From: Gammaproteobacteria bacterium
Lineage (GTDB): Bacteria; Pseudomonadota; Gammaproteobacteria; Steroidobacterales; GCA-2729495
NCBI GenBank assembly: GCA_015709695.1
Contig: CP054183.1
Coordinates: forward strand, 1,910,992-1,974,991
Length of the DNA: 64,000 nt
Direction: 5' to 3'
Below are positions 1 through 64,000 of the stretch, one piece after another. Each line of letters begins with the position of its first letter. Position 1 is the first letter of the stretch. Position numbers and translations under genes: made by a program. Below the pieces are notes generated by a model. That model was not told where the DNA came from. It saw only the letters and a list, made by a program, of their open reading frames with translations, and ran no database searches.

Positions 1-662
1 GCGATGGCGTTCAGCCCGCCGACCAGGTGGAACATCGGCGCGACGACCAGCAGCACGTCATCGCGGCCGACACCGATCTCCAGGATCCACTGCAGCGTAT
101 TGGTGATCATCCCCTGGTGAGTCAGCATCACGCCCTTCGAACGACCGGTCGTGCCACCGGTGTAATAGAGCGCGAACAGGTCGCTGCCGCCGCGCCCGGC
201 GTCCGCCGCGGGTTCGCAGGCCGCGAGCAGCCCCGCCAGGCCCAGACAGTCTCCGGGGGTCTCGCTGGCGCCGCCGGCGTAGACCAGTTGCACGAGACCT
301 GGCGCCAGGGCCTGCAACTGTCGCGCCGCGCGCAGGAAGCCATCGTCGACGATCAGCAGCCGGCTGCCGGAATCGGCCAGGCAGTGGGCGATCTCCTCGC
401 CGGCGAGGCGGGTATTGATGGGTACCACCACGCCGCCTGCCCAGGGAATCGCGAACAGCAGCTGGACATAGAGTTCGCTGTTGGCGGCGAGGATCGCCAC
501 GCGGTCGCCGGGCGCCAGCCCCAGCCGCTGCAGCGCGGACGCGAGGCGTTGCACGCGATCGAGGGTTTCCGCCCAGCTTGTCTGCCGGCCCTCGAAGCGC
601 GTGGCGATGCCGTGGCGGTTGACCAGTGCGGCACGCCGGAGCATGTTGGCGAACGAGTACAT
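1..662 (-). CDS. Acyl-CoA synthetase (AMP-dependent ligase), N-terminal part
   Basis: An ATG at 660-662 opens about 220 codons that run off the left edge, so the C-terminal half is missing from the window. The protein belongs to the adenylate-forming (ANL) family, which activates a carboxylic acid with ATP and loads it on CoA. The AMP-binding motif YYTGGTTGRSKGVMLTH is complete near residue 165, and the N-terminus starts with the usual short helix (MYSFANMLRRAA). Substrate cannot be told from this half; the thiolase and hydratase/dehydrogenase 1.5 kb away make a fatty or other acyl-CoA substrate likely. A small inverted repeat (GCCTTG-ctg-CAAGGC, 710-724) lies in the leader. Confidence 0.9.
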   Translation of the reverse strand, partial: MYSFANMLRRAALVNRHGIATRFEGRQTSWAETLDRVQRLASALQRLGLAPGDRVAILAANSELYVQLLFAIPWAGGVVVPINTRLAGEEIAHCLADSGSRLLIVDDGFLRAARQLQALAPGLVQLVYAGGASETPGDCLGLAGLLAACEPAADAGRGGSDLFALYYTGGTTGRSKGVMLTHQGMITNTLQWILEIGVGRDDVLLVVAPMFHLVGGLNAI

Positions 663-862
663 GTGCTATGGATCCGTCCCGGCATCCGCGGGGCTGCCAG
701 CGGATGATTGCCTTGCTGCAAGGCATCCCCGGACCATATATCCCTGCATCCCGTTCGTCCACCCGGGCGAGGCGACTGTCTGGCTGTGGAGCACGGCGGA
801 GGGCCATGCGTTCCACCTGGCGCCGGCTGCGGCCTGGTCCAGACTGACCCGCCGCCGGGACC

Positions 863-1927
863 TCAGGGCCGGCGGAAGCGGAAGGTGCCGCCGGCGTCCC
901 GCTCGCGCAGCAGCTGGCCGCCGCGATACAGATGGTTGAGGTGCGCGATCGCTTCGCTCATCGCGAAGTACAGCTGGTGCGCGTTGAGCCGGCGGCGGAA
1001 CAGCGACGCGAGGACATCGGCCGCGGTCTGCGGCTCCACGCAATGGCGCAACAGCAGTTCGAAGCGCTGCGCATGGTGGCCAGCGAGCGCCTCCAGGCGT
1101 GGCTGCAACCCCGTGAACGGCTGGCCGTGCGCCGGCAGCACCAGCGTCCCGGCCGGCAGCACGGCAAAACGCTGCAGCGAGGCCAGGTACTGGCGGATGG
1201 GATCGGCATCGGGCTCGACATGCCACACGCCGATGTGCGGGGTGATGGCAGGCAGCACGTGGTCGCCGGAGATCAGCAGCCCCAGTTCCGGACAATGCAG
1301 CGTGGCGTGGTCCGGTGAATGCCCCTGGCCGGTGATCACCCGCCAGTCCTGGCCGCCAATCCGGAGCACGGCGCCGTCATGCAGGGGCTTGAACCCGGCT
1401 GGCAGGCCGGAGATGGCACGCCGGTAGGTCCCGCCCCAGGCCTGCAGCGCCCCGAGGCGCTCGCCCTGCAGGCCATGGTGGCGGAAAAACGCCAGCCGGC
1501 TGCCGTCGCTGTCGAAGCTGTCGTCGGCGACGGCCTGCCCGGCCATGCGGAACTCCGGGGTCGTCATCCACAGCTCGCAGCCGAAACGCCCGACCAGCCA
1601 GGCAGCCAGACCGAAGTGGTCGGGGTGGTGATGCGTGACGATGAGGCGCCGGACCGGCCGGCCCGCCATCATGCCCGCGTGCAGCGTCTGCCAGAGTTCA
1701 CGGATCTGCGCGGTGTCGAGCCCGGTATCGACGATGGTCCAGCCATCGCCGTCCGCCAGCAGCCAGAGGTTGATATGGTTGAGGATGAACGGCAGCGGCA
1801 TCCGCAGCCAGTGGACTCCGTCGGCAACCGCCACCGATCCGCCCGGCTCAGGCAGGGTCGCATGCGGGTAGGCGATGGCGTCGGACGCCATGCTGCCGGT
1901 GGCTGTGTGCGTGCGGCCGTAGGCCAT
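863..1927 (-). CDS. MBL-fold metallo-hydrolase
   Basis: Metallo-beta-lactamase-fold hydrolase of about 354 residues. The dinuclear metal motif HHHPDH is visible in TVTHHHPDH-like context (LIVTHHHPDHFG, near residue 100), and further ligands appear in GQGHSPDHATL and ISGDHVLP. The C-terminal third (winged-helix-like, ending in FRFRRP) matches the extension seen in MBL proteins that lie beside acyl-CoA metabolism genes. The start is uncertain: the ATG at 1927 is used, but a TTG at 1942 and an ATG at 1891 are in frame and none has a clear Shine-Dalgarno site. It is transcribed in the same direction as the acyl-CoA synthetase at 1-662. Substrate unknown; a thioester or lactone hydrolase is a guess. 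Confidence 0.85.
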   Translation of the reverse strand: MAYGRTHTATGSMASDAIAYPHATLPEPGGSVAVADGVHWLRMPLPFILNHINLWLLADGDGWTIVDTGLDTAQIRELWQTLHAGMMAGRPVRRLIVTHHHPDHFGLAAWLVGRFGCELWMTTPEFRMAGQAVADDSFDSDGSRLAFFRHHGLQGERLGALQAWGGTYRRAISGLPAGFKPLHDGAVLRIGGQDWRVITGQGHSPDHATLHCPELGLLISGDHVLPAITPHIGVWHVEPDADPIRQYLASLQRFAVLPAGTLVLPAHGQPFTGLQPRLEALAGHHAQRFELLLRHCVEPQTAADVLASLFRRRLNAHQLYFAMSEAIAHLNHLYRGGQLLRERDAGGTFRFRRP

Positions 1928-2155
1928 GGGTCTGGGGAGCAATCCGGCGACGCGTGGCCGCGCCCTGGTACGGCATTCTAGGCAATCATATTGACATTCT
2001 CAACGACCCAGGCGCCTGCCTGCACCGCGCGGGGCCCGGCCGCCGGACGCCACTGGACGCCGCGAGCCGGCCTCGGCTAGCATGTCAAGGCGGTTGACTA
2101 CCGCCGTGGCGTTGCCCTCTGGCCGCCGCCCTTCCGCAAACCGGAGATCACGGGG

Positions 2156-3364
2156 ATGATCGACGCCTTCATCTATGACCACGTGCGCACGCCGCGCGGC
2201 CGCGGCAAGCCCAATGGCAGCCTGCACGAGATCACGTCCATCGAGCTGGCCACGCAGGCGCTGCAGGCCATCCGCGATCGCAACTCGCTCGACACCAGCC
2301 GCGTCGACGACGTGGTGCTCGGTTGCGTGACGCCGATCGGCGAGCAGGGTGCGAACATCGCGCGCGTGGCCACCCTCAATGCCGGCTACGCCATCAACGT
2401 GCCGGGCAAGCAGCTCAACCGCTTCTGCGCCTCGGGCCTGGAGGCGGTGAATACCGCCGCCGCCCAGATCATGGCCGGGCAATCGGACCTGTGCATCGGT
2501 GGCGGCGTGGAGTCGCTGTCTCGCGTGGCGATGGGCTCCGACGGTGGCGCCTGGGCCGCCGACCCGCAGGTGGCGCACAGGACCCGCTACATCCCGCAGG
2601 GCATCAGCGCCGACCTGCTGGCGACGCTCTATGGCATATCCCGCCAGGCGGTGGATGCCTTTGCCGTGGAGAGCCAGCGTCGCGCAGCCCAGGCCTGGCA
2701 GCAGGGTCTCTTCACCCGTTCCATCGTGCCGGTGGTGGACCAGATCGGCCAGACGGTACTCGACCGCGACGAGCACATGCGCCCGGCCACGACCATGGAG
2801 GAACTCGCCGGCCTCAAGCCCTCCTTCGAGCGCATGGGCGAGGACTTCGCCTTCGACGCCATCGCCCTGCAGCGCTATCCGCAGCTGGAGCGCATCGAGC
2901 ACATCCACCACGCCGGTAACTCCAGCGGCATCGTCGACGGTGCGGCCGCGACGCTGATCGGCAACCGCGAGATCGGCGCGGCACTCGGGCTGCGGGCCCG
3001 GGCGCGGATCGTCGGCTTTGCGTCCACCGGCACCGAGCCGACCATCATGCTGACCGGGCCGGCCCCGGCGACCGAGAAGGTACTGAAGCGCTGCGGCATG
3101 AGCATCCGCGACATCGACCTGTTCGAGGTCAACGAGGCATTCGCCGCGGTGGTGATCCGCTTCATGCAGGCGCTGGACGTGGCGCCGGACAAGGTCAACG
3201 TCAATGGCGGCGCCATCGCCCTGGGGCATCCGCTCGGGGCGACCGGCGCCATGATCCTCGGCACCGCCATCGATGAGCTCGAGCGACGCAACCTGCGCAC
3301 GGCGCTGATCACGCTGTGCGTCGGCGCCGGCATGGGCACCGCCACCATCATCGAGCGTGTCTGA
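2156..3364 (+). CDS. fadA: Acetyl-CoA acyltransferase (thiolase, FadA-like)
   Basis: Thiolase of 402 residues that cleaves 3-ketoacyl-CoA with CoA in the last step of beta-oxidation. The nucleophile Cys91 sits in NRFCASGLEA, the C-terminal catalytic pair is His358 (IALGHPLGATG) and Cys388 (LCVGAGMG), and the loop between is of normal length. The start ATG follows CGGAGATCACGGGG. The hydratase/dehydrogenase gene begins 20 nt downstream, so the two form a fadAB-like operon, here in the order thiolase first. Assignment to fatty acid rather than, for example, steroid side-chain oxidation cannot be made from sequence alone. Confidence 0.93.
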   Translation: MIDAFIYDHVRTPRGRGKPNGSLHEITSIELATQALQAIRDRNSLDTSRVDDVVLGCVTPIGEQGANIARVATLNAGYAINVPGKQLNRFCASGLEAVNTAAAQIMAGQSDLCIGGGVESLSRVAMGSDGGAWAADPQVAHRTRYIPQGISADLLATLYGISRQAVDAFAVESQRRAAQAWQQGLFTRSIVPVVDQIGQTVLDRDEHMRPATTMEELAGLKPSFERMGEDFAFDAIALQRYPQLERIEHIHHAGNSSGIVDGAAATLIGNREIGAALGLRARARIVGFASTGTEPTIMLTGPAPATEKVLKRCGMSIRDIDLFEVNEAFAAVVIRFMQALDVAPDKVNVNGGAIALGHPLGATGAMILGTAIDELERRNLRTALITLCVGAGMGTATIIERV

Positions 3365-3384
3365 ACAAGGGGCACACGACGCAC

Positions 3385-5544
3385 ATGAACGAACCGATCC
3401 GCCTTGAAGTCGATGCCGCCGGCATCGCCACGCTGACCATCGACGTGCCCGGCAAGCCGATGAACGTCATGGACCCCGCCTTCACCGCCTGTCTCCAGCA
3501 ACTGGTCGAGCAGGTGGCGACGGACGCCAGGATCAAGGGCGCGATCATCACCTCCGGCAAAGCGGACTTCGTCGCCGGTGCCGATCTCAAGTGGATGCTC
3601 CAGGAGATGTCCCGCGGGCGCCCGGTCGCGGAGCTGCACGCCACGCATTCGACGGTCAACCGCGCGCTGCGCCGCCTGGAAACCTGCGGCAAGCCGGTGG
3701 TCGCGGCCATCAATGGCACCGCGCTCGGCGGCGGCCTGGAAGTCTGCCTCGCCTGCCACCACCGCATTGCCGCCCGCCAGGCGAAGACGCGCCTCGGCCT
3801 GCCCGAGGTGACACTCGGCCTGCTGCCGGGCGGCGGCGGCACGCAGCGCCTGCCGCGCCTGATCGGCGTGCAGAAGGCACTCGAGCTGCTGACCCGGGGC
3901 AACCACCTGAACGTGGACGAGGCACTGGCGCTCGGTGTCATCGACGAGGTGGTCGAGCCCGGCGAACTCAGGGCCGCCGCGCTGCGCTGGCTGCAGTCCG
4001 GCCCCGAAGCGGTGCAACCCTGGGACAAGCGCGGCTTCCGCCTGCCAGGCGGTACGGGCTTCGAGAACCCGGCATCGGCACAGCTGTTCACGGTGGCGAC
4101 GGCACTTGCCGGCAAGGCCGCCGGTGGCGACAACTACCCCGCCCCGATGGCCATCCTCGCCGCGGTCTACGAGGGCACGACGGTGCCGATCGACGCGGGC
4201 CTGCGCATCGAATCGCGCTACTTCACGCAGCTGATGGCGGGTGCGGTGGCGCGCAACATGACGCGTACCCTGTTCGTCAACAAGCAGGCCGCCGACAAGC
4301 TGGTGCGCCGGCCGGCAGCCGTGCCGGCCAGCCGCGTCACCAGGCTCGGCATCCTCGGCGCCGGCATGATGGGTGCGGGCATCGCCTATTGCAGCGCCGG
4401 CGCCGGTATCCACACCGTGCTCCTCGATCGTACCCGGGAAGAAGCCGATCGCGGCAAGGATTACTCGCGCAAGCTGACGCAGAAGGCGCTGGAGAAGTCG
4501 CGCACGACCGCCGCGGAGGCCGAGGCCCTGCTCGGGCGCATCGAGCCCACCACCAGCTACAGCGACCTGGCGGGTTGCGACCTGGTGATCGAGGCGGTAT
4601 TCGAGGACCGGGAAATCAAGGGCAAGGTCATCGCCCAGGCGGAGCAGGTGCTGCCGGCGACGGCCATCTTCGCCTCCAACACCTCGACACTGCCGATCAC
4701 CGGCCTGGCGGAGCTGTCGAAGCGGCCCGCGTCCTTCATCGGCCTGCACTTCTTCTCGCCGGTGGACCGCATGCCGCTGGTGGAAGTCATCCTCGGCAAG
4801 CAGACCTCCGACGAGGCGCTGGCCCGGGCGCTGGACTTCGTGCGGCAGATCCGCAAGACACCGATCGTCGTGCACGACAGCCGCGGTTTCTACACCAGCC
4901 GCGTTTTCGCCACCTACACCAACGAGGGCATGGCGCTGCTGAAGGACGGCGTGAACCCGGCGCTCATCGAGAACGCCGCCGTGCAGGCCGGCATGGCGGT
5001 GGGCCCGCTCGCGGTGAGCGACGAGGTGACCATCGAACTGATCCAGAAGGTGGACCGCCAGACCCGGCTCGACCTCGGCTCGGCCTACAAGGCGCCCTCG
5101 GCCATCGATGTCGTGCACGAGATGGTGGACAAGCAGAAGCGCCCTGGACGCCGCCAGGGTGGCGGCTTCTACGACTACCCCAAGGGGCAGAAGAAGCACC
5201 TGTGGCCGGGACTCGCCAGGCTGTATCCGCACGCGGCCACGCAACCGGATATTGCCGAGGTCAAGCGCCGCATCCTCTACATCCAGGCGCTGGAGACCGC
5301 CCGCTGCCATGAGGAGGGGGTGATCACCGCGCCGGCGGATGCCGATATCGGCGCCATCCTCGGCTGGGGCTTTCCGTCCTGGACCGGCGGCACGCTCTCG
5401 CTCATCGACACCGTCGGCCCCGCCACCTTCGTCGCCGAGTGCGAGCGCATGGCGAAGGCCTATGGTCCGCGCTTCGCGCCGACGGAGGGCCTGAAGCGCA
5501 TGGCCAGCCGTGGCGAGCTCTACTTCCCCGCATCCACCAGCTGA
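3385..5544 (+). CDS. fadJ: 3-hydroxyacyl-CoA dehydrogenase / enoyl-CoA hydratase fusion
   Basis: Two-domain beta-oxidation enzyme of 719 residues. Residues 1-300 are a crotonase domain with the oxyanion-hole region GTALGGGLEV and the catalytic glutamates near 119 and 141 (LPEVTLGLLPGGGG). Residues 320-719 are an NAD-dependent 3-hydroxyacyl-CoA dehydrogenase: dinucleotide motif GILGAGMMGAG at 322-332 and the catalytic His in GLHFFSPVDRMP. The frame is open upstream to 3316, but the ATG at 3385, 20 nt after the thiolase stop, is the natural start (MNEPIRLEV). With the thiolase it forms the trifunctional beta-oxidation module. FadB and FadJ cannot be separated with certainty here. Confidence 0.93.
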   Translation: MNEPIRLEVDAAGIATLTIDVPGKPMNVMDPAFTACLQQLVEQVATDARIKGAIITSGKADFVAGADLKWMLQEMSRGRPVAELHATHSTVNRALRRLETCGKPVVAAINGTALGGGLEVCLACHHRIAARQAKTRLGLPEVTLGLLPGGGGTQRLPRLIGVQKALELLTRGNHLNVDEALALGVIDEVVEPGELRAAALRWLQSGPEAVQPWDKRGFRLPGGTGFENPASAQLFTVATALAGKAAGGDNYPAPMAILAAVYEGTTVPIDAGLRIESRYFTQLMAGAVARNMTRTLFVNKQAADKLVRRPAAVPASRVTRLGILGAGMMGAGIAYCSAGAGIHTVLLDRTREEADRGKDYSRKLTQKALEKSRTTAAEAEALLGRIEPTTSYSDLAGCDLVIEAVFEDREIKGKVIAQAEQVLPATAIFASNTSTLPITGLAELSKRPASFIGLHFFSPVDRMPLVEVILGKQTSDEALARALDFVRQIRKTPIVVHDSRGFYTSRVFATYTNEGMALLKDGVNPALIENAAVQAGMAVGPLAVSDEVTIELIQKVDRQTRLDLGSAYKAPSAIDVVHEMVDKQKRPGRRQGGGFYDYPKGQKKHLWPGLARLYPHAATQPDIAEVKRRILYIQALETARCHEEGVITAPADADIGAILGWGFPSWTGGTLSLIDTVGPATFVAECERMAKAYGPRFAPTEGLKRMASRGELYFPASTS

Positions 5545-5563
5545 GGCGGGAAGCGCCGGGCGC

Positions 5564-6217
5564 GTGGCGAAGCTGCTGCACATCGAGGCGAGCCCGCGGG
5601 GCGCGGAGTCGTTCTCCTCGCGCGCCGCGGCAGCCTTCGTCGACGAGTACCGGCGCAGCCACCCGCAGGACGAGATCGAACAGCTGCGCCTGTTCGAGCA
5701 TGCCTTGCCGGACTTCGACGCCGAGGCCGCCGCGCAGAAGATGCAGCACATCGCGCAGCTGATGCGCGGCGAGCAGGGCGTGGAGCCGGTCGGCAAGTGG
5801 GCTGGCGTCGTCGCCGAGATCGAGCGGCTGAAGGCGGCCGACAAGGTGCTGATTTCCACGCCGATGTGGAACTTTTCCCTGCCCTACCGGCTCAAGCATT
5901 ACCTGGACGTCATCCTGCAGCCGGGGCTCACCTTCTACGTCAACCGGCAAGGCGAGTACGTCGGCAAGCTGCGCGGCAAGCCCCTGCAGCTGATCATCGC
6001 CAGCGGCAGCGCCTACGCGCCGGGATTCCCCCGTGCCGATGGCGGCACCAAGACCGATTTCCTGCAGGCCTACCTGCTGCATGTCGGGCGCTGGTTGGGC
6101 TTCGAGGACATCCGCGTGATCCGCATCCAGCCGACGGCCCATCCGGTACCCGGCGAGGTGGACGCGCTGATGCAGGGCGGCATCGAGGAGGCACGCGCGG
6201 CGGCGCGCTCGTTCTAG
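5564..6217 (+). CDS. FMN-dependent NADH-azoreductase / NAD(P)H quinone reductase-like flavoprotein
   Basis: Flavodoxin-fold reductase of about 217 residues, close to the AzoR family. The FMN phosphate loop is HIEASPRGAESFS at the N-terminus, and TPMWNFSLPYRLKHYLD and GSAYAPG match the FMN/isoalloxazine contacts of AzoR. A GTG at 5564 is chosen as start because it begins right at the first beta strand (VAKLLHIEASP) and follows a GGCGGGAAG stretch; the upstream ATG at 5510 would overlap the preceding gene by 35 nt. It lies 19 nt after the beta-oxidation gene and is likely cotranscribed. Physiological role (quinone or enone reduction) is inferred only. Confidence 0.85.
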   Translation: MAKLLHIEASPRGAESFSSRAAAAFVDEYRRSHPQDEIEQLRLFEHALPDFDAEAAAQKMQHIAQLMRGEQGVEPVGKWAGVVAEIERLKAADKVLISTPMWNFSLPYRLKHYLDVILQPGLTFYVNRQGEYVGKLRGKPLQLIIASGSAYAPGFPRADGGTKTDFLQAYLLHVGRWLGFEDIRVIRIQPTAHPVPGEVDALMQGGIEEARAAARSF

Positions 6218-6233
6218 TCGCCGCGGCGGCAAC

Positions 6234-6578
6234 ATGACGGACAACACGCGGCCACAGATGCCCGCCGCGACGGTCGAGACGCTGGCCCGGTCGGTGTTCG
6301 AGCAGGCGGCGCTCTACGGCTTCACCCGCATCGACCAGGTGCGCCTCGCCAGTGCCCTGCTGTCGCTGTGCAATGCCAGCGGATCGGCGGCTGCTGCGCC
6401 CGACGAGCCGCCCCAGGCCGTACCGGCCGGGACGGCGCGCGCCACGGCGCCGTGCGCTGCGCGCTGCTGCGCGAGGCCTATCTCGCCTTGCCCGAACCGT
6501 CGCCACCTGGCTGACGCGAACGGCCGCGCCCCGCCTGCACCGCGGTGCCGCCATCGATCGTCAGCGTTTCCCCGGTGA
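6234..6578 (+). CDS. Small hypothetical protein, possibly frameshifted near its 3' end
   Basis: An ATG 16 nt after the flavoprotein stop opens a frame whose first 60 residues look like real protein (TVETLARSVFEQAALYGF, then LASALLSLC). From about 6428 the frame turns Arg/Cys/Pro-rich and runs antisense into the SDR gene. In the -1 frame the same DNA reads RDGARHGAVRCALLREAYLA and then LPEPSPPG before a stop near 6514, which looks more natural as a C-terminus. Either a real -1 slip or sequence error sits in the GC run around 6425-6435, or the protein is simply as read. No family recognised. The context (end of a beta-oxidation operon) suggests cotranscription. Confidence 0.4.
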   Translation: MTDNTRPQMPAATVETLARSVFEQAALYGFTRIDQVRLASALLSLCNASGSAAAAPDEPPQAVPAGTARATAPCAARCCARPISPCPNRRHLADANGRAPPAPRCRHRSSAFPR

Positions 6579-7272
6579 TCCAGGCAGCAGCATCGCTCGC
6601 CAGGAACAGGGCGCTGCGCGCGACATCCACTGGTTCGCCCAGCCTCTGCAGCGGCAGACGCGCCGCGAAACGCTCGCCGCGCCCGCCCTCCCAGGCACTG
6701 GCCGACATCCCGGTCCTGACGAGGCCAGGCGCCAGGGCGTTCACCCGCACGCCCGGACCGAGTTCCGCGGCCAGCACCCGCGTGAGATGGATCAGCGCGG
6801 CCTTGCTGGCACTGTAGGCGCCGATATCCGGGTAGAGCATCAGGCCGCCGAGCGAGGCCATGTTGAGGATGACGCCGCCGTGCTCCTTCATGGCGGCGCG
6901 CCAGGCGCACTGGCTCCACACCAGGGGTGCGCGCAGGTTCAGGCGCATCACCGCATCGAAGTCGTCGAGCGGCATGTCGATCAGCGCGCCATCCTGCGGA
7001 TTGACTGCGGCGTTGTTGACGAGGATATCAAGCCGGCCCCAGCGCCGCAGCACGTCGTCGACGACACGCGCCGCCGCCGCGTCGTCGCCCGCGTCAGCGG
7101 CTATGGCCAGCACATCCGCCCCGAGCGAATTCCGTGCAGCAGCGAGCGGCTCCTGCCGTCGCCCGACAATGGCCACCCGGGCGCCGGCCGCGAGGAACTC
7201 CCTGGCGGTGGCCAGCCCGATCCCCGCCGAGCCACCGACGATCAGCGCCGTGCGTCCGCTCAAGTCACCCAT
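6478..7272 (-). CDS. Short-chain dehydrogenase/reductase (SDR)
   Basis: Classical SDR of 264 residues. It shows the dinucleotide-binding motif GGSAGIG near residue 13, NNAA near residue 87, the catalytic Ser in NMASLGG, the YSASKAA catalytic Tyr/Lys motif, and the PG motif after it. The C-terminus carries a short Gly/Arg-rich tail beyond the usual end (IDGGTAV). It is divergent from the DapB-like gene at 7409 with 136 nt between them. Such enzymes oxidise or reduce alcohol/ketone groups with NAD(P); substrate is unknown. The 3' end overlaps the doubtful small gene at 6234-6578. Confidence 0.9.
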   Translation of the reverse strand: MGDLSGRTALIVGGSAGIGLATAREFLAAGARVAIVGRRQEPLAAARNSLGADVLAIAADAGDDAAAARVVDDVLRRWGRLDILVNNAAVNPQDGALIDMPLDDFDAVMRLNLRAPLVWSQCAWRAAMKEHGGVILNMASLGGLMLYPDIGAYSASKAALIHLTRVLAAELGPGVRVNALAPGLVRTGMSASAWEGGRGERFAARLPLQRLGEPVDVARSALFLASDAAAWITGETLTIDGGTAVQAGRGRSRQPGGDGSGKAR

Positions 7273-7408
7273 GGATCGCCTCCAGCAGCCGCGACATGTG
7301 CCCCGGACGATAGGAAGCCACGGCGCTGATTGTCAATCGATTTGACAACGGCCATGGTGCCCGGCATGTTTCCGGAGGCTGGCGTGCAGCCTGGCTGGAG
7401 CAGCCACC

Positions 7409-8455
7409 ATGACGTACCGGATCATCCAGTGGGCCACCGGCGCCATCGGCAAGACCTGCCTGCGCCAGGTCATCGACCACCCGGACCTGGAGCTGGCGGG
7501 CCTGCTCGTCTACTCGGAGGCCAAGGATGGCAAGGATGCCGGCGAGATTGCCCGCCGGCCGCCGACCGGCATCCGCGCCACCCGCTCGGTCGAGGACATC
7601 ATCGCGACCCCGGCGGATGTCGTGCTGTACACGCCGCTGAACGCAGCCGACTCGCTCGATGTCCACGACGAGAACATCATCCGCCTCCTGCGCTCCGGCA
7701 AGAACGTCATCACCACCACCGCCCACACCTATCCGCTGGCGCACGGCGCGGCCTACGCCGGGCGCTTCGAGGACGCCTGCCGGCAGGGCCGCTCGACCCT
7801 GTTCGGCACCGGCATCAATCCGGGATTCATGGCCGAGCGGCTGTCGGTGGCGCTGACCACGGCCTGCACGCGGGTCGACCGCGTGATCTTCACGGAGATC
7901 TACGACGTCTCCGCCGTGCGCTCCCCCGGCTTCCTCTTCGAACTGATGGGCATCGGCCGACCGCCTGGCGCCTTCCGCACGGAGACCGGCATCCAGCGGG
8001 TATTCCGCCACATCTTCACCGAGGTGGTTGCCTACGTCGGTCACGCGCTGCGGGTCGAATTCGACGATATCGTTCCCGACCACGAGTTCGGCATAGCCGA
8101 TCATGACGTCACCCTGCCTGCCGGCGTCGCGCCGGCAGGCGGCGTCGTCAACTTCCGCTGGCGCTGGCATGGCCGCAGGAACGGCGTGCCGTTCTTCACC
8201 ACCGAGATGCTGTGGATCGCCGACCGCTCGCTGCCCGGATGGGACCACGGCGATGGCTGGAACATCCGCATCCGCGGCGCACCGGGCATCGACGTGCGCA
8301 TCGACCTCGTGGAGCCGGAGGGCATGCCCGACCGCTCGAAGGCGATGCAGTATGCCGTCGCGGGCCCCGTGATCCGCGCGATACCGGAGGTGGTTCGCGC
8401 CGCGCCCGGCATCCTCCTGCCGCCGACCTTTGCCGCCTGGTCACCGCGCCTGTAA
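7409..8455 (+). CDS. Dihydrodipicolinate-reductase-like NAD(P)-dependent oxidoreductase
   Basis: Rossmann-fold protein of 348 residues related to the DapB/2,4-diaminopentanoate dehydrogenase group often annotated as dihydrodipicolinate reductase family. N-terminal motif QWATGAIGKTCLRQVI binds the dinucleotide; TGINPGFMAERL lies at the domain boundary. These proteins recur in acyl-CoA and steroid catabolic clusters of Actinobacteria and Gammaproteobacteria, with no proven substrate. It is not a lysine-biosynthesis DapB, which is shorter. The start ATG at 7409 is the first in frame. Its 3' end overlaps the convergent MFS gene by 15 nt. Confidence 0.8.
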   Translation: MTYRIIQWATGAIGKTCLRQVIDHPDLELAGLLVYSEAKDGKDAGEIARRPPTGIRATRSVEDIIATPADVVLYTPLNAADSLDVHDENIIRLLRSGKNVITTTAHTYPLAHGAAYAGRFEDACRQGRSTLFGTGINPGFMAERLSVALTTACTRVDRVIFTEIYDVSAVRSPGFLFELMGIGRPPGAFRTETGIQRVFRHIFTEVVAYVGHALRVEFDDIVPDHEFGIADHDVTLPAGVAPAGGVVNFRWRWHGRRNGVPFFTTEMLWIADRSLPGWDHGDGWNIRIRGAPGIDVRIDLVEPEGMPDRSKAMQYAVAGPVIRAIPEVVRAAPGILLPPTFAAWSPRL

Positions 8456-9817
8456 GGCCGCGTCCGCCAGCGAGCGGCAGCTGCGGCGAAAGGGTGCGCG
8501 CACTGCCAGGAAACACAGCCCGGCGAGCAGGAAGGCCGTGCCCGGGACGATCGCCAGGGCGCTGCCGACCGCGTCCGGATGGCCGAACACCCGGTCCGTG
8601 ACCAGGGCCACGGCAGTCGGCCCGAGACCGATGCCGAGCACGCTGGTGACGAAGAAGAACACCGCCGTGGACTGGCCCCGCAGGCGGTTGGGCGTGATGT
8701 CGAGCAGCGCCGCACCGGCACAGCCGATGACCATGAAGGCGCCGAACATCGCCAGCGTGAAGCCGGCGGCGATCGCCGCCGGTGACGACTGCAGCGGGTA
8801 CCAGGCCGCGCCCGTGGCACCACAGACCATGGCCAGCACCGCGGCGTCGAGCCGGCCGGACTCGCGCCCGCGGCGCAGGAGCCAGTCGCTGAACGCGCCA
8901 CCGGCCACCACGCCAAGGGTGCCGGCGACGAGCACGCAACTGCCGATCATCGTGCCGGCCTGGGCCGGCCCCCAGTCATGCACGCGCATCAGCATGGCCG
9001 GTGCCCAGGACAGGATGCCGTAGGCCGCCATGGCCGAGAGGCCCATGGCGAGATGGTGCAGGCTGATGGTCGTCGCGTGTCGCCGGAAGTGGCCGATCAC
9101 CTCGGGCAGCGGCATCGCCACGGTGCCCGCAGCGGATGCGGGCCGCTCATCACGACGTGCCGGCTCGGGGATCAGCATCACCAGCCCCGCCACCAGCAGG
9201 CCGGGCAGGCCGACATAGAGGAAGGTCAGCTGCCAGGGCTGCAGGACGCCGATCCACGGCAGCGACCGTGCACCGGCTCCTTCGATGGCACCGATGGCCA
9301 GGCCACCGACGATCAACGCCAGGCCAGCGCCGATCGAACTGCCTGCCGAGAAGATGCCGAGCGCCATGCCGCGCCGCTCCGGCGCAAACAGGTCGCCGAG
9401 CAGCGAGTAGGCCGCCGGACCCAGGGCCGCCTCGCCGAGGCCGACGCCGGCCCGGGCGAGGAACAGCTGCCAGTAATGCTGCACGACGCCGCATATGGCC
9501 GTCATCAGGCTCCAGGACAGGATGCCGATCGCGATGATCGCGGTGCGACGACCGACATCGACCAGCCGGCCGATGGGGATGCCGGCCAGCGTGTAGAACA
9601 CCGCGAACGACAGGCCCTGCAGCAGGCTCACCTGCAGGTCGGTCAGTTGCAGATCCTGCTTGATCGGCTCGACCAGCAGGCTGAGGATCAGTCGATCGAC
9701 GAACGACAGCGCATACGCCACCATGAGGACCGCCAGGGCAAACCAGGCTGTCGACGGCTTGGGCTCGCTGTATTCCAGGCGATTCTCCCGCGGAATGGCC
9801 GGCTGCCGCGCCGCCAT
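8441..9817 (-). CDS. MFS transporter
   Basis: Major facilitator of 458 residues with 12 predicted hydrophobic segments. The first helix carries AYALSFVDRLILSLLVEPIK, and the MFS loop 2-3 signature appears as GIPIGRLVDVGRRT. The start ATG at 9817 (MAARQPAIPRENR) is preferred; the frame is open further upstream through the PpiC gene, but that extension is low-complexity Arg/Pro. It lies 5 nt after the PpiC stop and is probably cotranscribed. The type resembles anion/organic-acid carriers (spinster/ACS-like), so import of an organic acid linked to the acyl-CoA genes is a guess. Confidence 0.9.
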   Translation of the reverse strand: MAARQPAIPRENRLEYSEPKPSTAWFALAVLMVAYALSFVDRLILSLLVEPIKQDLQLTDLQVSLLQGLSFAVFYTLAGIPIGRLVDVGRRTAIIAIGILSWSLMTAICGVVQHYWQLFLARAGVGLGEAALGPAAYSLLGDLFAPERRGMALGIFSAGSSIGAGLALIVGGLAIGAIEGAGARSLPWIGVLQPWQLTFLYVGLPGLLVAGLVMLIPEPARRDERPASAAGTVAMPLPEVIGHFRRHATTISLHHLAMGLSAMAAYGILSWAPAMLMRVHDWGPAQAGTMIGSCVLVAGTLGVVAGGAFSDWLLRRGRESGRLDAAVLAMVCGATGAAWYPLQSSPAAIAAGFTLAMFGAFMVIGCAGAALLDITPNRLRGQSTAVFFFVTSVLGIGLGPTAVALVTDRVFGHPDAVGSALAIVPGTAFLLAGLCFLAVRAPFRRSCRSLADAALQAR

Positions 9818-9822
9818 GCCGC

Positions 9823-10104
9823 TCAGTCGCTGCGGCGGGTGATCTCGATGAGGTGATAGCCGAACTGCGTCTTCACCGGCCCGTGGACACGGCCGACTTC
9901 GGCGCTGAACACGACCTGGTCGAACTCGGGCACCATCTCGCCCGGCCGGAAGCTGCCAAGGTCGCCGCCTTCGCTGCCCGACGGACACAGCGACCGGGCC
10001 CGGGCCACGGTCGCGAAATCCTGCCCGGCCTCGATGTCCTCGCGGAGCTTCCGGCAGGTGGCCTCGTCGGCGACGAGGATGTGGCGTGCGCTGGCGGTCT
10101 TCAT
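9823..10104 (-). CDS. ppiC: Parvulin-type peptidyl-prolyl cis-trans isomerase
   Basis: Single-domain parvulin of 93 residues, the size of E. coli PpiC. Diagnostic blocks are SARHILVADEATC at the N-terminus, SLCPSGSEGGDLGSF in the centre and TQFGYHLIEI at the C-terminus. No signal peptide, so it acts in the cytoplasm. The start ATG at 10104 follows a GGAGGAAT ribosome-binding site. The isomerase family speeds Xaa-Pro bond rotation during folding. Confidence 0.93.
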   Translation of the reverse strand: MKTASARHILVADEATCRKLREDIEAGQDFATVARARSLCPSGSEGGDLGSFRPGEMVPEFDQVVFSAEVGRVHGPVKTQFGYHLIEITRRSD

Positions 10105-10135
10105 GCGGGATTCCTCCGGTGCAATCGGGCGGCGG

Positions 10136-10429
10136 TCAGCCTGGGTCCGCGAAGTCGTGCTTGCAGGCAGGACAGGCGGTGCCCTTGAAAAGCGGGCCAT
10201 AGACGCTGGCATCGAGGGCCGCCTGCCAGAACCAGCGGCTGCCGCAATCAGGGCAGCGCACCGCCAGCAGCGTGAAGGCATAGCCGACGCAGGCGACGAT
10301 CGTGCCGACGGTCCACGACATGCCGCTGGCCTCGAACAGCGGCGCGATGCTGCCGACGAGCAATCCGGCCACGCCGACGGCGAGTTTCCAGTACTGGCTG
10401 GTCAGGCTGAGGACGGAACCTGTGCTCAT
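10136..10429 (-). CDS. Small membrane protein with C-terminal zinc-ribbon-like Cys pairs
   Basis: Protein of 97 residues with two hydrophobic segments (LAVGVAGLLVGSIAPLF and TIVACVGYAFTLLAV) followed by a soluble tail holding two CxxC pairs, CPDCGSRW and CPACKHDF, spaced like a zinc ribbon. The start ATG overlaps the stop of the upstream 4-helix membrane gene (ATGA at 10426-10429), implying translational coupling. Function unknown. Confidence 0.75.
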   Translation of the reverse strand: MSTGSVLSLTSQYWKLAVGVAGLLVGSIAPLFEASGMSWTVGTIVACVGYAFTLLAVRCPDCGSRWFWQAALDASVYGPLFKGTACPACKHDFADPG

Positions 10430-10800
10430 CGGCGGTCTATCGTCACCTGGATGCCGCCCCGTGGACCGAACAGTGCCGAACCGATGCCACTGACGATGCT
10501 GACGATCAGCGCACCCCAGACCGCATCCCAGAAACCAGTGATGCCGAAGCCGGGCAGCAAGGCCGCGACCAGCGCCAGCATGATGCCGTTGACCACCAGC
10601 AGGAACAGCCCGAGCGTGATGAGGGTGATGGGCAGCGTGAGGATCACCACCAGCGGCCGGACCAGGCCGTTGATGATGCCGAGGAGGATGGCGGCGAGAA
10701 TCAGCCAGCCGCCAGAGTCGAAGTGCAGCCCGGGCAGCAGGCTGCTCGCCAGCCACAGGCCCAGCGAGGCGATGGCGGCACGGAGGAAGAAATGCGTCAT
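10426..10800 (-). CDS. Phage holin family / YvlD-type four-helix membrane protein
   Basis: Membrane protein of 124 residues with four hydrophobic segments, N-terminal MTHFFLRAAIASLGLWLAS and the conserved GIINGLVRPLVVILTLPITL block typical of the YvlD/Mycobacterium 4TM family. Family members are widespread and poorly understood; they are not true holins. Its stop overlaps the next start by 4 nt. Confidence 0.85.
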   Translation of the reverse strand: MTHFFLRAAIASLGLWLASSLLPGLHFDSGGWLILAAILLGIINGLVRPLVVILTLPITLITLGLFLLVVNGIMLALVAALLPGFGITGFWDAVWGALIVSIVSGIGSALFGPRGGIQVTIDRR

Positions 10801-10809
10801 GGGCGGATG

Positions 10810-11175
10810 CTACCCTCCCGCACGCTTCACCGTCCAACCGCGCTGCGACAACAGCGGGACCAGCAGGTCACGGTGATCCCCCTGGATCTCGATGGTGCCC
10901 TCGCGCAGGGTGCCACCCGAACCGCAGCGCTTCTTCAGCTCTGCCGCGAGCACCCGCAGCCCGGCATCGTCCAGCGGCAGGCCGGTGATCACCGTGACGC
11001 CCTTGCCCTTGCGGCCCTGTGTCTGGCGCGACACCCGGACCACGCCGTCGCCGGCCGGTCGCGACACTCCCTGCCCGCAGGCGCACTGCGCCAGCGGGCG
11101 GCCGCAGGCCGGGCACATGCGCCCCTGCCCCGTGGAGTACACCACGCCGCGGAATGTTGCCGACCCTTGTTTCAT
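10810..11175 (-). CDS. yciH: SUI1/YciH family translation factor
   Basis: Protein of 121 residues homologous to eIF1/SUI1. The C-terminal SUI1 domain shows GRKGKGVTVITGLPLD, the LKKRCGSGGT loop and EIQGDHRDLL, as in E. coli YciH. An N-terminal CPACGRPLAQCAC segment could bind zinc and is typical of the bacterial form. The start ATG at 11175 (MKQGSATFRG) is used rather than an upstream ATG that adds 14 unusual residues. The family modulates start-codon fidelity. Confidence 0.92.
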   Translation of the reverse strand: MKQGSATFRGVVYSTGQGRMCPACGRPLAQCACGQGVSRPAGDGVVRVSRQTQGRKGKGVTVITGLPLDDAGLRVLAAELKKRCGSGGTLREGTIEIQGDHRDLLVPLLSQRGWTVKRAGG

Positions 11176-11281
11176 GCGCTGGCCGCCAGCGTACGTGCAC
11201 GACAGGGCCGGCGGCAATGGCCACGCATGATTGACGCCACGAGGGAGGCCGGTGTATCAACCATCCCACGGAGGCAATGCA

Positions 11282-12196
11282 GTGGCAGGCATGACAGCGG
11301 GAACAGCACAGGACACGCCGGCGCAACGCGGCACCCTTGGCCGGCTCTACCGGCCGCCGCTGGTGGGCCTGGTGGCACTGGTGGTGGTGATGCTGGCGCT
11401 GCCGCTGACACACAGCCTGTCGATGGTGGCACGGCGGCTCGCCGACTTCGTCGATCCGGCCCTGGTGTACCTGCCCATGGGCCTGCTGGCACTGGCACTG
11501 CTGGTCTACGGCATCCGCCAGCGCTCGGAGGTCGCCGGAACGCTCATCGGCTTCGCCACCGGCATGCTGGCCTGGACAGGCTGGGCGGCGTATGCCTTCC
11601 GTTTCAACGAGATCTCGCTCGGCCTGCCCATGCCGGTGCTGGCGGATGAAACACGCTGGCCGAGCAACCTGCTGTTCATCCAGGGCTCGATCGGCATCTG
11701 CATCGTCACCCTGCTGTTCTTCGCGCTGAACCGCGACACCCGCTGCAACGCCTTCCTGTGGCTGCAGCGGCTGTTGCGCATCGATCTCGGCCGGCCCGAA
11801 TCGGCACAGGGCCGCAACTTCTGCCGCATCACCTTCATCGAGACGGTGTACGTCACCTGGTTCTGCTACGGCGCCGCGCTGTTCCTTGCCGACCCCCGCT
11901 TCATCGGCTATTCCAGCCCCGCCAGCTATGTCGTGGTGGGCGGCCTCACCATCTGGGGGCTCTACCTGCTGTGGCGCCTGCTGAAGTTCACCCGCGTCAT
12001 GGCCGCCATCCGCTATGCGATCCCCACCAAGGCCATACTCTGGATGACCTTCGGCGAATCCCTGCCGAAATACGGCCTCTACGAGGAAGTCTGGCTGCAC
12101 CCGTTCGACTACCCGCGGGCCATGCTGGCGATCCTCGGCCTCTTCGCCGCCCTGTTCGTCATCACCATTTTCCTTCCGCAGCGACGCCAGGCCTGA
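11282..12196 (+). CDS. Polytopic membrane protein, paralogue of the one at 54126
   Basis: Membrane protein of about 304 residues with roughly seven hydrophobic segments. A GTG at 11282 is chosen as start: GGAGG lies 7 nt upstream (11270-11274), while the ATG at 11291 would be 16 nt away. It is clearly paralogous to the protein at 54126-55064: both share YRPP(L/F)VG near the N-terminus, RSEV, TGW, NR(D/E)T(R/K)CN, ET(V/I)YV.WFCY and AIRYAIPT. I do not recognise the family. The conserved Cys, Arg and Trp positions in or near membrane segments suggest a functional core rather than a passive anchor. It stands divergent from the YciH gene. Confidence 0.8.
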   Translation: MAGMTAGTAQDTPAQRGTLGRLYRPPLVGLVALVVVMLALPLTHSLSMVARRLADFVDPALVYLPMGLLALALLVYGIRQRSEVAGTLIGFATGMLAWTGWAAYAFRFNEISLGLPMPVLADETRWPSNLLFIQGSIGICIVTLLFFALNRDTRCNAFLWLQRLLRIDLGRPESAQGRNFCRITFIETVYVTWFCYGAALFLADPRFIGYSSPASYVVVGGLTIWGLYLLWRLLKFTRVMAAIRYAIPTKAILWMTFGESLPKYGLYEEVWLHPFDYPRAMLAILGLFAALFVITIFLPQRRQA

Positions 12197-12357
12197 GCGC
12201 GCAGGCGGGCGCATTATGTCCCCGGGAGGCCGCGTCGCATCCGGCGCGCGGTTTCGCTGCGGATAATGCCGCGTGGGTCCGCGTTTATGTCCGGTGGCGG
12301 CGGCATCGCCGCACGACGGCTCCTATCATCGGCCCTGTCGTTGTGTGGAGGGCTGCG

Positions 12358-12594
12358 ATGGCGGATGCAATCTTCGCCACTTATTCCATCGGCATGGCCG
12401 GGATGCGCCGCTCGCTGGCCGACCTGCGCCAGCAGGCCCGGACCGTTGCCCATGCCGCGGTGGACGGCGGCGCCGCCGACCTCGGTGGCGCCCTGGTGCG
12501 CAGCCGTCAGGCCGAGATGGCGGCCGAAGCCAACGCCAATGCCGTGAAGCGCGCCGACCAGGCACGCGGTACCGTCATCGACCTGCTGGCCTGA
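12358..12594 (+). CDS. Small protein resembling a minimal flagellar rod/hook terminal fusion
   Basis: Predicted protein of 78 residues in good codon context. The N-terminus (YSIGMAGMRRSLADLRQQA) and the C-terminus (EANANAVKRADQARGTVIDL) look like the N- and C-terminal helices of flagellar rod proteins such as FlgC, which in those proteins pair as a coiled coil, but the whole middle is absent. No other flagellar gene is near. The similarity is by eye only. Its last 20 nt overlap the convergent pgl gene. Confidence 0.6.
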   Translation: MADAIFATYSIGMAGMRRSLADLRQQARTVAHAAVDGGAADLGGALVRSRQAEMAAEANANAVKRADQARGTVIDLLA

Positions 12595-13276
12595 GCGGCC
12601 TCGCCGCCGCATCGGCGAACACCGTCGCGTCCTTGCGCGCGACCATCGCGGCGGGCATGCCGGACGTCCCGCCCTCCAGCTCCGCCAGCACACCCGCCTT
12701 CCCGGCGCCGATGACCAGCCAGACCCGCGCACGCGCTGCGTTGATGACGGGCAGCGTCAGGGTCATGCGCCGGTAGCCGGCGTGGGGGCCGGTCACGGCA
12801 ACCTCCCGGGCGGTGAGCTGCAGCACGGCGTCACCCGGGAACAGCGAGGCCGTGTGCCCGTCGGCCCCGAGACCGAGATGGACCAGGTCGAGTATCGGCG
12901 GGCTGCCTCCCCGCTCCCGCAGTTGCTGCGCGTATGCGGCAGCAGCCGCGGCCGGTTCAGCGTCTGTCACCGGCATCGGGTGCAGGTTCGCCGCGGGCAG
13001 CGGTCCCTCCGCCACCAGCGCGCGCTGCAGGGCGGTGAGGTTGCGCGCCGTGTCGCCATCGGGCGCCATGCGCTCGTCGACCTGGAAAACCGCCACCCGC
13101 GACCAGTCGAGGACCTGGCGTGCCAGCGCAGCGAGCAGCGGAAGCGCCGAATGGCCACCGCTCAGCGCCAGCGTGGCCCGCCCCCGGGCCACGAGCGCCG
13201 CGGCCAGGCTCTGGGCAATGAATTCCGCGGCGCCTGCGGCAGCGGCTTCAGGCGATGGCCCGGCAACCACCCGCAT
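12575..13276 (-). CDS. pgl: 6-phosphogluconolactonase
   Basis: Protein of 233 residues of the DevB/SOL type, hydrolysing 6-phosphogluconolactone in the oxidative pentose-phosphate pathway. Blocks LALSGGHSALPLL, VDERMAPDGDTARN and HLGLGADGHTASLFPG are diagnostic. It is the last gene of a gnd-zwf-pgl operon, 8 nt after zwf. Together the three genes convert glucose 6-phosphate to ribulose 5-phosphate and make NADPH. Confidence 0.95.
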   Translation of the reverse strand: MRVVAGPSPEAAAAGAAEFIAQSLAAALVARGRATLALSGGHSALPLLAALARQVLDWSRVAVFQVDERMAPDGDTARNLTALQRALVAEGPLPAANLHPMPVTDAEPAAAAAAYAQQLRERGGSPPILDLVHLGLGADGHTASLFPGDAVLQLTAREVAVTGPHAGYRRMTLTLPVINAARARVWLVIGAGKAGVLAELEGGTSGMPAAMVARKDATVFADAAARPLRPAGR

Positions 13277-13284
13277 CGGCGTGC

Positions 13285-14681
13285 TCAGCCCCGCGGGCCA
13301 GCGCCGTCTGCGGGCGGGTCGTACCAGCCGCCGAAGGGCGCCACCATGCGGTCGGCCTCACGCGGGCCCCAGCTGCCCGGCTCGTAGCGATAGACCGGGC
13401 CGTCATGGTTGACGATGGGATCGACGATGGCCCACGCCGCCTCCACGCCGTCCTCGCGGGCGAACAGCGTGGCGTCGCCCGCCATGGCATCGCCTATCAG
13501 CCTCTCGTAGGCCTCGCGCGCTTCCGGCGAGGAATTGCAGACATAGAGCTCCACCTCCTCGCCCGCCATGCGTTCGCCCGGCGCCTTGGCACGGGCCCCG
13601 GCGGCGATGGCCACCTTGTCCGGACCGAGCCGGAAGCGGAAGTAGTTCGACTGCGGCGGCACGGGCTCGTCGAACACCTGCTGGGGCGGTGCCTTGAGGA
13701 TCACCATGACTTCGGTCGCCGTCACCGGCAGGCATTTTCCCGCGCGGATGAAGAACGGCACACCCTGCCAGCGCCAGGAATCGAGGTGCAGCTGCAGGGC
13801 CGCGAAGGTTTCCACCTCGGAATCCGGCGCCACACCCTTTTCCTCGCGATAGCCGCGGAACTGGCCGCGCACCAGGCTCTGCCCGCTGAACGGGCTGATG
13901 GCACGCAGCACCTTGATGCGCTCGTCGCGCTGCGCCTCGCCCCAGTAGCCGACCGGCGGGTCCATCGCCAGGCTCGCCACGACCTCCAGCAGGTGGTTCT
14001 GCACCACGTCGCGGATCGCGCCCACCTCGTCGTAGAAGCGCCCACGGCCCTCCATGCCAAGCGTCTCGGCCATGGTGATCTGCACGCTCTCCACGTAGTT
14101 GCGGTTCCAGATCGGCTCGAGGAAGGAGTTGGCGAAGCGGAAATACAGCAGGTTCTGCACCGGTTCCTTGCCGAGGAAATGGTCGATGCGGAATATGGAG
14201 GCTTCCGGCAGCACCTCGTGCAGGGTGCGGTTGAGCTCGCGCGCGCTGGCCAGGTCCCGGCCGAAGGGCTTTTCCACCACCACGCGCGCGCCGGCCGCAC
14301 AGCCGCTGGCGCCGAGGAACTTCACCACCGGGCCGAACAGGCTTGGCGGGATCGCCAGGTAGAACAGCGGCCTCTGCGCACCGGCCAGGCTCTCGCGCAC
14401 GCGCGAGAACGTCGCGGCATCGTTGTAGTCGCCATCAACGTAGCGCAGCAGGGAGAGGAGCTTCGTGGCCTCGGGAGAATCGGCCTCCCCGGTACGCTGC
14501 ACCAGGCTGTCGCGGACGCGCTCGCGGAACTGCCCGAGGTCCCAGCCGGAGCGCGACACGCCCACCACCGGCACATCGAGCGCACCGCGTCGCACCAGCC
14601 CCTTCAACGCCGGGTAGATCTTGCGATGCGCCAGATCACCCGTCGCGCCCAGCAGCACCAGCGCATCACTGCGGGGAACGC

Positions 14682-14685
<4 letters not shown>
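13285..14685 (-). CDS. zwf: Glucose-6-phosphate dehydrogenase
   Basis: Protein of 466 residues. The NADP motif [15 protein letters not shown] is at the N-terminus, the active-site block [13 protein letters not shown] in the middle, and [10 protein letters not shown] before it. The start codon is GTG at 14685, with its GTGA overlapping the gnd stop, so translation is coupled. Length is slightly short of the usual 480-500 but all core blocks are present. First step of the oxidative pentose-phosphate route, cytoplasmic. Confidence 0.97.
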
Positions 14686-15671
<986 letters not shown>

Positions 15672-15688
15672 CCTCGCTCCTTCCCGTG

Positions 15689-16384
15689 TCAGCCGACGAG
15701 GTCGAACAGGCGCCCGACCCCCGCAGTCAGCGCCATGGCGATGGCGCCCCAGAATGTCACGCGCAGGGCGCCGCGCAGCGGTGCCGCGCCGCCCGCCCAG
15801 GCCGCGGTGGCACCCAGCAGCAGCAAGGCCGCCAGCGTGACCACGACGATGGCGATCCCTGCCCGGGACGTCGGCGCGAGCACGGCCGCGAGGAGGGGCA
15901 GCAACGCTCCCAGCGCGAAGGCCAGTGCCGAGGCCAGTGCGGCCTGGGCAGGCCGGGCGCGCAGGGTCTCGGTGATGCCCAGTTCGTCCCGTGCGTGCGC
16001 ACCCAGTGCATCCACGGAGGTCAGCCTCACGGCGACCTGGCGCGCCAGGGGCTCGTCGAGTCCCCTGCTCACGTAGATCTCGGTGAGCTCGTCGAGTTCA
16101 TGGGCCGGATCCTCGATCAGCTCACGGCGTTCGCGCTCGAGGTCGGCATGTTCGGTGTCGGCCTGCGATTTGACGGACACGTACTCGCCCGCCGCCATCG
16201 ACATGGCGCCAGCCGCCAGCCCGGCCATCCCCGCCAGCAGCACCGTCGCCGGGTCCGCACCCCCGGCCGCGACACCGACCACGAGGCTCGCCACCGACAC
16301 GACGCCGTCATTCGCCCCGAGCACGGCCGCGCGCAGCCAGCCGACGCGGTCCGCGCGATGCCTCTCGATGTGTACGGAGCGCAT
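15689..16384 (-). CDS. VIT1/CCC1 family iron/manganese transporter
   Basis: Membrane protein of about 231 residues. The first helix carries LGANDGVVSVASLVVGV and the next AGAMSMAAGEYVSVKSQAD, the metal-site helices of the VIT family. A Glu-rich cytoplasmic metal-binding segment lies between helices 2 and 3 (near residues 90-140), then three more helices. The family moves Fe2+ or Mn2+ out of the cytoplasm. Start ATG at 16384 (MRSVHIERH) is preferred over one 15 nt upstream. It lies 17 nt upstream of gnd and may share its transcript. Confidence 0.92.
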   Translation of the reverse strand: MRSVHIERHRADRVGWLRAAVLGANDGVVSVASLVVGVAAGGADPATVLLAGMAGLAAGAMSMAAGEYVSVKSQADTEHADLERERRELIEDPAHELDELTEIYVSRGLDEPLARQVAVRLTSVDALGAHARDELGITETLRARPAQAALASALAFALGALLPLLAAVLAPTSRAGIAIVVVTLAALLLLGATAAWAGGAAPLRGALRVTFWGAIAMALTAGVGRLFDLVG

Positions 16385-16676
16385 GGCGCCGCCCTGCAAC
16401 CAGATACCGATGGATGCCGGGATTCTACACTGCCCCCCTGCGTCAGCCGCCTATGCGGCAGCGACGCGGCATGACGCCACACGGGATCACCAGCCGGTTG
16501 TTGCCCACTCTTTCCAGTCATTTGTTTTCCTATTTGAAATCCATAGCTTGGGTGATCTTTCTCTGAAGCGTCGCACACATCGAAATGCTGCGCTTTACGC
16601 AGCCGCAACGCAGGAATAGAGTCGATACCACAGGCTGCCCGGGCCACCGGCCCGGAGCTCGCGCGGGAGAACAACA
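16385..16676 (+). other. Divergent intergenic region, locally AT-rich
   Basis: This gap between the transporter and the exported protein gene contains a stretch at 16500-16570 that is clearly richer in A+T than its surroundings, as expected for a promoter, but I cannot assign -35/-10 boxes with confidence. Confidence 0.3.
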
Positions 16677-17657
16677 ATGAATGCCCTCGCACCGTTACTT
16701 CGCCTCGCCACCCTCGTCCTCTGCGCCGGCTGCTGGCTCGCGACACCGGCCCATGCCGTCGTCGTCACCGCCACGCAGAACACTCAGCAGCTCCTCGACG
16801 CCCTGCTGGGCGGCGGTGGCTCGGGCATCGTCGTCACCAGCATCAGCCTCAACGGCAACCGGGACAGCTTCGCCATTCCCGACGAACCGCCGCTCGAGAT
16901 CCTGTCCTCCGGCACCTACGCCAATGCCAGCGGCACCTATGGCATCGGCGCCGGCGTCGTGCTCAGCACCGGCAGCGTCAGCACCGTGGGGTCGTCGCTC
17001 ACGGGTACGCTGGCAACGGGATACGCCGATGGACCGAATGCGGAAGGCGGCACCACCTGGGCCTACGGCGGGGTTTTCCCCCCTGACCCCAACAACCCAG
17101 AAATCGGTGTGCCGGCAACCCCCGGGCAGGAGGACCTGCTCGATCCGATCACCGACCGGCCCGACCTCGATCCACCGGACAACACCTTCGATCACTTCGA
17201 CGTCACCGAGCTGATCATCCACTTCGACATGCAGCCGGGCTACGACCACGTGGCCTTCAACGTGGTGTTTGGCTCCGAGGAATGGCCCGAGTACGTGGAC
17301 TCGCCCTACATCGACGGCTTCGGCCTGTTCCTCAACGGCACCAATATCGCCATCACCGGCGGCAGGCCGGTCAATATCCGCCATCCCGACATGGCGTACA
17401 TCGCCGGCACCGAACTCGATGCGGTGCTGGCGCCGGGTGGCAATCCGCTGCTCACCTTCGGCGGCACGGTGAATGCAACCGGCAACACGCTGCGCTTCAT
17501 CGTCGCCGACACCTCCGACGCGGCCCTCGACACCACCGTGTACTTCTCGAACCTGGCCGGGGTACCAGCCATACCGTTGCCAGCCGCCGGCTGGCTGGCA
17601 GCGGCGGCGCTGCTCGCCTGTGCTCCGCGAATCCGGCGACGGGTGACGGCCGGCTGA
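16677..17657 (+). CDS. Exported choice-of-anchor L domain protein with PEP-CTERM-like tail
   Basis: Protein of 326 residues. A signal peptide (hydrophobic LATLVLCAGCWLATPAHA) is followed by a beta-rich domain with the choice-of-anchor pattern: GIGAGVVLSTGS, FDHFDVTELI and VVFGSEEWPEYV, then a DGFGLFLNG block. The end reads IPLPAAGWLAAAALLA plus an RIRRR tail: a VPLPAA-type motif, one hydrophobic helix and basic residues, as in PEP-CTERM proteins of Gammaproteobacteria that are processed by an exosortase. No exosortase gene is in the window. Likely a secreted or surface-attached matrix protein. Confidence 0.85.
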   Translation: MNALAPLLRLATLVLCAGCWLATPAHAVVVTATQNTQQLLDALLGGGGSGIVVTSISLNGNRDSFAIPDEPPLEILSSGTYANASGTYGIGAGVVLSTGSVSTVGSSLTGTLATGYADGPNAEGGTTWAYGGVFPPDPNNPEIGVPATPGQEDLLDPITDRPDLDPPDNTFDHFDVTELIIHFDMQPGYDHVAFNVVFGSEEWPEYVDSPYIDGFGLFLNGTNIAITGGRPVNIRHPDMAYIAGTELDAVLAPGGNPLLTFGGTVNATGNTLRFIVADTSDAALDTTVYFSNLAGVPAIPLPAAGWLAAAALLACAPRIRRRVTAG

Positions 17658-17666
17658 GCCGCCGGC

Positions 17667-18671
17667 CTAGCGGTCCACGCCCTGCGCCGCGACATCGGCG
17701 ATCGCCGCGCGGTCGCCCGACAGGAACGCCAGCAGGTCGCGCGCCACCACGGCGGGTTCCTCGATGTAGGCGTAGTGGCCGAGTCCCGGATACTTGCGGA
17801 TCATCGCCGTGGTGCCCGTGAGCCAGTAGGCAAACACCTCGGCCTCGAGGTGGGTCAGCGTGCGGTTGTCCAGGCCCCAGAGCACCAGCGTCGGCGCCCG
17901 GACCTGCGCCAGCACCGCCTGGGGATCGCCGGTCCGGAACGCCGCGAGGTATCGCATGCCGATATCGCGCCAGCCGCTGCGCCGGTTCATGTCGCAGGTC
18001 ATCTGCACCAGCTCCGGCGACGGCCGGTGCGGCGGCACGAAGTTCGCGCCGAGCGACCGCTCCCAGAAGGAACAGGGCCGCCAGCGTGTCTGGAACCAGC
18101 CAAGGATGCCCCCAGGCGGCGGCTTGTTGGGGTTGCTGGCGGGCGTGCGCGGCAGCCCGGCGGAATTGATCAGCACCAGGCGTTCGATCCGCTCCGGATG
18201 GGCCGCGGCGTAGCGGAACGCCGTGACGCCGCCGGAGGAAGTGCCGACCACCGCAAAGCGCTCCAGGCCAAGGTGGGCCAGCACGCCCTCCATGAGTTCC
18301 ATGTTGCGCTCGATGCCGTAGCGTCCGCCGGGATCGTCGCCCGTGAGGCCGGCACCGGACAGGTCGAGGCGGATCACCTGGAACCGGTCATCGAGGATAT
18401 CGGCCAGTGCGTCCCAGCTTCGCAGGCTCAGCCAGGACGCATGCAGCAGCACCACGGGCGGCCCCGTGCCGCTGGCGATGTAGTGCACCCGCACGCCGTC
18501 GACATCGAGGAACCGGGATTGCGGCAGGCGGTAGCGTGCCTCCAGCTCGTTCATCGGCAGTTCCAGCCATCCATGGCTGATCGCCCAGGCGAACAGGCCC
18601 ACCGCAGCCATGGCGAGCGCCAGCAGGCCGGCGAGTCCGCCCAGCAAGCGGCGCCGGCTGCCGGGCATCAT
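17667..18671 (-). CDS. Membrane-anchored alpha/beta hydrolase
   Basis: Protein of 334 residues with an N-terminal membrane segment (LLGGLAGLLALAMAAVGLFA), then an alpha/beta hydrolase domain: oxyanion region VVLLHASWLSLRSW, nucleophile elbow VVGTSSGGVTAF, acid in LVLWGLDNRT and His in PGLGHYAYIEEP. Its ATG overlaps the stop of the next hydrolase gene by 4 nt, so the two form a coupled pair. Substrate unknown; esters or lipid-like compounds are usual. Confidence 0.88.
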   Translation of the reverse strand: MMPGSRRRLLGGLAGLLALAMAAVGLFAWAISHGWLELPMNELEARYRLPQSRFLDVDGVRVHYIASGTGPPVVLLHASWLSLRSWDALADILDDRFQVIRLDLSGAGLTGDDPGGRYGIERNMELMEGVLAHLGLERFAVVGTSSGGVTAFRYAAAHPERIERLVLINSAGLPRTPASNPNKPPPGGILGWFQTRWRPCSFWERSLGANFVPPHRPSPELVQMTCDMNRRSGWRDIGMRYLAAFRTGDPQAVLAQVRAPTLVLWGLDNRTLTHLEAEVFAYWLTGTTAMIRKYPGLGHYAYIEEPAVVARDLLAFLSGDRAAIADVAAQGVDR

Positions 18672-19609
18672 GGCTGCGGCATCCCGGTGGCGGCGTAGGC
18701 CCGGCGGGCAAAGGTGGCCACGTCGCGATCGAAGGCGGCAGGTTGCTCCGCGAACGTCGCATGGCCCGCACCGGCGTAGACGCGCACCTCGGCCGCGGGC
18801 AGGCCTGCGGCCACCGCCTCGACCTGCGCCGGCGGCGCAACGGCATCCGCGCTGCCGACGATGAACAGCAACGGCAGCCTGAGCCGCGCGGCGAGGTCGG
18901 TGTTGTCGAGGTTCCAGCCGCTCATGTGCCGGCGCACGTAGGCCGGGAGCATCAGCGTGCTGGCCGACATGACGCGGGCGATGTCCTCCGGCAGCGGCTG
19001 CGCAGCCATCCGGCCCGGGGCCTGCCGGGCCTGGGCGATGGCCTGGTCGATGTCCAGCGGATAGGCGGCCGCGGCGGAACGGCCGGTCGCCAGCCTTGCC
19101 TCGAGGCCCGGATCGATTTCCGCGGTCGCCAGCCCGCCGTGGGATCCGGCCAGCACCAGGCCCGCGACGGCAGCCACGCCCTGCACCCGCAGGTAGTCCA
19201 TGGCCCAGTAACCACCGGCCGACCAGCCGACGATGACCACCGGCCGGGTCACGCCGCTGGCGTGCAGGACGGCGGCGAGATCCCCGGCCCAGGGCGCCGG
19301 ACCGGCATAGGCCGCGTCGGTCCAGGGCTTGCCCGAGCAGCCGTGGCCACGCATGTCGGGCGCGATCAGCCGGAAGTCGCGGGCCAGCTCGCCACCGAAC
19401 TGGCGCGCGAACACGGCATGTGACTGCCCGAATCCATGCAGCAGGAGAAGCACCGGACCCTGCGGGTCACCGGCTTCGGCCACGCAGATCGGCACACCGT
19501 CCGTGCCCGCCACCAGCCTGGTCTGCGGACCGGCCCCGGCCGCCGTCGCCGCCAGCAGCACAGCCAGCAGGGCGGACGCAAAGCAATGCGGGCGGGCGAA
19601 TGCGGGCAT
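18668..19609 (-). CDS. Exported alpha/beta hydrolase
   Basis: Protein of 313 residues with a signal peptide (ASALLAVLLAATAAGAG) and an alpha/beta hydrolase fold: LLLLHGFGQSHAVF, MRGHGCSGKP, nucleophile elbow VVIVGWSAGGYWAM, acid in LLFIVGSADAV, and His in YAGAGHATFAEQP. The start ATG at 19609 begins the signal peptide; the frame is open upstream but not signal-like. It is upstream of and coupled to the second hydrolase, and divergent from a TonB receptor, suggesting uptake and hydrolysis of the same ester-like nutrient. Confidence 0.88.
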   Translation of the reverse strand: MPAFARPHCFASALLAVLLAATAAGAGPQTRLVAGTDGVPICVAEAGDPQGPVLLLLHGFGQSHAVFARQFGGELARDFRLIAPDMRGHGCSGKPWTDAAYAGPAPWAGDLAAVLHASGVTRPVVIVGWSAGGYWAMDYLRVQGVAAVAGLVLAGSHGGLATAEIDPGLEARLATGRSAAAAYPLDIDQAIAQARQAPGRMAAQPLPEDIARVMSASTLMLPAYVRRHMSGWNLDNTDLAARLRLPLLFIVGSADAVAPPAQVEAVAAGLPAAEVRVYAGAGHATFAEQPAAFDRDVATFARRAYAATGMPQP

Positions 19610-19784
19610 GCGCTGCCTCCGGGCTGCGAATCGACCGGCGCAGGGTTGCCCAGTTTGTGCGGCATGTCCAGCCGGGTAGTGCCTGCCCCGCTGGCGGGTC
19701 ATCATCGGGTGGGGACATTCCACGGTTGCGGCGAACCGGTTGCGCAGCGGATCATGGCGGCCGGTTTTCGGGGGGAGGTTGCAC

Positions 19785-22109
19785 ATGTTGCTGACCGTCT
19801 TCGCGGCCGCTGCCGCGGCGCTCGGCACCCAGGCGGTCACCGGGCTGCCCGCCCCTGCCTCGCACGCTGCGGAGATGCCGGAGATCATCGTCACGGCACG
19901 CAAGCGCGAGGAGAACATCCTCGAAGTCCCGGTCGCCATCACTGCCTTCCCTGCCAGCAGCATCGAAGCACTGGGCCTGGCGGATCTCGGCGACATTGCG
20001 CGCTTCACCCCGGGCTTCGCGCTGAACTCCGCAACCGGCCGCCAGCCGGCCTCCTACCGGCCGGTGTTCCGCGGCGTCACCACCATGCGCAACGGCGTCG
20101 CCAACTCCAACGCCGGCAACACCTTCGTCGACGGCGTCTACGTCGGCGCGGCGCTGCTCACCACGGACCTCGACAACCTCGAGCGCGTGGAGATCCTGCG
20201 CGGCCCGCAGTCGGCGCAGTTCGGCCGCAACACCTATGTCGGTGCGGTGAACTACGTGACACGCAAGCCGTCCGCGCAGCTCGAAGGCCAGCTGAAGGCG
20301 GGCATTGCCGAGCACGACAGCCGGGATTTCTCGGGCTGGGTCAGCGGCCCGCTCGGCACGCAACGCCTGCGATACTCCCTCGGCGCCGGGCACCACGAGT
20401 ACGGTGGCGAGTGGACCAACCAGCGCGATGACAGCGACATCGGCGGCGAAGTATCCGACGAGGTCTCGGCGAAGCTGCTGTTCGAGGCCGCCGAAGGGCT
20501 GGAGATCACGCTGAAGCTGGGCTGGCAGGGCACGGACGACGACCACTACGCCATGTACCTGCAGCCTTCCACGCTGAACAACTGCTGCTTCCGCTCGGCC
20601 GAGGCGCCACGGGCGCGCGAATACTTCGTCGGCAAGGCCATGCCCGAGGACCAGGTCAACCTCTATACGGACCTGCTGGAGCAGCACGGCGGTGCCGGCA
20701 CCGAACTCGACCGGCGGCTGGGCAGCCTCGCGGTGGACTGGCAGCTGGCCGGTTTCACCCTCACCAGTCTCACCGGCTTCATCCGCGACGAGTACAGCCA
20801 GGGGTACGACACCTCGCAGGCGGGCTACGACCCGAGCGTGCCGCGCACCTTCACCTGCGCCACGCCGATGCCACCGTTCCTGCCGCCGCGTGGCAGTTTC
20901 CTGCTGCACGAGCGCATGGATTACGACGACTTCTCGCAGGAGATCAGGCTGTCGTCGGATGCCGCGGGCCCGCTGCGCTTCACCGCCGGCGCCTATTACT
21001 ACAAGGGCGAAGCCGAAGTCGCGGCGCGCGATCGCATCGATCCCTGCATCAACGAGGCATTCGCCGTGGATCGGGAGCGCGACGAGGTCGAGAACCGCGC
21101 GGTGTTCGGCGCGCTTGCCTGGGACTTCGCCGAGCGCTGGACGGCCGGCGTCGAGTTGCGCTGGGCGGAGGACAAGGTGACCGTCACCAACCTGCCGGTG
21201 AACGCGCCGTCCGCCCGCTACCGCACGGTGCCGGAGAACATCACGCCGCGCTTCACCCTGGACTGGCGGCCGCTGGACTCGACGACCTACTACATCAACG
21301 TCTCCAAGGGCACCAAGCCGCCTGACTTCAACCCGCGCGTACCGGACGAACGCTACCGCGCCGTGGACGAGGAAAGCGCCTGGAACTACGAGATCGGCAT
21401 GAAGGCGCTGCTGCCGGAGCAGGGCCTGAGCCTGGCACTGGCCGCCTACCGGCTCGACGTGGAGAACCAGCAGGTCACCGAGCTGCTGGAGATACCGGGT
21501 GTGGGCACCGCCTCCATCCTCACCAACGCCGGGCGCACCCGGGTCTGGGGCCTGGAAGCCGAGGCCAGCGCCGCGCTCGGCGAGAACCTCACGTTGCGCG
21601 GGACGTACAGCTGGACCGACTCCGAGATCAGGGAGTGGACCAGCCAGGAAGAGGCCGACCTGCGCGGCAGCGATGGCAGCTTCGCCGAGAACGAGGCGCT
21701 CGGCAGCGTGGCCGGCCATGATTCGCCGCGCGTGCCGAAGCACATGGCCTCGCTGGTGCTGCGCTACCAGCGCCCGCTGACGCCGACGCTGGACTGGTAC
21801 GGGAGCGTCGACTACAGCTTCGAATCGTCCCGGTATGCCGCCGAGGACAACCTCATCGAAACCGGCGACCGCAGCCTGGTCGGCCTGCGTGCCGGCCTGA
21901 TCCGCGAGCGCTGGGATTTTTCCTTCTGGGCGAAGAACCTGCTCGATGACGACACGCCGGTGGACGTCCTGCGCTTCTTCGATGGCCGCTACGAGACCTT
22001 GCCCCCATACCCGTACCAGGGCTCGCGGCCGAGCAGCACGCCACGCGGCTTCGCGATCCCGCTGCCACGCGGCCGGCAACTGGGCGCCACCGTCTCCTAC
22101 CGTTTCTGA
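19785..22109 (+). CDS. TonB-dependent outer-membrane receptor
   Basis: Protein of 774 residues: signal peptide (MLLTVFAAAAAALG), a TonB box-like segment MPEIIVTARKREENILEVPV, plug domain with LERVEILRGPQSAQFGRNT, and a 22-strand barrel ending in the terminal aromatic signature (ATVSYRF). This plug start (VTARKREE) is typical of the large receptor class in Caulobacter, Sphingomonas and steroid degraders, which import hydrophobic or plant compounds rather than siderophores. Start at 19785 follows GGGGGGAGGTTGCAC. A Cys pair (NNCCF) and DPC suggest disulfides in loops. Confidence 0.93.
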   Translation: MLLTVFAAAAAALGTQAVTGLPAPASHAAEMPEIIVTARKREENILEVPVAITAFPASSIEALGLADLGDIARFTPGFALNSATGRQPASYRPVFRGVTTMRNGVANSNAGNTFVDGVYVGAALLTTDLDNLERVEILRGPQSAQFGRNTYVGAVNYVTRKPSAQLEGQLKAGIAEHDSRDFSGWVSGPLGTQRLRYSLGAGHHEYGGEWTNQRDDSDIGGEVSDEVSAKLLFEAAEGLEITLKLGWQGTDDDHYAMYLQPSTLNNCCFRSAEAPRAREYFVGKAMPEDQVNLYTDLLEQHGGAGTELDRRLGSLAVDWQLAGFTLTSLTGFIRDEYSQGYDTSQAGYDPSVPRTFTCATPMPPFLPPRGSFLLHERMDYDDFSQEIRLSSDAAGPLRFTAGAYYYKGEAEVAARDRIDPCINEAFAVDRERDEVENRAVFGALAWDFAERWTAGVELRWAEDKVTVTNLPVNAPSARYRTVPENITPRFTLDWRPLDSTTYYINVSKGTKPPDFNPRVPDERYRAVDEESAWNYEIGMKALLPEQGLSLALAAYRLDVENQQVTELLEIPGVGTASILTNAGRTRVWGLEAEASAALGENLTLRGTYSWTDSEIREWTSQEEADLRGSDGSFAENEALGSVAGHDSPRVPKHMASLVLRYQRPLTPTLDWYGSVDYSFESSRYAAEDNLIETGDRSLVGLRAGLIRERWDFSFWAKNLLDDDTPVDVLRFFDGRYETLPPYPYQGSRPSSTPRGFAIPLPRGRQLGATVSYRF

Positions 22110-22134
22110 GCGGGGCGCAAGCCGTCATCCGCGC

Positions 22135-23235
22135 TCAGCGCGGCGCGACCTGTCCCGGGCGGATCCCGCGCGCACCGGCGAGCAGCAGCGTCAGCACGAA
22201 CAGCAGCAGCGCCACCGCAGTGAGCAGGCCGCCGCCGGCGCGGGCCCCGAAGGAACCGGCGAGATCGCCACCGATGCGCAGGGCCACCGAGAGATGCAGC
22301 AACACCAGCGGCAGGTAGAACGCGGCGCCGTAGGACAGGCGCAGGCCGAGTACCGCCGGAATGATGATCAGCGCATGGCCGAACACCATCGACAGAACGA
22401 AGCCGATCAGCACGGCATGCAGGCCGGCGTCGTAGCCCGGGCTGCCCGGTAGCAGCCCGCCATCCAGCAGCAGGATCACCGCGCCGATGCCCAGCCAGGC
22501 ATAGCCCAGCAACAGGCAGGCGGCGATGAAGCGCGTCAGGCCGCGCTCGCGGATGGTGCGTCGCGCGATGTCCTGGCGCAGCAGCCAGGCCGCCAGCGCC
22601 AGCAGGGCGAAGGCGAACCCGGCCCCACCCACACCCACACCGGCTGCGACCGCCACGGCCCCGGCCAGCAGCAGCACGGCAATGCCGGCGAACACACGCC
22701 GGGCCCGCGGCGAGGGTGGCAGGAAGCGCGACAGCTCGAGCCGCTCGCCGGCGATGGTGAGCACCAGGAAGGCCACCCATAGCGGCACGACCGCGGGCAC
22801 CGGCCATCCGGCCAGTTCCAGCGCGCTGCCGGCCGCCCAGGCCGCGGCACCGGCGAACAGTGTCAGCGTGAACAGCGCGGGCTGGCGCAGACAGACCTGC
22901 AGGCTCGCCGCGGAGAGCAGCACACCGCCTGCCAGCATCAAGGCTGGCGCCAGCGGCGCCCCGGCACCAGCCAGCAGCGCCAGGCCACCGAGCCCGGCGG
23001 ACAGCGGCGCCAGGTAGGCCCAGCGCATGCCCAGCGCCACGGCACGCTCCAGGCTGATGACCGTGCCGAAGAAGCCGCAGATCATCAGCGGCCCGTGGTC
23101 CAGCACGGTCGCCGCGCCGGGCGCGGGCAGCGCCCAGCCCAGGCGGACCAGGCCCGCCTCGATGCCGGCGGCCAGCGAGAGCATGCCGAGGACCAGCAGT
23201 GGAACCCGCCAGCCCCGCCCCAGGTCCCGCGTCAT
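22135..23235 (-). CDS. Polytopic membrane protein, NnrS-like in outline
   Basis: Membrane protein of 366 residues with about 12 hydrophobic segments. Conserved-looking His residues sit in membrane segments: VLDHGPLMICGFFG, GLHAVLIGFVLSMVFGHALI and VLLHLSVAL. This pattern recalls NnrS and heme-copper proteins, but I do not see enough to name it. The ATG overlaps the stop of the MIP18-family gene by 1 nt (TGATG), so the two are translated together. Placed at the edge of the nitrogen-oxide island, a role in NO or heme metabolism is possible but inferred. Confidence 0.75.
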   Translation of the reverse strand: MTRDLGRGWRVPLLVLGMLSLAAGIEAGLVRLGWALPAPGAATVLDHGPLMICGFFGTVISLERAVALGMRWAYLAPLSAGLGGLALLAGAGAPLAPALMLAGGVLLSAASLQVCLRQPALFTLTLFAGAAAWAAGSALELAGWPVPAVVPLWVAFLVLTIAGERLELSRFLPPSPRARRVFAGIAVLLLAGAVAVAAGVGVGGAGFAFALLALAAWLLRQDIARRTIRERGLTRFIAACLLLGYAWLGIGAVILLLDGGLLPGSPGYDAGLHAVLIGFVLSMVFGHALIIIPAVLGLRLSYGAAFYLPLVLLHLSVALRIGGDLAGSFGARAGGGLLTAVALLLFVLTLLLAGARGIRPGQVAPR

Positions 23236-23555
23236 CACCAGCCGAAGTGCTGGCGTGCCTGCCCGCTCATCATCGACGGCTCCCAGGGCGGCTCCCAGAC
23301 CAGCCGGGTGGCGATGTCGGTGCCGGGCGGCAGCGCCGCCGCGAGCACGCCACGGATGTCGTCCTCGATCATCGCGCTCATCGGGCAGGAGGGCGTCGTC
23401 ATGGTGAAGTCGACCTCGACGCGGTTGCCGGCGAAGCGGATGTCGTAGACGAGCCCGAGCTCGACGATGTCCAGGCCCACCTCCGGATCGACCACCTGCC
23501 TGAGCGACTGGCGCAGTGACTCGGCGGTTGGAGTACCGGCCGGTTGATCGGGCAT
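23235..23555 (-). CDS. MIP18/DUF59 family metal-sulfur cluster assembly protein
   Basis: Protein of 106 residues with the DUF59 fold: LRQVVDPEVGLDIVELGLVY, VDFTMTTPSCPMSAMI (the CPM Cys is the usual conserved one) and a C-terminal LVWEPPWEPSMMS. The family (PaaD, SufT, MIP18) helps insert Fe-S clusters into client proteins. Here it is coupled to a polytopic membrane protein and lies next to a region rich in Fe-S enzymes. Start ATG at 23555 chosen over longer upstream options. Confidence 0.9.
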   Translation of the reverse strand: MPDQPAGTPTAESLRQSLRQVVDPEVGLDIVELGLVYDIRFAGNRVEVDFTMTTPSCPMSAMIEDDIRGVLAAALPPGTDIATRLVWEPPWEPSMMSGQARQHFGW

Positions 23556-23705
23556 CCTGGCACCATGACAGGGGGTCAGCTGGAACGGGTCCGAGGATAG
23601 CATGCCGGCCCCGGGCCGGAACCGGCCGTAGGCGGGTGTCGGGCCGCCGTGACAGAACAATAGGTACTTCTACAGCTAGGCCCCTGCCCGCCCGTGGAGG
23701 CGACA

Positions 23706-24482
23706 ATGGCGGGCATGGACATCACGGCCCAGGACATCCGCGACTTCAGGCAACGCGGCTATTGCGTGCGTCGCGGCTTTTTCGATGCCGCAGACATGCG
23801 CAGCATGTCCGACTACCTCGACAGGTTGCGCAGCAACCCGCCACGCGAAGGCGCCGAGGCCTGCTACTACGAGGAAAGCCCGCTCTCCGGGGAAACGCTG
23901 CTGGTGCGGGCCGAGCATATCCTCGGCGACCACAACCCGCAGATGACCCGGCTGATGCTGTCGCCGCGGGTCATGGATGCCCTCGCGGCGCTGCTCGGCG
24001 AGCGCGCGGTGCTGTTCAAGGAAAAGGTCAACTTCAAGCTGCCCGGCTGCCGCGCGGACAAGCTTCACCAGGACCAGGCCGCCGGCTGGAATGCCTACGC
24101 CGACTTCTTCGTCACCATGGCAATCGTGGTGGACGCCAACCGCAAGGACAACGCCGCCCTGAGCTTCCTTGCCACCGGCAACTACGAGCGCGCGCTCATG
24201 GGCCCGGAGTGGCAGCCGCTCACCGAGGCCGATCCGCCCTACGAGCCGGCCGGGGACTACCAGCTGCTGGAGGCCGACCCGGGCGACGTGGTGTTCTTCG
24301 ATTGCTACGTGCCCCACGGTTCACCGCCGAATACCAGCAATCGCCAGCGGCGCAACATCTACCTGACCTTCAACCGCGAATCGGCCGGCGACCTGCGCCT
24401 GCGCTACTACCGCGACAAGTGGGCCAGCTATCCGCCCAATCGGCCCGGGCAGGCGCGCAGCACGGGCAGCTATCGCGTCTGA
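23706..24482 (+). CDS. Phytanoyl-CoA dioxygenase family protein
   Basis: Fe(II)/2-oxoglutarate oxygenase of 258 residues. The metal triad is visible as HQD (KLHQDQAAGW, near residue 121) and the distal His in YVPHGSPPNTS; an Arg for 2-oxoglutarate follows (RRNIYLTF). The family hydroxylates acyl-CoA or other lipid substrates using O2. Start at 23706 is set by GGAGG 5 nt upstream. It is divergent from the DUF59 gene. As an O2-dependent enzyme beside the nitrogen-oxide island it is a possible consumer of internally made O2. Confidence 0.87.
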   Translation: MAGMDITAQDIRDFRQRGYCVRRGFFDAADMRSMSDYLDRLRSNPPREGAEACYYEESPLSGETLLVRAEHILGDHNPQMTRLMLSPRVMDALAALLGERAVLFKEKVNFKLPGCRADKLHQDQAAGWNAYADFFVTMAIVVDANRKDNAALSFLATGNYERALMGPEWQPLTEADPPYEPAGDYQLLEADPGDVVFFDCYVPHGSPPNTSNRQRRNIYLTFNRESAGDLRLRYYRDKWASYPPNRPGQARSTGSYRV

Positions 24483-24605
24483 CCGTCCCCCCGTTACGCA
24501 CAATCCGCTACAGCGCCTTCGGCATCCGCCGGCATAGCGTTGCACCAAAGCCTGGAGATGCTGGATTTCCGGGCGGGAACGGCAAGCAGCCGGGGCATCG
24601 CCGAC

Positions 24606-25034
24606 ATGCCGACGCGAACAGGAACAAGGGTTTCGGACAGGAGCGCCCGCCGCCGGGCCAGGGCCTGGCGCGGCCTCGGCGGTCCGCTGGCGGGACTGGC
24701 GACTGCCCTGCTGCTGGTGCCGGCGATCCTCGTCGCCGCCATCCTCGCGGCGCGCCTCATCGGCCGTGCCGCCCTGGCTGCGCTGCGGTTTCCCGCCGCT
24801 GCACCGCCTGCCGTCCCGCTCCCGGCAGCCAGGCCGGTCGCCCGCTATCACCAGTCCGATCGCAGCCTGGTGGCGCAGGCGCGGCGGCCACGCAGCAGCC
24901 ACCAGCATGCGTCCGCCCTGCGGGACTGGCAGTGCCCCGCCTGCGGGATTGCCTCGCACGCTATCCGGCGCCCGACATTCGATGGTGGAAACGCGCGTCC
25001 ATCGTCCGGAAGTGCACGCCGAACCATTCGCTGA
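24606..25034 (+). CDS. Doubtful hypothetical protein with one membrane segment
   Basis: The stretch 24483-24960 has no solid gene. The only candidate is an open frame of about 142 codons from the ATG at 24606 containing one strong hydrophobic segment (LAGLATALLLVPAILVAAIL) and a CPAC pair near the end. It overlaps the convergent hemerythrin gene by 74 nt and turns Arg/Ser-rich there, so it may be spurious or broken. No family recognised. Confidence 0.25.
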   Translation: MPTRTGTRVSDRSARRRARAWRGLGGPLAGLATALLLVPAILVAAILAARLIGRAALAALRFPAAAPPAVPLPAARPVARYHQSDRSLVAQARRPRSSHQHASALRDWQCPACGIASHAIRRPTFDGGNARPSSGSARRTIR

Positions 25035-25365
25035 GGCGCGTGGCGAACCGCTCCTCGACCAGCTCGCCGCCGGCCTCGAAGTCATCCATGATGTCGCGGA
25101 TGTCATCGAGCAGCAGCTCGTGATCACGCTTGTGCTCGGTGAACTGGTCGTAGCCCTGGTCGCGCATGACACGCTCTTCCAGGGCAAAGTGCGCGGAGAC
25201 CTTGGCGAACACTTCCCCCAGCAGGTCCGTCACCACCGACCTGTCGCCCGCCGCATCGAGGCTGGCGACCAGCGTGCGGTTGATCCAGGCGATCAGTTCC
25301 TGGTGCTCGTGGTCGACATCGGCAATGCCGATCGAGAACTCCGGTCGCCAATCGATGCGGGTCAT
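24961..25365 (-). CDS. Bacteriohemerythrin
   Basis: Single-domain hemerythrin of 134 residues. The diiron ligands are in DVDHEHQELIAWIN, HFALEERVM, EHKRDHELLL and WFGVHFRTMD. Hemerythrins bind O2 reversibly, and some bind NO. It is the last gene of the heme-copper enzyme operon, 16 nt after the cytochrome b/Fe-S fusion gene. An O2-binding protein here would fit storage or delivery of O2 made from NO, but that is inference. Start ATG at 25365 (MTRIDWRPEFS). Confidence 0.92.
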   Translation of the reverse strand: MTRIDWRPEFSIGIADVDHEHQELIAWINRTLVASLDAAGDRSVVTDLLGEVFAKVSAHFALEERVMRDQGYDQFTEHKRDHELLLDDIRDIMDDFEAGGELVEERFATRLSEWFGVHFRTMDARFHHRMSGAG

Positions 25366-25381
25366 CTGACGCAACTCGTGC

Positions 25382-27469
25382 CTATCTGAAGGTGAAGCCG
25401 CCCGGCTGCCGGAACTCGACGACCAGGTTCTGGCCAGGGCGAAGGTCGAGGTCCGCGGTGGCGCTGTAGTCGAAACCGGATTCGCGCCCGCTGTCACGGA
25501 GCCGGACCACTGCCTGCCTTGGACCAGCGGGGACCGGGAACCGCTCGAACAGGCTGGAGGGACCGTCGTTCCACAGGCCTGCCGGTTCCTCGGTGCCGGC
25601 AAACACCGTGCGGCCGTCCAGCTCCAGCTCAATGTATACCGGCCAGCGCCCACGCGCGCAATCCACGGGCCGGCGCATGTTGGGTGGCAGCTTGGCCAGT
25701 TCCTCCGGCGTCTGCTTCCGGCACTCCTGCAGGGGACGGCCCGCGTGGCTGAAGGTCAACGTCACCACGGCTTCGTTGTCGCCCCGCAGCGCCACCTCCG
25801 GCCTTGCCGAGAGGAAGCCCAGAGGCCACATGGCCGCGGCCAGCAGCAGGGCCTGCAGCGGCCAGCGCAGCCAGCCGGCGAGGCGCCGCGGCGGCGCCTG
25901 CCAGGCAGTCTGGACCGCGGCGTCGGCAGGCGCAGGGGTGTGCAAGGCCATGTCGCCGCGCCCGGCCAGCGAACCGATGAACCGTTCGACGGCATCCGCC
26001 CTCGCCCCCCGCTGCGCTGCATTCGCCCAGGACAGGGCCACGCGGTCGCGCGGTATGCGCTGGCGCAGGTAGGGATCGCGCGTGGCGGCGACGCGCTGGC
26101 TGGTCCATTCCGTCCCGAGGCGCTGGTAACAGCCGACCTCGTGGCAGCCGGCCAGCATCACGCCGGCCGCCATCTTCCGCGTGATCACCAGGTCGATGAA
26201 CGACGGCGGCACCATGCCCGCGCAGGGCACGTCGACCACGGCCGCCGAGCCGGTCGACGGCTGGGCAACATCCGCCCCGTGCTCGCAGCGGAACACCAGC
26301 ACGCCGGGCTGGCCGGCGAGATTCTGGCAGGCGCTGGCCACGCGGTCGCGCAGCGCCGCGATGCCATGCTCGGGCAGTTCGATCCCCGGCACCAGCGCCG
26401 TGGCGCGCCGGAACGGCGTCGCCGTCGGGCAGGCGCCGGCGCAGATGCCGCAGCTCACGCAGAGATCGGCATCGACGACGGCTTCCTGCGAGAACGGCGC
26501 ACCGTCGCTGCGCGCCTGCATGGTGATCGCGCTGTACGGGCAGTCATCGAAGCAGCGTGCGCAGCCATTGCAGTTGTCGAGGTGGACCACGGCCGGCGCC
26601 GGCCGCCGCAACGGAGGCGCCCAGGGCAGGATGGCCATCAGCACGAGGAAGCCCAGCGAAAGCGCCCAGAGTCCGCCGGCGCCGATGACATCCATCAGCG
26701 GGTAGAACGCCAGGTAGAACCAGTCGAGTCCGACCGAGGCGGCCAGCGCGTCGAGATTGGCGGCACCCTGGCTCAGGGCCGGCTCGACCAGCGACAGCGC
26801 CACCAGGGCCAGCACGGTGGCAATGCTCAGATTGCGCGCCGGATACACCCTGGCATGGCTGTAGCGCTGGATGTGCACCCACATGAACAGCAGCATCAGC
26901 AACGGCGCGGCGATGTGCGCGAAGGCCATGAGCGAGAAGAACCGGCCACTGAGGCCCGCATTGCTGACGAAGTTCCGCGAGATCGGCTCGGCGAAGATCG
27001 GCAGCGCATCCAGCCAGCGCGAGGTGGTCAGCGCCACGTACTGGGCCAGCTGGTCCCAGACCATCCAGTAGCCGGTGATGCCGCAGACGTAGATGAAGCC
27101 GATCAGCAGCAGGCCCGTCACCCAGGCGAACCAGCGCACGCCACGCAGGCGGTCCATGCCGAACTCGCGCAGCATGTGCACGAATGTCACCACCACCAGC
27201 GCGTCCGAGGCATAGCGGTGGATGCTGCGCAGGATGCCGCCAGCCCACCACTGGTCGTGGGTCAGCGCCTCCACCGAGGCATAGGCCTGGGTGACACCGG
27301 TATCGAAGAAGATGTAGAGGTAGATGCCGCTGATGGCAATCAGCCAGAACAGCAGCCAGCCCAGGGCACCGAGCTGCACCAGCGGATTGAGCTGCGGGCC
27401 GCAGACGGCATCGAGACCGCTTTCCAGGCGTTCGAAGCCGCCACGGATCAGGCGCTTCAGCCCGTTCAT
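25382..27469 (-). CDS. Cytochrome b / 2[4Fe-4S] ferredoxin / MvhD-like fusion protein
   Basis: Large redox fusion of 695 residues. Residues 1-300: a cytochrome b6-like N-terminal domain with paired His in helices (SIHRYASDALVVVTFVHML and AFAHIAAPLLMLLFMWVHIQ). Residues about 305-365: two ferredoxin motifs, CNGCARCFDDCP and CVSCGICAGACP. Residues about 390-490: a hydrogenase iron-sulfur subunit (MvhD/FrhD-like) domain with VDVPCAGMVPPSFID and LAGCHEVGCYQR. The C-terminus has one membrane helix and a beta-rich outer domain. It sits 31 nt downstream of the SCO gene in the heme-copper operon. A likely role is electron transfer between the quinone pool and an Fe-S or thiol carrier; partner unknown. 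Confidence 0.85.
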   Translation of the reverse strand: MNGLKRLIRGGFERLESGLDAVCGPQLNPLVQLGALGWLLFWLIAISGIYLYIFFDTGVTQAYASVEALTHDQWWAGGILRSIHRYASDALVVVTFVHMLREFGMDRLRGVRWFAWVTGLLLIGFIYVCGITGYWMVWDQLAQYVALTTSRWLDALPIFAEPISRNFVSNAGLSGRFFSLMAFAHIAAPLLMLLFMWVHIQRYSHARVYPARNLSIATVLALVALSLVEPALSQGAANLDALAASVGLDWFYLAFYPLMDVIGAGGLWALSLGFLVLMAILPWAPPLRRPAPAVVHLDNCNGCARCFDDCPYSAITMQARSDGAPFSQEAVVDADLCVSCGICAGACPTATPFRRATALVPGIELPEHGIAALRDRVASACQNLAGQPGVLVFRCEHGADVAQPSTGSAAVVDVPCAGMVPPSFIDLVITRKMAAGVMLAGCHEVGCYQRLGTEWTSQRVAATRDPYLRQRIPRDRVALSWANAAQRGARADAVERFIGSLAGRGDMALHTPAPADAAVQTAWQAPPRRLAGWLRWPLQALLLAAAMWPLGFLSARPEVALRGDNEAVVTLTFSHAGRPLQECRKQTPEELAKLPPNMRRPVDCARGRWPVYIELELDGRTVFAGTEEPAGLWNDGPSSLFERFPVPAGPRQAVVRLRDSGRESGFDYSATADLDLRPGQNLVVEFRQPGGFTFR

Positions 27470-27500
27470 GCCAGCACTCCCGATACCGGTGCCTGACCGG

Positions 27501-28328
27501 CTACGAGCGCGGACGCGGACCGGGCTGCCCCTGTCGCCAGGAACGCAGGACGAAGCCGAGCACCAGCAGGGCGCAGCTCAGCCCGATGGCAATCTCGAGG
27601 ATGAGCGAATAATCGAAACGGTATCGGCCGCTCTTCGGATCGTAGGACGTGCATAACAGGCGTACCCGGGACAACAAATCAGCGAGCGGCCGCTCGGCCA
27701 CCGGCATGCCGAGCGCCAACCTTTTCAGGGGGTCGACGAGCATCGGCGGCTGGAATTCAGGCCCGTAGACCTGCTGGTACACCCGTCCGGCGCTGTCGAG
27801 GATTGTAACCTGTGTCAGGTGGTCGAACCCACCGGCGACGGGCGCGTAGACAAAGCCGGTCTCCCGGGCCAGGGCCGCCACTTCGGCTTCGTCACCGCTC
27901 AGGAAGTACCAGCGGGGATCCCTGATGCCGCGCTCGGCGGCATGCAGGCGCATCCGCTCGGGGGTGTCCACCCGCGTGTCGAATCCCACGGTGACGACCG
28001 AAAAGGCCCCGTCGCCCAGTGTCTCGCGCGCCACGCGCACCACCTGCGCGAGGCTCGAGGTCAGGGTCGGACAGATGAACGCGCAGCTGGTGTAGATGTA
28101 GCTCAGCACCACCGGTCGGCCCCGCAGCGTGGCCAGTTCCAGCGGCCGTCCGTCCTGGTCCGTGAAACGGTGATTGCCGGTCTCGCGGCCGATGGCTGCC
28201 TGGCTGGTGGCCAGGGCCTGTGCCTCGTCGAGTGCTGCCGCAGGGGCGCCGATGACAGACAACACCGTGGCGACTGCCGCTGCCAGCGGCCCGGAACGAA
28301 GGCGGCCGCGCAGGAACCGGGCGGCCAT
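27501..28328 (-). CDS. SCO1/SenC/PrrC copper chaperone family protein
   Basis: Protein of about 275 residues with a signal/anchor, a thioredoxin-like SCO domain holding the copper motif CAFICP (CxxxCP) and a later His in GGFDHLTQVTILD, and an extra C-terminal membrane helix (LILEIAIGLSCALLVLGFVL). SCO proteins deliver Cu to the CuA site of subunit II. This fits the CuA subunit encoded upstream. The first in-frame codon touching the heme O synthase stop is GTG at 28331; the ATG at 28328 is used. In ammonia oxidisers a senC gene likewise follows the genes of the heme-copper NO reductase sNOR. Confidence 0.9.
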   Translation of the reverse strand: MAARFLRGRLRSGPLAAAVATVLSVIGAPAAALDEAQALATSQAAIGRETGNHRFTDQDGRPLELATLRGRPVVLSYIYTSCAFICPTLTSSLAQVVRVARETLGDGAFSVVTVGFDTRVDTPERMRLHAAERGIRDPRWYFLSGDEAEVAALARETGFVYAPVAGGFDHLTQVTILDSAGRVYQQVYGPEFQPPMLVDPLKRLALGMPVAERPLADLLSRVRLLCTSYDPKSGRYRFDYSLILEIAIGLSCALLVLGFVLRSWRQGQPGPRPRS

Positions 28329-28331
28329 CAC

Positions 28332-29264
28332 TCAGGCCGCCAGGTGGCCGGACAGCACCGCGCTGGCAATGGCACCGAGGAGCAGCAGGCCGAGCTGCCA
28401 CAGCGAACCATGAAATGTGGCCATGGCATTGCCGCGGGTCGGGTTGCGGACGAACACCGCGCTGGTCCAGATGAAGTAAGCGCCGCCTGTGGCGGCACAC
28501 AGCACGTAGAACCAGCCCGTCACCAGCAGCGCCGGCAGCAGCGTCAGCGCCACCAGCACCACGGTGTGAACCAGGACCACGATGGCCAGCGGCCGGTCGG
28601 CCATGAAGTTCGGCAGCATGGGAATGCCGGCCCTGGCGTAGTCCCGCTTGTTGTAGAACGCCAGGCTCCAGAAATGGGGTGGCGTCCAGAAGAACAGCGC
28701 CGCCGCGAATACCCAGGCGGCTGCGGGCAGTTGCGGATCCACCGCCGCCGAGCCGGCCAGTGCCGCGAAGCTGCCGGCCAGCCCGCCGATGACGATGTTC
28801 AGCCAGGTGCGCCGCTTGAGCCATGCGGTGTAGATGTAGCCGTAGGTCAGCCCACCCAGCAACACCTGCGCCGCGGCCATGGTGTTCAGCACGGTGGCGG
28901 CCAGCACCACCGAGAATGCCGTGAGCCCGGCGATCAGCACCAGCCACAGCGGGCCCGGCGCCAGTTGCCCGGTCGCGAAGGGCCGGAGGCGGGTACGCAG
29001 CATGCGGGCATCGATATCCGGCTCCGACACCTGGTTGTAGGCACCGGCGGCCGCAGCCGAGAGGAACACCGCCAGCGCCAGCGCCAGCACCTCGCCGAGG
29101 CTCAGCGACGGCCCCGGGGTGACGGCGGCACCCGCCACCGCAGTCAAGGTGATCTCCAGCGCGATGCGTGGCTTGAAGACCGAGAACACCTGCCGCGCCC
29201 TGGCGGCGCGACCGGCCGATTCGGCGGCAGCACCCAGGACCGTCGCGGCAGGCTCGGCCGGCAT
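28332..29264 (-). CDS. cyoE: Heme O synthase (protoheme IX farnesyltransferase)
   Basis: UbiA-family prenyltransferase of 310 residues with nine hydrophobic segments. The diphosphate-binding motif NQVSEPDIDARMLRTRLRP and the second block FWTPPHFWSLAFYNKRDYA are diagnostic of CyoE/CtaB. It makes heme O from heme B for the heme-copper catalytic subunit encoded just upstream. No CtaA (heme A synthase) is in the operon, so the enzyme may use heme O or b, or CtaA lies elsewhere. Confidence 0.95.
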   Translation of the reverse strand: MPAEPAATVLGAAAESAGRAARARQVFSVFKPRIALEITLTAVAGAAVTPGPSLSLGEVLALALAVFLSAAAAGAYNQVSEPDIDARMLRTRLRPFATGQLAPGPLWLVLIAGLTAFSVVLAATVLNTMAAAQVLLGGLTYGYIYTAWLKRRTWLNIVIGGLAGSFAALAGSAAVDPQLPAAAWVFAAALFFWTPPHFWSLAFYNKRDYARAGIPMLPNFMADRPLAIVVLVHTVVLVALTLLPALLVTGWFYVLCAATGGAYFIWTSAVFVRNPTRGNAMATFHGSLWQLGLLLLGAIASAVLSGHLAA

Positions 29265-29271
29265 CCCCGGC

Positions 29272-30969
29272 CTACCTCAGGGGCCAGACTTCGGCCAGGT
29301 ACTTCCAGTTGACGAAGTAGTACAGGACGAAGGAGACGAAGAACACGCCCACGAGGAAGATCGTTCCCGGGATGTACATCGTGCCGGCGCTGCCGTACTC
29401 GGCCACCACCGGCCTGGCCATCGACAGCACCGGGGTGCTGGCCTTGGCGGGAGCATCGGCAGTGCGCTTGCCGAAGAACACCGAGGCCACGACGTTGACG
29501 ATGTACATGATGCCGCCGGTTGCCGCAAAGACCGCGCTGATGCCGTTGAGCGCCATCATCAGGAAGCCGGCCGAGGGAATCTGGTACGGGAAGATGGAAT
29601 CCGCGAACGTGATATCCCAGTGCCGGCGCGGAACCCCGAGGGTGCCGGCACCCATCATGAACAGCGAGATGCCGGCGGCACCAATGGCAAACACGTAGGG
29701 CTGCCACTTGGCCAGGCGCGGAAACATGATCTCGCGCTGCAACACCAGCGGCACCAGCAGGTAGGTAACCGCCATGAACGTCAGTGTCGTGCCCGTCACC
29801 ACCGTCGCGTGGAAATGCCCGGGGACGTACAGCGTGTTGTGCATGATGAGGTTGATCTGCTCGGTGCCCAGCACCACGCCGGATATGCCGCCGAGGAAAC
29901 CGAACATCACCAGCGAGAGGAACACGCCGGAAAACGCCGGGTTGCCCCAGGGCGCCTTGCGCAGCCACTCGAACATGCCCTTGTTGAAGCCCAGGCGCCG
30001 CTGTGCCGCCTCGATGGTCCCGGGCACGGTCATGGCGTGGATCATGCTGCCGAGCACGGCGAGGTACATGGCGTAGCTGGTATTGAAGATCTTCCACTCC
30101 GAGCCGACACCCGGCTCCACCAGCAGGTGGTGTGCACTCGCCAGCTGCAGGAAGAAGATATAGAGCAGGAAGGCCAGCCGGCTTGCCTTCTCCGACAGCG
30201 GCTTTGCCCCCAGGAGGATGGCGGCGACGGCGTACCAGATCGATACGTGCGCCGAGACGTTGATCTGCTGGGAAGAGTGGCCCATGGCCCACCAGACCAG
30301 CTTGTACATCAGCGGGTCGATGTTGCTGATGTATCCCAGCGACCACAGCCAGGTTGGCACCAGGATGATGGCCCCGGAGGCAAGCGTGAACACGGCGATG
30401 ATCGCTGCCGTCAGCGCACCGAAAGTGACCAGGGGCACGGAACCCTCATAGGTGCGCTCATCCTTGGCGATGACCAGGGTACCGAAGAACACGCCACAGG
30501 CCACCAGCGCGCCGACCGCGAAGATGATCAGGCCCAGGTAGAAGTTGGGCTCTGCCTTCAATGGCGTATAGGAGGTGAACATCACCGTCGAGTTGCCCTG
30601 CAGGATGGTGATGTTGGTGAGCACGGCGCCGATGATCATCAGCCAGAACGCAACCCACGCCGATCGCGGCGATGCCAGCCGGCAGTTCAGCAATACCGCG
30701 GAGGCGAAATACAGCACCGCCACTTCGAAGAAAATGATCCAGCACAGCAGCACGTCCAGGCCGTGTGCCGTCAGCGCCAGGTAGAACCAGTCCATCGGCA
30801 GCAGGTGCACGTCGGGCCAGCGCGTCAGGGCGACAGACAGGCCAAAGAGCCCGCCTATGGCCAGGAAGATCACCGCCGCGACGGCATTGGCCTTGATGAG
30901 CGTCTGTGCGCCGCTGTAGACCTTGAGGCCTGTGGTGGGGCAAACGCGAAACTGCTGGGGGGCGCTCAT
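29272..30969 (-). CDS. Heme-copper oxidoreductase catalytic subunit I, probable NO reductase (sNOR-like)
   Basis: Protein of 565 residues with about 12 membrane helices. All six metal-binding His of the superfamily are present: His69 (low-spin heme), His231, His280 and His281 (CuB), His385 (active-site heme) and His387 (low-spin heme, in YVPGHFHATVVTG). In oxygen reductases of the A and B families the CuB His is followed four residues later by the Tyr that is cross-linked to it (HPEVY). Here the motif is HSSQQIN, with Gln235 at the Tyr place. Loss of this Tyr is the hallmark of heme-copper NO reductases that keep a CuA subunit (sNOR, eNOR and related groups). Gene order subunit II-I with SCO nearby matches the norSY-senC arrangement of ammonia oxidisers. 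Which subgroup it belongs to needs phylogeny. ATGA overlap with subunit II. Confidence 0.85.
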   Translation of the reverse strand: MSAPQQFRVCPTTGLKVYSGAQTLIKANAVAAVIFLAIGGLFGLSVALTRWPDVHLLPMDWFYLALTAHGLDVLLCWIIFFEVAVLYFASAVLLNCRLASPRSAWVAFWLMIIGAVLTNITILQGNSTVMFTSYTPLKAEPNFYLGLIIFAVGALVACGVFFGTLVIAKDERTYEGSVPLVTFGALTAAIIAVFTLASGAIILVPTWLWSLGYISNIDPLMYKLVWWAMGHSSQQINVSAHVSIWYAVAAILLGAKPLSEKASRLAFLLYIFFLQLASAHHLLVEPGVGSEWKIFNTSYAMYLAVLGSMIHAMTVPGTIEAAQRRLGFNKGMFEWLRKAPWGNPAFSGVFLSLVMFGFLGGISGVVLGTEQINLIMHNTLYVPGHFHATVVTGTTLTFMAVTYLLVPLVLQREIMFPRLAKWQPYVFAIGAAGISLFMMGAGTLGVPRRHWDITFADSIFPYQIPSAGFLMMALNGISAVFAATGGIMYIVNVVASVFFGKRTADAPAKASTPVLSMARPVVAEYGSAGTMYIPGTIFLVGVFFVSFVLYYFVNWKYLAEVWPLR

Positions 30970-31526
30970 TCCTGCGGACTCCTGGCCGTACCCGAATCAA
31001 CCACGTACATGCGGCTGGCCATGGTGTGGTGGCCAAAGCCGCAGTACTCGTTGCAGAGGATGGCAAACTCGCCGCTGTCAGTCGGGGTCATGGTGAAGAC
31101 GTGCTCGTAGCCCGGCTGCACCTGGATGTTGATGTTCACCGGCTGCAGGGAGAAGCCGTGAGAATACTCCATCGCCGAGAGGTGGATGCGGTAGCTCTGC
31201 CCCTTCTCCAGTTCGAGGATCGGCCACCACATCCAGATGCGGCCGAGCAGATAGACATCGCCGCCCGGCGGCGGCCGCACCACGGGAATGCCGAGCTCGT
31301 CGCGCACCTTGTACTGCTCGGCCATGCGCTCGGCCTTGGCGGCAAAGGCCGCCGGCGTGATCTTGTAGGTGGTGTTGGCGAGGTTCTGCTCGCCCACCGC
31401 ATGCCAGTAGACCATCGTGAAGAACATCGCCAGGCCCCAGAGGAAGGCGATGATGATCCAGGTGAGCTCGACGCGATGGATCGGTTCCTTCCACCACAGG
31501 CGGTTGGCCGGAGACGTGATTGCCAT
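30966..31526 (-). CDS. Heme-copper enzyme subunit II with CuA site (NorY-like)
   Basis: Protein of 186 residues with a single N-terminal membrane anchor (LTWIIIAFLWGLAMFFTMVY) and a periplasmic cupredoxin domain. All CuA ligands are present: His123 (YSHGFSLQP), then Cys158, Glu160, Cys162, His166 and Met169 in CNEYCGFGHHTM. So electrons arrive from a soluble carrier such as cytochrome c, not from quinol directly. The single anchor and short length resemble B-type/sNOR subunit II. Its stop overlaps the start of subunit I by 4 nt. Confidence 0.93.
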   Translation of the reverse strand: MAITSPANRLWWKEPIHRVELTWIIIAFLWGLAMFFTMVYWHAVGEQNLANTTYKITPAAFAAKAERMAEQYKVRDELGIPVVRPPPGGDVYLLGRIWMWWPILELEKGQSYRIHLSAMEYSHGFSLQPVNINIQVQPGYEHVFTMTPTDSGEFAILCNEYCGFGHHTMASRMYVVDSGTARSPQE

Positions 31527-31547
31527 GAAAGTGCTCCCGGGGATCGG

Positions 31548-31733
31548 TTACGGCGCAACGGGAATCTGTGCGATCTCCATGATTCCCCAGATGAGGTAGA
31601 GAACCGTGGGAACCACGACTCCGATGAACAGCAACAGGAAGTGGTTGTCGCAGACCCGCTGCCACACCGGGACCCGCTCGTCCGGATCCTGCCCCGGCTG
31701 GGGCATGCCGCCCCTGGCGCCGTCTTCACTCAT
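31548..31733 (-). CDS. Small single-helix membrane protein of the heme-copper operon
   Basis: Protein of 61 residues: acidic, Pro/Gly-rich N-terminus (MSEDGARGGMPQPGQ), then DNHFLLLFIGVVVPTVLYLIWG as one membrane helix. The ATG at 31733 has a GGGGGG ribosome-binding stretch 8 nt upstream. It is 21 nt before the subunit II gene. Size and position match accessory subunits (subunit IV or IIa-like) of heme-copper enzymes, but no homologue is recognised. Confidence 0.7.
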   Translation of the reverse strand: MSEDGARGGMPQPGQDPDERVPVWQRVCDNHFLLLFIGVVVPTVLYLIWGIMEIAQIPVAP

Positions 31734-31838
31734 GGTGTCATCCCCCCTGACTTGCCCAACGCCAGCCAAAAATTTGCGGCTAGCTTGTCTCCACCCGCTG
31801 GCTCTTGAAATCAGCAGTTGTACGTAACCCGCCCCGTC

Positions 31839-32018
31839 TCAGGAAAGCACCCTGCGCATGAAGGCAAAACTCACCAGGGCGAGTCCCAGCAGCACGGCGA
31901 AGAAAACCACCGCGCGATACTCGGTGACCAGGGCCGAGGCGGCCTCCAGACGCCGCACTATATAGTCTGCCGCCAGATAAAGCACTATCGCGGTCAGCGT
32001 GAAGTAGATGACTTCCAT
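31839..32018 (-). CDS. Small two-helix membrane protein between nod and the heme-copper operon
   Basis: Protein of 59 residues with two hydrophobic segments (VIYFTLTAIVLYLAADYIV and VVFFAVLLGLALVSFAF) joined by a short charged loop (RRLEAAS). ATG at 32018 follows GAAGGTGCAG; a GTG six bases upstream is possible. It lies after the nod terminator and 105 nt before the next small gene, so it could belong to the heme-copper transcript. No family recognised. Confidence 0.65.
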   Translation of the reverse strand: MEVIYFTLTAIVLYLAADYIVRRLEAASALVTEYRAVVFFAVLLGLALVSFAFMRRVLS

Positions 32019-32135
32019 CTGCACCTTCGCCCGTCAGCGCCTGGTCCGGCCAGCGTCGGCCGGACATTGCAGGCGTCGACACCATCGCACGAAGCCGCCA
32101 CAAACGGAATAGCCACGGCGGCAGCCGGGCCCGGA

Positions 32136-32182
32136 AAAAGGACCGGGCCCTGAGGGGGTTCATCACCCCGCACAGGGCCCGG
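32136..32182 (-). terminator. Rho-independent terminator of nod, with a competing hairpin
   Basis: Read on the minus strand, 26 nt after the nod stop there is a stem CCGGGCCCTG / CAGGGCCCGG (plus-strand arms 32143-32152 and 32173-32182) enclosing an inner GGGG/CCCC stem, followed by TCCTTTTT. The inner arm can instead pair with a second GGGCCCGG at 32127-32134, so two mutually exclusive hairpins are possible. Confidence 0.7.
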
Positions 32183-32207
32183 CCGGAGGACTCAGGTTGT
32201 CAGCGGC

Positions 32208-34619
32208 TTAGCGGGAGACCTTCGGCTCCTCCTGGGCCGCCCACTCCTTGCCACCCTCGTTGCCATACTCCTTGTGGTACTGCGCCCACTCGTCGGTGGT
32301 GACATCCACTTCCTTGCGCAGCCGGCTCGCACCGGAGAGCACGAAGTAGATGATCGGCAGCAGGCCACCGAAGATGAACACGGCACCACCGATCGTACGC
32401 AGGTAGGTCAGCGTCGCGAACACCGGGCCCATGATCACCTCGGTCGACCGCGCATACCAGAGGCCTTCCGTCAGCACCACGTAGATCTGGTACAGGCCCA
32501 CCGGGAACAGGTCGAGGAACATCATCAGCGCGAGGCCGATCTGGAACGACCAGAACACCGTCCGCACCAGCTTCTCGTTCCAGGCAGTCTTCTGGAACAG
32601 GTGCTGGAGGCAGAACAGCATGCCGGCCAGGGCGACGTTGCCCTTCACCCCGAACATGGCGGCATGCGCGTGGTTGCCGGTCATGTAAGTGGCGTGCTCG
32701 TAGTAGTTGACGATCGGCAGCGTGATCAGCGAACCGAACACCCCGGCACCGAAGATGTTCCAGAAGTTGACGCCGAGGATGAACAGCCACACGCCTTCCA
32801 TCACCACGACCTGCTTGCCCTGGACGCGGAACTCGTGGGCACGGCCACCCTCCTGGCGCATCTGCCAGGCATCAAGGGTGAGCAGCAGCAGCGGCAGGAC
32901 CTGCAGCGTGGAGAACACGCTGCCCACCGCGATGATGCCCGTCGGCTTCGCGATCCAGTAGAAGTTGTGGGAGATGCCGTTGATGGCGGTCACGAAGAAG
33001 AGCATGACGGCCAGGAAGATGACGCGCTCGGCCATCATCCGGGTCACCAGGCCCATCTGCACCAGCAGGTAGGCCACGATCACGGTCGTGAAGACCTCGA
33101 AGGTGACCTCCACCCACATGTGCACCGTCATCCAGCGCCAGTAGTCGGAGATGGCGAAGTTGGAATCCGGCGTCATGAGGACGCTGAAGAACAGGAACAG
33201 CACCATCACGCCGCTGCCCCAGAGCAGCCACGCCGGCACCGACCAGACGTTCTTCACGCTGATCCAGGGCTTCACACCGCGGTAGATGATGTAGATCCAC
33301 AGCGAGAAGCCGAGCAGCAGCACCCACTGGAAGAAGCGGCCGAGCTCGATGAACTCCCAGCCCTGGCTGCCGAACCAGTAGGACATCGTGTCGTCGATCC
33401 AGCCGCGCTGGCCGGCATAGATGCCGCCCACGGCACCGACAGCGACTACGCAGGACAGGAAGAACAGCAGGTTGATCAGGAACTTCTGCCCCTTCGGCAC
33501 CTTCGTCAGGCGCGGCAGGAAGAAGATCGTGTAACCCACCCAGCACATGAAGAACCAGTAGATCTGCAGGATCGCGTGGTAGCTGCGCGAAACCGTGAAC
33601 GGCAGCAGCTCGTTGAGGTTGATGCCGAACGGCCGGATGAAGTCCCAGGCGCTCACCACGCCACCCAGCACCTGCAGGCCGAAGACGATCATCGCCAGGG
33701 CGAAGAACTTGTAGGTGCTGCGCTGGGTCTCGCGGACGTAGCCATTCTCGAGGTCCGAGGTCGTCAGCGAGTGCCCGTTGGCGCCTTCCTGGGAGAACAC
33801 GTCGACCGGCTGCTCCTTCATCTGGCCGTAGACGTACAGCACGACGCTGATGCCGATCCACAGCGCGAAGATGGAGATGAAGGTCCAGATGAACGTCGCG
33901 GTGGTCGGTACGTTGCCCACCTCGGGTTCATAAGGCCAGTTGTGCGTGTAGCTGTACTCCTCGCCCGGCCGGTTGGCCGCCGAGACCCAGCCGCCCCAGT
34001 AGAAGAAGGTCGTCAGGTCACGCAGGTTCTGCTCACCGGATACCTGGTTGATCGGATCCATGCGATCCGGATAGGTCGGGTCGGTGAACATCCGGGTGTA
34101 GTGCTGCAGCAACTCGTCGAACGCGAAGACCTGGGCGTCGTTCAGGACGATGGTCCCGGCCTCGGCGTTGTAGGTGTTGTTGTGCATCTCCCGGAGGACA
34201 CGCTGCGCGATGGCATCCTTCTCGTAGCCGGTGAGGGACTCGGCACCGGTGCGGCGCTTCGTCTCTTCCTCGTAATACGAGCGCATCGACGCGCCGATCC
34301 GGTGCATGGCATCGGCGGTGAAGTCCGGGCCACGCTCGGCACCGTCGCCCCAGAAGGAGCCGTAGAGCATCAGGCCGCGGAGGTGGAAGATCTCCTTGCC
34401 GCGTGCCAGCTGCTCGGTCGTCATCAACACCTGGCCGTTCGAGGTGACGAAATTGGCCAGCGGCGGCGCCCCGACGTAGGTCTCCCTGCCCAGGTAGACC
34501 AGGCCCGCGATACTGATGATGGCGACAATCAGGAAATGCGTGAACCAGTTTTTCTTGTTCAGCAACCACATTGCCAGATTGGAGTCGCCGGTACTCACGT
34601 TTGCTGCTTTTGTACTCAT
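32208..34619 (-). CDS. nod: Putative nitric oxide dismutase (qNOR-like, Nod)
   Basis: Protein of 803 residues with the qNOR layout: an N-terminal helix, a periplasmic cytochrome-c-like fold without heme motif (about 45-240), then 12-13 membrane helices. Heme-ligand His650 and His652 (NHAHAAM), and active-site His500, Glu504 and His551 are kept. Departures from qNOR: the quinol-site block GGLTAHYxxE reads GGVVSAWDFI (His to Ala324, Glu to Ile328); PGD reads IGG (Asp to Gly745); the second FeB His of GHHYYW is Asn552 in ISHNFYW; and SALEP reads STLQV (Glu to Gln573). These are the substitutions described for the Nod proteins of Methylomirabilis oxyfera and strain HdN1, proposed to convert 2 NO to N2 and O2. 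Start ATG at 34619 has AGGAG 8 nt upstream. An FNR box lies 81 nt upstream. A true quinol-oxidising NO reductase is unlikely. Confidence 0.88.
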   Translation of the reverse strand: MSTKAANVSTGDSNLAMWLLNKKNWFTHFLIVAIISIAGLVYLGRETYVGAPPLANFVTSNGQVLMTTEQLARGKEIFHLRGLMLYGSFWGDGAERGPDFTADAMHRIGASMRSYYEEETKRRTGAESLTGYEKDAIAQRVLREMHNNTYNAEAGTIVLNDAQVFAFDELLQHYTRMFTDPTYPDRMDPINQVSGEQNLRDLTTFFYWGGWVSAANRPGEEYSYTHNWPYEPEVGNVPTTATFIWTFISIFALWIGISVVLYVYGQMKEQPVDVFSQEGANGHSLTTSDLENGYVRETQRSTYKFFALAMIVFGLQVLGGVVSAWDFIRPFGINLNELLPFTVSRSYHAILQIYWFFMCWVGYTIFFLPRLTKVPKGQKFLINLLFFLSCVVAVGAVGGIYAGQRGWIDDTMSYWFGSQGWEFIELGRFFQWVLLLGFSLWIYIIYRGVKPWISVKNVWSVPAWLLWGSGVMVLFLFFSVLMTPDSNFAISDYWRWMTVHMWVEVTFEVFTTVIVAYLLVQMGLVTRMMAERVIFLAVMLFFVTAINGISHNFYWIAKPTGIIAVGSVFSTLQVLPLLLLTLDAWQMRQEGGRAHEFRVQGKQVVVMEGVWLFILGVNFWNIFGAGVFGSLITLPIVNYYEHATYMTGNHAHAAMFGVKGNVALAGMLFCLQHLFQKTAWNEKLVRTVFWSFQIGLALMMFLDLFPVGLYQIYVVLTEGLWYARSTEVIMGPVFATLTYLRTIGGAVFIFGGLLPIIYFVLSGASRLRKEVDVTTDEWAQYHKEYGNEGGKEWAAQEEPKVSR

Positions 34620-34928
34620 GACTATGGCTCCTGCGATTAGGGTCGCCACTCCCGACCGAAATGGTGATTGCAGGGTGCATCGCCCCTGCATTTCTGGTCA
34701 TGATCTAGATCAAGTTTGCGAGTGGAATAACGAGTACTGCTGTACGGGATATTACGTAGCGCAGGAAGCCGCATGGTGCGTCGGCGGCACCGGCCGCGGC
34801 GTCGACAACTTGGGTTCTCTACTTATTGACCCGAGACAGAGGGCTCACAAGAATCGGGATGTGCAATGCCGTGCGAGCTGGTCGGTCGCGTGGACGCCAC
34901 ACACCGCTCCCGGCAGGACGGAGGGAAA
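34620..34928 (+). other. Divergent intergenic region between nod and the repeat proteins
   Basis: This 309-nt gap is less G+C-rich than the genes around it and holds the FNR box at 34700-34713. No credible gene lies in it. It must contain the nod promoter on the minus strand and probably one for the repeat-protein pair on the plus strand. Confidence 0.6.
34700..34713 (-). promoter_or_regulatory. FNR/DNR-type box upstream of nod
   Basis: ATGAT-CTAG-ATCAA on the plus strand, one base from the consensus TTGAT-N4-ATCAA and almost a perfect palindrome. Its centre is 87 nt from the nod start codon, leaving a leader of about 45 nt if FNR acts at -41.5. An FNR with matching recognition residues is encoded at 38839-39615. 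Confidence 0.75.
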
Positions 34929-35714
34929 ATGGCTTTTTTCAAGTCGCTGATCCGTGCCTGGGCGGCACCCGGAGCGACTGCACCGCCCGCGGCTGGCGAG
35001 CCCGGGGAGCCAGGCGATGCCCAGGCGCGGCCGGCCACCAACGGCGCCGGTGGCCCACCCGACGGCGTGGTCGAGACCCGCTTCGCCAACGGCCAGGTCG
35101 GCTTCAGGGGAAATTATCTCAAGGGCCAGCTGCACGGCGTGCAGGAGTGGTTCCACGCCAGCGGCGCGCTGCGTGAACGACAGGAGTACAAGCACGACAG
35201 GAAGGACGGGCCCTGGGTGCTGTATCACCCGAACGGCCAGCTGCGATCGAGCGGAACCTTCGTCGCGGACCTGCGCAACGGGCCGTTCGAGGTCCACTAC
35301 ATCAGCGGACAGCTGCGTTCCCGCGGCACCCACCGCAACGACCTGCGCGAGGGACCATACGAGTCCTACCATGAGAATGGTCAGCTGCAGGCCAGGGGCG
35401 AATTTCGCGAAGGCAAGCGCTCCGGTCCATGGGAGGAATACCACCCGAACGGCGAACTGCGGCTGAAGGCCAGCTACCGGAACGATGTCGTCGATGGCAC
35501 GCTCGAACTCTTCTACGACGATGGCCAGCTGCAGCTGCGGGAGAACTACCGCGACGGCAAGCGCGACGGCAGCTGCGAGTCCTATCATGCGAATGGCCAG
35601 CTGAAGAGCCGCGGTCACTACCGCTTCGGCGTGCTCGATGGCCGCTTCGAGACCTACGCGAGCGACGGCCAGCTGCTGGAGATGGGTGAGTTCCGCAATG
35701 GCGCGCGGCAATAG
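34929..35714 (+). CDS. MORN-2/YwqK-like repeat protein, nine repeats
   Basis: Protein of 261 residues. After a short amphipathic N-terminus (MAFFKSLIRAWAA) and a Pro/Ala/Gly linker, about nine repeats of 24 residues follow, each of the form GPWxxYHPNGQLRxxGxYRxGxRxG. This is the MORN-2 repeat found in YwqK-family proteins, thought to form an extended beta sheet; some YwqK proteins act as antitoxins. No signal peptide. Start at 34929 is set by GGAGGGAAA. Followed 18 nt later by a second, shorter protein of the same kind, and divergent from nod. Function unknown. Confidence 0.85.
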   Translation: MAFFKSLIRAWAAPGATAPPAAGEPGEPGDAQARPATNGAGGPPDGVVETRFANGQVGFRGNYLKGQLHGVQEWFHASGALRERQEYKHDRKDGPWVLYHPNGQLRSSGTFVADLRNGPFEVHYISGQLRSRGTHRNDLREGPYESYHENGQLQARGEFREGKRSGPWEEYHPNGELRLKASYRNDVVDGTLELFYDDGQLQLRENYRDGKRDGSCESYHANGQLKSRGHYRFGVLDGRFETYASDGQLLEMGEFRNGARQ

Positions 35715-35732
35715 CGCCATGGGGTCACGGCC

Positions 35733-36305
35733 ATGCTGAACCTCAGGTACTACATCAGGCGCTGGCTATCCCGGTTCAGGCAACCCGACGGGCCGGCCGA
35801 AGGCCTCCACGACAACGGCAACATCGGCTTCCGGGGCACGTTCAGGGACGGCAGGGAGGAAGGGCCCTGGGAGTTCTACTATCCCAATGGCCAGCTGGAA
35901 ATCGAGTGCACCTACCGGCATGGCGAGCGCGATGGCCCCTGGCGCATCTTCCACGAGAATGGCCGCCTCAAGGTGCGCGGCAGCTCCCGCGAGGGCAAAC
36001 CCGATGGCCTCTTCGAACGCTTCGACGCCACCGGACAGCTCTACGAGCGGCTGAACTACAAGGCCGGTGATCTCGAAGGCCTGTACGAGAAATTCCACGA
36101 GAATGGCCGACTCGCCGAAACCGGCCGCTACCGCGAGGGCCGGCCCGAGGGCCTGTGGCACTTCTACTATCCATGCGGTCAGATCCGCAAACGCGGCCGG
36201 TTCATGAACCGCAGGCGGTCAGGGCTCTGGGAATACTTCGACGAGGCCGGCCGGCTGACCCGCCAGCACAATTTCAAGACCGACGACGCTGGCGCGTTCT
36301 ACTGA
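35733..36305 (+). CDS. MORN-2/YwqK-like repeat protein, seven repeats
   Basis: Protein of 190 residues built of about seven 24-residue repeats of the same type as its upstream neighbour (for example GPWEFYYPNGQLEIECTYR). It starts MLNLRYYIRRWLSRFRQP, a basic amphipathic helix that could bind membrane. The pair probably arose by tandem duplication and then changed repeat number. Same operon as 34929-35714. No toxin-like partner is visible. Confidence 0.85.
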   Translation: MLNLRYYIRRWLSRFRQPDGPAEGLHDNGNIGFRGTFRDGREEGPWEFYYPNGQLEIECTYRHGERDGPWRIFHENGRLKVRGSSREGKPDGLFERFDATGQLYERLNYKAGDLEGLYEKFHENGRLAETGRYREGRPEGLWHFYYPCGQIRKRGRFMNRRRSGLWEYFDEAGRLTRQHNFKTDDAGAFY

Positions 36306-36315
36306 GACGGACAGC

Positions 36316-36639
36316 TCAGCGCTCAAGGAGCGCCAGCTTGCCCGGCACGCCGTCCCATTCCTCGGCATCCGGCGGTGGAGGCTTCCCGGCGCGGATCTTC
36401 GGCCACACCTCGCCCAGCTGGGCATTGAGCTGGATGAATTGCCGCAACTGGCCGGGGACGGCATGCTCGTCCATGATGGCACCGACGATGCAGGCCGGTT
36501 CGCACAGGCCGCAATCGATGCACTCGTCGGGGTTGATCACCAGGAAGTTGGGCCCCTCGCGGAACGCATCCACGGGGCAGACATCCGCACAGTAGGTGTG
36601 CTTGCAGTTGATGCAGTTCTCGGTGACGACTAGTGCCAT
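36316..36639 (-). CDS. fdxA: 7Fe ferredoxin FdxA
   Basis: Ferredoxin of 107 residues with [18 protein letters not shown] at the N-terminus and [13 protein letters not shown] after it, the pattern of [3Fe-4S][4Fe-4S] ferredoxins of the Azotobacter FdI/FdxA type, plus the usual C-terminal extension. Cytoplasmic one-electron carrier. It could feed the Rieske oxygenases nearby, for which no reductase is visible, but this is inference. Confidence 0.95.
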
Positions 36640-36746
36640 GGTGCTTCACCTCGTCCTGGCGGGCCGGGCATGCGCCCAGCCGCCAGGGACAGGCTATCGC
36701 CATGAAGCACGGCACGGCGATGGTGGAAATCCCTTATCCGGGACGG

Positions 36747-37166
36747 CTACCCGGGACCGCTGCCGCGTGACGCCGGCCCTTGCACGCCACCAGGCGGGCC
36801 ACCGAACACGCTGCGCGCCACCAGCACACCCAGCGCGGCACCGATGATGACATTGCCGATCACGGTCACCACGGTGCCCAGCACGACTTCCAGGGCGAGT
36901 ACCAGGGTGGCGAAGAACCCGCCCATTCCCAGCGCAGAGGCAATGCCGCCGGCAATGCGCATGCCCAGGGTGCCGCCAGCCATGACCGAGAGGAAGATCG
37001 CCGGCGCCAGCGATATGGCGCCGAACACCAGGCCGCAGACGAAGATGGCGCTGCGCCCCTGGGGCCGGGTGGCGAAGCGATCGGCCGCCCTGACGAGCAG
37101 CCAGCGCGACGACAGGTAGGCAAGCACGGCGCCACCAAATGTGCCAAGGATGATGGCGAACAGCAT
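36747..37166 (-). CDS. Small polytopic membrane protein
   Basis: Protein of 139 residues with three to four hydrophobic segments (MLFAIILGTFGGAVLAYLSS, FVCGLVFGAISLAPAIFLSV, and a long one near 85-120). The start ATG overlaps the stop of the upstream gene by 1 nt (TGATG). No family recognised. Together with its partner it sits between ferredoxin and NnrS genes in the nitrogen-oxide island, so a role in that pathway is likely but undefined. Confidence 0.7.
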   Translation of the reverse strand: MLFAIILGTFGGAVLAYLSSRWLLVRAADRFATRPQGRSAIFVCGLVFGAISLAPAIFLSVMAGGTLGMRIAGGIASALGMGGFFATLVLALEVVLGTVVTVIGNVIIGAALGVLVARSVFGGPPGGVQGPASRGSGPG

Positions 37167-37582
37167 CACCCGGTCCCGCGCTTGCCCCGGTCGAGCACGT
37201 TGACCACGAACTTCCTGGCGAACAGGCCCAGGGCATACATCAGCGCCGAAAAGCCCGCCCACACGCCAAGGCTGAGCAAGGCGCTGCGCATGCCCGCCTT
37301 CAGCAGGAAGGCATCGTAGTCGGCCTCCGAGCGCAGTGTGAGATGCTGCTCGTAGAGGAACAGGCGGATGGCGCGGCAGGGCACGCCGGGCTCCGGGTAG
37401 TAGTACGGCCCACCCGTGTCCGCCATCTCCCGCCACTCCCGGCAGCCGGGCGCCTGCAGATCGGCGACGACGGCCGCATCGTGCGACGGCCAGATGCTGA
37501 TGATCAGCACGATGGTCGAGACCAGGAATACCAGCGCGAACATGCCCCAGAAGCGCTGCCACGGACCGAGTCGCTGGATCAT
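37166..37582 (-). CDS. Membrane protein with a periplasmic loop, partner of 36747-37166
   Basis: Protein of 138 residues: an N-terminal helix (FWGMFALVFLVSTIVLIISI), an outer loop of about 55 residues with two Cys (APGCREWREM and PGVPCRAI) that could form a disulfide, and a C-terminal helix (SLGVWAGFSALMYALGLFA) ending in basic residues. ATG at 37582 chosen; upstream codons in the frame look noncoding. Translationally coupled to the next gene. No family recognised. Confidence 0.7.
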   Translation of the reverse strand: MIQRLGPWQRFWGMFALVFLVSTIVLIISIWPSHDAAVVADLQAPGCREWREMADTGGPYYYPEPGVPCRAIRLFLYEQHLTLRSEADYDAFLLKAGMRSALLSLGVWAGFSALMYALGLFARKFVVNVLDRGKRGTG

Positions 37583-37706
37583 TGGGGGTTCCTTGCTGCC
37601 CGTCCCGGGACCTGCCGGTGACCTGATGAGCAGCCATGTTGCAGGGCAGCCCGGGAGATGGGAATAGGGAAAGTCCGTAGCCTGCCACGCGGCCGGGCCG
37701 GCACGC

Positions 37707-38828
37707 TCATCGCGCCGCCCGCAGCGCCGCCGGCACCAGCACGGCGGTACCGAGGCCGAAGGCAACCAGCCACGCCATCCCGGCCAGCCAGAGCACCAGT
37801 TCGCGATGCCCCGGCAAGACCCAGCCGCCGCCGACGCGCAGTGTCACCGCCACCACCAGGGCAAGCTGCAGTGCCTGCAGCAGCGTCGGCGAGGCAGGCA
37901 GTATCCCGGAGCGCTGTCGCGCAACACGCAGCAGCATCACCAGCGTCACCGTGCCGATGCCGCCTGCTGCCAGTGCATGCAGCGCACCGGCGTCCGGCGG
38001 CAGGATGAACCCGAGGCGCTGCAGGCCGATGAGCGTGAGGCCCAGCCCAAGCCAGAAGAAGCCGAGGTGCAGGGGCCAGGTCTCCGGATCGCCGAGCACG
38101 CTCAGGCTGTGCCAGCGCACCATCTGCAGCGCCAGCACGACGGCCACCGCAAGCGCTGCCAGGCCTGCCGCAAGCCCCAGTCCCAGCATGTCCAGCACCA
38201 GCAGGGAGAGCATGCCGAAGATGCCGGCCGCCTCCAGTCGTGGGCGCGGCACGACACGCAGCACCTGGCCCTGCGCCCGCAGCGACCCCACGGTCGCCGT
38301 CGGCACCGCACGGCCGCCCATCACCATCACCAGCAACGAAACCACGTAGACCGACAGCACGGCCGGATTCTGCGCCGGCATGGGCAGCCAGCCCACCTCG
38401 GCGGCGTACGTGGCCACGCCAGCCGCGCCGAGTACCAGCATGATCATCGGGAAAGCCAGGTTGCGGGCGCGTTTCGCCGCGTGGAAACGGCGGAAGCCGA
38501 GAATGGCCACCGTTGCCGGGAACGCCGCACCCGCCGCCAGCTGGAGCCAGGGCAGCAGGGTTCCAGGGGGAACGATCCAGGCCAGCCGCCCGAGCAGCCA
38601 CAGCAACCAGAGGCCGACGACCCGCCGCAGCGGGAACGCCGGCAGCAGGTAGCCGGCGATCACGGCGAAGCTGTAGCCGAACACCATCTCGCGCCCATGC
38701 CAGGATGCGGAGGCCGCAGGCCAGTCGACGATACCCTGGCGCACCGCCAGCCAGGCCAGCACGTTGAGCGGCGCCAGCAGCAGGGCGGAAGGGAAGAACA
38801 GTCGCCAGGGCTCGAAGAGACGCGCCAA
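37707..38828 (-). CDS. nnrS: NnrS family protein
   Basis: Heme-copper-like membrane protein of 373 residues with 12 hydrophobic segments. NnrS markers: SASWHGREMVFGYSFAVIAGYLL near the N-terminus, and conserved residues in the GGRAVPTATV and HALAAGGIGTVTLVMLLR blocks. NnrS proteins protect denitrifying cells from NO stress. The start is a TTG at 38828 with AGGAA 7 nt upstream. It lies 10 nt after the fnr stop, so regulator and NnrS are one operon. Confidence 0.9.
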   Translation of the reverse strand: MARLFEPWRLFFPSALLLAPLNVLAWLAVRQGIVDWPAASASWHGREMVFGYSFAVIAGYLLPAFPLRRVVGLWLLWLLGRLAWIVPPGTLLPWLQLAAGAAFPATVAILGFRRFHAAKRARNLAFPMIMLVLGAAGVATYAAEVGWLPMPAQNPAVLSVYVVSLLVMVMGGRAVPTATVGSLRAQGQVLRVVPRPRLEAAGIFGMLSLLVLDMLGLGLAAGLAALAVAVVLALQMVRWHSLSVLGDPETWPLHLGFFWLGLGLTLIGLQRLGFILPPDAGALHALAAGGIGTVTLVMLLRVARQRSGILPASPTLLQALQLALVVAVTLRVGGGWVLPGHRELVLWLAGMAWLVAFGLGTAVLVPAALRAAR

Positions 38829-38838
38829 TACCGGGTTC

Positions 38839-39615
38839 CTAGCCGTAGGGCAGCATGGGTCCGGCGAGGGCCTGCAGACGGTCCTCGTCGAGCAGCCTGA
38901 CTGCCTTGCCCCTGGCGCTGATCACGCCCTGCCTGCGCAGCTGGGTCAGCACCCGGCTGACGGTCTCGGGCGCCAGCCGCAGGTGGTTGGCGATGTCCTC
39001 GCGCGACATGACCAGTCCGAACTCGGAGGACTGCCTGCCCTGGGCCCTGAGCCGGCCCGACACACTCAGCAGGAAGGCGGCGACGCGCACCACGGCATTG
39101 TGGTCGCCGGTCAATCGGCCGGTGTACAGCGCCGAACGGCTGGCAATGCGCAGCAGGCCGAGGACCAGTTCGGGAAACTGCTGCGACAGCCTCAGGATTT
39201 CGCTGAAGGAGAGATAGCACACCGTGGAAGTGGCCAGCGCGATGGCGTTGCCCGCGTGCCGCCGCTGGTAGATCGATGCAAAGCCGAGGACCTCGCCCGG
39301 CAGGTGGAAATTGAGGATGTGCTCGCGGCCGTCCGCATCGATCACCGTGGATTTCAGGCAGCCCGAGCGCACGGCGAACAGCGAGGTGAACTCCTCGCCC
39401 GCACGGAACAGCACCGTGCCGGCGCGCAGCACGCGCTGGCGCGTGACCATCGATTCCAGCTGCGCGAGTTGCCCTTCCGGCACACTCGAAGGCAGGCAGA
39501 CCCCCGCCACCGGGCAGCGGGTGCACGGCTGGATGCCCTCGGACTCGGCGTTGCGCCGTGCCGCCAGGCGGGCTCCCTGATTGGCGTCCGCCACCGCGGA
39601 CCCGTGCCCTGCCAT
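38839..39615 (-). CDS. fnr: FNR-type oxygen-sensing transcription regulator
   Basis: Crp/Fnr regulator of 258 residues. Cys31, Cys34, Cys40 and Cys133 have exactly the spacing of the [4Fe-4S] ligands of E. coli FNR (20, 23, 29, 122). The recognition helix has Glu217, Ser220 and Arg221 (PETVSRVL), the trio that reads TTGAT half-sites. A cNMP-fold domain and dimer helix lie between. So it is a true O2-sensing FNR and not a cluster-free Dnr. Boxes fitting it occur before nod and Rieske genes in this window. Cotranscribed with nnrS. Confidence 0.95.
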   Translation of the reverse strand: MAGHGSAVADANQGARLAARRNAESEGIQPCTRCPVAGVCLPSSVPEGQLAQLESMVTRQRVLRAGTVLFRAGEEFTSLFAVRSGCLKSTVIDADGREHILNFHLPGEVLGFASIYQRRHAGNAIALATSTVCYLSFSEILRLSQQFPELVLGLLRIASRSALYTGRLTGDHNAVVRVAAFLLSVSGRLRAQGRQSSEFGLVMSREDIANHLRLAPETVSRVLTQLRRQGVISARGKAVRLLDEDRLQALAGPMLPYG

Positions 39616-39734
39616 GCCAAACCTCCTGGTGCGATGCTACCCGACGCCCCGGGAGCCTTCCACCGGGCATGGAGGACGGCGGCGTGGCAGGTTCGCCGCC
39701 GACCTCCCCCCGGTGCGGACGCGAGGTCCGCGCC

Positions 39735-40871
39735 TCAGTCGCGCGATTCCTTCGAGGCCGGCTTCAGCGGCACCGTCTTGTGCACCCAGTTCTTCGGGTC
39801 CTCACGGCGGCCCGGCGACGGGATCACCAGCATTTCCGTCTGGCTGCGGCGCTCGTACTCGTCGAGATCGATCTCGTAGCCCTGGGCAGCCCACTTGAAG
39901 CAGCGCTTGCGGAAGGCGGTCTCCATGCTGTCGGTCTCGGTGAGGAACTCGTCGGAGAGCTTCGACGGCGTGATGGGCGGCTTGAGATCCTCGACCACCG
40001 AGAGATCCTCCACCACTGCCAGCTGGATGCCCGCCATGCGCTCGGCATCGAACTGGGGCTCCTTCAGGTAGTTGCGCGCCTGCCAGCCGATGGCACGGCT
40101 CAGCTTGCGATCCACCGGGGTTCTCGCAGTGAAGTTGATCTGTGTCATGCCTTCCTTGAACGTCGGCTGGATGCGGTGGCAGAGGCCCACCAGGCTGAAC
40201 TCCAGCGCCACGTTGGTGTTCAGGCGCTCCTCGCCCAGCATCTTGGCCATCTCGCCCGTCTTCTGGTCAGGCTTCGGCGCCGGCTTGCGGCGCGTGACCC
40301 GTGCGCCCCACTCGGACTCCTCCAGCGGGAAGTTCTCCAGCTTGGGCGTGCGCCGGGCGCCGAACTGCCGGTGCACGAACTGCGTGTGGGCGGTATCCAG
40401 CGAGTTCTCCTCGAAGCGCATCCAGTTGGTCTTGGCCTCGAAGCCGTAGGGAATGCGATGCCAGCCGACCGGGTCGTCGTACTCGGGGAACAGGTCGGGG
40501 ATGCGCGGGCGCTGGCTCTCGGGCAGGTCGCCGAGGAACACCCAGACCCAGCCGTACTTCTCCTGCGTCGGATAGCTGTCGACGCGCACGCGCTTGGGGA
40601 TGTTGATCTCGGGACCCATCGCCGGGATCAGGGTGCAGCGGCCGTCACCGTTGAATTCCCAGCCGTGGTAGGGGCAAACGACGTTGCAGCCGCTCATCTC
40701 GCCCTTGCCGAGCGACGCGCCCCGGTGGCAGCAGACGTCGCTCAGGCAGACCGCCTTGTCCTTCTCGTCGCGGAACAGCACGAAATCGCAGGCCAGCATG
40801 CGCACCTTCAGCGGCTTGTCCTTGCGCACTTCGGAGGCGGCTGCAGCCACGTACCAGTTGTTGATCAGCAT
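39735..40871 (-). CDS. Rieske non-heme iron oxygenase, alpha subunit (1)
   Basis: Protein of 378 residues. The Rieske [2Fe-2S] ligands are in VCCHRGASLG and VVCPYHGWEF; the mononuclear iron facial triad is in NSLDTAHTQFVH (Asp, His, His). It is the most diverged of four oxygenases in this island and lacks the PTHGH segment of the others. Family members hydroxylate or demethylate aromatics and steroids with O2 and electrons from a reductase. Start at 40871 (MLINNWYVAAA). The ATG at 40871 is preferred over an in-frame start at 40925. An FNR-like palindrome lies 90-103 nt upstream. Confidence 0.92.
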   Translation of the reverse strand: MLINNWYVAAAASEVRKDKPLKVRMLACDFVLFRDEKDKAVCLSDVCCHRGASLGKGEMSGCNVVCPYHGWEFNGDGRCTLIPAMGPEINIPKRVRVDSYPTQEKYGWVWVFLGDLPESQRPRIPDLFPEYDDPVGWHRIPYGFEAKTNWMRFEENSLDTAHTQFVHRQFGARRTPKLENFPLEESEWGARVTRRKPAPKPDQKTGEMAKMLGEERLNTNVALEFSLVGLCHRIQPTFKEGMTQINFTARTPVDRKLSRAIGWQARNYLKEPQFDAERMAGIQLAVVEDLSVVEDLKPPITPSKLSDEFLTETDSMETAFRKRCFKWAAQGYEIDLDEYERRSQTEMLVIPSPGRREDPKNWVHKTVPLKPASKESRD

Positions 40872-40960
40872 GATTGCTCTCCATGGTTCAGTTGGTCCCG
40901 ACAGCCGCCTGGGCGACCGTCCCACGCACGGAACATACGCCCTTCGGCTCCCGCGAAACC

Positions 40961-40974
40961 CTGATGTACATCAG
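40961..40974 (-). promoter_or_regulatory. FNR-like palindrome upstream of Rieske gene 1
   Basis: CTGAT-GTAC-ATCAG, a perfect 14-nt palindrome with FNR spacing and one base off in each half-site. It is placed 90 nt before the start of the minus-strand Rieske gene, in the divergent region shared with Rieske gene 2. Confidence 0.6.
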
Positions 40975-41068
40975 CCCGTGCCCGGGCGGCGCCGGCCATT
41001 GCCTGCTGCAGACCGTCAGCAATGACCGGGCCGCCTACGTACAAGCCACTACGCCGGCGCGGCGATCG

Positions 41069-41082
41069 ATGATCCAGATCAT
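41069..41082 (+). promoter_or_regulatory. FNR-like palindrome upstream of Rieske gene 2
   Basis: ATGAT-CCAG-ATCAT, FNR half-sites with correct 4-nt spacing. The centre is about 70 nt before the ATG at 41146, a position that would fit activation at -41.5 with a leader of about 29 nt. Confidence 0.6.
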
Positions 41083-41145
41083 CTTCACGGGCGGACCATC
41101 CGGCAGTCTCGAAGTGGGCGCAATGCCTTCACAAGGAGACGGCAC

Positions 41146-42357
41146 ATGTACATCAATTTCTGGTACCCCATCGTCCGGAGCGAAGACCTGGCGCCGGACG
41201 TCCCGCAGAAGGTGCGGGTGCTGGGTTGCGATCTCGTCGCCTTCCGCGACCAGCAGGGCCATGCCCGGGTGCTGAGCGACACCTGCACGCACCGCGGCGC
41301 CTCGCTGGGCGGAGCCTGGTCCAACGCCGGCCAGCCCCGCATCATCAACGGCTGCATCGTCTGCCCGTACCACGGCTGGGAGTTCGGTGGCGACGGCGAG
41401 TGCAAGAACATCCCCTCCATCGGCTACGGCACCAAGCCGCCCGCGCGGGCCAAGGTCGACTCCTACCCGGTGCAGGAGAAGTACGGGATCGTGTTCGCCT
41501 TCCTCGGCGACCTGCCGGAGAACGAGCGTCCGCCGCTGCTGCAGATCGAGGAATACGGCCAGCCCGGCTGGCGCGCCAACTCGGTGCTGGTGCTCGAGGT
41601 CAATTACTACTACGAGCGCTCCATCGAGAACGGCCTCGACCCGGCACACAACGAGTTCGTGCACCCGACCCACGGCCACCAGGGTGTCAACCGCGAGACC
41701 TACAAGGTCAACGAGTACGAGGTCGAGAACCATCGCCAGGGCTGGGGCTTCTGGTTCATGCACAAGTTCGACTCCCCGCCGCTGCCGCAGAAGGGCCATG
41801 TCACCGCGAAGGACAGCGACACGCCCTGGGGAAACTCCAAGACCCAGCGCACCAACATCTTCGCCGGTGGCGGCACCTACGGACCGAACATCATGCCGAC
41901 CTACATCAACCTGGCGCCCGACAAGATGTTCCGCCAGTACTTCTTCGAGCAGCCGGTCGACGCGCACAAGACGCGGATCTTCTTCCTCAACATGCGCAAC
42001 TTCCTGCTGGAGCCGGACAACGATGCACCGATCCATGCGCGCAACAAGGTCATCGCCGGGCAGGACATCGCCCTGCTGCTCGAGGTCAACCCGGCCATGA
42101 CGCCGCTCAGCAAGGCGAAGGAGGTGCTGATGCCCGCCGACAAGGCCATCGCCACCTACCGCGACTGGCTGCGCCGGTTCGATGACCGGGGCTGGCGCAT
42201 CGACTGGAAGGAATTCACCCGGCGCCATGGCCTCGACAAGGCCTACGCGATCCCCTCGCCGGGGCGCCGCACTTCGGGCCACTGGGTGCTCGATCCGGTG
42301 CCGTTGCTGAAGGATCGCGCGGAGCGCGACCTGAAGGACCGCGAGGAAGCCGCCTGA
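41146..42357 (+). CDS. Rieske non-heme iron oxygenase, alpha subunit (2)
   Basis: Protein of 403 residues with Rieske ligands Cys47, His49, Cys73 and His76 (CTHRGASLGG and CPYHGWEFGG) and iron triad Asp165, His168 and His173 (NGLDPAHNEFVHPTHGH). It is very similar along its whole length to the oxygenase at 43465-44640 (same starts MYINFWYP, same GYGTKPPARAKVDSYP block), so the two are recent paralogues. The ribosome-binding site is AAGGAG. A strong terminator follows at 42376. No ferredoxin or reductase gene is adjacent. Substrate unknown. Confidence 0.93.
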   Translation: MYINFWYPIVRSEDLAPDVPQKVRVLGCDLVAFRDQQGHARVLSDTCTHRGASLGGAWSNAGQPRIINGCIVCPYHGWEFGGDGECKNIPSIGYGTKPPARAKVDSYPVQEKYGIVFAFLGDLPENERPPLLQIEEYGQPGWRANSVLVLEVNYYYERSIENGLDPAHNEFVHPTHGHQGVNRETYKVNEYEVENHRQGWGFWFMHKFDSPPLPQKGHVTAKDSDTPWGNSKTQRTNIFAGGGTYGPNIMPTYINLAPDKMFRQYFFEQPVDAHKTRIFFLNMRNFLLEPDNDAPIHARNKVIAGQDIALLLEVNPAMTPLSKAKEVLMPADKAIATYRDWLRRFDDRGWRIDWKEFTRRHGLDKAYAIPSPGRRTSGHWVLDPVPLLKDRAERDLKDREEAA

Positions 42358-42375
42358 CGCAGTAAGATGAGGCGC

Positions 42376-42419
42376 GGGGCCGGTGCCGGCAGGCAGGCCG
42401 GTGCCGGCCCCCATTTTTT
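42376..42419 (+). terminator. Rho-independent terminator after Rieske gene 2
   Basis: Arms 42376-42390 and 42397-42411 (GGGGCCGGTGCCGGC with GCCGGTGCCGGCCCC, two G-T pairs) with a 6-nt loop, followed by CATTTTTT. It ends 12 nt before the methyltransferase start. Confidence 0.8.
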
Positions 42420-42431
42420 CCGGCGGGAGGT

Positions 42432-43061
42432 ATGACGATGGGAGAACAGAGCCGCAAGGTTTTCGATCGCCTCTACGGCAAGGCCAAACGGCCCGAGGAC
42501 CTGCCATGGCACCGGGCGCAGCCCCCTGCCCTGCTGGTCGAGGCGCTCGATGCGCGTGCCGCGCCCGGCCTCGCCCTCGACGTCGGCTGCGGTGCGGGCA
42601 CCTACTCGGTGTACATGGCCAAGCGCGGCTACCGGGTCACCGGCGTGGACTTCATGCCGCAAGCCGTCAGCCTGCTGACGCAGCAGGCGGCCAGGGAATC
42701 GCTGGACATCACCGCCGTCAGGGCCGATGTCACCACCTGGGCCGCGCCGAGCCCGTTCGACGTGGTGCTCGATGTCGGCTGCCTGCACAGCCTCGGCGCT
42801 GCGCAGCGCGCGGCATACAAGGCGCGCCTGCTGCAGTGGCTCGCGCCAGGCGGAGATTTCATCCTCGTGCACTGCGCCAGCCGCGGCTGGTGGGACCGCT
42901 GGCCGGTCGGCCCGAACCGCATCGCCCGTGACACCATCGAGCGCCTGCTGGCGCCCGAGCTCGTCCTCAGGGCCTACCAGCCCGAGCTGCTCGGCGGCAT
43001 GCCGCTGTTCATGGGGCGCAGCGCGCTGGTCGGACGCTACTGGTTTCGCCGCGAGCACTGA
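42432..43061 (+). CDS. Class I SAM-dependent methyltransferase
   Basis: Protein of 209 residues. The SAM-binding motif LALDVGCGAGTYSVYMAKRG is near residue 50, followed by VTGVDFMPQAV and a motif IV-like DVVLDVGCLH. It resembles small-molecule methyltransferases of the TehB/thiopurine kind. The start is ATG at 42432 (MTMGEQSRK), with a GGGAGG ribosome-binding site just upstream; the ATG at 42438 is also possible. Lying between two Rieske genes, it may act on the same compounds; unproven. Confidence 0.85.
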   Translation: MTMGEQSRKVFDRLYGKAKRPEDLPWHRAQPPALLVEALDARAAPGLALDVGCGAGTYSVYMAKRGYRVTGVDFMPQAVSLLTQQAARESLDITAVRADVTTWAAPSPFDVVLDVGCLHSLGAAQRAAYKARLLQWLAPGGDFILVHCASRGWWDRWPVGPNRIARDTIERLLAPELVLRAYQPELLGGMPLFMGRSALVGRYWFRREH

Positions 43062-43082
43062 GCGGCCGGCACCGTGCCAGGC

Positions 43083-43313
43083 TCAGCCGCCGGGTCCCTC
43101 TCCGGGAGCCGGCTTCGGCATGATCGTCCACAGCAACAGGTAGACGATGATCCCTGGCACGACGACGCTCATCACGGTGATCAGCGAGAAGAAGAACCGG
43201 CCGACGGTCGGATCCCAGCGCAGCCAGTCGGCGCAGCCCGCGCACACGCCGGCGATCACCTTGTTGCGCGAGCGGCGGAAGGGTGCGCGGGGCTTTCTCT
43301 CGCTGGTCTCCAT
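43083..43313 (-). CDS. PspC domain protein
   Basis: Protein of 76 residues: basic N-terminus, NKVIAGVCAGCADWLRWDP (the PspC signature VIAGVCxGxAxxxxxDP) and one hydrophobic segment SLITVMSVVVPGIIVYLLLW. PspC-family proteins act in envelope stress. This is a short stand-alone form. Confidence 0.9.
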   Translation of the reverse strand: METSERKPRAPFRRSRNKVIAGVCAGCADWLRWDPTVGRFFFSLITVMSVVVPGIIVYLLLWTIMPKPAPGEGPGG

Positions 43314-43464
43314 GGCGCAGATGGTAGTCCTTCACCGGACAGGGAAACAGCGTTTTGTACGGTAATTTCAAGGGTTTTCCTAGGTACATTCCACGGGATC
43401 GAGCCGCCGGAGCGTCTGCTATAAAAATCCCGTCCAAGAAAAACCTCTGGCAGGAGAGAAGTCC

Positions 43465-44640
43465 ATGTACATCAATTTCTGGTATCCGATGGTCCGCAGC
43501 GAGGACCTGAGCCCCGACAAGCCCGAGAAGGTCAAGGTCCTCGGCCTGAACTTCGCGGTGTTCCGTGACAGCGAGGGCATCGCCCGCACGCTGAGCGACA
43601 CATGCACCCACCGCGGCGGCTCCATCAGCGGCCCGTGGGAACTGCCGACCCAGCCGCGCATCGTCAATGGCTGTGTCGTCTGCCCGTACCACGGCTGGGA
43701 GTTCGGCGGCGACGGCGAATGCAAGAACATCCCCTCCATCGGCTACGGCACCAAGCCCCCGGCCCGCGCCAAGGTCGATTCCTATCCGACCGTGGAGAAG
43801 TACGGCATCGTGTTCGCCTTCCTCGGCGACCTGCCGGAGAACGAGCGCCCACCGATGATCGATGTCAAGGAGTGGGGCCACCCCGACTGGCGCGCCAACT
43901 CCGTGCTGGTGCTCGACGTGCCCTACTACTACGAGCGCTCCATCGAGAACGGCATCGACCCGGCGCACAACGAATTCGTGCATCCGACCCATGGTCACTC
44001 GGCGATCAACCGCGAGACATACAAGGTCCGCGAGCACGACGTCGTCGAGGGCGACCAGAAGCTCGGCATCGTCTTCAAGCACCGCTACGCGGCCCCCGGC
44101 CTGAAGCACGAAACCTGGAAGGGCGTCGATGCCCCGGCCGCCGACATCTATGCCGGCACCGAGACCTTCGGCCCCAATGCGATGATCACGCAGATCGAGG
44201 TCTCGCCGGGCAAGATGTTCCGCCAGTACTTCATCGAGCAGCCGGTGGACGACAACCGCACGCGCATCTTCTTCGTCAACATGCGCAACTTCATGCTCGA
44301 CGCGAAGAACGATGGCCCCATCCACGCCCGCAACAAGGTCATCGCCCAGCAGGACATCGAGATCCTCAGCGAGGTCTACCCGCTGCGCACGCCGATCTCC
44401 AGCACCAAGGAAGTGCACATGCCGGCGGACAAGGCGGTGGTGGGCTACCGCGAGTGGCTGGCCAAGTTCGACGATAACGGCTGGCGCATCGACTGGAACG
44501 AGTTCAAGGCCCGCAATGGCAAGGGTGACATCGCCTTCGCGATCCCCTGCCCCGGCCGCCGCACCTCGGGCAACTGGGTGCTGGAGCCGGTGCCGATGCT
44601 GAAGAACCGGGAGGCCCGCAAGGCCGCCAAGGTGTCCTGA
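43465..44640 (+). CDS. Rieske non-heme iron oxygenase, alpha subunit (3)
   Basis: Protein of 391 residues, paralogue of 41146-42357. Rieske ligands in CTHRGGSISG and CPYHGWEFGG, iron triad in NGIDPAHNEFVHPTHGH. Ribosome-binding site CAGGAGAG. The upstream region has a TATAAA-like element at about 43420 but no clear FNR box, so it may be controlled differently from its twin. A strong terminator follows. Confidence 0.93.
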   Translation: MYINFWYPMVRSEDLSPDKPEKVKVLGLNFAVFRDSEGIARTLSDTCTHRGGSISGPWELPTQPRIVNGCVVCPYHGWEFGGDGECKNIPSIGYGTKPPARAKVDSYPTVEKYGIVFAFLGDLPENERPPMIDVKEWGHPDWRANSVLVLDVPYYYERSIENGIDPAHNEFVHPTHGHSAINRETYKVREHDVVEGDQKLGIVFKHRYAAPGLKHETWKGVDAPAADIYAGTETFGPNAMITQIEVSPGKMFRQYFIEQPVDDNRTRIFFVNMRNFMLDAKNDGPIHARNKVIAQQDIEILSEVYPLRTPISSTKEVHMPADKAVVGYREWLAKFDDNGWRIDWNEFKARNGKGDIAFAIPCPGRRTSGNWVLEPVPMLKNREARKAAKVS

Positions 44641-44672
44641 TCCTCCAGGCCTTCGTCAGGGAAGGCGAGATG

Positions 44673-44706
44673 ACGGGCGGCCCCCTCCGGGCCGCCCGTT
44701 TTTTTT
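44673..44706 (+). terminator. Rho-independent terminator after Rieske gene 3
   Basis: Perfect 11-bp stem ACGGGCGGCCC / GGGCCGCCCGT (44673-44683 and 44689-44699) with a 5-nt loop and a run of eight T. Confidence 0.92.
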
Positions 44707-44748
44707 CGTGGCCGGGCCTGTACCCGGATTCCTCCCGGTGGCTGCGGC

Positions 44749-45927
44749 CTACTTCTGGTCGACGCGCGGACCGGTCAGGATTGGCGTGTAGACCACCAGA
44801 AAGATACTGAAGGCAATCACCCAGAGCAGCGCTGCGGTGTCGATCATCGCCATGTAGGGGCCCGGCAGGGCCGGCCCGAGGCTGCGCAGCAGCGCGGCCA
44901 CCGCCACCAGCACGTAGGCGATCGCCACCGGGCGCACGACCGCCAGCGGCCGCCCGGTGTGGCCCAGCGAGACACGGGTCATCATCGCGAGAATCATGCC
45001 GCTCACGCCGCCGATGGTCAGCAGATGCAGCACCGCGGTGCGCGGCAGCGGCAGGCCCAGGGCCGCGGCGCCCAGCAGCGCGTAGCCCGCGGCCACGCAG
45101 GCGTAGGACAGGTGCAGGGACCACAGCAGCGGGTTGGCGACGATCATGCTGCCGCGCCAGCCGCCGAGCCGCCACAGGTTGACGGCACCCGCGGCGATGC
45201 ACAGCACACCGGTGAGCGCCGTGCCGGGTGCAAAGCCATCGGCGACCCCGGCAGCGATGACCAGGCCGATGGCGGCCTGGTCGAGCCGCGGCCGCGGCAG
45301 GGGCAGCCGCGTGTCACCCCGCATCCGCAGCCAGTTGGCCGTGAACAGCGGAATGACCCGGCCGCCGACGACGGCGATCAGCACCGCAAGCAGATGGACC
45401 ATCAGCGAGGTGGCCAGCTGTTCGCCGCCGCGGATGAAGCCCGCCTCGCCCAGGTGATAGAGCAGCGTGAGCGCGGCCAGCACCCAGGTCATGGCCGCGA
45501 TGCCGTAATTGCGCCGGCTGGCGCCACCGAGGATCTCGCGGCTTGCGAGCACCGCCAGCAGCACCGGGAACGCCAGGTCGGCCGCGGCAAGCCAGGGTTG
45601 CGGCAGCCCGCCGCCGATCATGGCGGCGAAGCGTCCCAGCAGCCAGCTGGCCACCAGCACCATCAGCAGCGGACCGCGCAGCGGCGGGCGTCCGGTCCAG
45701 GTGGCGACCGCGGTCAGCAGGAACCCGGCGACCACGGCCCCGCAGAATCCCAGCGCCATCTCGCGCGCATGCCACAGCGACGAGAGCGCAGCCGGCGCCC
45801 CTGGCCAGCGCAGGCCATGGAATGCCGCGATCCACAGCACCAGGGCGATCACCGCATAGGCGCCGGCAAGCAGGAAGAAAGCACGGAATGCAAAGCTGAA
45901 GAGCACGGAACTGCGGGTCGGGTTCAT
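44749..45927 (-). CDS. nnrS: NnrS family protein
   Basis: Second NnrS, 392 residues, 12 hydrophobic segments. Family blocks: LWHAREMALGFCGAVVAGFLLTA, VVGGRVIPLFTANWLR and LTIGGVSGMILAMMTRVSLGHTGRPL, the last being the classical NnrS helix with conserved Arg and His. It is closer to canonical NnrS than the copy at 37707-38828. Start ATG at 45927 (MNPTRSSVLF). NO-stress protection in the membrane. Confidence 0.95.
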   Translation of the reverse strand: MNPTRSSVLFSFAFRAFFLLAGAYAVIALVLWIAAFHGLRWPGAPAALSSLWHAREMALGFCGAVVAGFLLTAVATWTGRPPLRGPLLMVLVASWLLGRFAAMIGGGLPQPWLAAADLAFPVLLAVLASREILGGASRRNYGIAAMTWVLAALTLLYHLGEAGFIRGGEQLATSLMVHLLAVLIAVVGGRVIPLFTANWLRMRGDTRLPLPRPRLDQAAIGLVIAAGVADGFAPGTALTGVLCIAAGAVNLWRLGGWRGSMIVANPLLWSLHLSYACVAAGYALLGAAALGLPLPRTAVLHLLTIGGVSGMILAMMTRVSLGHTGRPLAVVRPVAIAYVLVAVAALLRSLGPALPGPYMAMIDTAALLWVIAFSIFLVVYTPILTGPRVDQK

Positions 45928-46050
45928 GGACGTTGGCGCCGGGCAACAGAGGCGGGGCGCCATTGTCGGTGAACGCCGGGCACAGCGCCAGACTCGCCGC
46001 CAGGCCCGCAGCTGGCCTGGCGGCGACGTGTCTGCACATCTCGAACCGGG

Positions 46051-47205
46051 TCAGCCCTTGCCGCGGCGAGCCGCCGCGCTGCTTGCCGCGGGCGCCAGCA
46101 GCGGCACCGGGGGCAGTACCCAGCCTTTCTGCTGGCGGCGGGCCGGGCCGGGAATGGCGTAGGCCACGGTGTCGCGGTCGGCGCGCAGGCGGGCGACGTC
46201 GATGCGCCAGCCGCGCTCCTCCCATTGCCGGCAGTACTCCCGGTAGCGGGCAATGCACTTGTCGGCCGGCACGAAGAATTCGCGGTTGGTCTGTTGCGGC
46301 GTGAGCTTCGGGTGCAGGGGCTCGAGCACGTAGCGGTCCTGCTCGGCCACGTACAGCGCGCGGTGCTCGAAGGTCTGGTCGTACTTCGGGTCGCCGAGGA
46401 AGTTGCGGCCGAACAGCACGTAGATGTGATCCGTGACCTCGTCCACGGGCGTGTGGAAGGCGAAGCCATGCATCCGCGCCTGGTCAGACGGGTGGATGTA
46501 GGTCCAGGTGCAGTGCGGGCCGAAATTGCCCACGCCGTTCTCGATCACCTTGTCGCCGCTGCGTCCGGCGGCGGCATTCATGTCGCGCTGGGCCAGGGTC
46601 GGTGCATCCATGCGGATGAAGCAACCCGTGCCCCAGGGCTCGTCCTTCAGGTCGAAATCCTTGACGTGGTAGTCGGGCTTCACGCCCAGGAAACCATGGG
46701 TCGGATGGGTGAACTCGTTGTGACCCGGGTCCATGGTGTTCTCGATCGAACGCTTGTAGTCGATGTTCCAGGTCATCTCGAGGTTGATGAAGCGCCAGGC
46801 CGGATCGTCGTACTCCGGGATGTCGATGACGGGAGGCCGCTCCGCCTCGGGAAGATCCCCGAGGAATACATGCACCAGGCCGTACTTTTCCTGCACGGGA
46901 TAGGCATCCACGTGGGTGCGCTCGGGGATCCTGGCATCCGGGCCCAGCGACGGCAGCCGCACGCACTGGCCTTCGGCATTGAAGGTCCAGCCATGGTAGG
47001 GGCACTCCACGCAGTCGCCGCGGACCCTGCCATCCGCCAGGGCACCGCCGCGGTGGCTGCAGGTATCGCTGATGCAGCAGACCTTGCCGCTGCGGTCGCG
47101 CCACAGGGCGAAGTGGTGGCCCAGGATCTTCACCTTCACCGGGCGCTCCGCGCCGAAGGTGATCTCGCCGCTGCGCGCGGCGACGTACCAGAAATTGATG
47201 TACAT
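46051..47205 (-). CDS. Rieske non-heme iron oxygenase, alpha subunit (4)
   Basis: Protein of 384 residues with Rieske ligands in CSHRGGALAD and CPYHGWTFNA and iron triad in NTMDPGHNEFTHPTHGF. Start MYINFWYVAARS at 47205; the frame is open 81 nt further but that part is not conserved. The C-terminus has an Ala/Arg-rich tail (SSAAARRGKG). Divergent from a UbiM-like gene; two FNR-like sites lie between them. Confidence 0.93.
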   Translation of the reverse strand: MYINFWYVAARSGEITFGAERPVKVKILGHHFALWRDRSGKVCCISDTCSHRGGALADGRVRGDCVECPYHGWTFNAEGQCVRLPSLGPDARIPERTHVDAYPVQEKYGLVHVFLGDLPEAERPPVIDIPEYDDPAWRFINLEMTWNIDYKRSIENTMDPGHNEFTHPTHGFLGVKPDYHVKDFDLKDEPWGTGCFIRMDAPTLAQRDMNAAAGRSGDKVIENGVGNFGPHCTWTYIHPSDQARMHGFAFHTPVDEVTDHIYVLFGRNFLGDPKYDQTFEHRALYVAEQDRYVLEPLHPKLTPQQTNREFFVPADKCIARYREYCRQWEERGWRIDVARLRADRDTVAYAIPGPARRQQKGWVLPPVPLLAPAASSAAARRGKG

Positions 47206-47312
47206 GGAATGATCCTCCCGGGATGCCGGTGATGACGCAGGAAAGCCGCCTGCATGCGGTGCCGCCGAGCCTGGCTGCCAGCGCATCTATGCATGGCGTC
47301 CGCGCCGGCATC

Positions 47313-47348
47313 TTGACCTGCATCAGGCGCCCGGGTGATCCAGGTCAT
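47313..47348. promoter_or_regulatory. Two FNR-like sites between Rieske gene 4 and ubiM
   Basis: TTGAC-CTGC-ATCAG at 47313-47326 and a weaker GTGAT-CCAG-GTCAT at 47335-47348. Both keep the TGA/TCA cores and 4-nt spacing. They could serve either of the divergent genes. Confidence 0.45.
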
Positions 47349-47374
47349 CACCACGTCGGGCGATCCGGTGCATC

Positions 47375-48652
47375 ATGCGCCCGTCAGGCGCAGCGGCTGT
47401 TCCTATCGTGGTTTTCGACATCGTCATCGTCGGTGCCGGCCCTGCCGGCCTGTGCTTCGCGCGTTCGCTGGCGGGTTCGGGCCTCGAGGTCGCACTGGTC
47501 GAGGCGCAGGCCGAGCCCGACCTCGCCGATCCGCCATTCGACGGCCGCGAGATCGCACTGACCCACCACAGCGTGCACCTGCTGCGCCAGCTCGGCACCT
47601 GGGCGCAGATTCCCCAGCAGGAAATCCACGCGCTGCGCGACGCGCAGGTTCTCGATGGCACCGCGCTGCCGGGAATGCGCATCGACCACAGCGACGGGCC
47701 GCGTTCCCAGCTCGGCTACCTGGTCAGCAACCAGCTGATCCGCCGGGCGACGTTTGCCGTGCTGCGCGGCCAGGAGCGCGTGACGCTCCTCTGCGGGCGC
47801 CGCGTCACCGGCATCGAGCCGGGTGCGGAGCACTCGCGCCTGCGCCTCTCCGACGGGCAGTCGCTGCGGGCAAGGCTGGTGGTGGCGGCCGACAGCCGCT
47901 TCTCCGAGACCCGGCGCGCCATGGGCATCCCCGCCGACAGCCACGATTTCGGCAAGACCATGCTGGTCTGCCGCATGCGGCATGACCAGCCCCATCACCA
48001 GGTCGCCTGGGAGTGGTTCGGCTACGGCCAGACGCTGGCGCTGCTGCCGCTCGGCGACGGGGAGTCATCCGTGGTGCTGACGCTGCCGCACACGGATATC
48101 CAGGGCCTGATGGCCGCCACCGAGGCCGATTTCGCCGCCGCCATGGAACAACGCTTCCACGGCCGCCTCGGCCGCATGCAGCTGACGACCACGCGCCACG
48201 CCTACCCGCTGGTCGGCGTCTATCCCCGGCGCTTCACGGCGCAGCGCTTCGCGCTGGTCGGTGATGCCGCGGTGGGCATGCATCCGGTCACGGCGCACGG
48301 CTTCAACTTCGGCCTGCTCGGCCAGGACCTGCTCGCCCGGGAGGTGCTCGGGCTCGCAGCCGCCAGTGGCGGCACCGGCTACACTCGCGACCCGGGCGAC
48401 GCGCGGATGCTGGCGCGCTACGGGCGTGACCTGCGGCGCGCCACCCGGCCGCTCTATCTCGCCACCCTGCTGATCACGCGCCTGTACACCAACGACGCGC
48501 CACCGGCGCGGCTGCTGCGCCGGGCAGTGCTGTCCGCCGCCGGCTCGCTCCCACCCCTGCGCCGCGCGGTGGCGCACAGCCTGATGCAGGCTGGCGACAG
48601 CAGGCAGGCGACGACACCGCTGCGCGGCCTGTTCCACGCCCTCCGTGGCTGA
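47375..48652 (+). CDS. ubiM: FAD-dependent ubiquinone biosynthesis hydroxylase (UbiM-like)
   Basis: Flavoprotein monooxygenase of about 425 residues of the UbiH/F/I/L/M group. N-terminal FAD motif VIVGAGPAGLCFARSLAGSG, the FDGREIALTH block seen in UbiM, a DG-type region, and the second FAD motif LVGDAAVGMHPVTAHGFNFGL. These enzymes hydroxylate the ubiquinone ring with O2. An O2-requiring quinone step inside a nitrogen-oxide island is notable. The ATG at 47375 is taken as start; a GTG at 47408 (VVFDIVIVG) would also suit and fits the regulatory sites better. UbiM against UbiF cannot be fully settled by eye. Confidence 0.75.
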   Translation: MRPSGAAAVPIVVFDIVIVGAGPAGLCFARSLAGSGLEVALVEAQAEPDLADPPFDGREIALTHHSVHLLRQLGTWAQIPQQEIHALRDAQVLDGTALPGMRIDHSDGPRSQLGYLVSNQLIRRATFAVLRGQERVTLLCGRRVTGIEPGAEHSRLRLSDGQSLRARLVVAADSRFSETRRAMGIPADSHDFGKTMLVCRMRHDQPHHQVAWEWFGYGQTLALLPLGDGESSVVLTLPHTDIQGLMAATEADFAAAMEQRFHGRLGRMQLTTTRHAYPLVGVYPRRFTAQRFALVGDAAVGMHPVTAHGFNFGLLGQDLLAREVLGLAAASGGTGYTRDPGDARMLARYGRDLRRATRPLYLATLLITRLYTNDAPPARLLRRAVLSAAGSLPPLRRAVAHSLMQAGDSRQATTPLRGLFHALRG

Positions 48653-50959
<2,307 letters not shown>

Positions 50960-50960
50960 C

Positions 50961-52193
50961 ATGGCGCGCGGTACCATCCGTACCCTCAGCACCCTCGCGG
51001 CCGCGATCCTCGCGGCCGCGCCGGGTGCCCGGGCCGACAGCTTCACGGAGCAGCTGGCGACCTCGGTCAGGGAAAGCACCGTCAACCTCGGCTTCCGCTA
51101 TCGCTTCGAGTCGGTGGATGACGACGCCTTCAGCAAGGATGCGTCGGCCAGCACCCTGCGCACGCGCCTCACGGTGGCGCCGAAGCCCATCAGCGGCTTC
51201 GGCGTGCTGCTGGAAGTGGACGATGTCCGCGACATCGGCACCGAAGGCCAGTTCAACGACACCCGCAACGGTGTCACCACGCGGCCGACCGTCGCCGATC
51301 CCGAGGGCACCGACGTCAACCAGGCCTACCTGCGCTACACGGGCCTGGAGGGCACGGACATCATCCTCGGCCGCCAGCGCATCCAGCGCAACAACGAGCG
51401 CTTCATCAGCGGCTCCGGCTGGCGGCAGAACGAGCAGACGTTCGATGCAGCCAGCATCAGCCACCGGTTCGATGACAGGCTGACCGCGTCCTACGCCTGG
51501 ATCGGCCAGGTCAACCGCATCAACGGCCCGGACGACGGCACGCCACCGGCCGACTATGACAGCAACACGCACCTGGTCGATGCCAGCTACGCCTTCGGGC
51601 AGGCGCTGACGCTGTCCGGCTACTGGTACCTGATGGATTTCAGCAACGCCGACACGTCGTCCAACCAGACCGTCGGCCTGCGCGGCACCGGCAGCTTCGC
51701 CCTCGACGGCACCTGGAAGATGCCCTGGGCCGCCGAGTTCGCCACGCAGAGCGACAATGCCGACAACCCGGTCTCCTACCACGCCAACTATTACCTGGCG
51801 GAGATCGGCATCAGCTCCGCGAAGGTGGGTGTCAAGGCGGGCTACGAGGTGCTCGACGGCGATCGCGTCGCCGGCAAGGCCTTCCGCACGCCGCTGGCGA
51901 CACCGCATGCCTTCCAGGGCTGGGCGGACAAGTTCGCCACCACCCCCAACCAGGGCGTGGAGGACTTCTACGTCGCACTGACCGGCAAGGCGCTGGGTGC
52001 CGACCTGCTGCTGCGCTTCCACGACTTCCGCGCCGAGGCAGGCAGCAGCGACTGGGGCACGGAGTTCGACTTCTCCGCCAACTGGCCCCTGGCGAAGCAC
52101 TACGCGGTGCTGCTGAAGGGCGCCAGCTACGACGCCGATGACTTCGCGGCGGATACCAGCAAGTACTGGCTGATGCTCAGCGCCAACTTCTGA
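50961..52193 (+). CDS. Outer-membrane porin, alginate-export (AlgE-like) family
   Basis: Protein of 410 residues with a signal peptide ending in ARADS and a beta-barrel pattern ending in a terminal Phe (LMLSANF). Blocks such as GFRYRFESVDDD, LRYTGLEGTDIILGRQRI and TWKMPWAAEFATQSDN match the alginate-export/OprD-like family often found near denitrification genes. It starts 1 nt after nirS and is surely cotranscribed, so a role in nitrite/nitrate or substrate entry is likely. Followed by a terminator. Confidence 0.88.
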   Translation: MARGTIRTLSTLAAAILAAAPGARADSFTEQLATSVRESTVNLGFRYRFESVDDDAFSKDASASTLRTRLTVAPKPISGFGVLLEVDDVRDIGTEGQFNDTRNGVTTRPTVADPEGTDVNQAYLRYTGLEGTDIILGRQRIQRNNERFISGSGWRQNEQTFDAASISHRFDDRLTASYAWIGQVNRINGPDDGTPPADYDSNTHLVDASYAFGQALTLSGYWYLMDFSNADTSSNQTVGLRGTGSFALDGTWKMPWAAEFATQSDNADNPVSYHANYYLAEIGISSAKVGVKAGYEVLDGDRVAGKAFRTPLATPHAFQGWADKFATTPNQGVEDFYVALTGKALGADLLLRFHDFRAEAGSSDWGTEFDFSANWPLAKHYAVLLKGASYDADDFAADTSKYWLMLSANF

Positions 52194-52230
52194 GAGGCCG
52201 GCAGCCGCCGGCCATCGCCCGGACCGTGAG

Positions 52231-52264
52231 GGGCGCCATCCGCGAGGCTGGCGCCCTTTTCTTT
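52231..52264 (+). terminator. Rho-independent terminator of the nirS-porin transcript
   Basis: Stem GGGCGCCA / TGGCGCCC (52231-52238 and 52249-52256) with a 10-nt loop and a TTTTCTTT tail. Confidence 0.8.
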
Positions 52265-52286
52265 CATGTGGCCGGCGCGGCCACCC

Positions 52287-52688
52287 TCACTGGCGGACCA
52301 GTTCCCGCCAGCGATTGCTGGCGTAGACGCTGTTGAACGCCCACAGCCCCGGATTCAGCGACAGCGGGATGTGGAACAGCCAGCCCCACCTGCGCCGTTG
52401 CAGCACGCCATAGCTGGCGACGCCGAACAGCAGGGCCCAGGCGAGTACCGCCAGCGACCAGCCGTCACCGACGCCGGCAAGCAGCACGGCGACGGCGCTG
52501 ACGGCGAGCCCGACGGCGCCGATGACGCCGCTGTAGCCGAGGAAGTAGCCCCACTTGTAGGAAAGCGTATCCGGCAGGCGCCGATTGAGCTCGGCATCCT
52601 TGCGATGGGCGAGCCAGAGGCTTGCCAGGAACCACAGGACCAGGAAGACAAAGGGCACCACGACGCTGACTGCGATGAGACCGTTCAT
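52287..52688 (-). CDS. Small membrane protein
   Basis: Protein of 133 residues with three hydrophobic segments (AVSVVVPFVFLVLWFLASLWLA, VIGAVGLAVSAVAVLLAGVG, LAVLAWALLFGVASYGVL) and a Trp-rich end (GWLFHIPLSLNPGLW). The ATG at 52688 has GGAGG 8 nt upstream. Divergent from the cytochrome b561 gene. No family recognised. Confidence 0.75.
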   Translation of the reverse strand: MNGLIAVSVVVPFVFLVLWFLASLWLAHRKDAELNRRLPDTLSYKWGYFLGYSGVIGAVGLAVSAVAVLLAGVGDGWSLAVLAWALLFGVASYGVLQRRRWGWLFHIPLSLNPGLWAFNSVYASNRWRELVRQ

Positions 52689-52870
52689 GGTCATCTCCTC
52701 CGCTGACGCATGGCGGAATCCTGACATGTCGGCGACTGGCCGTGGCCACTGATTGCGCCGATTGCGGCAAGTACGGATGGCGACATCACGGGCCGCCTGC
52801 GGATTCCACGTATTTTGACCATGCCCCCCCTCCGGTAAACCTAGCAGCAGACTGGACGGAAGGCAGCACC

Positions 52871-53386
52871 ATGGCCAAGCGCACGAAAGCACAGAGCTAC
52901 AAGATCGCGAAGATCCTTCACTGGATTGCCTTCGTCTTCATCGTTTTCAACCTGCTTTCAGGCTGGCGCCTGGACAACTTCGAGCGGGACATCAAGATCG
53001 TGCTGATGATGGTCCATTCCAGCGTCGGCACGACCATCTTCATCCTCATGCTGGTGCGCTGGTGGTGGCGCAAGTCGAACAGGCTCTATGAGCCGCCACG
53101 CTGGTGGAAGCGGCCGACGATGGTGTTGCAGTGGGTGTTCTACCCGCTGGTCGTGACGCAGGTGCTGATCGGCGTCGCGCAGGCTGCCTTCGTGGACATC
53201 CCGATCCTGGGCTTCGGCTTCATCCCCTATTCGTCGCTGGCCGCCGACAACCCGGCAACCAGCAAGATGTTCCTGACCATGCACCAGTGGATGGCCTGGC
53301 TGCTGATCACCCTGACGATCATCCACGGCGTCGACCGCGGGCGGACCGCGTTCATCGACGAGGCACCGGTAGCCGGGCCTGCCTGA
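52871..53386 (+). CDS. Cytochrome b561 family membrane protein
   Basis: Four-helix cytochrome b of 171 residues. Likely heme ligands are the His in AKILHWIAFVF, VLMMVHSSVGTT, TMHQWMAWLLI and TIIHGVDRGR, two per membrane side. Such proteins link the quinone pool to periplasmic enzymes. It could serve the NirS/heme-copper electron chain or the molybdoenzyme further on; unproven. An 11-nt sequence in its leader is shared with the nirS leader. Confidence 0.88.
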   Translation: MAKRTKAQSYKIAKILHWIAFVFIVFNLLSGWRLDNFERDIKIVLMMVHSSVGTTIFILMLVRWWWRKSNRLYEPPRWWKRPTMVLQWVFYPLVVTQVLIGVAQAAFVDIPILGFGFIPYSSLAADNPATSKMFLTMHQWMAWLLITLTIIHGVDRGRTAFIDEAPVAGPA

Positions 53387-53441
53387 GCAACCCGCGGAGC
53401 GCCATCACGCTGACCAGACGGGCGTTTTCCCTGGCTGGTAG

Positions 53442-53460
53442 CTGTGGCAGATTGCCACAG
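53442..53460. promoter_or_regulatory. Perfect inverted repeat, candidate operator
   Basis: CTGTGGCA-GAT-TGCCACAG: two perfect 8-nt arms with a 3-nt spacer, 64 nt before the TetR gene and 56 nt after the cytochrome b561 stop. No T-run follows, so an operator is more likely than a terminator. Confidence 0.55.
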
Positions 53461-53468
53461 TGACGGTT

Positions 53469-53508
53469 CTGGGACAGAGGTGTACGATTTGATACATCAC
53501 TGTCCCAG
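53469..53508. promoter_or_regulatory. Long inverted repeat, candidate TetR operator
   Basis: Outer arms CTGGGACAG (53469-53477) and CTGTCCCAG (53500-53508) are perfect, and an inner TGTA-N8-TACA adds symmetry around the same centre. It ends 15 nt before the GTG start of the TetR gene, the classical place for an autoregulatory operator. Confidence 0.6.
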
Positions 53509-53523
53509 CATCGGAAGCCAGCC

Positions 53524-54123
53524 GTGTCCAGCAGTGCCGCCCTCCCGTCGCCCGTCACCAGCAGCAAGGTCGCCAGCCGGCAGAGCCGCACGCGCGAGCG
53601 CATCCTCGCCGAAAGCACCCGGCTGTTCCTGACGCGCGGCTACGACAGCGTCAGCGTCGATGCCATCGTCGCGGCCGCCGAGGTGGCGCGCAGCAGCTTC
53701 TACCGGTTCTTCTCCAATCGCGAGGAAGTCCTGGCCAGCATCATGCGCCCGGTATTCGAGACCGGCATCGGCATGATGGGGGAGGTCGGGCAGCGGCCAC
53801 CCCGGGAGGTCATGGGTGGCATCTGCGACGTCTACCTGCGCCTCTGGTCGGCCAGCCCCGACACCCTGCGGCTGGTCACGCGGACCGGTGGTGCGTATTT
53901 CCGCCTGTTCGAAGACCTGCACCGCCGCTTCCGCGAGCAGCTGATCGATGCCATGCGGCGCGTGGAAACCGCCGGGCTGCTCCTCAATGACAGTGGCATC
54001 AATTCGGCGCGGATCATCGCCCGCACCGCGGTGCCGATACTCGAGGTCTACCGCGACCATCCACGCATCGACACCCTGTTCCACCAGGCCATGAATGGCC
54101 TGCTCATCAAACCCGAGGCATAG
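53524..54123 (+). CDS. TetR family transcription regulator
   Basis: Protein of 199 residues with a GTG start. The TetR N-terminal helix-turn-helix is clear: RERILAESTRLFLTRGYDSV, then VDAIVAAAEVARSSFYRFFSNREEVLASI. The ligand domain is unrecognised. It is followed 2 nt later by a polytopic membrane protein, so the two are an operon, and preceded by two strong inverted repeats. Confidence 0.93.
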   Translation: MSSSAALPSPVTSSKVASRQSRTRERILAESTRLFLTRGYDSVSVDAIVAAAEVARSSFYRFFSNREEVLASIMRPVFETGIGMMGEVGQRPPREVMGGICDVYLRLWSASPDTLRLVTRTGGAYFRLFEDLHRRFREQLIDAMRRVETAGLLLNDSGINSARIIARTAVPILEVYRDHPRIDTLFHQAMNGLLIKPEA

Positions 54124-54125
54124 CC

Positions 54126-55064
54126 ATGACCACCGCCACCCTTCCCCATGTCGGCAGCAGCTTCAAGCGCGTGTTCTACCGGCCGCCCTTCGTGGGCATG
54201 CTCGCCTTCTTCGTGGTGTTCCTCATGCAGGGACTGGGCCACACGCAGATGGTCCTCATGGAGGCCATCTTCGGCGAGCGCTACGTCTACGAGTCCGCCT
54301 TCCTCACCGGCCTCATCGGCGCCATCTGCCTGTGGTTCGCCATGCGCAGCAGGAGCGAGGTCACCGCGACCTGGCTCGGCTTCTTCGCCGGAACCTGCCT
54401 GTGGACCGGCTGGGTGGAGTTCACCTACGTGTGGTCCGCCAACATGCTCAACGTCCCGGACCTGATGGACAAGTACGCGCCCGGGCAGATCGCCACCAAG
54501 GCCGAGTACCTGGTGATGATGTCCTCGGCGGGCGTGCTGCTGGCGACGCTGTTCCCGCTGCTGATGAATCGCGAGACGAAATGCAACATGTTCGCCTGGT
54601 TCCAGCGCAACCTGCGGCTGCGCACCGGCAAGCCGAGCCACGGCTACGAGCGCAACTTCGGCTACATCACCTGCCTGGAAACCATCTACGTCATCTGGTT
54701 CTGCTACCTGGTGCTGCTCTTCATCTACGATGACAACATCCTCGGCGACCGCCATCCGGTGACCTACGCCATCTTTTTCGTCACCACCGCCTGGTCGCTG
54801 TACCTGATCAACCGCCTGCGCCAGATGTGGAAGGTCACCACCGCGATCCGCTACGCCATCCCGACGGCGATCATCGCCTACAGCGCCTACGAGATCGTCG
54901 GCCGCTGGAACCTGTTCGCCGACATCTGGGTGGAACCCGGCAAGTACTGGCTGGAACTGACGCTGTTCTTCGGCGCGCTGATCGTCGCGGCGACGGTCGC
55001 CGTGCTGACTCCGCAGCACCAGAAGGCGGCACGCGACCGCGAGAACCGCGGGCAGCCCGCCTGA
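54126..55064 (+). CDS. Polytopic membrane protein, paralogue of the one at 11282
   Basis: Protein of 312 residues with about seven membrane segments and the same conserved blocks as 11282-12196: YRPPFVG, RSEV, WTGW, NRETKCNMF, ETIYVIWFCY and AIRYAIPT. Its C-terminus is charged (HQKAARDRENRGQ). It is under likely TetR control. Function unknown; the family may be specific to this kind of organism. Two copies with different neighbours suggest separate inducers for one activity. Confidence 0.82.
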   Translation: MTTATLPHVGSSFKRVFYRPPFVGMLAFFVVFLMQGLGHTQMVLMEAIFGERYVYESAFLTGLIGAICLWFAMRSRSEVTATWLGFFAGTCLWTGWVEFTYVWSANMLNVPDLMDKYAPGQIATKAEYLVMMSSAGVLLATLFPLLMNRETKCNMFAWFQRNLRLRTGKPSHGYERNFGYITCLETIYVIWFCYLVLLFIYDDNILGDRHPVTYAIFFVTTAWSLYLINRLRQMWKVTTAIRYAIPTAIIAYSAYEIVGRWNLFADIWVEPGKYWLELTLFFGALIVAATVAVLTPQHQKAARDRENRGQPA

Positions 55065-55082
55065 GGCCGCCCGGCCCTGCCG

Positions 55083-55847
55083 TCAGCGCGGCGGCGGCCA
55101 GGCGAGCGAGGTGTCGCGGACGTGGTAGGTCTTGCCGAGGCAGGCGGCCTGGCCCAGGCAGGAGACCGTGAGCGCCGCGAGATCCGCGCGGGTCATCGGC
55201 CCGATCCAGCCGTCGTCCTCGGTCAGTTCGGCCTTGCCGGTCGGCGGCGTGCCATCCGGCCATAAGCGCGTGTTGCGGATGATGGTGAACGGCAGGCCGC
55301 TCTGGCGCAGCACGTCCTCGCCGACGCCCTGGTCCTGCAGCCGGTCCAGCAACCCGGGCACGCGTTCCCAGCCCGCGGAGGCAAACTTGCCGATATTGGC
55401 ACCCGCGCCGACCGCACTGCTGTGGATGAACTGGCGCACTCCGGCGGCCTTCGCCGCTGCGGTGAGCGGCGGCATCAGCTTGCCGTAGAAGTGCGTATCG
55501 CCATCCTCGACGCGCACCGCGGTGATGACCGCGTCCATGTGCCGCCCCCTGAATACCGCGTCGATGTCGCCCGGGTTCATGAGATCGCCCTCGACGAAGC
55601 GGACGGCCTGGCTGTCCAGGCGCCGCCGGTCGGATCCGGGACGGGTGAACACCGTGACATGATCGCCACGGGCCACGAGTCGACGGACGATTTCGGCACC
55701 GAGCTGGCCGGTGCCGCCGAAGACCATGACATCCCGCGGCGCTTCGGCTGCCGCCGTCGCCGTGGCCGGCACGCCGGCCAGCATCGGCAGCAACGCCAGC
55801 ACCAGGGGAAGCAGCAGCGCCCCGAACAGGCCGCGGTGTCGGTTCAT
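55083..55847 (-). CDS. Exported atypical SDR (NAD(P)H-binding) protein
   Basis: Protein of 254 residues with a signal peptide (LFGALLLPLVLALLPMLAG) before an atypical SDR/NmrA-like domain: VMVFGGTGQLGAEIVRRLV, later FIHSSAVGAG and FTIIRNTRLW. An NAD(P)-binding fold with an export signal is unusual; the segment could also be a membrane anchor leaving the domain outside or inside. Start ATG at 55847. Substrate unknown. Confidence 0.82.
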   Translation of the reverse strand: MNRHRGLFGALLLPLVLALLPMLAGVPATATAAAEAPRDVMVFGGTGQLGAEIVRRLVARGDHVTVFTRPGSDRRRLDSQAVRFVEGDLMNPGDIDAVFRGRHMDAVITAVRVEDGDTHFYGKLMPPLTAAAKAAGVRQFIHSSAVGAGANIGKFASAGWERVPGLLDRLQDQGVGEDVLRQSGLPFTIIRNTRLWPDGTPPTGKAELTEDDGWIGPMTRADLAALTVSCLGQAACLGKTYHVRDTSLAWPPPR

Positions 55848-55875
55848 GTGGGCGGTCCTCCTCAAACTGGGCCAG

Positions 55876-56553
55876 TCATTGATCGTCCATCGCCACATCC
55901 TGCACGCCAGGCAGGGCCGCGAGGTACCGGGTCACTTCGGCGATCTCCTCCGCCGAGCCCGCCCGGATCACCAGGTGCAGTTCCTGTTGCGCGGGCCCGC
56001 TGCCCGGCCGCGCCTCGACATGCTGGAACCCCATGCCGCCCTTCACCAGCGCCGCCTCGATGTCGGCCTGCGAGGTCATGCGCGCATCGATGCGCAGCAC
56101 CAGCGGCTGGTATTGCTGGCGGCGGATCATCAGGCGCCGCTCCAGCGGCTTGAGCCCGACGAGGATGGCGAGGATCAGCACCGTGGTGCTCACCGCCGCG
56201 AGATAGAGCCCGCCGCCGACGGCGAGGCCGATGGCCGCCACCGCCCACAGGCTGGCCGCGGTGGTCAGGCCGCGGACGATTTCCTGCCGCAGGAGGATGG
56301 TGCCGGCGCCGAGGAAGCCGATGCCGCTCACCACCTGGGCGGCCACCCGCGAAGGGTCCAGGGTGACATTCGCCTGCCCCAGCACGCCGGCGAAGCCGTA
56401 GGCCGAGACGATCATGAACAGTGTCGAGCCGACGCACACCAGCATGTGGGTGCGCAGGCCCGCCACCCAGTGCAGGCGCTCGCGCTCGAGGCCGATCAGG
56501 CTGCCGAGCAGGGCTGCAAGCAGCAGGCGCGTGATGAGTTCGGTGGCCGGCAT
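55876..56553 (-). CDS. MgtC/SapB family membrane protein
   Basis: Protein of 225 residues: four to five membrane segments with the MgtC signature LLGSLIGLERERLHWVAGLRTH and VVSGIGFLGAGTIL, then a soluble ACT-like C-terminal domain. The family is linked to Mg2+ homeostasis and membrane energetics. Its start overlaps the SnoaL-like gene stop by 1 nt, the end of the molybdoenzyme operon. Confidence 0.92.
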   Translation of the reverse strand: MPATELITRLLLAALLGSLIGLERERLHWVAGLRTHMLVCVGSTLFMIVSAYGFAGVLGQANVTLDPSRVAAQVVSGIGFLGAGTILLRQEIVRGLTTAASLWAVAAIGLAVGGGLYLAAVSTTVLILAILVGLKPLERRLMIRRQQYQPLVLRIDARMTSQADIEAALVKGGMGFQHVEARPGSGPAQQELHLVIRAGSAEEIAEVTRYLAALPGVQDVAMDDQ

Positions 56554-56930
56554 CAGTCTTCCCCGGCCACGCCGTGGAACACCTCGGCGGCGATGATCAG
56601 CCCGTCCTCGCCGAAGCGCAGGTTTTCCGACATCCTGCGGACCCGACCATCGACCCGCGAGACATAGATGATGGCCAGCTCACGGCTCGCCGGGTCCCAC
56701 AGCACACGGTCGACGGTGAAATGCAGCGTGCCGATGCCGGCGAGCGCCGCCCTCCAGTATGCGCGGAGCGCGGGCTTGCCATGGACCGTCGCCGTGCCCG
56801 CCACCGCCAGCGCGGTCGGGCTGGTGAAGACGATGTCATCGTGGAAGTGGGCCAGTACCGCCTCGACATCGGCGCGGTTCCAGGCCGCTGCCCATTGCGC
56901 GGCGAAGGTAGCGACTTCCTCGCGCCTCAT
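56553..56930 (-). CDS. SnoaL-like / NTF2-fold small protein
   Basis: Protein of 125 residues of the NTF2-like fold: AAQWAAAWNRADVEAVLAHF, DDIVFTSPTAL, and a C-terminal strand pair LRFGEDGLIIAAEVFHG. Such proteins are ketosteroid-isomerase-like enzymes or structural pockets. It sits 21 nt after the molybdoenzyme beta gene. Confidence 0.85.
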   Translation of the reverse strand: MRREEVATFAAQWAAAWNRADVEAVLAHFHDDIVFTSPTALAVAGTATVHGKPALRAYWRAALAGIGTLHFTVDRVLWDPASRELAIIYVSRVDGRVRRMSENLRFGEDGLIIAAEVFHGVAGED

Positions 56931-56951
56931 GCTGCACCCGGCCCCGCCCGG

Positions 56952-57980
56952 CTACACGGTTCCCGGAAACGTGCCGTCCAGGGTCGAGGCGATCTTCACC
57001 TCGGGGATGTTGAACAGGCTCTTCCAGTCCCGGGCGATGAGCAGGTCCATCAGTTCGCTGGGCTTGCCGTCCTTCTTCTTCTCCATCTCCTCGTGCAGCG
57101 TGATCAGCGCGGCATCGACGGCGGGGCCGAACAGGTAGCGCAGGTACTCCATCGGCACGCGGGGATTCTCCTCGTCGAAGCGGCCCTCGGCATCGAAGCG
57201 CGGCGGCAGGATCGGCGGGATGTAATAGACGTTGGGCTCGGTGCCGTATTCCGGGTGCAGCGGGATCGCCACCTTCCACTCGTTGACCAGCTTGTGGATC
57301 GGACCGTCGTCCTCAAGGTAGCCGACGAAGCGCAGCCGGCCCGGGCACTGGCGCGCACAGGCCGGCGCGATGCCCTGCTCCACGCGCGGGAAGCAGAAGA
57401 TGCACTTCTGCGTCTTGCGCTTGATGTAGTTGAAGTAGACCTTGTCATACGGGCAGGCCTGGTTGCAGAGGCGGAAGCCCTGGCACTTGTCCTGGTCCAC
57501 CAGCACGATGCCGTCCTGTTCGCGCTTGTAGATGGCGCGCACCGGGCAGGCCTCGAGGCAGGCCGGCTTGGTGCAGTGGTTGCACAGCCGCGGCAGGTAG
57601 AAGTGGTAGTTGTTGGGGAACTCGCCGGAGGAGCTGTCCTCGCTCCAGTTCGGGCCATACTCCATCGGCTCGGGGCGCTGCAGGCGCTCCTCGGTGCCCT
57701 GGAAATAGACGGCCTCGTGGTTGAGCTGCGCGGGGGTGCCGTAGTCCTTGTCGTCGTGAAGGCCGCCGTACTGGAGCACGCCGTCCTTCCAGCCGGCCTT
57801 CTTGCCGTGCTCCTCCCAGTCGCGGGGATAACCCGGGCCGGGCTTGGTCTCGACGTTGTTCCAGAGCATGTACTCCTGGCCCGGCTCGTCGGTCCACAGG
57901 CTCTTGCAGGCGGCGGTGCAGGCCTGGCAGCCGATGCACTTGTTCAGGTCGATCACCATGGCGACTTGGCGCGTGGTCAT
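56952..57980 (-). CDS. Type II DMSO-reductase family iron-sulfur (beta) subunit
   Basis: Protein of 342 residues with four cluster motifs of the NarH/EbdB type: [43 protein letters not shown] (Phe replaces one Cys, as Trp does in NarH, so a [3Fe-4S] is expected) and [20 protein letters not shown]. No export signal; it would ride with the Tat-exported alpha subunit. It transfers electrons from the molybdenum site. Gene gap to alpha is 19 nt. Confidence 0.93.
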
Positions 57981-57999
57981 GTCGGCGTCCTCTGGGGGC

Positions 58000-60780
58000 T
58001 CAGGCCCGGGCCGGTGCTTCGTACCTGTCGAAGCTCACCGTCGTATCATGAAAAGTCAGGTTCGGCACGTAGTTCGGTGCGCGGTAACCGATGTGCCCGT
58101 AGCCACCGACCAGCGAGGTCGGCTTGAGCAGGCCATCGGTGGAGATCACGGCGCTGAAGTTCTGCCGGTTGCGGAACATCATCGGGTCCCAGCCGTGGTA
58201 CATGAACAGCTGGCCGCGGCCGAGGCCGCCGCTGAGGTGCGCCATGGCGACGAAGGAGCCGTGGTTGTTGAAGACGCGGACCAGGTCGCCGTCCGCCACG
58301 CCCTTCTCCCTGGCGTCCTCGGCATTGACGTAGACGTCCGGCTCCCCGCGCTGCAGATGCAGCATCAGCCAGTCGTCGCGGCACCAGCTGTGGATGCCGT
58401 GGCGCGCGTGGCCCATGAGCAGACGGCCGCTGTGGCCGGGATTGGCCAGCGGTGCCTTGTGCACCGGCAGTTGCTCGCCCTCGGCGAGGAACCAGTCGTG
58501 GTCCATGTAGTACTGCTGGCGCCGGGTCAGGGTCTCGTAGGGAACCTTGTCGCGGGTGCTGGCCAGCGTCTTGTAGGAGTAGGGCGACTGCGGGCCGAAC
58601 TGCGTGGAGCTGGAGTCGTTGACCCGCACGAAGCCCTTCTTCGCCAGCTCCGCGTAGCTGGTCTTCGGAATGCCGAAGGAATTGTCGAGCAGGAACTGCA
58701 CGATGTCGCGGTTGTCGCGGATCCTGCCGCCCAGCGTCATCAGCTCATGCAGCTTCGTGTAGTCGTGCTCGATCGGCTGGCCGTTGAAGCTGTCCTTGAT
58801 CGGCGGCAGGTTGCGGGCCTTCGCCTGGTCGCTGATGGCCGTCGCCAGACGCAGCATGGCGGTGTAGTCGTCGACCGACTCGCCGAGCGGCGGCACCGAC
58901 TGGTCAAGAACCTGCAGGTAGGGCGTGCGGCCCTCCATGGTGATGTCGTGGCGCTCGTAGTGGTGGGCGATGGGCAGCACGTAGTCGGAATACATCGCGG
59001 TGACGCTCATGTCCGGCGTCATGGCGACGATGCAGTCGAGCTTCTCGAAGATGTCGTGGCGCCAGCGGGTGCCCGATGCCCGCCAGTTGGCCGGGTTGTT
59101 CCCCGCCATGATCGCCATCTTCCACGGCGTGCGCGAGTAATCGGGCAGCCAGCGGTTGTTGATGGCCTCGCGGTAGTAGCGGTCGAAGTGCTCGGCCAGC
59201 TCGCGGCTGTAGGCGCTCTCGTTCAGCGCCTTGCCGTCGCCATGGGCGTAGTCCCACACCGAGATGGCCGCCACCTTCAGGCGCGGGCCGACGCCGTCGA
59301 AGACGAACTTCAGCACGCCATCGGATTTCGACAGCTGCGTGACCTGCATGCCGCCGCCCTCGCGGCCGGTGTTGCCGGTCAGCGCGCACATCAGCAGCCA
59401 GGCGCGATGCAGCTTGTCGCCGTGCAGCCACTTGCAGGAGCGGTAGCCGGCGAAGATCATCCCGGCGCCGGACCTGGCGAACTTGCGGGCCACGAAGCGC
59501 GTCACGTCGGGATGCACGCCGCAGGTTGCCTGGGCCAGTTCCGGCGTGTAGTCGCTGTTGCACAGCAGCCGGGTCAGCTCGAACACGGTGGTGACCTCCA
59601 CCCGCCGGCCGTCGGCCGTGGTGATGGTCCAGCGGCCCTCCACCGCGGGCCTGAGCGCACCCAGCTTCAGGCTGCCCGCGGGCGGGGTGCCCGGCGGACC
59701 CGGCTTCGGCACGATGCCGGTAGCCGGGGCGACGGCCGGCCCGCCCGTGGCCTCGTCCCATATATAGAAGGTGCTGGCCGCACCCTCGCCCTCCACGCCC
59801 AGGTCGCTGCCACGGAGGAACTTGCGGGTGTCGGTGCGCACCAGGAAGGGCAGGTCGGTCTGCTCGCGGACGTAATCCCAGTCGATGAGCCGCTCGGCGA
59901 TGATGGTCTGCACCATGGCCATGGCGAGCGCCGTGTCGGTGCCGGGCTTCGGGCTCAGCCACTTCGAGGAGTGCATGGCCGAGCCGTTGAAGTCCGGGGT
60001 GATGGTGATCAGCTCGGTGCCGTTGTAGCGCGCTTCCCAGAAGAAATGCGCGTCGGGGATGCGGGTCACCGCCGGGTTGCACACCCAGACCAGGCAGCAC
60101 TTCGACTTGAACACCGCCGCCATGCTGTCGCCCGGCAGGTCGTTGCCGAGCGTCATCCAGGCGCCGGCCGGCAGATCGCCCACGCCGGCGAAGGTCTCCG
60201 GGCAGATCATGCCGGTGATGTTGCAGAGCCTGAAGAGCGCGGCGAACGACGCCCTCTTCAGGATCATCTGCGTGCCCATGGCGAAGGTGATGGAGCCCGG
60301 GCCGGTCTCGGTGGCGTGCTGGATGAACTTCGCGGCGATCTCCGCGGTGGCCTGCTGCCAGCTGATGCGCTGCCACTTGCCCTCGCCGCGCTTGCCCACG
60401 CGCTTCATCGGATAAAGCACGCGCTGCTTGCCGTACATGTACTTGGCCTGGCGGATGCCCTTCTGGCAGCCGCGCGGGCCGTAGTCGGGGGTGTCGTCCC
60501 CGGAGCGGCCGTACTCGCCCTGCTGCTCCTCGCGCCAGACGATGCCGTTCTTGACGTAGACGTTGAAGGCGCAGTGACCGGTGCAGTTGATGCCGCGGCT
60601 GCCGCGCACCACGCGGTCCCAGGTCCACTTCTGCCGCATCAGGTCTTCCCAGCGGGCGTAGGGCCTGGCGAGCTGGGTCGGATCCTGCGCGCCCGCCGGC
60701 GCGTACTTCAGCGACAGCCCGAGGGCCATGGCGCCGCCCGAGGCGAGCACCTGCCGGCGATCGGTCAACATGGCGGTCAT
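58000..60780 (-). CDS. Type II DMSO-reductase family molybdopterin (alpha) subunit
   Basis: Protein of 926 residues starting with a Tat signal (TDRRQVLASGGAMALGLSL). It binds bis-MGD; Cys66, Cys70 and Cys105 match three ligands of the N-terminal [4Fe-4S] cluster of NarG/EbdA, but Arg62 is where those enzymes have His. The presumed Mo ligand is the Asp in TFAGVGDLPAG. Blocks NPAVTRIPDAHFFWEARYNG and YHGWDPMMF recall ethylbenzene and steroid C25 dehydrogenases. So it may hydroxylate a hydrocarbon or steroid side chain with water, or be a reductase; substrate unproven. Frame extends upstream of 60780 but that part is antisense-like. Neither gamma (heme b) nor delta (chaperone) gene is seen. Confidence 0.9.
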   Translation of the reverse strand: MTAMLTDRRQVLASGGAMALGLSLKYAPAGAQDPTQLARPYARWEDLMRQKWTWDRVVRGSRGINCTGHCAFNVYVKNGIVWREEQQGEYGRSGDDTPDYGPRGCQKGIRQAKYMYGKQRVLYPMKRVGKRGEGKWQRISWQQATAEIAAKFIQHATETGPGSITFAMGTQMILKRASFAALFRLCNITGMICPETFAGVGDLPAGAWMTLGNDLPGDSMAAVFKSKCCLVWVCNPAVTRIPDAHFFWEARYNGTELITITPDFNGSAMHSSKWLSPKPGTDTALAMAMVQTIIAERLIDWDYVREQTDLPFLVRTDTRKFLRGSDLGVEGEGAASTFYIWDEATGGPAVAPATGIVPKPGPPGTPPAGSLKLGALRPAVEGRWTITTADGRRVEVTTVFELTRLLCNSDYTPELAQATCGVHPDVTRFVARKFARSGAGMIFAGYRSCKWLHGDKLHRAWLLMCALTGNTGREGGGMQVTQLSKSDGVLKFVFDGVGPRLKVAAISVWDYAHGDGKALNESAYSRELAEHFDRYYREAINNRWLPDYSRTPWKMAIMAGNNPANWRASGTRWRHDIFEKLDCIVAMTPDMSVTAMYSDYVLPIAHHYERHDITMEGRTPYLQVLDQSVPPLGESVDDYTAMLRLATAISDQAKARNLPPIKDSFNGQPIEHDYTKLHELMTLGGRIRDNRDIVQFLLDNSFGIPKTSYAELAKKGFVRVNDSSSTQFGPQSPYSYKTLASTRDKVPYETLTRRQQYYMDHDWFLAEGEQLPVHKAPLANPGHSGRLLMGHARHGIHSWCRDDWLMLHLQRGEPDVYVNAEDAREKGVADGDLVRVFNNHGSFVAMAHLSGGLGRGQLFMYHGWDPMMFRNRQNFSAVISTDGLLKPTSLVGGYGHIGYRAPNYVPNLTFHDTTVSFDRYEAPARA

Positions 60781-60812
60781 GCAACGTCCCCTGCGATCAG
60801 CGTTCCCGGATA

Positions 60813-61886
60813 TTACAGCAGCCCCGCCTTGACGAGCCGCTCGATGTTCGCCTCCTGGCGGCGACGGAAGCTGTCGCGGTCCGGCGGCTCGATGACCTTG
60901 CCGTCGCGAAGCAGGAAGTTGCCCTCGTGGAAGCGGGCCTTCGCGTAGCTGTCGGCGTAGACCTGGAATGGCTGGCGCGACATGACATTCGCCATGGCGG
61001 TGCGCCGGCGCGTACGCCGCAACGCGCCGATGTCGATGACGGCGTTGGCGTTGAAGGCCTCGCCGCCCTGCGCCGCCTCGCAGAGGATGTGTCCGTTGTA
61101 GTCGATGATGGTGGACATGGCGCTGCAGGTGTGGGCGGGGATCGGGATGTCGTCGATGCTGGCGGTGTTGGCCGCCACCACGAACACCTGGTTCTCGATC
61201 GCCCGCGCGCGACGGCAGATTTCCTTGATGGTCGCCTCCGGGCTGCCCGGCTCGCTGGTCGGGTGCAGGATGACCTCGGCGCCGCGCATGGTGAGGCAGC
61301 GCGTGATCTCCGGGTAGAGGATCTCCTCCGAAGCGATGGTGCCGAGGTTGCCGATCTCGGTGCGTGCCACCGGGAAGATGCTGTCCGCGCCGTAGATGTC
61401 GAGGTACCGGTCCCAGACATCGTGCGGCGTCGGCTCGAAGCAGGAAGTCAGCCGACGGTAGCGCAGGATGACGTTGCCGTTGGGCGCGATGATGAAGCAG
61501 GTCTGGAAGTACAGCTCCGGAAACTTCGGATCGATTTCGTAGACGTTGCCGGAGAGGTAGATGTTGTTGGACTGGGCGATCCGGCCGAGCTGCTCGTACT
61601 CGGGGCCGTTCTGCTCGAGGCAGGCCCGGTCGCGCCACTCGGCCGGCGACTCCTTCAGCGGGAAGCCGGTGACCGCGTACTCCGGCAACGCCACCAGGCG
61701 CACCGGCGCCCCATAGAAGAACTTGAGGAAGCCCGCCGCGGCGCTGGCGTACTCGCCGATCCGCTGGAGGTTCTCGCCGATCCGCGCCCGCGAGGCCTCC
61801 CTGCCCTTGCAGCGATTGACACCCTTGACGGAAACCTGAAGCGCGACGGCGCTGTATTCCACCACGGCGGGGTTCTGTTCGGTCAT
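60813..61886 (-). CDS. Nitrilase-superfamily protein lacking the catalytic Cys
   Basis: Protein of 357 residues with the carbon-nitrogen hydrolase fold. Glu69 of the triad is present (ALPEYAVTGF), but the Lys position reads RYRRL (Arg) and the Cys position reads GTIASEEILYPE, with Ser186 instead of Cys. Thus normal amidase/nitrilase chemistry is not expected unless Ser works. The block EEILYPEITRCLTMRGAEVILHP (Cys one turn later) is otherwise well conserved. First gene of the molybdoenzyme operon, 32 nt before alpha. Possibly a scaffold, binding protein or altered hydrolase. Confidence 0.85.
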   Translation of the reverse strand: MTEQNPAVVEYSAVALQVSVKGVNRCKGREASRARIGENLQRIGEYASAAAGFLKFFYGAPVRLVALPEYAVTGFPLKESPAEWRDRACLEQNGPEYEQLGRIAQSNNIYLSGNVYEIDPKFPELYFQTCFIIAPNGNVILRYRRLTSCFEPTPHDVWDRYLDIYGADSIFPVARTEIGNLGTIASEEILYPEITRCLTMRGAEVILHPTSEPGSPEATIKEICRRARAIENQVFVVAANTASIDDIPIPAHTCSAMSTIIDYNGHILCEAAQGGEAFNANAVIDIGALRRTRRRTAMANVMSRQPFQVYADSYAKARFHEGNFLLRDGKVIEPPDRDSFRRRQEANIERLVKAGLL

Positions 61887-61927
61887 CTTCTGGGTTTCCC
61901 TGGCTTGCAGGCCGGACTACGGCGGTG

Positions 61928-61945
61928 CGCAGTATATAAGAGCCC
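61928..61945 (-). promoter_or_regulatory. Possible promoter of the molybdoenzyme operon
   Basis: On the minus strand TTATATACT (TATACT as -10) lies about 50 nt before the nitrilase-like gene start; no good -35 is seen, as common for activator-dependent promoters. Confidence 0.3.
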
Positions 61946-62042
61946 ATGGTGCCGGGCGGCATGGAGCAGGCCAACCTGTCCGCGTGGCAGTTGCGCGCCC
62001 CCTGCCTTGTGCCATCCCGGGGCGCCGGGTATTTTCGCGCCC

Positions 62043-62798
62043 ATGCCAGAGGCCGCCCGCAACCCCGCCATTCCCCGCTTCGCCATCGAGCACATGGTGC
62101 CGACCCTCAACGGCACCGGATTCATGTTCGAGGTACTGGACGGCTACGCCGAGGAATGGATCCACCATGCCGGCCGTATCGCCGACCCGGTCCTGGAGGT
62201 GGGCTGCGCCTACGGGGTGGCGACCCTCGAGGCCCTGGAGGCCGGTGCCCGGGTGGTGGCCTGCGACATGGAACCCCGGCATCTGGCGATCCTCGCCGGG
62301 AGGGCCACGCCGTCGATGCGCCAGCGCCTGACCTGCCTCGCGGCGACGCTGCCCGAAGCCGACTTCGGCAGCGAGCGTTTCGGCGCCATCCTCTGCTCCC
62401 GGGTGCTGCATTTCCTCGACGGCGCCGGCATCGACAGCGCCGTCGCCACCATGGCCCGCGCGCTCAGGCCCGGCGGCCGGCTCTACCTGGTGGCCGACAC
62501 GCCCTACGGCATCTGGCGCAACTTCATCCCGGCATTCGAGGCCGCGCGGCGCGCCGGTGCGCGCTGGCCCGGCATGATGACTGGCCTGCACCACTACCTG
62601 CCGACCCCGGGCATCCACCGCTACATCGACCGGCCCGCCTTCCTCAACCTGATGGATCCGGAACTGCTGGCGCGCATCTGCGCCGAAGCCGGGCTGCGCG
62701 TGAAACGCGCCAGCTTCATCGACCGCGCCGATTTCCGCGGGCTGGGTGCGCTGGACGGCCGCGAGAACGCCGGGGTCCTCGCCATCAAGCCGGAATGA
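62043..62798 (+). CDS. SAM-dependent methyltransferase
   Basis: Protein of 251 residues of the class I fold: VLEVGCAYGVATLEALEAGA near residue 55, VVACDMEPRHLAIL, and RPGGRLYLVADTPYG after the methyltransferase motif IV region AILCSRVLHFL. Start ATG at 62043; upstream codons in frame are antisense to the nitrilase gene. Divergent from the molybdoenzyme operon. Substrate unknown. Confidence 0.85.
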   Translation: MPEAARNPAIPRFAIEHMVPTLNGTGFMFEVLDGYAEEWIHHAGRIADPVLEVGCAYGVATLEALEAGARVVACDMEPRHLAILAGRATPSMRQRLTCLAATLPEADFGSERFGAILCSRVLHFLDGAGIDSAVATMARALRPGGRLYLVADTPYGIWRNFIPAFEAARRAGARWPGMMTGLHHYLPTPGIHRYIDRPAFLNLMDPELLARICAEAGLRVKRASFIDRADFRGLGALDGRENAGVLAIKPE

Positions 62799-62914
62799 TC
62801 CGCGCGCATCCGCTGCCGACATAACGACGTAAGCACGACGTCAAATGGCGGGCAACGGCGCGGTTCTTGCCAGAATGCCGTGACGCGTTTCCTCGCCGCG
62901 CACGACAACCGGCT

Positions 62915-62920
62915 TAGAAT
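62915..62920 (+). promoter_or_regulatory. Possible -10 box
   Basis: TAGAAT, one base from TATAAT, 42 nt before the start of the small gene at 62962; no convincing -35. Confidence 0.3.
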
Positions 62921-62961
62921 CAGCGGCGTTCACTGCCAACAACAAGAAAAAGAAGCACACC

Positions 62962-63216
62962 ATGAACGAGGCACCTGGCCAGGTACTCGGTTACCTGGAC
63001 TACAAGAACAAGACCCGCACGGCCGCCTGGGAAGAACGTCTCTGGCAACAGCACCTCAACGGCGCGCCGGCCGACATTCGTGCCGATGAGGATCGCCAGC
63101 GCTACGGGGATCTCCTCAGCCGCATCGAGGAATCGCGCAGCCTCGCCCGCAGGCTGCACATGCGCCGCATGGCCGGGGCCCCGCAGTTCGGGCTGCTCGC
63201 CACCCACGCTACCTGA
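62962..63216 (+). CDS. Small charged hypothetical protein
   Basis: Protein of 84 residues, rich in Arg, Glu and Gln, helical (WEERLWQQHLNG, LLSRIEESRSLARRLHMRRM), no membrane segment or signal. AAGAAG before the ATG is a plausible ribosome-binding site. No family recognised. Confidence 0.65.
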   Translation: MNEAPGQVLGYLDYKNKTRTAAWEERLWQQHLNGAPADIRADEDRQRYGDLLSRIEESRSLARRLHMRRMAGAPQFGLLATHAT

Positions 63217-63373
63217 GGCGACCGCACCGGCCGCGGGCGATGGCCGCGTGCCGTGATCCAGTTCTCAGCCCCGCCCGGGCGCCGGGCAAAGCGTGAGCAC
63301 GGTCACCGGGTCGCCGCGCCTGCGGTCGCTAGACTCGACCCGATCCCGTCACGGCTGCACGCCTCCGCCCGCC

Positions 63374-64000
63374 ATGGCCACTGCCTCGCCATACCTGCCA
63401 CCACCGGTGATGCCGGACAGCTTCGCCGACGCGCTCGAGGGCGTGATCGCCGGCGTCGCCGGCCTGGAGCTGGCGCGGCGGATGCTGGCAGCCACCCTCG
63501 ACCAGGAAGAAGGTGCGGCCGCGGCCCAGGACCTGCTCGACGATGCCCATGAGGCGGGCCGGCTCGGCGCCGAGGAGTACGCGGCGCTGACGGCCGACAT
63601 CAACCGCTACCTCGGCGAGGACGTGCCGACGGAGTGGTCCCAGGAACTCGTCGACGAAGCCGCTCCCGGCAGCGACACCCTGAGCCCGGGCGAGACGCAG
63701 CAGGCCACCGATGTCCGCAGCGGGACCGGGCTGCAGCCTGGTGCGGTGCTCATGCAGCGCTTCGTCCTGCAGGGCCGCCTGGGCGCCACCGGCACCAGCG
63801 ACGTCCTCAAGGCCATCGACCGGCAGCGCCAGCAGGCGCATGCCGGCAACCCCTGGGTGGCACTGAAGCTGGTGGTCCCCGGCACGGCGCATCACGCGCA
63901 ATCGCGGCAGATGCTGCAACGTGAAGCCGCGCTCGCGCAGGCGCTGCAGCACCCGCACATCGCCCGGGTATTCGGCTTCGCCGAGGACGACCGGCACGCG
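63374..64000 (+). CDS. Ser/Thr protein kinase, N-terminal part
   Basis: The frame from ATG 63374 stays open to the right edge (209 codons). Residues 1-120 are an unrecognised, helical, acidic domain (SFADALEGVIAGVAGLELAR, TADINRYLGEDVPTEW). The kinase domain then begins: a Gly-loop with weak glycines (LQGRLGATGTSDVLKAID), the ATP-site Lys in WVALKLVVPG, and the helix C Glu in QREAALAQALQHPHIARVFG. The catalytic loop lies beyond the window. A Hanks-type kinase with an N-terminal extension. Confidence 0.85.
   Translation, partial: MATASPYLPPPVMPDSFADALEGVIAGVAGLELARRMLAATLDQEEGAAAAQDLLDDAHEAGRLGAEEYAALTADINRYLGEDVPTEWSQELVDEAAPGSDTLSPGETQQATDVRSGTGLQPGAVLMQRFVLQGRLGATGTSDVLKAIDRQRQQAHAGNPWVALKLVVPGTAHHAQSRQMLQREAALAQALQHPHIARVFGFAEDDRHA

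What the first reader, a model, noticed from the sequence alone, without database searches (positions are those of the whole stretch)
32208..34619. Candidate nitric oxide dismutase (Nod): oxygen from NO
The qNOR-like protein has lost every residue of the quinol site I can align (His to Ala324, Glu to Ile328, Asp to Gly745) and has Asn552 for the second FeB-binding His and Gln573 for the conserved Glu, while keeping the heme ligands, His500, Glu504 and His551. This set is what separates the Nod proteins of Methylomirabilis oxyfera and gammaproteobacterium HdN1 from NO reductases. If right, this organism can make O2 internally from nitrite-derived NO. Biochemical proof of Nod is still thin in general, so the function is a family-based inference.
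Basis: partly seen in the sequence, partly recalled or inferred. Interest (0 to 1): 0.95.

Follow-up and report, generated by a model that had tools for sequence, protein, structure and literature searches.

The report
Nitric oxide dismutase in a gammaproteobacterium
A bacterium related to the alkane-degrading nitrate breather HdN1 carries a gene of the family thought to split nitric oxide into nitrogen and oxygen, near nitrite-reduction genes and oxygen-using enzymes, so it may make its own oxygen without air; the gene family is known, and its reaction has not been proven with purified enzyme.

Summary
Window 32208-34619 (minus strand) encodes an 803-aa qNOR-like protein with the Nod hallmarks: Asn552 and Gln573 replace an FeB-ligand His and the catalytic Glu, the quinol site is lost, the other haem and FeB ligands are kept (two quinol equivalences shift by one residue). 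It is 65% identical to HdN1 Nod, 60% to Methylomirabilis Nod, 33% to the same genome's own qNOR. A tree puts it in a 100/100 Nod clade, with HdN1 (98/94). The single-contig genome has narG, nirS (14 kb from nod) and no detectable nosZ, but also a true qNOR, a NorB-like gene and, just downstream of nod, a CuA/B-type haem-copper enzyme resembling an NO reductase.

Nod from a gammaproteobacterium is a new member of a known kind. The new part is context: nod and a divergent pair of Rieske oxygenases carry FNR-like boxes conserved in a close relative; four Rieske oxygenases, UbiM, a PhyH dioxygenase and a bacteriohaemerythrin lie within about 25 kb. This suggests, without proving, that Nod oxygen feeds oxygenases under anoxia. 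Against it: similar Rieske oxygenases occur in 40 of 40 family genomes, with or without nod, and are not beside nod in less close relatives. O2 production remains inferred.

The parts
32208..34619 (-). nod: putative NO dismutase, 803 aa
34700..34713 (.). FNR-type palindrome (1 mismatch to TTGATN4ATCAA) about 81 bp upstream of the nod ATG, in the gap shared with the divergent MORN gene
   Evidence: equivalents with 1-2 mismatches at -91 to -98 in L004, L005, L006, L009, a weaker one in L008, none seen in L007 or L010
31839..32018 (-). 59-aa predicted membrane peptide downstream of nod
   Evidence: relatives near nod in L004, L005, L063
31548..31706 (-). 52-aa predicted membrane peptide, possibly a small subunit of the neighbouring haem-copper enzyme (inference)
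   Evidence: relatives near nod in L004, L005, L015, L063
30966..31526 (-). CuA subunit (subunit II-like)
   Evidence: CoxB and NosZ CuA-domain similarity, below cut-offs
29272..30969 (-). B-type (ba3-related) haem-copper subunit I with the active-site Tyr replaced by Gln: candidate NO reductase (sNOR-like)
28332..29264 (-). haem o synthase (CtaB/CyoE)
   Evidence: TIGR01473 over cut-off
27501..28328 (-). SCO1/SenC copper chaperone
25382..27469 (-). cytochrome b / 4Fe-4S / FlpD-like fusion protein
24961..25365 (-). bacteriohaemerythrin; metal-ligand pattern (recalled) kept in the alignment with solved bacteriohaemerythrin 4xpw
   Evidence: relatives near nod in L004 and L015
23706..24482 (+). 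PhyH-type dioxygenase; about 60% identical genes lie directly downstream of nod in L019 and L020
36316..36639 (-). ferredoxin FdxA; a relative lies near nod in 18 of 71 loci
34866..36305 (+). two MORN-repeat proteins divergent from nod; the first has a relative near nod in 17 of 71 loci
37707..38828 (-). NnrS (NO response membrane protein)
38839..39615 (-). FNR-type regulator with CxxCx5C (C31, C34, C40) and C133; NCBIfam Fnr model 174 bits, below its cut-off of 228
39735..40871 (-). Rieske oxygenase 1 (VanA_C type)
40961..40974 (.). FNR-type palindrome in the divergent Rieske 1/2 promoter
   Evidence: unchanged in L004
41069..41082 (.). second FNR-type palindrome in the same promoter
   Evidence: unchanged in L004
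41146..42357 (+). Rieske oxygenase 2 (VanA_C type)
43465..44640 (+). Rieske oxygenase 3 (68% identical to 2)
44749..45927 (-). second NnrS
46051..47205 (-). Rieske oxygenase 4 (VanA_C type)
47313..47326 (.). weaker FNR-type site (2 mismatches) in the divergent Rieske 4 / UbiM promoter
47408..48652 (+). UbiM, flavin-dependent ubiquinone hydroxylase (O2 use recalled)
   Evidence: 541.6 bits, cut-off 420
48815..50959 (+). NirS, cytochrome cd1 nitrite reductase with an extra N-terminal cytochrome c domain: the NO source

Best explanation
The gene is a genuine member of the Nod family, sharing a clade with the gene of gammaproteobacterium HdN1. Most likely mechanism: NarG and NirS turn nitrate into NO; Nod, a qNOR-derived membrane enzyme that can no longer take electrons from quinol, binds NO at its haem b3/non-haem metal site (one His ligand now Asn, the nearby Glu now Gln) and rearranges it to N2 and O2 without outside electrons. 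The O2 is used inside the cell by oxygenases and oxidases. Shown here: family membership, active-site and quinol-site changes, predicted fold, genes for an NO-producing pathway in the same genome, no detectable nosZ, an FNR-like box in front of nod. Inferred: the reaction, its products and the use of the O2.
For: Residue set fixed in Nod and opposite in qNOR: N552 71 of 71 vs His 22 of 22; Q573 71 of 71 vs Glu 22 of 22; position 745 68 G + 2 A + 1 I vs Asp 22 of 22 (5 of 5 rows without the Asn-bearing search peptide agree); 21 columns separate the two groups at the thresholds. Nod monophyly 100/100 and HdN1 kinship 98/94. Predicted fold matches qNOR 3ayf best, TM 0.84 by query, 0.90 by target. 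NarG 2151 bits; NirS 878 bits to a solved Pseudomonas aeruginosa cd1 enzyme; no NosZ over cut-off (the model rings over cut-off in 5 of 147 order genomes, so it can find one). Counting the window's own genome, nod in 9 of 10 same-genus and 18 of 40 same-family genomes, 5 of the 18 as partial matches (my count).
Against: The enzyme has not been isolated and characterised in any organism according to PMC13386854 section 21, which also cites opposing results. The genome keeps a canonical qNOR, a NorB-like gene and a B-type NO-reductase-like enzyme, so NO can also leave as N2O. Nod is not found in same-genus genome G022, estimated 100% complete in 80 contigs, so it is dispensable in the genus. Two family genomes with nod matches also have nosZ (G015, G031), so nod does not simply replace nosZ.
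Confidence: 0.72

Rival explanations
1. The protein is an NO reductase that has changed its electron donor: it still makes N2O (or detoxifies NO) but takes electrons from a partner other than quinol, for example the ferredoxin or cytochrome encoded nearby.
For: The fold and most haem and metal ligands are kept. NO-response genes (two NnrS) sit close by. PMC13386854 (section 21) notes NO-response regulators near other nod genes and a possible detoxification role. FdxA has a relative near nod in 18 of 71 loci.
Against: The third FeB His and Glu581 are replaced in all 71 rows with letters; no haem c motif (CxxCH) occurs in the protein (read), so there is no obvious alternative electron entry; the same genome already has a canonical qNOR and other NO-reductase candidates.
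Confidence: 0.17
2. Nod disproportionates NO to N2O and O2 (4 NO to 2 N2O + O2) rather than to N2 and O2; the organism releases N2O.
For: The sequence evidence cannot tell the two stoichiometries apart. No NosZ was detected that would remove N2O.
Against: Ettwig et al. report O2 and N2 formation and no appreciable N2O in Methylomirabilis, which carries the same enzyme type (PMC3413370; abstract and passages).
Confidence: 0.08
3. Rival to the novel reading rather than to family membership: the oxygenases near nod are unrelated to it; the FNR-type sites shut them off in anoxia (FNR as repressor), and they work only with outside air.
For: Similar Rieske oxygenases occur in 40 of 40 family genomes, including those without nod. 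Among 71 nod loci they lie near nod only in L004; relatives with 8-10 kb of upstream DNA (L006, L007, L008, L009, L115) show none there. The direction of FNR action cannot be read from the sequence. Of 24 window sites with up to 2 mismatches, 20 are not fully intergenic, so the window-wide excess is not itself evidence of regulation.
Against: The only 4 fully intergenic sites lie at nod and at the two divergent Rieske promoters, which argues for shared control, and the cluster also holds nirS and NnrS.
Confidence: 0.45

Closest known systems
Nod of gammaproteobacterium HdN1 (locus L031)
   Same: 65% identical; same Asn/Gln/no-quinol-site pattern; same clade at 98/94; FdxA and MORN relatives nearby in both
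   Different: HdN1 has Ile where the window has Gly745; in its fetched 8-kb flanks no relative of the B-type haem-copper cluster or the Rieske genes was found
Nod of Candidatus Methylomirabilis (L039; DAMO_2434/2437 type)
   Same: 60% identical, same signature
   Different: In Methylomirabilis methane monooxygenase genes lie near nod (PMC13386854 section 21); methane monooxygenase was not searched for here. L039 carries a second, partial nod copy at its contig end; the window's genome has one
Quinol-dependent NO reductase (qNOR), e.g. 3AYF and the genome's own copy L002
   Same: Same fold (TM 0.84/0.90 to 3ayf), same haem ligands, 32-33% identity
   Different: Lacks the quinol His/Glu/Asp, the third FeB His and Glu581
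nod loci of FEN-1191 (Steroidobacterales) MAGs in PMC13386854
   Same: An NO-response protein, TonB receptor, hydrolase and CoA-ligase-type genes occur near nod there (section 21) and in this window
   Different: That paper reports no clear oxygen-consuming system in immediate nod proximity; here oxygenases lie about 5-14 kb away and some share FNR-like sites with nod. Whether the window belongs to that lineage was not tested

Membership tests
Nod (putative NO dismutase) | FeB-ligand His560 replaced by Asn | tested here: met
   N552; 71 of 71 Nod rows with a letter, 0 of 22 qNOR
Nod (putative NO dismutase) | Glu581 near the catalytic site replaced by Gln | tested here: met
   Q573; 71 of 71 Nod rows with a letter, 0 of 22 qNOR
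Nod (putative NO dismutase) | Loss of quinol-site residues (His328, Glu332, Asp746) | tested here: met
   W325, R329, G745
Nod (putative NO dismutase) | Remaining haem and FeB ligands kept | tested here: met
   H348, H500, E504, H551, H650, H652
Nod (putative NO dismutase) | qNOR-type fold with haem-c-less cytochrome c domain | tested here: met
   Pfam PF22085 + PF00115; model mean pLDDT 80.5, best match 3ayf; no CxxCH in the protein
Nod (putative NO dismutase) | Falls in the Nod clade, outside qNOR | tested here: met
   100/100; with HdN1 98/94 (43 rows chosen from those in hand)
Nod (putative NO dismutase) | Produces O2 and N2 from NO | not testable with these tools
   needs isotope assay
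qNOR | Quinol-binding His/Glu/Asp | tested here: not met
   all three replaced
qNOR | Three FeB-ligand histidines and Glu581 | tested here: not met
   H560N, E581Q
sNOR / B-type NO reductase (gene 29272-30969) | B-type subunit I with CuA subunit and SenC/SCO gene alongside | tested here: met
   norSY with senC from passages of PMC6967387
sNOR / B-type NO reductase (gene 29272-30969) | Cross-linked active-site Tyr of oxidases absent | tested here: met
   Gln at that column in 6 of 6 rows with letters (window, L004, L005, L015, L025, L063), Tyr in ba3; that this speaks against O2 reduction is recalled knowledge, and PMC6967387 (passages) argues sNOR may be an oxidase
sNOR / B-type NO reductase (gene 29272-30969) | Groups with Nitrosomonas NorY in a tree | not tested
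   no Nitrosomonas sequence was fetched

The most novel reading that the evidence does not exclude
The window holds an oxygen-production-and-use island: NirS makes NO, Nod turns it into O2, a bacteriohaemerythrin buffers or carries the O2, and Rieske oxygenases, a PhyH dioxygenase and the ubiquinone hydroxylase UbiM consume it, with nod and the first oxygenase pair switched on together by the island's own FNR in the absence of air. Oxygenases under an anoxia activator make sense only if O2 is made inside the cell, which would answer the open question of what Nod oxygen is for outside methane and alkane oxidisers.
Probability: 0.25. Interest if true: 0.85.

Novelty: new member of a known kind. 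Interest (0 to 1): 0.55.

Why it matters
Nod is one of few proposed ways to make O2 in the dark, and its reaction, and the use of its O2 in most carriers, are unproven (PMC13386854 section 21). A single-contig, 99.7% complete genome with narG, nirS and nod, no detectable nosZ, and FNR-type sites shared by nod and oxygenases gives a concrete, testable case: which oxygenases are induced by nitrate without air, and does this depend on nod. It also shows nod beside several NO-reductase candidates, so presence of NOR need not rule out oxygenic denitrification.

Tried and rejected
First residue count took the longest overlapping frame and so included wrong-frame proteins (L027 at least), giving one false His at 581; redone by similarity. 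The tree, in which L027 had a branch of length 10 and the Nod group needed 2 changes, was rebuilt with corrected rows (24 Nod, 16 qNOR, 3 cNOR, chosen from those in hand; own NorB-like row left out there).

Plasmid- or phage-borne nod: 318 plasmid records match, all under 60% identity (40 rows seen, 4 opened), no phage record.

Copper nitrite reductase NirK: 5 multicopper matches, none over cut-off, so NirS is taken as the NO source.

Co-occurrence of the Rieske oxygenases with nod across the family: not found; 40 of 40 genomes have them at E <= 1e-60.

FNR-type site at other nod genes: with at most 1 mismatch in the 250 bp upstream, 4 of 64 nod copies against about 1 expected, so the control is lineage-specific, not general. 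The intergenic excess in the window (4 sites against 0.64 expected, reached by 1 of 300 first-order reshuffles) was noticed after the fact, on my own gene calls.

Sigma-70 promoter and terminator scan at nod: no clear excess (1 promoter-like against 0.7, 4 terminator-like against 2.1).

NosZ by PF18764 rang nowhere, controls included, so it says nothing; absence rests.
Full report
WHAT IS THERE. The frame at 32208-34619 lies on the minus strand, 803 aa, starting at ATG 34619, with an AGGAG eight bases before that ATG. Pfam gives the NorB cytochrome-c-like domain and COX1; NCBIfam gives no family. The window is part of a single-contig genome of 3,105,498 bases, 99.7% complete.

THE SIGNATURE. 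Against the Geobacillus qNOR 3AYF: H508 is H500, E512 is E504, H559 is H551, H560 is N552, E581 is Q573, D746 is G745; H355, H651 and H653 are H348, H650 and H652. The phmmer alignment with the Alcaligenes enzyme instead pairs A324 with the His; the region is loose, but no reading restores a quinol residue. Among 74 Nod rows (window plus 73 reading frames from the 71 loci; fragments included, gaps not counted) N is found in 71 of 71, Q in 71 of 71, G/A/I at 746 in 71 of 71 and never H at 328 in 67 of 67; 22 qNORs have H, E, D and H at these columns, 22 of 22 each. Twenty-one columns separate the groups at the thresholds used. The loci were brought in by six peptides, one of which contains the Asn and occurs in 65 of the 73 rows; the 5 rows with letters there that lack it also have N and Q, including the first copy of L061, which has none of the six peptides.

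THE TREE AND FOLD. A careful IQ-TREE run with 43 rows puts all 24 Nods on one side of a 100/100 branch; the window's protein pairs with L004 (96% identical, a gammaproteobacterial MAG, isolate 'PRO3') and, at 98/94, with HdN1. The genome's own qNOR sits among qNORs. Rooted on cNOR, the qNORs are not one clade in that tree, consistent with Nod arising within the qNOR radiation, though the branches there carry 92/80 and 98/90. An AlphaFold2 model from 35 Nods (mean pLDDT 80.5, pTM 0.83) matches 3ayf best, TM 0.84 by query and 0.90 by target.

HOW COMMON. In one search of 40 family genomes, the window's included, 18 hold a match of 58% or more to the window's Nod (13 nearly full length, 5 partial), 9 of 10 in the genus; G022, estimated 100% complete in 80 contigs, has none (my count from its match table). 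Nod is thus a widespread but losable trait of this family. The relatives fetched span Pseudomonadota, Methylomirabilota, Acidobacteriota, Myxococcota, Planctomycetota, Bacteroidota and others by record title.

THE REST OF THE NITROGEN PATHWAY. NarG: one match over cut-off, 2151 bits. NirS: one match, inside the window at 48815-50959, 14 kb from nod; 878 bits to P. aeruginosa cytochrome cd1, with an additional N-terminal cytochrome c domain. NirK: nothing over cut-off. NosZ: the only hits in this genome are weak, at the CuA end of the profile; TIGR04244 found five members over cut-off among 147 genomes of the order, so that negative has a positive control. PF00115 finds six haem-copper subunits I in the genome: Nod, the B-type gene below, the canonical qNOR, a NorB-like gene, one that reads as a cbb3 CcoN (my reading of the sequence) and one high-scoring COX1 (542 bits) whose type I did not check.

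THE RUN DOWNSTREAM OF NOD. On the same strand follow two small predicted membrane peptides, a CuA subunit, a B-type subunit I, haem o synthase, SCO1, a cytochrome b/iron-sulfur fusion and a bacteriohaemerythrin. The subunit I keeps the six haem/Cu histidines seen in ba3 but has Gln for the active-site Tyr, in 6 of 6 rows with letters there. From recalled knowledge, loss of that Tyr points to NO rather than O2 reduction; PMC6967387 (passages) describes a norSY and senC unit in Nitrosomonas and argues it might instead be a high-affinity oxidase. Relatives of this subunit lie near nod in 6 of 71 loci (L004, L005, L015, L022, L025, L063), in L022 on the other strand; many loci are short, so this is a lower bound.

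THE OXYGEN USERS. Upstream of nod lie an FNR-type regulator with the four cysteines expected of an oxygen-sensing FNR (recalled motif; the NCBIfam Fnr model scores below its cut-off), two NnrS, four Rieske oxygenases with VanA_C domains and the [2Fe-2S] and His/Asp motifs (recalled) in all four, and UbiM. The genome has 12 Rieske-domain matches in all. A PhyH dioxygenase lies on the other side, and about 60% identical genes lie directly downstream of nod in two alphaproteobacterial loci, L019 and L020. In the window 24 sites match TTGATN4ATCAA with up to 2 mismatches against 5.8 expected, but 20 of them are not fully intergenic; the 4 that are lie one at nod (in the gap shared with the MORN gene), two between Rieske 1 and 2, one between Rieske 4 and UbiM. 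Of 5 exact TGATN4ATCA palindromes (0.35 expected) 3 are intergenic, at nod and between Rieske 1 and 2, and 2 lie inside genes. In L004 the Rieske 1/2 intergenic stretch is only 189 of 274 aligned bases identical, but both boxes are unchanged; at nod, four relatives (L004, L005, L006, L009) have a box with 1-2 mismatches at the same distance, L008 a weaker one, L007 and L010 none. This footprint supports real sites and shared control of nod and oxygenases in this lineage. It does not say whether FNR activates or represses.

AGAINST THE ISLAND IDEA. Rieske oxygenases of this type occur in 40 of 40 family genomes whether or not they have nod. Near nod they were found only in the window and L004; L006, L007, L008, L009 and L115, with 8-10 kb upstream of nod, show none there. 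NirS lies near nod at high identity in only one fetched locus, L052 (71%). So a fixed evolutionary tie is not shown.

LITERATURE. Ettwig 2012 (PMC3413370; abstract, passages and section 3 part 3 read) described the Asn, Gln and quinol-site changes and called the function speculation. PMC13386854 (2026; passages, section 21 in full, two pages of references) reports 66 nod MAGs, no clear oxygen-consuming system in immediate nod proximity, and no biochemical proof. PMC10264387 (passages) uses diagnostic residues in the same way. PMC6636425 was seen in passages only and not used. Searches of the held library for 'nitric oxide dismutase' with 'Rieske' gave 2 papers and with 'hemerythrin' 1 (listings only, not read), so I do not claim that no one has proposed such a link.

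VERDICT. The finding stands: a true member of the Nod family in a single-contig gammaproteobacterial genome that can feed it NO (class by kinship of record titles and the HdN1 grouping; the genome itself is unnamed). As a gene it is a new member of a known kind. What lifts it above routine is the shared FNR-type sites of nod and neighbouring oxygenases, which make the question 'what is Nod oxygen for' testable in this organism.

Noticed in passing
56952-60780 (-): A type II DMSO-reductase family alpha/beta pair; nearest solved relatives are a DMSO reductase family type II molybdopterin subunit (5e7o, 4ydd; perchlorate reductase as I recall), then ethylbenzene dehydrogenase. Substrate unknown; another region matching NarG weakly in a similar way lies at about 1,622,700-1,625,400 of the genome.
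   Followed up: partly
29272-31526 (-): B-type haem-copper enzyme with CuA subunit and Gln for the active-site Tyr, near nod in 6 of 71 loci.
   Followed up: partly
34866-36305 (+): MORN-repeat proteins divergent from nod; a relative of the first lies near nod in 17 of 71 loci including HdN1; role unknown.
   Followed up: no
L061 5320-10307: A Flavobacteriales MAG carries two adjacent nod copies, 43% and 52% identical to the window's, the first being the deepest Nod branch of the tree.
   Followed up: partly
48815-50959 (+): NirS with an additional N-terminal cytochrome c domain that resembles the one fused to some copper nitrite reductases.
   Followed up: no
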